Positions 1-23,425 of a stretch of 23,425 nucleotides of DNA are shown here, piece after piece; position 1 is the first letter of the stretch, and the number at the start of each line of letters is the position of its first letter. A program made the position numbers and the translations under genes. Below the pieces are notes generated by a model. That model saw nothing but the letters and a program-made list of their open reading frames with translations. It was not told the origin of the DNA and made no database searches. The stretch spans positions 51,511 through 74,935 of the forward strand of contig NW_003133344.1 of assembly GCF_000003605.2 (NCBI RefSeq), in the 5' to 3' direction. Source of the DNA: Saccoglossus kowalevskii (lineage: Eukaryota > Hemichordata > Enteropneusta > Harrimaniidae).

Positions 1-1300
1 TAATTTTACTTCTCCTTTTTTCATTATCTGAAACAAGGAAATGTAATGAATATATTAACATTCAAATCCATTATGAGGTTAGAAATTGTTAACCTCATAG
101 AAAATTAGGCTACGAGATGATTTAATTTTCACTGAATAATTTCTTTATCGAAAATTAATTCAAACAAAAATAACGAATTTACAGTATTATTTTATTGCAA
201 AGGAAACATCGTAAGGACAAAAAATATTCCCCATAGAAAGAGGCATCTTTTCTTTCACTTTTTGTGGTCAAAGATCAGATGCTTTAATAGTTAACTATGT
301 TTTTGATTCAGCACTATCTACATATCATCACAGTATGTGTGTCTATATGGTTACACTCAAATTTGTAAACACGATGCAAACACATTAAGATTACCTTTAA
401 TGCATAACATTCTAAGGGGGAAAACATAGTGTAACTATTACTACGTTGCCTACTGATACAAATTAAGGAACTTTTCTCTGCATGGTGAAAGTGAGTATAA
501 AATTTCTAAAACAATATACTAGCATACCTTAGCATACAATTGGCATACACTTGGCTCTAAATTTGATTTAATCATAAAACCTGGTCTTTGATCATTGTTT
601 TTCTGAAAAAAAATGTACACAGCATGTCATCGACTGCAGTGAATATGTTGTGAATGCGTAGACTACGGTAACAGTGTGTAAACTATGCTTTGACAATAAA
701 TTTGTTAATTACCAGTAAAATCTTTTTCACCAAAATCAAATCCAACATATCATACTTCTCATTGATTATTTTTGTTTCAACATATCATTCTGATAATAAA
801 CTTGACCTATCAGAAAAATACTTTGCATTGAGTGTTTGTGTGTACAATCGCACATTTTACAATGATTTTGGAGCTGAGTACCCAAGATACCAAGTCAAAT
901 GTGTAAAGTAGTAAAGCAACATACATAAGTAAAATTTGACCTAAAAAATATTGGCCAATGCAACTCAATTATCACTGCGAATAATAATCTCAATGTCTCT
1001 CATTCTACTTATTTCCTTTGAAAGATGGATTTTTTCAATGAAATAAAGACCCACCAGCTTTGAAAAGGGCGATTTTTTTTGGGATGGGTCAATTTACGTC
1101 AGAGTACGGTAAATTGTATAACTTAATTTCCAATTAAAGTCACCATATAATACCCAAAAAAATCACTTGAAAATGTTTCATCTAGTTTAATTATAAAGTT
1201 TATAACAAAAAATACACACAATTAAAGAATCTAGTAAATAAACTTAATGTAACTTGTATGAGTATACATATTATGTCTTATAAATTCTGAAATAATTTCA
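1..1300. other. A+T-rich stretch, no gene seen
   Basis: This stretch is A+T-rich with short open frames only. The longest, a 73-codon frame at 690-911, has biased low-complexity composition and resembles no family I know. I see no RNA gene, no inverted repeat and no transposase motif. It is probably intergenic or intronic DNA. Confidence 0.5.
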
Positions 1301-1307
1301 TCAACAG

Positions 1308-2681
1308 GATGCAATGTCTACAAGATTGTCCAAGAGAGATTTGGTGATAACACCAACTAGTCATTTTGATGTTGATGTAATACATCCCATATCTGATGCA
1401 GACCACATTGCGTTGGCCAACAGAGGTAACAACGCACAATCAGCAGCAGCGAAACGGAACTAGAACATCAGTATGGGGCACGATGGACTGAGCTGTTTAC
1501 CTTACTACCATCCAGTTAGATTCCATGTTGTCGATCCGATGCATAACTTGCTTTTCGGAACTGCAAAGCGATTGATAGAAACGTGGAAAAAACTGTATAA
1601 TTACTAGTAACGATTTTGAACTTATTCAAAGTCGTGTGAACTCTTTTAAAGTTCTAGGTAGCCTCGGAAGAATACCATTTCTCCATTCGCCCCAAGGGTA
1701 TGAGGGGATCGCTGTAACTCTTTGTCAATGCATGTAATAGCTTTTGCTCGAAAGGTAGTCACATCTCATGATATTGTAAAAATTTGCAAATTTTATAGTC
1801 AGCTTTATGGTTCTGAGGAGTGTAGACTTGCATATTCATTTGAAAGATTGTGTCCATTCATTTTGGTTGTTCTCTTTTGAGAGATACAATGGAATTCTAG
1901 CGAAATATTTTACTAATAACCAGTGCGTCTCTGTACAGTTGATGAGAATATTCATATAAAATCAACAGATCCACTACCTGACTTGGCCAAGTGACGTTCA
2001 AGATCTCCAACCACTGCAGGTTCCTAGCCAGACCAAAATAGGAACCACATTTGAGCCCACTGTTCAAATAACAATTATTCTGAGCCATCACAGTGCCACA
2101 CTTTCACAAACCAATGACATCAACTACCAGGAAAACTCGGATATGGTTCCTGTTCCTCCTAATACTTTGACACTGATGACTGTGATACCTTGGCAGACAT
2201 GTACAATAGTTTGTATCCTTCTCGGAGGTTTTTGTCTATCATATCCATAGCAGGAAGCTATGATAAATTGCTACATATAGGCAGTGTCATTGCCAGAGTC
2301 GGTCATCATGCATAATGGCTAAATGGGTTGGAAAAGAGGACCGGCTTGGTGTTTGTGCAATTGACCCGTGTAGTGAGTGTTGCCCTGCTATTTGGCAACC
2401 GATCGTTAGGAGTGAAATAATTCTTGATGTTGAAGGGAAAGCACAAAAATTCTCTCACATGTTGGCCAGAGTTGTCTGGCTGAAGAAGCACCCGATGAGA
2501 GGTCTTCACTTCAGTGTGGGGTACTGATATTGAGACTAATCATGGTGCAGAGTTTATTCCTGTACAAAGAATTCGTAACCTTTGTATTTGTCGATATGTT
2601 GGAAAGAATGTATCAATTGTCATACCTGTGAATAATTCTTTCCTTCCTCGGAGTCATCCCCTTGAGGTATACACCCACTGA
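1308..2681 (+). pseudogene. CACTA/EnSpm (tnp2-type) transposase fossil
   Basis: Degraded transposase of a CACTA/EnSpm DNA transposon, which would cut and paste its own element in the nucleus. A good splice acceptor (ttcatcaacag) ends at 1307. The blocks follow the family order across frameshifts. First come a knuckle-like GCNVYK and a frame with FDVD...DADHIALANR. Near 1482-1605 is LPYYHPVRFHVVDPMHNLLF, the most diagnostic block of tnp2-type transposases, followed by GTAKRLIETW. Around 1610-1710 is IQSRVN...LGRIPFL. Around 1855-1955 is SFWLFSFERYNGILAKYFTN followed by QLMR. The C-terminal block follows at 2306-2527 (MAKWVG, LARVVWLKKHPM). After a frameshift, 2514-2681 reads WGTDIETNHGAEFIPVQRI and ends at a TGA. 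At least four frame changes and several stops show it is dead. I did not find the element's terminal CACTA repeats. The family assignment rests on recalled motif patterns. Confidence 0.8.
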
Positions 2682-2689
2682 AGTGTATC

Positions 2690-3960
2690 TTTTCAAATTT
2701 GAAACTTAGTTTGGAGGATCTCCATAAAATGATACAAGTTTTACTGTGGATAGTTTGCTTCTTTAATAAGATTCTAAATAATGTATTTTTTAAGTTTGTC
2801 TCTATTTAATTAATAACCTTTGTTCACATCAGGTTTTTGTAAAGCACATGATGCGGCTTTCAGATATAAACCCAAAGTTTCGTCAGTCAGGCAAACTTTT
2901 TTTTTGCAATTTTGTAAGCTGACTCAGAGTAACATTGGAAATTGTGTGCAAAAGTGTGTGTGTATATTCGGAGTATATATAAGGATCACAATTGGTGGTG
3001 GTCGGAGGCAACCACAAACAATTTTACATTTGTTTATCCAATAAGCAAATGACTACATGTGGAGAACCAAATTTGTTGGAGAGGTCCCGCTAGACAACCA
3101 GGGATTTTTTGATTAGGATCGCATATATGCTTTCCTGAGTGCATGTAGATTGGATGGTTATGTCGGGAAAGGTTTAATTTAATAATTTTAAAATTGAATT
3201 GTTTTACTCAAAAGTATTCATGGCTTCTGTTCAAATTAGCTTGTCAATCATTGCTGAATGCAAGTCATGGTTAGTGTTATTTGGATACAATCTAAATGTC
3301 TGGTGCCATTTCTGGAATATTCACGAATAAAATAAATCCTAACATGTCTACAATACTTGGCCTTGGCATGATCGCTATAATGGAATTTGAATGTCCACCG
3401 AACTCAATACGAGTGACTGACAACCTTTATTTTATAATTAGTATGTCAGAGCATCTCTTTATCAACTTCGGATGTTGCACTGTGACTAATGATTGCTCAC
3501 TCTCGGCCAAGGTGCAAGGTATGATTTACAATAGTGGTTTACAAAATGACATGGTTACTTAGCTAAGATAATGTCGGTTTACAATATAAATGTCAGTTAC
3601 TAGCCATAAACGTATTTGGACGATGTTTAAATTACACTGAAAATTCATGTGATATTATGTTTCAGTATGAGATATAAAAAAACTTAAAATATATAACTGC
3701 CAAAAAAGTATACACCTGGTGGTGCAATATCAACAAAAAAGATGTACTCTATTGGCGGCATCTCCAATAGAAGATTACTTATTTTATTGTATACAATACA
3801 ATACAACTTATTTTGGACGAACCTTGTAATTTACACAAGTGAACTAATGGAACAAATATGGTATATATTAACCTATAATAAATGTAATTTTACCATACCC
3901 CTTTTTGTATGCTTGAGTTTGACCCTTCATAAAATCCAATTCTGTATATGAATAGATACC
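2690..3960. other. no gene seen
   Basis: Open frames at 2820-3044, 3296-3562 and 3742-3951 have no recognisable domain, no flanking splice signals that convince me and low-complexity composition. I treat them as chance frames. The 3' end of the CACTA fossil may extend into the first few hundred bases, but I see no terminal repeat. Confidence 0.45.
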
Positions 3961-4157
3961 AGTGTATATTATTTTAAAGAATCCAGAGCAATGTATTTCA
4001 GTGGGTTCTGACTCTGGGCATCGTTGCAGAATCCATTAGATACCTGCAGTATCCATTATGGGTCCCTATGATGGATTATGTAATATGTACATCAATGGAT
4101 ACATTGTGGATTCTACTGTATAATTCAAGAATCTACCATGTTTGATACCAGTGGATA
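3955..4157. repeat. imperfect inverted and direct repeats around ATCCAT
   Basis: The motif gataccagtg(t/g)ata occurs at about 3955-3968 and again at 4144-4157. Between them the word tccat/atgga recurs in both orientations, including ATCCATtatGGG facing CCtatgATGGAT near 4051-4075. This looks like a decayed palindromic mobile element bounded by direct repeats, but the arms are too diverged to assign a class. Confidence 0.35.
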
Positions 4158-4266
4158 CTGACAGTTTACACAGTGTAAAATAACGCACAACACTTACAGT
4201 AATGTCTTATTTTATTAAAAGTAAAATGCATTGGGAAGTGAAAGGTCTATTTTTTTCTCAATATTG

Positions 4267-4409
4267 CATTGACACGCAGATCACCGCAAACCAACTGAAT
4301 AGCGCCACCTGTGTTGAAACAATGTGGGAATAGTTCCGACTACTTTTCCCACAGTTCCATGCGCGGTATGTGTCAGATCGTTTGGTTTGCGGCGATCTGC
4401 GTGTCAATG
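4267..4409. mobile_element. 143-bp hairpin MITE
   Basis: The outer arms at 4267-4293 and 4383-4409 are inverted copies with one mismatch over 27 bases (CATTGACACGCAGATC... against its reverse complement). A second inverted pair lies inside, tgtgggaa at 4323-4330 and ttcccaca at 4346-4353. No coding capacity is present. This is the form of a miniature inverted-repeat element that depends on a transposase encoded elsewhere. I could not find a clear target-site duplication, so the superfamily is unknown. Confidence 0.8.
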
Positions 4410-5080
4410 GATTTAGAGTTGGCGGGAAACTGAGCGAAAATTAGAAAATGTTTAGTTTGTACGTTTTAGGTGGCAAATTGGTCAAATATGAATTAGGAAT
4501 AGCATATTGGAAATGACCAATGCACGTTAAAATGGTAGATCGAGAACTTAATGGAAGAGGGGGTTGTCAACCTGTGATGTTTAGAGGTCAAGCAGCAGGC
4601 AGCAAAGAGAGTGAAGGTAGGGGTTTCAAAGTCAAGGTGAGCCGGGGCAATGACGTATTATGAGACCTTTAAACACTTCGTGGCACTTGATGTTTTTGGA
4701 GCTGGGCCAAACAAAATAAATCAAAGTTAACCTTCGGTGAGCTTGCCATTTTTTACATATTTCATTTATCAACGTTTGTCATAATTAATTTTGGAATTGG
4801 AACATGTCACGATTTCAACTATAAGCCAAGGGTGGACAAATTCCCCTATTTTTCTCAGGTTGAACTATTACCAAATAATGACACAAATGTATGGGATAAT
4901 ATACTTTACTTTCATTTATAGTACTTGTAACTAAATCGATAATATGGCCATAAACATATAAATTAATTTACACCACTCAAATGCATAAATAAAGTTACAT
5001 TACAAGGATATGCTCTAAAATACAGGAAATAGTAGGGTCTACTTATCAAATAAATGTCAAGTACATTCCAGCTGGTCCGA
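4410..5080. other. no gene seen
   Basis: No long open frame, RNA gene or clear repeat was seen. The part just before 5081 is a possible 5' leader of the candidate exon that follows. Confidence 0.4.
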
Positions 5081-5169
5081 ATGGCGTACGAGTCTTCACC
5101 ACGTGGCCGGTCTTTGTTGTATTACGAAACTTGCAGAGCGACGTTCCTTTGTCTGGATATTGCGTACAG
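5081..5169 (+). CDS. candidate first coding exon, unknown protein
   Basis: An ATG at 5081 opens a frame of 29 codons plus two bases, beginning MAYESSPRGRSLLYYETCRA, that runs into an almost ideal 5' splice site (CAG|GTAAGG, intron from 5170). The stretch has more CpG than its surroundings and the base after the ATG is G. The peptide is not low-complexity. I do not recognise the protein and could not find a matching second exon downstream. Another frame (5103-5285) stays open across the same bases and beyond the splice site, so an unspliced reading is possible but reads less naturally. Partial: only one exon is proposed. Confidence 0.35.
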
Positions 5170-5870
5170 GTAAGGACGAATTTCGCGGATCACTGAAACG
5201 ACCTGAAACAAGCTCTAAATTCAAGAAAGGGAAACAAGAGGAAAATAAACAACCACACACGTCGACGGTAAACCAAAAAAAGTGACCAAAACCCTCAGCT
5301 TTTTTACGCAAAGCATTGTGGATTCAAAAACGCCATCAACGGCCAAAACCACATTTAATCAGACACAGTGGAGGGCGCTATTGAATTGAATTTCTAAATC
5401 AAAATACATTTGAATCTGTTTGTAATATTTTATATTTAACTTGTGCCATACATAACAGCAGTCTACAACAAATCTTTGCTCTTTGATTGATGTAATTATC
5501 TCACCGAAATGGTCGGTGCAATTTGTACTGATAGAATAAATAGTAAATATAAGTTAGAACTGTGACTATATTGTCAAACTGTCAAAATCGAATGTATACC
5601 ATTTACAATCTGGAGCTTTGATACAGATACAGTAATGGGATAACACATCATGGGTGTCAGTCATGGGTGAATGACGTTTTATTGTGTTGAAGATACCATC
5701 TTCATCCTTATTTTCCCTACTTCGTCATTTAGTGAACTAGTGATTCACCTAATATTCACCTGTGGTATTATAGAGGATTTGTCCAAACCTTTAGTCTATT
5801 GTATCTCAAGTCTGAATGACTACTATTACATTATTTTACATAATTATTACAAAGTGTAATTGATAATAAT
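5170..5870. other. no further gene seen
   Basis: If the exon ending at 5169 is real, this is its first intron. The frame at 5671-5859 is hydrophobic and A+T-biased with no known domain. Near 5360 there is a short gtggagggcgctattg stretch without a detectable partner. Confidence 0.4.
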
Positions 5871-5882
5871 TACACCATTAGG

Positions 5883-6010
5883 CCACGTTGTCTATATCAA
5901 AATATTAATTTAAACAGCCACATTCTACCATATTCACCCATGTAGATAAAGGCACATTCGAACATGTTATCTATATCAAACTATTCCAACCACCACATTC
6001 TTTTTATATT
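5883..6010 (+). repeat. diverged direct repeat, two copies of about 50 bp
   Basis: Copies at about 5883-5934 and 5962-6010 share tctatatcaaa, tatt, ccacattct and a final tatt in the same order and spacing, with scattered differences. They look like an old local tandem duplication. No function is suggested. Confidence 0.5.
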
Positions 6011-6012
6011 AG

Positions 6013-6270
6013 TCAAGGAGAACCTGGGTGCTCCCACCCTCCCAGACAGCGTTTTTGCATCACAACTTTAGCCTGAACGCGTTTAGCATATTTCTCATCA
6101 AGATTCTTGAACAAATTGTTCAGTATGACTGAACGCCATGGAAGCGGGTTAACGATGAGTTTCTTCTGGTCTTCATTATCATTCTCACTGCCAGACACTT
6201 CACTAGACATATACCCCACTTTCATCGCACTGGCATATAAGCTCCTTATCCCCTTCAGGTATTGACCTAC
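6013..6270 (-). pseudogene. exon of an unclassified transposon-associated protein
   Basis: Reading leftward from about 6270, the frame gives QYLKGIRSLYASA then MKVGYMSSEVSGSE, an acidic stretch, LIVNPLPWRSVILNNLF and LDEKYAKR, and stops at 6013. The order 'Y-S-S-E acidic stretch, PLPWRS, then LD and a basic tail' matches a protein type I recall from repeated, transposon-like genes in invertebrate genomes. I cannot attach a class name. The ATG codes for an internal Met in that pattern, so the exon may begin further upstream. Only a fragment is present and no partner domain lies next to it. It may be an orphaned piece of a larger element. Confidence 0.5.
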
Positions 6271-6274
6271 TTCT

Positions 6275-7455
6275 GTTTAATTCTGTGACACGCTTGTTTA
6301 GTTTCAGTCGAAACAAGAATAAAAAGAATTGGGTTAGGTTCTAAAACTGAAGGAAAATGCATCAATTAAAAATAACATATTTTTCTATTGTGAACCTTGC
6401 AACTAAATTTGTTTCACTGCTAAAGACAAAACAACACAATGCCTACAAATATGCTTTACATATGAAACAAAACTACATCTGAACATTATGTGATACTCAT
6501 TTTACTAAATCATAACACATGCTCATAAACAGAAAAAGACTATTAAAGCATTGACTTCCAGATTATTGGTGCTCTTGAAATCAACTAGGTGTGTGTTGAT
6601 GTCTGTTATGGCTTTGCAGAAGAAATTAAACCATTAAATATGGCCTAAAATACACAAAAAACCTAAATATTGACACGCGTGAACAAATCTGTTGGACAGC
6701 CATAAGCTACTTGCAACCCAGTCTGGCACCAATTTGAAATAGTCCGGGGAATTTTGTTTTAACGAAATAAAGGTGCTTAGAGCGACCACCGTTGTCTTTA
6801 ATCAGCTTCGAAAATTACGCCAGCTGACACTAAGTCATTCTTCAGTGCAACAGAATATCTGTTCGTTTAGCTCGGAAACTGTACAAAACGGCCCTTATTA
6901 GGGTCACCGCATCCTCCAGAAAAATAAACCGTGTTTTAACGAGTGTAAAAGTTTGATTTAGCTGTGGGTCCGGTCCGTTGCTCATTTTGTGTCTGCTATT
7001 AGTCTTTGTGGTGTTTTTTAGTTGGTGTCATCGCATTTGTTATTTTCAGACATTAGGATTTTTATCGACACAGAAGAGCTATGCCCCCTATAAACAAATG
7101 TGCGTCGTCAAGACAACATCTACCGTCACCTATTTATATTACGTCCAGTGGACGGTTAGGCGTTATGTTTGCTACAATGTATTTGTTTATCATAATTGTC
7201 TACTCAACTAACCAAACATACAAAGCCTATCGCCGACACTGGGACACGTTTCGATCTGACTAATTTCACGCAATTGTGATGTTTGTTGTACCTTTTCCTC
7301 AAATACTTTATTATCAAAAAAATTTTGCGGAACACATTCACATGACCTCTGTCGTCGGCATCTTGTTACAGAATCTATGCATGCCATAGTTACTTTGTTT
7401 AGTTTTTTTCTTGTATCATGGTATCATGATATAAAACAAATCATATGCAACTTAC
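6275..7455. other. no gene identified
   Basis: Two overlapping plus-strand frames at 6978-7263 (77 and 60 codons) have no known domain. The minus strand should hold the 3' part of the Mutator-like transposase read from 7456-7898, but I could not find its next conserved block. A moderately CpG-containing stretch lies near 6770-7260. Confidence 0.4.
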
Positions 7456-7898
7456 CTTTTTTTCTTTTCAACTAAACTTCGCAGCTGTGTACCCATCCTT
7501 TTCTGTACGTGTCCCACAGTCTTCTTTTTGTACTATGTAATCATCACCATAGATATACTTAACAGAATTTTACGCAGAGCTGTCCCCGTCACCAATGAAT
7601 GATGTATAGCTAACAATTGAAAAAAAAAAGAATTACTATTTCAAAATCCTCAACAATAGAAAATACTACACTCTTAATTGTGGCAAATAATAAATTCATT
7701 GTTCAACTCACCGGAAAGTGTGCGTTTCCAGAGATCGGCTAAATAATGAAATAGTCCCTTCTACTTCCATACTTTTCGATGAGCCTTCAGGGTCATGATT
7801 CTCAAACCATTCATAGTATTCTTAATCTTTTCCTTTATCTTCCCATTTATCACATTCTTTGCACTAAATGCATAAATGTGTACTGTCCAGTATTTTTC
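7456..7898 (-). pseudogene. Mutator-like transposase domain, two exons
   Basis: Two exons of a transposase-like protein with the Mutator-like domain typified by GSSxxMExxG and GDGDS motifs. Exon A spans 7898 down to 7712, bounded by acceptor ttcattacag and donor GTGAGT. In one frame it reads CKECDKWEDKGK, a TAA, EYYEWFENHDPEGSSKSMEV then GTISLFSRSLETHTFR. Exon B spans 7609 down to 7456, bounded by a long pyrimidine tract ending in ttgttag and donor GTAAGTT. It reads YTSFIGDGDSSA, a stop, then YGDDYIVQKEDC, and after a frameshift GHVQKRMGTQLRSLVEKK. Joining A to B gives the expected RYTSFIGDGDS run, which supports the intron. Stops at two places and one frameshift make it non-functional. Later blocks of the domain were not found. 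The 84-codon frame at 7967-8221 on the same strand could be an upstream exon but shows no known motif. Confidence 0.72.
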
Positions 7899-7966
7899 CT
7901 GTAATGAATTAACACATTATGAAAGAACAAACAATAAGTGACAGTTTAACACCTGGTATACACAAA

Positions 7967-8221
7967 TCACCCAAAATTCACAGGATGGCTCGCATGTGAA
8001 GTTTCCATGTCGTTCACACATTCATACCATGAATAATACCTCAGACAACTGTCGGAGATAATACACACTTCCAACACCCTATGATTATAACAAAAGATAG
8101 AACAAGGCAGAAAAAAATCTACACAGCGACTCAAATCGGCCTCCACATATACACCATTCACGCAATGGGTAACCCTGCCAGTTTTCAGTGGAATGAATGA
8201 CGAAAAATGACCATTTATCAT
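7967..8221 (-). CDS. open frame upstream of Mutator-like exons, unknown
   Basis: An 84-codon frame, rich in Cys (CVDFFLPCSIFCYN) and with no membrane helix I trust. It sits on the same strand, about 70 bases upstream of the Mutator-like exon A. It may be a 5' exon of that element or a chance frame. I see no motif that decides. Confidence 0.2.
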   Translation of the reverse strand: MINGHFSSFIPLKTGRVTHCVNGVYVEADLSRCVDFFLPCSIFCYNHRVLEVCIISDSCLRYYSWYECVNDMETSHASHPVNFG

Positions 8222-8390
8222 TTGCAGTGATTACAATTTCACATACTATTCACACTGATTTGAATGTGTATTCTATTCTATCCATATAAATAAAATAACC
8301 TCAGACCGGATTTATAACAATAACTATAAAATGCGCGACTGTGAAGCCGTACAAGAAAAATCAATATTAAGACCAAAATGGATATAATTA

Positions 8391-8844
8391 GGGACGACGT
8401 CAAAAGATCGATGTCGGATAAAAAAAACTTATTTCCTTTAGTTTGGGGGTGGGGGGTGTTAACCTCAAAAAGTTTCCATCCTACAAAAAAGATTTTATTT
8501 TTTTAATGAAGTCAAAAAAATCTTGGAGTATTTGTAGTTCGTTTTTATTCTATCCAATCATGGACAGAAATAACCGAAAAGGGAAAAAAATACAGAAAAA
8601 TGGTTTGGTTCGAGTGTACATCTGTGCGTCAAATGAGGTGCATTTGTAAAATCTTTTTACACTCACCCGACAACCAACGTCTATGCAATACTACTGTCCG
8701 ATTATCAATTTGTATTTAATGGTAATTGTAGTCTGACGCCATGACCAATATTTATCAATTAAATTTCAGTGGGGGGGGGGGGGGTAGGAAAAAAACTAAA
8801 GGAATCAAGTTTTTTATCCGACATCGCTCTTTTGACGTCGTTCC
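8391..8844. mobile_element. PIF/Harbinger-type MITE, 454 bp, TTA target duplication
   Basis: The arms at 8391-8444 and 8793-8844 are inverted copies about 52-54 bases long with few mismatches. The left arm starts GGGACGACGTCAAAAGATCG and the right arm reads GGAACGACGTCAAAAGAGCG from its outer end. TTA stands directly outside both ends (8388-8390 and 8845-8847), giving a 3-bp target duplication. A TTA/TAA duplication with a G-rich terminus is characteristic of PIF/Harbinger elements. The interior has no transposase. It holds a G-run (8772-8784) and a 68-codon chance frame. It is non-autonomous and relatively well preserved compared with the transposase fossils here. Confidence 0.88.
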
Positions 8845-8847
8845 TTA

Positions 8848-9300
8848 ATGCTTGCCAGTATCAACAACGACGCCATTTTTTGCAGAGAAACGACGGTTAC
8901 TCCAGCCTTCCGTCCCCAGAAACTGCCACGTTTTAACAGTTTTCATCTTCATTCTCAATTTTCACCCATTTTTAATTTCATTTGTCGGAGCTCTGACGCC
9001 GCCGGTGGATCGGTGCCGGTAAACCCATGTACGCGGCAAATTTATCATCCCACGTCGGCCTTTGCCGATCGCTCTTCCTGCGATTACCATTTTCTTGTTA
9101 ACTTGAAACTGTTTTCCTTGTTTTTCGGAAGACAGAAAACTGCTCTCGGCTGAGGAAAAATAACACTCTTAATTTGAGCATTTAAACTGATAGTGAGATC
9201 CCCAACCTAGCCGTGAGTTTCTTCCAATGTCAAATGTCCGTCGCAACAACTTGCGCTCGCCAAAAAAGTTCGCTATTTATAATGTTAACATCGAACAGTC
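8848..9300. other. CpG-containing stretch with ambiguous open frames
   Basis: Both strands have open frames here: 101 codons on plus from 8848, and on minus a 42-codon frame around 8960-9090 plus an ATG in a good context (aaaaaATGGCGTCG) near 8872 that runs into the Harbinger MITE. CpG is more frequent than in the flanks. It could be a promoter or first-exon region on either strand. I cannot choose a gene model. Confidence 0.3.
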
Positions 9301-9642
9301 TCAGCGACCCATCTGTGTCAGCCATTTCATCATCGTCACTGTGTGACGATAGTTTTCTTTCAGATGCACTTCTTGGCACTTCTTCTGGTTCTTCACTGTC
9401 GGAGCATTTTTTGTACCTCCATGGTCAGAGCTACATGTTGATAAACTTTGTATCGTCACATCGTTGCAGTCTGAACTATCGGATTCATACCACGATTGGT
9501 GGTTTTTTTTAGACGAAGTTTTGCCTCTTCGGACATTGGAGTCGCATTCTTCATTTTTGGTCCCTTCCGTCTCTTCATCTCTAATAAATAACTTAGGAGC
9601 GCTAATTCTTGGATGTGTCGCAAACGGTGTGCTAATACACAA
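9301..9642 (-). CDS. candidate exon, acidic and Ser-rich, unknown
   Basis: An open frame of 113 codons that starts at a TTG, not an ATG, so it is more likely an exon than a complete gene. A possible acceptor (gtgtattag) lies at its upstream edge. The product is hydrophilic, with basic RRGKTSSKKN followed by a Ser/Asp run YESDSSDCNDV, and ends MKWLTQMGR. Composition fits a disordered protein segment. The opposite strand is also open for 99 codons over 9213-9512, which weakens the case. It lies 85 bases downstream of the membrane-protein frame at 9727-10191 on the same strand, so the two may be exons of one gene. No family was recognised. Confidence 0.3.
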   Translation of the reverse strand: MCISTPFATHPRISAPKLFIRDEETEGTKNEECDSNVRRGKTSSKKNHQSWYESDSSDCNDVTIQSLSTCSSDHGGTKNAPTVKNQKKCQEVHLKENYRHTVTMMKWLTQMGR

Positions 9643-9726
9643 TGATCACAGAGGCAGGGCGTGCGCGGGCTGTTTCCGTTGCTAGTAGGTAGGCCTACTT
9701 ATGCAAATTAGATCAATATACATTGT

Positions 9727-10191
9727 TTACGCGCAAAGACCATTATCCAGAAGACAAAATGAGCGGTCTGCTGTTACTTTTTTTAAAAAAGGATTTTTTT
9801 TAGTGTATTGGTTACGATTTTTAATGGGAAACACATTCATTGCCTGCAGGTAGTCAAATGCCACCAAACTATATAATAAAACAAAAATGTATAAAATAGT
9901 GGCCAGCAAGTCCACTAAAAATCCTCTAGTACTAGTATATAAAATTCGGAACAAATCTTTCGTATAGGCCTTCACAACGGTTAAAATAACCTGGTACAGC
10001 AAAAATATATGTAAAAACAACTCGAGAATACGACAATAAATGCGACAACGATAACGCAGACGATTTGTACTGACACGTATGGCTGGCAACGTACAACTTC
10101 CGGGTTTACCTCTCCATGCATCCCGTGATGCATTGCGATATCCAACACGACCGTTAATACTGTCGTTCGCTATGCCTTGACTTGTCATCAA
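9727..10191 (-). CDS. 154-codon frame, predicted two-pass membrane protein, unknown
   Basis: The longest simple frame starting at ATG in the window, starting MMTSQGIANDSINGRVGYRN at 10191 and ending at 9727. Residues 1-50 are polar and basic. Two hydrophobic stretches follow, near residues 55-73 (ILELFLHIFLLYQVILTVV) and 91-112 (FLVDLLATILYIFVLLYSLV), separated by a short KAYTKDLFRILYTSTRG loop. The tail is basic. A 154-codon frame is unusual in DNA this A+T-rich, which argues weakly for real coding. However, the tail is A-rich and the frame may actually end at an internal splice donor. No family was recognised. The upstream flank at 10200-10520 is richer in CpG and could be its promoter. Confidence 0.38.
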   Translation of the reverse strand: MMTSQGIANDSINGRVGYRNASRDAWRGKPGSCTLPAIRVSTNRLRYRCRIYCRILELFLHIFLLYQVILTVVKAYTKDLFRILYTSTRGFLVDLLATILYIFVLLYSLVAFDYLQAMNVFPIKNRNQYTKKNPFLKKVTADRSFCLLDNGLCA

Positions 10192-10689
10192 AAATGGTGT
10201 TGATTTAAATTATCGTCGGCTGGTTAAAAAGAGTTCATGCAAACCATTAATTTAACAAATTTGGAGAACATGTTTTCTGCCAGGTGTATTTTGTTGAATG
10301 TAAACTTTGGTAAAAACGGTTCAGCTTTATCATCATGCATTTCCACTTTTCCGACATAATTCGTTGTTTCTGTTCCTGACTGGTGGTGTTTTGTGATCCG
10401 CGTTCACTGTTTAATTTACGATAGGAAATCGGTGTTGCTATACACTTGACCTTTTCTATCGGAAATTCCGTTTCCGTTTTGGTTAATCTGTCGCGTCTAA
10501 TCTTCGTATCTCCTATTTGATGGCATAAACCAATTTAGCAGTACCTCTGAGGTTGATATGAATGTTCCGAAATGTTCTGTAGAATATGTAGTGTTACCTC
10601 TAATTATAGGGTATTAAAATTAGATTTCATCTATCTTTATTTAAAATGTTATTCGACTTGTAATTTTCATTTCCTTTAAAAAAAATGAT

Positions 10690-11660
10690 AACACTGCCAA
10701 CGTAACTGGTCATGGAGTTACAGGTGAATTGATGATGGAGACTGATGCCATCACTACAACATACAAAACAGAGGAGGGTTGAGAAAGGTAACATATTATA
10801 TTATATTATATTATAAAAAAATAAAATAACACATTTTTAAAATTATTAAAATTAATAAATGTATGGATATGTGTTGGTGAATTTGTTGTACCTGATTTAT
10901 TCTAATTATTAATTTTTCTTTTTCAGTGGTTTGCCTGTCTCAGTTCACAATATCTCATGTCAAGAAAAAAGGTCCAAGCTTTAATTGGTGACAATGCAAA
11001 GAAATTATTAAACAGTCAAGTACTCTTCTTAATGAAAGTATTAGCAAATAACTAAAACCTGCTTTGACATTAATGAGCACATCCACTGAAGATTCAGCAA
11101 GTTTTCGGAGGCAGTCTTCCCACGAATCGGCATCCAGAACATAGTATTTTAATTCTTTATGCATGTCCGTTCACCAACTTAGATTAAGCAGTTTATGTGA
11201 TGAGATTGTGAAATCATTTCTATCTGAAGTTGGCATTGTCATGCAAGAAATACTGATGTCATTTGTAGTGCCTTATCTTCACAAAAAATTGTCAAAGTTA
11301 TTATTGCAGAAAGGTGTGATAATATTACTCGTCCATCTCTGCATGATGTGGAACACGTTTTAAGATATGTGACTGGCTTCATTCCCCAGCAGACTTCCAA
11401 ATAATCAGTTTGCTTAATCATGTTAAAGTCGTGGAAAGCGGGTTTTAGTGATACAACTCGTGGTATTTCATTTCTGAATTATACTATATCTTGGGTCAAA
11501 TCTGTGGACAGGAGTAGGCTTTTCAATGTCGATGATGAAGTGTTTGTGTTTTTCAGACGTATAAAACATGTCACGAAGAGCTATTTGCATATCGGCAAAG
11601 CACGTCAAAATTCGCAGGAAACGGATCACTTACAGAGGTCATCTTCAGTGGTTAGTTGCT
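10690..11660 (+). pseudogene. unclassified transposon-like gene, at least two exons
   Basis: A first block near 10690-10790 (NVTGHGVTGELMMETDAITT) ends at a donor-like GAAAG|GTAACA. A second exon starts after a strong acceptor (tttttctttttcag, ending 10926) with WFACLSSQYLMSRKKVQALI then GDNAKKLL. Across frameshifts follow CDEIVKSFLSEVG (about 11198), DNITRPSLHDVEHVLRYVTG then FIPQQ (about 11321-11395), and FLNYTISWVKSVDRSRLFNV then DDEVFVFF (about 11478-11565). The pattern 'YV-GFIP ... YT-WV--V-RG-LF-V-D-VF' recalls a protein type repeated in cnidarian and invertebrate genomes. I cannot name its superfamily. It carries several frame changes and stops and is not functional. Confidence 0.5.
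10793..10830 (+). repeat. (TATTA)n-like simple repeat
   Basis: A run of tatta units followed by an A-rich tract, inside the proposed intron of the unclassified element. It is microsatellite sequence with no further role visible. Confidence 0.8.
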
Positions 11661-11744
11661 GTTATATTTTAACATCGTCTTTATTCTCGTGGATACAAGG
11701 TTTAGGGCATTTGCTAGTTATGTATATATATATGTATATATATA

Positions 11745-11952
11745 CTGTAAAGGGGGTAATTATTCACTGGGTTTTAATTTAGCTTATTTCGCTGACTGGA
11801 AAAATGCGCTAAATTAAAACACAGTGAATATGTAAAATTTAGCATAGAACACATTATCTAAATGACGAAACCGTGGATTTAAAACCTACTGAATATGCCT
11901 GAAATGGTAAATCAGTGAAATTTAAACCCAGTGAAAATTAGTCATTTTACAG
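11745..11952. mobile_element. 208-bp MITE, TA-flanked
   Basis: The ends are inverted: CTGTAAA from 11745 and TTTACAG up to 11952, with arms of about 37 bases sharing CACTGGGTTT. TA stands directly outside each end (11743-11744 and 11953-11954), consistent with the TA target duplication of Tc1/mariner-type elements. A second palindrome is nested in the left half: ttcactgggttttaatttagc faces gctaaattaaaacacagtgaa between about 11761 and 11830. The flanks are (TA)n microsatellites, so the TA duplication alone is weak evidence. No coding capacity. Confidence 0.75.
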
Positions 11953-12231
11953 TATATATATATATATGTAGAAAAGATGAGAAAGAAAAGATGATCACAA
12001 ACAAAAGTTGTCAAAAAGGATGAGAGCCTTAAAAATACAATTGTGCACATCAAAATTAAGACAACATACATGTACTCTTATTACAAATATCAAAATTGTA
12101 AATTTGTTTTCCCCCAACTCCAAGCCCAAACTATAACCCGACACCTCTTTCTTCGCCCGAACTCAACACCTCACCACCTAATCAAACATCTCCCCCACAA
12201 GTAACTGCCCAACGTAGTCCAACACCAGACC

Positions 12232-12550
12232 TATGAGTGGCATTCAATAAGTAATGCCCCTGACCCACTTCCAGTTGTCTGATCTAGATGAAATTTTGCA
12301 TGTTAATGATTTACATCTCTATGGGTTATGTTGCGAAAACCAGCTCTGAACTAATTGTGGTTTCGTTTCTGATTTACAGGTGTTTGAACAGAGTCAGGTG
12401 TGAAATGGAGCCAGTTGGGTGTCACGCAGTGATCCGGTTTTTGCATTCGAAGGGACACACCAAAGAAGACGTTTGATGAATTGAAAGAAACGTGTGGTGA
12501 TGATGCCCCATCATGACCTTGTAAAACGCTGGCATCGTGAATTCAAACAT
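12232..12550 (+). pseudogene. mariner element 5' remnant with transposase helix-turn-helix
   Basis: The left end at a TA (12232) reads TGAGTGGCATTCAATAAGTA, the style of a mariner terminal repeat. From ATG 12405 the frame gives MEPVGCHAVIRFLHSKGHTK then EDV. A one-base shift gives DELKETCGDDAPS, and a second shift gives HDLVKRWHREFKH, ending about 12550. This is the N-terminal paired-like helix-turn-helix of a mariner transposase, which binds the terminal repeats. The catalytic DD(D/E) domain and the right end are missing. Two frameshifts and the 3' truncation make it dead. Confidence 0.8.
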
Positions 12551-12744
12551 GTGTAACAGACTTATATTTTAAACTGTTGAGGGTAGTGATGATACAATCA
12601 GGATATTTATTCGTGGAGACATCAGATACACTGATAATACAGTGATGTGTAAACTTGGTTTCCAGGCGATGGCTTTACAGCCACGCCTAGAGACAGACCT
12701 CCCGTATAACCTCCGCTATAACCTCTTTCTCATCAGTCCCCCTA

Positions 12745-12885
12745 TTTATAAGTGAAACCACGTGATATCGTGACGTCACTACGACGCCGAGCACAAGTCA
12801 ACGTGATTGGTTAGAACTTACTAACATGCCAAATAAGGAGTGCTAGACAGTCATGGTGACGTTTGACACTGCGTGTATAAAAGTG
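12745..12885 (+). promoter_or_regulatory. cluster of promoter-like motifs
   Basis: Within 140 bases lie an E-box CACGTG (12759-12764), a full CRE palindrome TGACGTCA (12771-12778), an inverted CCAAT box ATTGG (12806-12810) and a TATAAAAG (12876-12883), in a sensible order for a plus-strand promoter. No convincing coding exon follows within a kilobase, so it may drive a noncoding transcript, belong to a lost mobile element, or be chance. Confidence 0.25.
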
Positions 12886-12889
12886 TTAA

Positions 12890-15069
12890 TATGGTTTAGG
12901 CTTTAAACAATACATTAGATATTACATATAGGTGTTGGAATGTGAACATTAAAGTAATAAGCTTGGGAAAGTTAACACGTATTGACATAGACAATTGAAT
13001 GCAATTGTCATGTCATACGTGTATGCGGGTACCACATCAGATTGGTGACACATGGCCGGAAGTCTGTACAAATGTTAAATCCTGTGATCAAATGTAATTT
13101 TGTATTTTGGAGGTATTTTTGTTTGTCCCCCCCCAAAAAAAGTATTCAAAACTATTAAGCACCAAAAACAATTCAAACGAATAAACATCAAGTGCGAAAC
13201 AATATGAAATTAAATAATGTTCAAAAAAATAATTTTTCAAAAATTTTTCAAGTATATAAAAAATATCAAGTTCAATTGCTCAAAATGGTAAATAGTGAAT
13301 AAGAGTGTTGAGTTTTTTTTAAATACAATTTTATAAACACTGAAATGCAAACTACAATATATTAAATGAGCAACAACATTTGGAATAATGTTTATTGATA
13401 CTCTTTTAATGATTCTCTGCATGAGTATATACTCAAAGTATACAAAATAAAAAAATATATTAATTTATTTTTAGAAATGGTAAATATTGTTCAGGGAATG
13501 TAATTTTGTATTTTAGGAAACACTCACTTTTATGAACAGGTAGGTTTGAAGTTATTTATAAATCTATCAATTTGGCGACAGACATTGTATCTGTGAAATA
13601 GTAGATCATCTTGATTCGTAGTGGATGAAATGTGGAGCACTCAACCTATCAGTTAATGCTTCTTAGTTGTTGACTTGTGTTATGTGCTATTTGGATATCA
13701 AAGTGACGCAAAAGTTCTGCAGTTACTCCACCAAACAGTCGCACACATTGGTCTCATTTTCCGTTTCAATACCGAGTGAAATGACAGTTCCTGGTTTATT
13801 GTTGGGTTTTCTATTACGTTTAAAAAGAATACACCTGTTGGGTATAAAAGCAAGGTTTACATAGGTTAGATGAGGTAAGTGAAACTTGTATCGCCCTGAT
13901 TTTCAATGACAACAGAGCTAACTAGATTCGAATAGCATTCAACAAACAATAACAAAAAAGTACTGCACAAACTATACAATTGCATCTGAATGAGATTTGT
14001 TTTAAATCAATAATTAATAAACAATAATGGTATATTTTAAAACTATTTTCTACTTATCATTAGACATGTTTATGCTACCATTACATGTAGCTTTATCAAC
14101 ACAACGGCACTCTTCGAATGTTTTCTAGCCCAATTATCTGCCCTGGAGTTCAATGACAATAATCATCTGAACCAGCTGACAGGTTGTCTACATCATTGGC
14201 ATCAATCTCTTGTTTATTTTTAACATAGAGGAAATAAATGTATGCACAAACTAAACTAGAAATAAATAGAATTGCTTTGACATGGTGAATGCTAAAATAG
14301 TTTTTTTTTAATTATTCATAATGTTCAAGACCCGTAGCCAATAACATTTCATTGATATGATTCAAGATTGAAAATTAACAAATTTGTATACACAATTCAT
14401 CTGTCATTTAGAAAGCTCCGCTGTTGCATGTGTTTATTTACCTAATTGGATTGTCGAAATATAATTTCTTTTTACCCATTGTTTTATCAAAGTAAGGAAA
14501 TGAACAAATCTGAGAGATTCTGAGCTTACCCACACACACTACATAATCAAAATGATTGCACTAGCTGTTTTGAGATTTTAAGATTACAGTTTAAGAAACA
14601 GTGTCTATTCTAGTTCACATTGAGATCATTATATGTGATGTTCTATGTTAAAATAAAACATTGGGTTATGGTGATGTACCTGGGGGGGGGGGTAATTTTG
14701 TTTAGATTTTGTGACAGGTATTTGAAATCTTTATTCTAGGTTATTGCGAGATCTGAGAACTTTATTGTACCGAATTCTCTTGGAAATTATTCCATTCAAA
14801 ATAACGCTCATGGCTGGTGGGCACTTATTTGAGGTTAAAAACTAGTTTTGGGGAATTTGTGATTTTTATTGAAAAATCCACTTAGAAGAACTTTCAACAC
14901 CAGCAGTTGGACCACCCAAGACGAAAGAAACCACTGCAGAAGTTAATCTAAAATTGTATACATTTTTTTCTTGTTGAATTAAAAAGTAAACCGCCTAAAA
15001 TGTCATTACAATGTCACCCAGTGTCATGTTTAATTAACCTAGTACGCCAAATACAACAATTGTTGATTA
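12890..15069. other. A+T-rich stretch without a recognised gene
   Basis: Frames at 13237-13422 and 13667-13864 show no domain. Short G-runs (near 14682) and C-runs (near 13126) are present. On the minus strand around 14150-14220 a short acidic frame (EIDANDVDNLSAGSDDY) could be an exon but has no supporting splice pair I trust. One strong hairpin is listed separately. Confidence 0.4.
12975..13022. repeat. 48-nt near-perfect hairpin
   Basis: The arm at 12975-12997 (acacgtattgacatagac then aattg) pairs with 13002-13022 (caattgtcatgtcatacg then tgt), with a 4-base loop aatg and two single-base bulges. It could be the core of a decayed palindromic element or a transcribed stem-loop. Confidence 0.6.
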
Positions 15070-15462
15070 TTACTCAGTACTGATTATAATAACGTACAAA
15101 AAATAAATTCGTTGAAATGTAAATAAAATCCAACTTAGTTTCATCATAATGATGATACCTGTTGCATATTTTAAACATTCTGTGCTGCTGTAGGATATCT
15201 TTTGGCTTGGACAAATTGCACGATTTTTTTGAACCAAAAAATTAGTTGTTTTCAAAAGTTTCTCAAGGAGGTCGAGCATATGCTGTTTATTTATCCATAT
15301 GTACAGTAGTGATGCTGCAGTGTTGTCAGCAACTACAGCACATCTGTAATCTTCATCATGTTGTGATTTCAGTGAATTGGAGAAGTACATCAATTGAACC
15401 TGCAGCTTGTCCATGTAATTTCTTTTTGGTGGTTTTTCCAGGTATTCTTGAAGAGTAATCAT
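15070..15462 (-). CDS. 130-codon open frame after a strong splice acceptor, unknown
   Basis: On the minus strand a pyrimidine-rich acceptor (ttgtttctcttttttag) ends just before the ATG at 15462. The frame begins MITLQEYLEKPPKRNYMDKL and continues with CAVVADNTAASLLYIWINKQ. A donor-like ACAG|GTATC near 15160 would end the exon before the A+T-biased tail. It lies downstream of the ZSWIM/MULE pseudogene on the same strand and may be a 3' exon of that element or of a host gene into which it inserted. I recognise no domain. The opposite strand is also open over 15246-15458. Confidence 0.35.
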   Translation of the reverse strand: MITLQEYLEKPPKRNYMDKLQVQLMYFSNSLKSQHDEDYRCAVVADNTAASLLYIWINKQHMLDLLEKLLKTTNFLVQKNRAICPSQKISYSSTECLKYATGIIIMMKLSWILFTFQRIYFLYVIIISTE

Positions 15463-15654
15463 CTAAAAAAGAGAAACAATAACTGAATAAGCATTGCAAT
15501 GTACTGACTGCAAGGACGTGAAATCAGATATAGGTAAAACTTCTAAAAAAAATATGATTACTGATATACAAGAGTACTGACGAACTATCAATAATACGCG
15601 GAATAACTAATTCCTTGATTGAACAGGGACATGATGTCAAATGGTTTTGTAGTA

Positions 15655-17795
15655 CTACGGTCTACCTCGCCGTGACTTAACATCGGCAACAAGCAACTGC
15701 TCTCTAATGGCCAAAATAGAAATACATGTGTCTGCATTATTATCAGATGCAGAACTACCAGAAATTACATGACTGCTTGAAGCAACAGGACTGTCACAAA
15801 TAACAGGATTGCTAGATGCTACAGGACTGTCACAAATAACTGGATTGTTAGATGCTACAGGACTGTCACAAATAACAGGATTGCTAGATGCTACAGGACT
15901 GTCAAAAATAACAGGATTGTTAGATGCTACAGCATTAGTTCTCCAAGAATTGTAAATACCTTTCATTGTGTCTAGTTTCTAAAAAAATTCTTGCTGCCCA
16001 CATGTTGCTAAAAATGATGCAATATCTTTCAAAGTATCATTCGCTAATTTGTACTTTTGCCTTTCAGTCAGGGTAGTAGTTGTATTGCTCTCTCTTCTGA
16101 TAAGAGTGCTTGATGAGCCTGATATCTCTGTATTTAAAACCTCCTTCATCCATCTCCTGAGAATAAGACTAGATTCAAACATAGTAACGCCCATATCCCT
16201 TCGAAAAGCAAAGATATGACATGGCAATAAATACATGCTATGAAAAGTACAATTTCATTGTAACATTTCAATACTTACCTTGTACTCTTTTTCTCCATTC
16301 TCTATAACATACTATTCAGTACTAGGCTCTTCATTTAGTGTAGCTTCATACTTATTTTTCTCGAATTTGTCTTTGTTTCATGATCAGATCTACAGCAGGA
16401 GCAGTACAAACATTTGTAACCAAACACTGAATATTACTTACCCTTAAGCTTCTTGTATCCAGTCTTGTCTTTAAGTTCTTAAATGTACTGTAGTTGGTGT
16501 TTAGTGAATATTCATTGGAAAATCTGACAAGTCGCTCAATTGCTTCACTTAAGTGACAATTTATTCCCAGGTATGCCTTTATTTTCTGGTTATGAGATTC
16601 AATCCTATTATTTGTGTTATTACCAAAGGTTGGTAACTTCCGCCTGAAATACAGAGCCCACATTTCTCTACACTCATTCCAATTATTAGAAAAATAGTCA
16701 ATAAACGACTGAGGAGATACTGACACTACATTTTCATACTTACTCGTATAGTCCTCCTCTGACTGAATACACCAAAGCATGGACGGCTTTCATAACTGTT
16801 GTCTTCAATTCCTTCCCAATTTCTAAATCAACCACCTATTTTTTCAAATACTTGATGACATGGAATGTGCATAGTGGGATGGTAACATCTGGCATGACTT
16901 CTCTCACAGCAGCAATTTCAATAAAGTTCTTGTCCACATTACAACTCTAACTTTACTGAGATCATTGTGTTCTCCAATATGATGAAATAATTTGATAAGA
17001 TTCTTGTGATTCATTCTTCACAAATGCATAACCAATAGAGCGCCCCTTACCTTGACCATCTTGTATGAGTATTGGGTACAGTGGATAGCCTTCAATATTT
17101 ACCTTATATATTGCATCAGCAAAGAGGATTTCTGGATACTCGTTATATAATCTGTTCATGTCACTTGTTTGGAAAAATACGAAGTCAAGTTAATTTTTTG
17201 GTGACATCTCAATAACAGTTGTTATATTTGGATCAAGACGTTGTAGTTCAGTTAATTTATCAGCAACCTTTTGACCTACATTCTGATTTGCGCTTATCCA
17301 TCACCCCTTTCATATTATGTATATCTTTTGAAATTACCTGTTTGCCTGTCTTCCTTGCAACAACACACTTAATATTTTACTTCAACATCCAAATCAAGTA
17401 GTTGTTCAACTTCTGCAGTCTCAGTTGTGTTCAATTTTCTGTTATCTGGATACTACCTGTATTTTTCTGTTGAAGTCGCATGATTATGTTCTGTACACAA
17501 AACTTTATAGCAAAAATTAACTTGAGCTTTACACTGCAGTCAGATACACATTAACTCTGTAGTGGTTGCCCATTCTTACCTCTAATCTGTGGTTCACCAT
17601 GATGCTTGCAAACAAACGTGATGTTATTATATGGATAATTGGAATGTACATTACCTATATTGCGATGGCTTCTTGAGGTTCTCATCACCATTGCTTGTAA
17701 CTTGATCTGGATATGTTGGAAACGTCTCTCCATGGAATATTTCAACACCACCACCTACTTGATGTTGCTTGTTATTTAGTGGTTTAGCAATGTGC
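15655..17795 (-). pseudogene. ZSWIM/MULE-type transposase with SWIM zinc finger
   Basis: Nearly full-length degraded protein related to ZSWIM1/3 and MULE transposases. In order on the minus strand: FAR1-like N-terminal domain (GETFPTYPD near 17730, YPYNNITFVCKHHGEP near 17600, EHNHATSTEKY near 17485); YPDNRKLNTTETAEVEQLL; VVARKTGKQVISKDIHNMKG; NQNVGQKVADKLTELQRLD; then a TAA within SPKN*LDFVFFQTSDM. The RNase-H-fold core follows with PEILFADAIYKVN (first Asp codon near 17117), DKNFIEIAAVREVMPDVTIP then LCTFHVIKYLK (second Asp 16934-16932), and TNNRIESHNQKIKAY (Glu codon 16600-16598), giving an apparent D-D-E set. The SWIM finger region reads (stop)NCTFHSMYLLPCHIFAFRR, and the end carries a 36-bp coding repeat and an RRGRP AT-hook-like tail. 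Several stops and frame changes show it is dead. The start of this part is continuous with an SGNH-like domain upstream. Confidence 0.85.
15768..15940 (-). repeat. 36-bp coding tandem repeat, about 4.5 copies
   Basis: Copies begin at about 15785, 15821, 15857, 15893 and 15929, spaced exactly 36 bases apart. On the minus strand each encodes twelve residues of the form NPVICDSPVASS. The repeat keeps the reading frame and is nearly identical between copies, so it is younger than the decay around it or expanded while the frame was still translated. It lies in the C-terminal region of the ZSWIM/MULE protein, after the SWIM finger. Confidence 0.92.
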
Positions 17796-18445
17796 GGTTT
17801 AGTGTGTGTTTTAGTAGAAGAGGGTGGTTTAAGAGGAAAGTGAGTGTGACACAACGTAGATCTATCACACCAAACTAGTTCATTCACTACCTTTAAAGCA
17901 ACATCACAGAAGATGGATGCCATCCAAGCTGCACCACTGTAGCTTAGATGTAATCCATCTCTGGCATGAAGCTTTTCCCCACTACAAAAGCTAAATGTAA
18001 AGACAGGACCATTACCATCTAAACTCTGAAGAAGTATATTAAGAGGAATGACATAATCATAGTTAACATTATCAAGGAAACTATTTGTTAGGTGTCTAAA
18101 TTCACTGTTAGTCCTATATAAGACAGATGAAATTACAATATGCCTGCCTGGTGACACTACTCACCTCACTGCAAAAATGCTTTACCTTGTCAGCAGCACT
18201 GCTTGGACTTTTCACCATAATTGTTGATCCCAGCATGAAAAACAATGATGTCAAACTGAGGCACAATATCAGAAATCTTCTCGAAAATGTCTTCAACACG
18301 CTTGCCTGGAAAGGACAAGACAACGGGTTCGGCTCCATGGACCATAGAAACACGACTCAGTCGGCGACTCTATGGTCAAGTAGTACCTACAATCAGGGTG
18401 GATAAAAAAGACATACTTGGAAGTAGTTTGAGGTTATCGCTATGA
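17796..18445 (-). pseudogene. SGNH-hydrolase-like domain upstream of the transposase
   Basis: A splice acceptor (tctttctctttctag, ending 18446) precedes a frame reading LLPSMSFLSTLIVGTT, two stops, SMVHGAEPVVLSFPGKRVED, ISDIVPQFDIIVFHAGINN (near 18220-18245), then after frameshifts KSPSSAADKVKHFCSEV and HIVISSVLYRTNSEF. It continues VIPLNILLQSLDGNGPVFTF and ends RDGLHLSYSGAAWMASIF (about 17915-17970). The order matches SGNH hydrolases: block I (normally GDS, here GTT), block III G-x-N, and block V D-x-x-H. The family hydrolyses esters and similar bonds; here the nucleophile Ser is not visible and stops interrupt the frame, so no activity is expected. The last part of the domain is in the same open frame (17651-18157) as the first residues of the ZSWIM N-terminal domain. 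Confidence 0.68.
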
Positions 18446-18617
18446 CTAGAAAGAGAAAGATGTATACATCAACGATCAATCGTCTGTAGAGAGTGAACTC
18501 AGTGTAGAGCTTGGTTCTTAAACGAGTTATGATGGATCAGTAAGTATTTAACACCTTTTAAACGATACATAGCGGCATACCTTGATTTACTGTTCTCCGA
18601 TTGACACCTCGCGAACA

Positions 18618-18737
18618 ATGAACAACGGCATCTCCTTAATCTTATTACTAGATTGTCCTCAACCAGATCCAGAAAAACAGCCTGGAGCTAGTTATTTCAG
18701 CATCCAATATGAATGCACATTACTTGGACGAACCTGA
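18618..18737 (+). CDS. 39-residue open frame with a 2A-like motif, uncertain
   Basis: An ATG in the context gaacaATGAAC opens MNNGISLILLLDCPQPDPEK followed by QPGASYFSIQYEC and ends at TGA 18737. The run LILLLD...DPEKQPGA loosely resembles the hydrophobic-then-D-x-E-x-N-P-G-P ribosome-skipping (2A-like) motif found at the N-terminus of some invertebrate non-LTR retrotransposon proteins, with three key positions changed. No retrotransposon protein follows. It may be a chance frame or a relic. Confidence 0.22.
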   Translation: MNNGISLILLLDCPQPDPEKQPGASYFSIQYECTLLGRT

Positions 18738-19007
18738 CACGCCACTTCAACTAAACAGGTCGTGTCAAAGTTCAACTTTAAATGGAGGCTGGAACCCGAC
18801 CGCATGTATCACGCGTACTCATAAGCCCGATTTCCATGCAGTGTCGTATGGGTGTCGTACATTTCTATCGTCAGATGTTTCTAATTTGAGGAACTTCCGT
18901 ATGCCGACCCATGTCTGAGGTTGAATACATAGTGCACTCATTGCAGCTCCGTGATGCGACAACAAACTTAATAGGTTGAAATAGGCGCTCTGATTAATAA
19001 TGAAATA

Positions 19008-19490
19008 TTTCAAAGTTTCTGGTGTAACTGCATATATTCACGTATTATGTCATATGGAAAATGTGACTGGAAATGTACTATACTAGTTGCAGGTTTTTTC
19101 TTCTTCAAAATACTACAATGTGATTGCATCATTAAGGGCTGATATATGATAACTGTAAATGCACGGGCAAATTTCAAAGTCACTGGTGTAATTGCATCGA
19201 TTCACGACGTAGTAGGTGGAAATGTGAAAACTAAAAGTATATTGTATACGATTAATTACAGGATTGTATTCAAAATACCACAATGATTACATGATCGATT
19301 AACAGTAGTACATAATAGAGATACATATGAAAACTGTAAGTGCGCTGTGTGTTCACGCATATTTCAAAGTGTGGTGTTAACTGCATATATTCACGACATG
19401 TGTAATAGGGAAAATGTGACTGGAAGTTTACAATACTAGTTGCAGGATTTTTTTTTTCACAAAATACTACAATGTTATTTCATCAGTTAA
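19008..19490 (+). repeat. diverged satellite-like tandem repeat, about 2.7 copies
   Basis: Units start at 19008, 19172 and 19362, each with tttcaaag then tggtgtaa(c/t)tgcat, ttcacg, ggaaatgtga, a tract like gttgcaggatt, and aaaatac(t/c)acaatg. The first two units are about 164 and 190 bases long and differ by indels; the third is partial. An old tandem array with no coding capacity. Confidence 0.8.
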
Positions 19491-20239
19491 TGGGGAAGGG
19501 AGGGGTAGACAAATGAACGAATAGTATGGGAGTAGTGACGATCGCTGTTCGAATTTGCCGATACCATGTGCCAAAAATGCGCGTATTCTGATAAATTCAA
19601 CAACCAATGAACTTAATCACTGACATGACAAATTTATATAAATTCAACAATGTACTTACGTTTTCGATTGTGCTGTAAGGCGAAAATGACTTCAGACAAA
19701 GGATTGCACGAGGATGTGGCGAAATACAATGCAACGGGAGAGACAACTGGTACAACTAACAAACTCAGTGGCGTGAAGATAGAAATATACTAGTTGGGAC
19801 ATGTCTTCATTATTTTAACCAATTGCTGAAAAGCAACTTATATTTCTATCCAATCGTAGATTGCTGTCACAAACAACTGAGAAATCATTACGCGCAGGAA
19901 GTACAACATGAACATGAGAGATTAGGAGGAAGAATCGAACAGCTGATAAAATGAAAAGAGGCTTGGACGATTGTTAGAAGATAAGGAATGATGACACTGG
20001 CCGACTTGTGTGAACATTTGTGGAAGGATTTATGAGAAAACCGTACATGGAGAAACAGTCCCAGGGATTCAGTTTCATTTTTTGATTAACCGTTCAAAGT
20101 CAATAACATGGATGAATGACTGCATCAGTACTATTGTACATCTGAAATATTGCCAGTATACGGGGAGAGCAATGCTGGAAAACTATACAAATTTTGTTAT
20201 ATTCACATAATGTTGAACTAGATATCCGTATCCGGTATT
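19491..20239. other. no recognised gene
   Basis: A 35-residue frame at 19686-19793 (MTSDKGLHEDVAKYNATGET start, ATG context gaaaATGa) reads like coding sequence, but nothing supports a gene. A 66-codon frame at 20010-20210 has no known domain. The stretch may be a decayed mobile element; I see no diagnostic block. Confidence 0.4.
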
Positions 20240-20380
20240 CTAGATTTTATGGTTATCTATAGCAATAGCAACGTAAACTGGTTTGTGGTCATTAAAATAA
20301 GAATCTAGTATATCAACAGTATATAAATGACTTGGAAAACTTGTATAAATATTATTGATGAGATTTTTATGGTTTTATTG
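20240..20380 (-). pseudogene. LINE endonuclease fragment, copy A
   Basis: Minus-strand frame HKNLINNIYTSFPSHLYTVD then ILDSYFNDHKPVYVAIAID. This is the C-terminal end of an APE-type endonuclease (EEP fold) of a non-LTR retrotransposon, where (S/N)DHKP holds the catalytic His. It is homologous to copy B 730 bases away. No reverse transcriptase was found next to it. It is a fragment only. Confidence 0.65.
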
Positions 20381-20967
20381 TTTGTATGAAGAGTATAAAT
20401 AGCTGTACATTTGGTTAGCTTTGATTAGCAGTAGACTACTCGTGATCTATTGTTTACACACATAACTTATATTATCTTCTGATTTGTATTATAATTTTGT
20501 TTCCACAACTATAGAAATATTAGAGATTATCACAATCCCTCCTATACATATTTTATTTATACATTTATACAAGACAAGTCATCTAAGACAAACAAACAAT
20601 AACAAGCTTAATTGCATTAAGAACTCTGAATAATCATGGGAACCATTCCTATAATTACTTCGGCATTTGTGAAAACTTAATCACAATTTCATGAGATTTC
20701 GCAAGAAGAAAAGTATTTGTTGGACAATCACTTGTCACTAATAGTTCAGGTCATTAAGGGTTTAGGGACAGATCTAAAATGTGCTCATGTCAGATACTGG
20801 TATAATAAACAGAATCAGATTACAGCCAAATGTATGCTTAAAATTGAACGATCATCTTTTTAAAAACCCTTGAAATATATATTAACCACAAAACATTTTA
20901 TTGTGCATAACATTTAAATGACTTTGGACAATTTCTATTGTCAATGGTAGATCAATAACTGTCAATT

Positions 20968-21110
20968 AGATTAGATGTTTGTCTATAGCAATGTAAACTG
21001 GTTTATGGTCACTAAAATAAGATTTTAGCACATGTGCATTATATATATGTCTTGGAACATTCGTATACATATGATCGATGAGACTTTTATAGTCTGTATT
21101 AGTATTATTA
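20968..21110 (-). pseudogene. LINE endonuclease fragment, copy B
   Basis: Minus-strand frame NTDYKSLIDHMYTNVPRHIY then NAHVLKSYFSDHKPVYIAID. LIDHMYTN...SDHKP is the typical C-terminal signature of the APE-type endonuclease that nicks target DNA for LINE insertion. Upstream (about 21110-21160) the frame continues TNRLKNIERIKVNNN. It is better preserved than copy A. The catalytic core N-terminal to this piece and the reverse transcriptase are not visible. Confidence 0.7.
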
Positions 21111-21782
21111 TTGACTTTTATCCTTTCTATGTTTTTTAATCGATTTGTTTACGTACTCGAATTTTTCATGGCGTTAAAACCATGCCATAAATGTATACTT
21201 TATGTAAATATGTAAATTTTAAATTTAAAAATGACTTGCTTCGCAATTCGCAAAAAGAATTCTTGTATCTATTAGAACATCCTAAGATTACATTTCTGTC
21301 AATCACGTGATGATGACAGTCTGTTTCAACATACTTCCAAAATTATGCACATGTGTAAAATGAATGAGGAACGGTGTCTAAAAAAGCAATAATTACATAT
21401 ATTTATGCCTATAATTTTCCATTAGTGTAACCAGTAGTTAGTGGGGTAAATATTATGTAAAATCTTCCATTGGAACTCAGAAATGGCGTACAGTAGACTT
21501 GGTTATTGAAACTTCGGGTAAGTACGTTATTAGTTGTGAATAGACAGGGTTCGGAAAATTAGTCACCGACAACATTTTGTGACGTTCAGATCTTGATTGA
21601 GATGCCAGTTTAAAGTGGTCAATTGTGTGTAGCTGTGCGTTTCAAACGTTTTAATAATACTTAAGGTGTTTTGCTTCCTGTCCTATAACTTGTATGCAAA
21701 TAGCTGTGTTCATGATGTTCATAAATATCAATCAAGTTCAACCATTGGCCTGTCATTAATTTAGTATTCACAGTAACTTTAG

Positions 21783-21927
21783 CCATTTCACACAGGTTTT
21801 TCATACCTTTTAAAAAGACAGGAAGAAGGTGATGCAGATGAAGTAACACTGACCCATGATTCCAGTGATATTCAAGACGATCCAGACACAAGTGACAGTC
21901 CTGTCTCAAATGATTCAACTGAAGAAG
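21783..21927 (+). CDS. candidate acidic exon, unknown
   Basis: Between acceptor-like sites (aactttag ending 21782, or ttcacacag ending 21795) and a donor GAAG|GTATAG, one frame reads LLKRQEEGDADEVTLTHDSS then DIQDDPDTSDSPVSNDSTEE. It is strongly acidic and Ser/Thr-rich, as in disordered linkers of transposases and nuclear proteins. The opposite strand is also open for 85 codons. No family was recognised. Confidence 0.3.
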
Positions 21928-22331
21928 GTATAGTTTTCAAACTATTTGCTTAAGATAATTTCTACAGTGACTTGTATTTTTCATCATCATTCGGTTAAAG
22001 TTTTTTTATACATGTCAGACACGAGCAATTGAAAAGTTGTAAATTTGCAAAATAATACCTGTGAATAGGATGCAGCACATTTAAAATTCTAGCTGCTGTG
22101 TTTTTGTTTTATTCACCATACCTAAGCAATTTCATTATCTCAGCCTTTATTTAATGACTTTTTTCTTCTAAGCTCAACAGGAAATTTTTTTTTGTTAAAA
22201 TAATATCATTCATATATTCTATTTTTTTTAATTTATTTGCTGGTATTTTTTTACGTTTTGGTAATCGCGAAAGCCCACAACTACCTATACAAGGCGCGTT
22301 CAAGTACCTCTCCGCTGACGGGATTAGTCAA

Positions 22332-22336
22332 CCAAT
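22332..22336 (+). promoter_or_regulatory. CCAAT box upstream of RecQ-like first exon
   Basis: CCAAT in the context caaccaatcacag, 74 bases before the ATG at 22410, within a CpG-richer stretch (22262-22450). The spacing suits a TATA-less promoter. Confidence 0.4.
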
Positions 22337-22409
22337 CACAGAGCGCCTTACGAAAACACGATGATGCACTTTGCGCGTGCACATGAAGTGATCACCAAGA
22401 AAAATTAAA

Positions 22410-22466
22410 ATGGCGGCGTTTACCGGCCAATCGAGCGAGAAATTTGAACAAATAATTGACCATGAG
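22410..22466 (+). CDS. candidate first exon of RecQ-like gene
   Basis: ATG in a strong context (ttaaaATGGCGG) opens MAAFTGQSSEKFEQIIDHE, 19 codons, ending in phase 0 at a good donor (GAG|GTGAGT). It follows a CpG-containing, CCAAT-bearing flank. The exon at 22946 starts in the same phase, so they can be joined. The peptide itself carries no known domain. The link to the helicase exon is inferred from phase and proximity (479-base intron). The exon could instead belong to a different gene. Confidence 0.5.
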
Positions 22467-22747
22467 GTGAGTATTTGTTGATTATGACATGTTTCCTATT
22501 ATGATTGAACTATGTTGGGTATTTGTGGCCGTTTAGTCAAGTAACAAACAATATTTATATACGCGAAAATGCTTACTCGTGTGGATATAAATGAAAACAC
22601 CAGTGTTACGCACACGTTTCTTGGATAATAACAAATGACCTAAAGTAGGATCGGCATAGTCAGCGACTACCACTCATGTTAGTCACATTAACAAGGATAC
22701 AAGGAGGTTGTGTTTTAATATTCTCGCCTCTTGTCTCATTAATGAAA

Positions 22748-22795
22748 GACCAAGTCACAGTCCCTCTATCCTCTATAGAGGGACTGTGACCAAGT
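22748..22795. repeat. perfect 16-bp hairpin between 8-bp direct repeats
   Basis: gtcacagtccctctat (22754-22769) and atagagggactgtgac (22775-22790) are exact inverted copies around a 5-base loop cctct. gaccaagt stands on both sides (22748-22755 and 22788-22795). The insert could be a minimal remnant of a transposon, with two terminal repeats joined and a target duplication. It sits in the intron of the RecQ-like gene. Confidence 0.75.
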
Positions 22796-22945
22796 AAATG
22801 TTTTATTTTATAAATGGTAATTTACTTGCACAACAGTACTGTCACTGGAAATTATTTAATTTGACTGGTTCATCTAATTTCGAAATCTATACTTCCCGTT
22901 ATTATTTCAATATCTTGGTAATTGATTAATTGGTAATTCTTCCAG

Positions 22946-23135
22946 ATAGACAGTTTGACTTTGTTGGGATTTAGTGCAAAAATGGCCAGAGATGTCCAGA
23001 TTGATAGAAAGTTGCCAACCTATATATATGGTACCCCAGGGGAACAAAGCACACCTTCATAGACATGCTACATCAACATCATGGTGATAAGATTGTATTA
23101 TTGGTAGTTGATGAAGTTCATACTATTCAAAAGTG
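22946..23135 (+). pseudogene. RecQ-like helicase exon with DExH box, one frameshift
   Basis: The exon lies between acceptor ggtaattcttccag (ending 22945) and donor GTAAGTAT (from 23136). It reads IDSLTLLGFSAKMARDVQID then RKLPTYIYGTPGE. After a frame change near 23040 it reads FIDMLHQHHGDKIVLLVVDE then VHTIQKW, with the Trp codon split by the intron. VVDEVHTIQKW is motif II (DExH) of RecQ-family superfamily-2 helicases, and YIYGTP matches the YxTPE-like block before it. The Walker A motif is missing, so either another exon lies between or the gene is decayed. RecQ-like genes of this type are often repeated in invertebrate genomes. The gene would continue beyond the right edge. Confidence 0.62.
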
Positions 23136-23425
23136 GTAAGTATATTGCTTGTATGCTTGCTTGTAATATTTGTATGCATGTTATTTTCATAATTGACACT
23201 AGAGGCATTTTGAGTCGATCTGTAATTCTAAACCACTCACTGCATTATGGGAAAGAACTTCCATTGTATATATAATCTGGAAACTGACTAAATTATGTAA
23301 ATTTTATGAAATCTTTCAACAATATTAGGATTTGTATCACTATACAATGTTTTTTCATTCTCTGTCAGATTTTTTGAGAAACAAATGAAAAAACAAAAAC
23401 ATTACCATATACATGTACCACATTT
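23136..23425 (+). other. intron of the RecQ-like gene, runs off the edge
   Basis: No coding block was seen after the donor at 23136. A+T-rich, presumed intron. Confidence 0.4.

Follow-up and report, generated by a model that had tools for sequence, protein, structure and literature searches.

A decayed ZSWIM1/3-type MULE remnant in Saccoglossus kowalevskii and its probable N-terminal SGNH esterase-like domain

The minus strand of a 23,425-nucleotide stretch of Saccoglossus kowalevskii DNA (the window; positions 51511-74935 of contig C2501, in a 572 Mb genome of 4,830 contigs) carries, from about 18.47 down to about 15.66 kb, broken remnants that resemble a single long coding region. With slightly more confidence than doubt, we read them as the dead remnant, the only one found, of an animal ZSWIM1/3-type MULE gene whose ancestor probably encoded an SGNH domain and a transposase in one protein. 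The coding remnant (18470-15658) is a dead, frameshifted and heavily decayed copy. From its extent, the ancestral protein, probably single, is estimated at roughly 940 residues, and it would have begun with an SGNH esterase, joined by a flexible linker of 46 residues to a zinc-binding region for DNA recognition, followed in order by an RNase H-fold domain (D-D-E), a SWIM motif and a repetitive tail (Table 1). Of the readings considered, a transposase that carried an esterase-like domain at its N-terminus has the best support, which is nonetheless partial: the single copy, the lack of terminal inverted repeats, a related locus without SGNH and a Pfam SGNH match under its cut-off all count against it.

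Table 1. Features of the element, in the order of reading on the minus strand.
Feature	Positions in the window	Strand	Basis or remark
Probable SGNH start, LIVG... at the expected block I site	18379-18468	-	By eye; damaged, then stops
SGNH-like blocks II-III, one stop-free piece	18193-18369	-	Best match to PDB 4c1b
FPGKRVEDI (SGNH-like block II)	18286-18312	-	Upstream of the 169-codon ORF, different frame
HAGINN (SGNH-like block III)	18220-18237	-	Upstream of the 169-codon ORF, different frame
SPSSAADKVKHFCSEV (SGNH segment joining blocks III and V)	18162-18209	-	Third frame; part of the X-joined query
ORF with SGNH C-terminal part, block V, linker and GETFPTYPD	17654-18160	-	169 codons, stop-free
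RDGLHLSYSGAAWMA (SGNH block V, by eye)	17918-17962	-	Six-frame reading, ORF 17654-18160
Interdomain linker, 46 codons, P/S/T/K/H-rich	17732-17869	-	Codon-periodicity test and ATG check
GETFPTYPD	17705-17731	-	Frame shared with RDGLHLSYSGAAWMA, no stop between
Putative N-terminal zinc-binding region, broken frames	17263-17731	-	By eye and coding periodicity of pieces
ITFVCKHHG (putative zinc-binding region)	17596-17622	-	By eye
CKAQV (putative zinc-binding region)	17519-17533	-	By eye
EHNH (putative zinc-binding region)	17480-17491	-	By eye
ZSWIM1-3 RNase H-like / MULE transposase domain	16839-17213	-	PF21056 and PF10551
Readable D, LFADAIY	17106-17126	-	By eye
Readable D, NVDKNF	16923-16940	-	By eye
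Transposase C-terminal helical part	16355-16789	-	Pfam
Readable E, NNRIESHNQ	16586-16612	-	By eye
Degenerate SWIM-like zinc motif and C-terminal region	15982-16254	-	By eye
TFHSMYLLPCH (degenerate SWIM-like stretch)	16216-16248	-	By eye; no Pfam match
C-terminal tail, 12-residue tandem repeats	15658-15978	-	Frame of the SWIM piece, across one TAG

The window is AT-rich in base composition, and the minus-strand ORF 17654-18160 is the longest of its 10 stop-to-stop ORFs of at least 100 codons. The initial annotation had placed SGNH block V and GETFPTYPD in one stop-free frame, and this ORF does hold both. By itself the 169-codon ORF matched nothing in PDB (up to E 1) or in Pfam (up to E 5), and AlphaFold returned no meaningful model for it (pLDDT 33.5). 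Elsewhere in the window, a second Mutator-type transposase remnant lies about 9 kb from the element; the window contains no tRNA and no Rfam family reaching its gathering score.

The SGNH-like blocks II, III and V follow each other on the same strand in the order FPGKRVEDI, HAGINN, RDGLHLS, the last recognized by eye, while six-frame reading of the window copy yielded no GDS for the catalytic serine of block I. When the window's 248 pieces of 40 or more codons were compared with PDB 4c1b, the raw piece 18193-18369 scored 54 against a 95-residue stretch of that structure and the next-best piece 36. The X-joined SGNH domain scored 64, a value reached by none of 5,000 query shuffles and none of 5,000 target shuffles; this alignment spans blocks II-III, with block V outside it, and 4c1b itself had been chosen as the top PDB match, a selection that the shuffles leave uncorrected. 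For the same query 4c1b, at E 0.1, was the sole PDB match up to E 10. The X-joined query of SGNH domain and linker had PF13472 as its sole Pfam match up to E 5 (E 0.016), at 16.2 bits against a curated cut-off of 32.9. The piece 18193-18369 by itself matched no Pfam family, and NCBIfam, a prokaryote library, gave no SGNH match and one irrelevant weak match (E 0.19). Both PF13472 and 4c1b are of the family that had been named for the block region from the letters, and judged by these similarities an SGNH-like domain is present, above chance.

The structure 4c1b is identified in the accession statement of PMC3905857 as the esterase from ORF1p of ZfL2-1, a zebrafish LINE of the CR1 clade. That source describes H191 and S228 of ZfL2-1 as conserved solely among transposon-encoded esterases, and the window residues aligned to them are H and S; the numbering offset of 131 for the 4c1b chain is deduced from the spacing H60-S97, which equals that of H191-S228. 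The window thus shares with ZfL2-1 ORF1p the FPG-RV block II, block III and the transposon-specific H and S. However, it has no readable N-terminal extension, its likeness lies within the aligned stretch of blocks II-III, and its SGNH part is joined to a DDE transposase, with no endonuclease-reverse transcriptase after it.

A ZSWIM/MULE transposase had been proposed 3' of the SGNH part, and this was borne out: over 16839-17213, with stops read as X, PF21056 (ZSWIM1-3_RNaseH-like, E 5.7e-20) and PF10551 (MULE, E 2.7e-12) both exceed their cut-offs. The acidic positions of LFADAIY, NVDKNF and NNRIESHNQ we take to be the D-D-E triad of the transposase motif. The region 16355-16789 matches DUF5575_C barely above cut-off (E 3.6e-5) and ZSWIM1-3_helical under its cut-off (E 0.0032). 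On the other side of the RNase H-like domain, the C, C and HNH residues after GETFPTYPD resemble zinc ligands of a ZSWIM-type N-terminal pattern. GETFPTYPD had been taken for the start of the ZSWIM N-terminal domain, an assignment that Pfam did not bear out, both X-joined pieces between it and the RNase H-like domain (2/2) matching no family. Like animal ZSWIM1/3-type MULE transposases, the window has an RNase H-like domain, a C-terminal helical part and what may be the remains of a SWIM-like motif, but it differs from them by the SGNH esterase-like domain ahead of the transposase.

The ends of the element and its relatives bear on whether it was mobile. Matching terminal inverted repeats had been anticipated around it, and none rose above the shuffled null: between 18150-21500 and 12500-15700 the top arm pair reached 28.3 bits, within the range of 60 shuffles (median 25.4, maximum 35.4 bits). 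Certain MULE groups are listed without such repeats (PMC6446971). A DNA search of the genome with 15400-18700 returned, apart from the element itself, a match to 127 query bases within the 3' flank, and the SGNH ORF matched itself alone up to E 0.01 (2 candidates scored). An intact second copy uniting the two domains in a single ORF, which had been hoped for, was found by neither search; copy counts for the genome are lower bounds, the best candidates having been scored.

Relatives of the transposase part are more numerous. A PF10551 profile search of the genome gave at least 12 loci, the window's included, and the 10 kb around the 11 others showed no SGNH block V pattern (7 of the 11 stretches contain N). 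A PF21056 search gave at least 2 loci, the window's and C7:229476-229760; since C7 is missing from the PF10551 list, these locus lists are not exhaustive. From 14 loci, 2,283 pieces of 30 or more codons were compared both with 4c1b and with the window's SGNH, and none stood above chance-like scores (best 41, against 4c1b). The C7 locus is also decayed, is 27-35% identical to the window over the RNase H and helical parts, and carries a SWIM-like stretch that the region 15982-16254 matches in tblastn (E 0.017). No SGNH was found in the 6.4 kb upstream of it by Pfam in the plus frames, by tblastn with window pieces or by alignment to 4c1b. The initial annotation had held that relatives always carrying one domain without the other would speak against a joint protein; C7 leans slightly that way, though it is a distant relative. 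None of three IMG/VR viral scans gave a relative. A search of a prokaryote collection with the RNase H piece kept 1 locus of 57 stretches, a Holophagaceae record (L001), and we judged that match to be due to chance, through the peptide LIQDGQGK of an unrelated bacterial ORF.

The same fused protein could have belonged to a host gene, domesticated, ZSWIM1/3-like and later a pseudogene, which was not mobile. ZSWIM1/3 of vertebrates are host genes, and the Pfam domain bears their name; the single copy found and the lack of terminal inverted repeats agree with such an origin. However, D, D and E can be read by eye, as expected of an active transposase, and heavy decay together with a Mutator-type remnant about 9 kb away fits a transposon graveyard, so that we consider a domesticated gene unlikely.

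Whether the two domains were one protein turns on the region between them. They lie on a common strand, SGNH first and then transposase, about 138 nt apart, which leaves little space for a promoter or a terminal repeat. The linker 17732-17869 has 0 stops and 0 in-frame ATG. Its codon periodicity was measured with a position-specific base model built on 642 codons drawn from the other pieces of the element (the linker left out); the joint frame scored 0.12 bits per codon, and the other five frames were negative. Among 20,000 random stretches of the flanks, 6.4% were stop-free, 0.5% reached the linker score and 0.195% did both; about 3% of the stop-free stretches reached the score, and the coding signal of the linker taken alone is modest. 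In a leave-one-out check of the model, the called frame was the best of three for all 10 pieces (10/10), although two pieces scored only just over zero and one a little under it, and the pieces had been preselected as stop-free, which favours them. The open, ATG-free and coding-like linker, the shared strand and order and the short gap together favour fusion, and going by the sequence the two domains were likely fused ancestrally in one protein. The initial proposal of one ancestral protein is partly supported, by strand, order and linker; the genome searches returned no second fused copy.

The alternative that keeps both domains in one element is a pair of adjacent ORFs, the SGNH ORF and then a separate transposase ORF, or else spliced exons. 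Precedents are described: Ngaro-like elements (PMC9210276) and bdelloid LTR elements, Vesta for example (PMC5408684), have their accessory SGNH/GDSL domains in a separate ORF, and the decay of the present copy has gone too far for an intact joint to show. However, no stop follows block V, no in-frame ATG precedes GETFPTYPD in the linker, and the linker is coding-like in the same frame. Two ORFs or spliced exons are in our view distinctly unlikely.

The domains could also be chance neighbours, a fragment of a LINE ORF1 or of a host SGNH gene lying beside a MULE insertion and accidentally in frame with it. The closest solved relative of the SGNH part is a LINE ORF1 esterase, and the other transposase remnant in the window implies that insertions accumulated here. 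Against this stand the gap of about 138 nt, the joint chance of 0.2% for a linker both open and coding-like, and the content of the scanned frames, in which no reverse transcriptase family appeared up to E 0.05 (six frames of 1-15000 and 18900-23425) or up to E 5 (minus frames of 15000-19000), and we hold a chance junction to be very improbable. That a LINE ORF1 fragment explains everything was rejected, as those frames showed no reverse transcriptase and the SGNH ORF matched nothing else in the genome up to E 0.01.

What SGNH esterases do in the various unrelated mobile elements of animals where they recur is unsettled. They are reported for CR1-clade and RTEX-clade LINEs as well as for Penelope-like elements (PMC3905857); in bdelloids, SGNH/GDSL domains are described from elements of the LTR, Athena and Terminon kinds (PMC5408684, PMC6431247). 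As in the window, SGNH/GDSL is an accessory of a mobile element in Ngaro-like DIRS and in Vesta, Athena and Terminon, but these, as described, are retroelements that carry it in an ORF of its own. The fish texim genes (PMC4021074) have in common with the window an SGNH hydrolase alongside a DNA transposon. However, texim is described as a separate multi-exon gene, not fused to the Helitron transposase, with the Helitron coding region either adjacent or within the last intron, and a Helitron, unlike an element with the MULE-type transposase of the window, is not a cut-and-paste element. A MULE survey gives OTU, SET, PMD and FAR1 as extra domains in its tables, and the words esterase, SGNH, hydrolase, GDSL and lipase occur 0 times in its main text (PMC6446971); hydrolase and esterase have 0 occurrences in the accessible text of an arthropod MULE survey (PMC13359780). 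Our literature search, with most subscription papers, supplements and Repbase beyond its reach, found no SGNH-MULE or SGNH-ZSWIM fusion, in agreement with the earlier view that an esterase-transposase architecture is not known to have been described. The pairing of SGNH with mobile elements is known, and on a MULE it may have been described elsewhere.

For the preferred reading, an SGNH-transposase ancestor, we infer that translation gave a single protein with both domains, and that the element moved as a cut-and-paste transposon. The DDE domain would perform the transposition, and the zinc regions would recognize DNA. The ZfL2-1 esterase hydrolyses p-nitrophenyl acetate, an activity blocked by double mutation of H191 and S228, and it binds acidic phospholipids (both described in PMC3905857). 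By analogy, the SGNH part may have been an accessory for ester hydrolysis, acidic phospholipid binding or both; it might bring the transposase, or the complex containing it, to membranes, or modify a host factor or ester, and would take no part in the DNA chemistry. It was probably gained from the pool of transposon-type esterases circulating among animal mobile elements. The window copy, being broken, is expected neither to localize a transposase to membranes nor to act on a host ester. That an animal cut-and-paste lineage exists whose transposase bears a transposon-type SGNH domain that binds or cleaves lipids is a tentative proposal, about which we remain somewhat doubtful.

If true, a single accessory enzyme would be shared by LINEs, Penelope, Ngaro, LTR elements and Helitrons as well as a DDE transposase, which would hint at a common step, such as membrane or germ-granule localization, whatever the replication mechanism. 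An SGNH domain on a DNA-only transposase would make explanations by RNA, ribonucleoprotein assembly or reverse transcription insufficient, and a general step such as localization or host-factor modification would become testable. The copy being dead and the sole one found, it is a pointer toward related genomes and not a proof.

At the C-terminal end, the tandem repeats of the tail are underlain by a 36-bp minisatellite of 4.8 copies (15762-15932). Minisatellites within or after the transposase ORF are tabulated for the Rehavkus and Phantom groups (PMC6446971).

Downstream of the transposase remnant with its probable SGNH-like N-terminal part, the window shares a stretch with a locus on another contig of the same genome (L011, contig C3427): positions 15270-15527 align with 1377-1609 of that locus at 77% identity over 258 columns. 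Directly before the exon-like ORF in this region lies what appears, as judged by eye, to be a good 3' splice site. In the 10 kb surroundings of L011, the transposase pieces of the window gave one weak match of 16 residues (E 0.067). The shared stretch could represent a 3' exon, belonging either to the element or to an unrelated repeated gene.

Features in the window and on its contig (C2501)
Feature	Position	Strand	Remarks
Mutator-type transposase remnant	window 7717-7929	minus	PF20700, E 1.2e-12; stops as X
Exon-like ORF (MITLQEYLEKPPKRNYMDKLQ...)	window 15073-15462	minus	overlaps the stretch in common with L011
MULE-family match (L023)	C2501 94617-94901	plus	E 1.5e-4
Inverted repeat, 36 nt, 94%	window 8390-8425 / 8810-8845		384 nt spacer
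Inverted repeat, 28 nt, 96%	window 4267-4294 / 4382-4409		87 nt spacer
Diverged direct repeats	window 19025-19455 and 20265-21093		78 nt (86% identical) and 109 nt (81% identical)

In the other ZSWIM1-3 locus of the genome, within L027, the SWIM-like stretch is likewise followed by a repetitive C-terminal tail (contig C7 230933-231210, by eye), whose repeat units differ from those of the window element. The PF20700 remnant, about 9 kb from the SGNH-linked transposase, is different from it. The MULE-family match on the contig of the window lies about 20 kb past the window end. Both inverted-repeat pairs resemble small non-autonomous elements.
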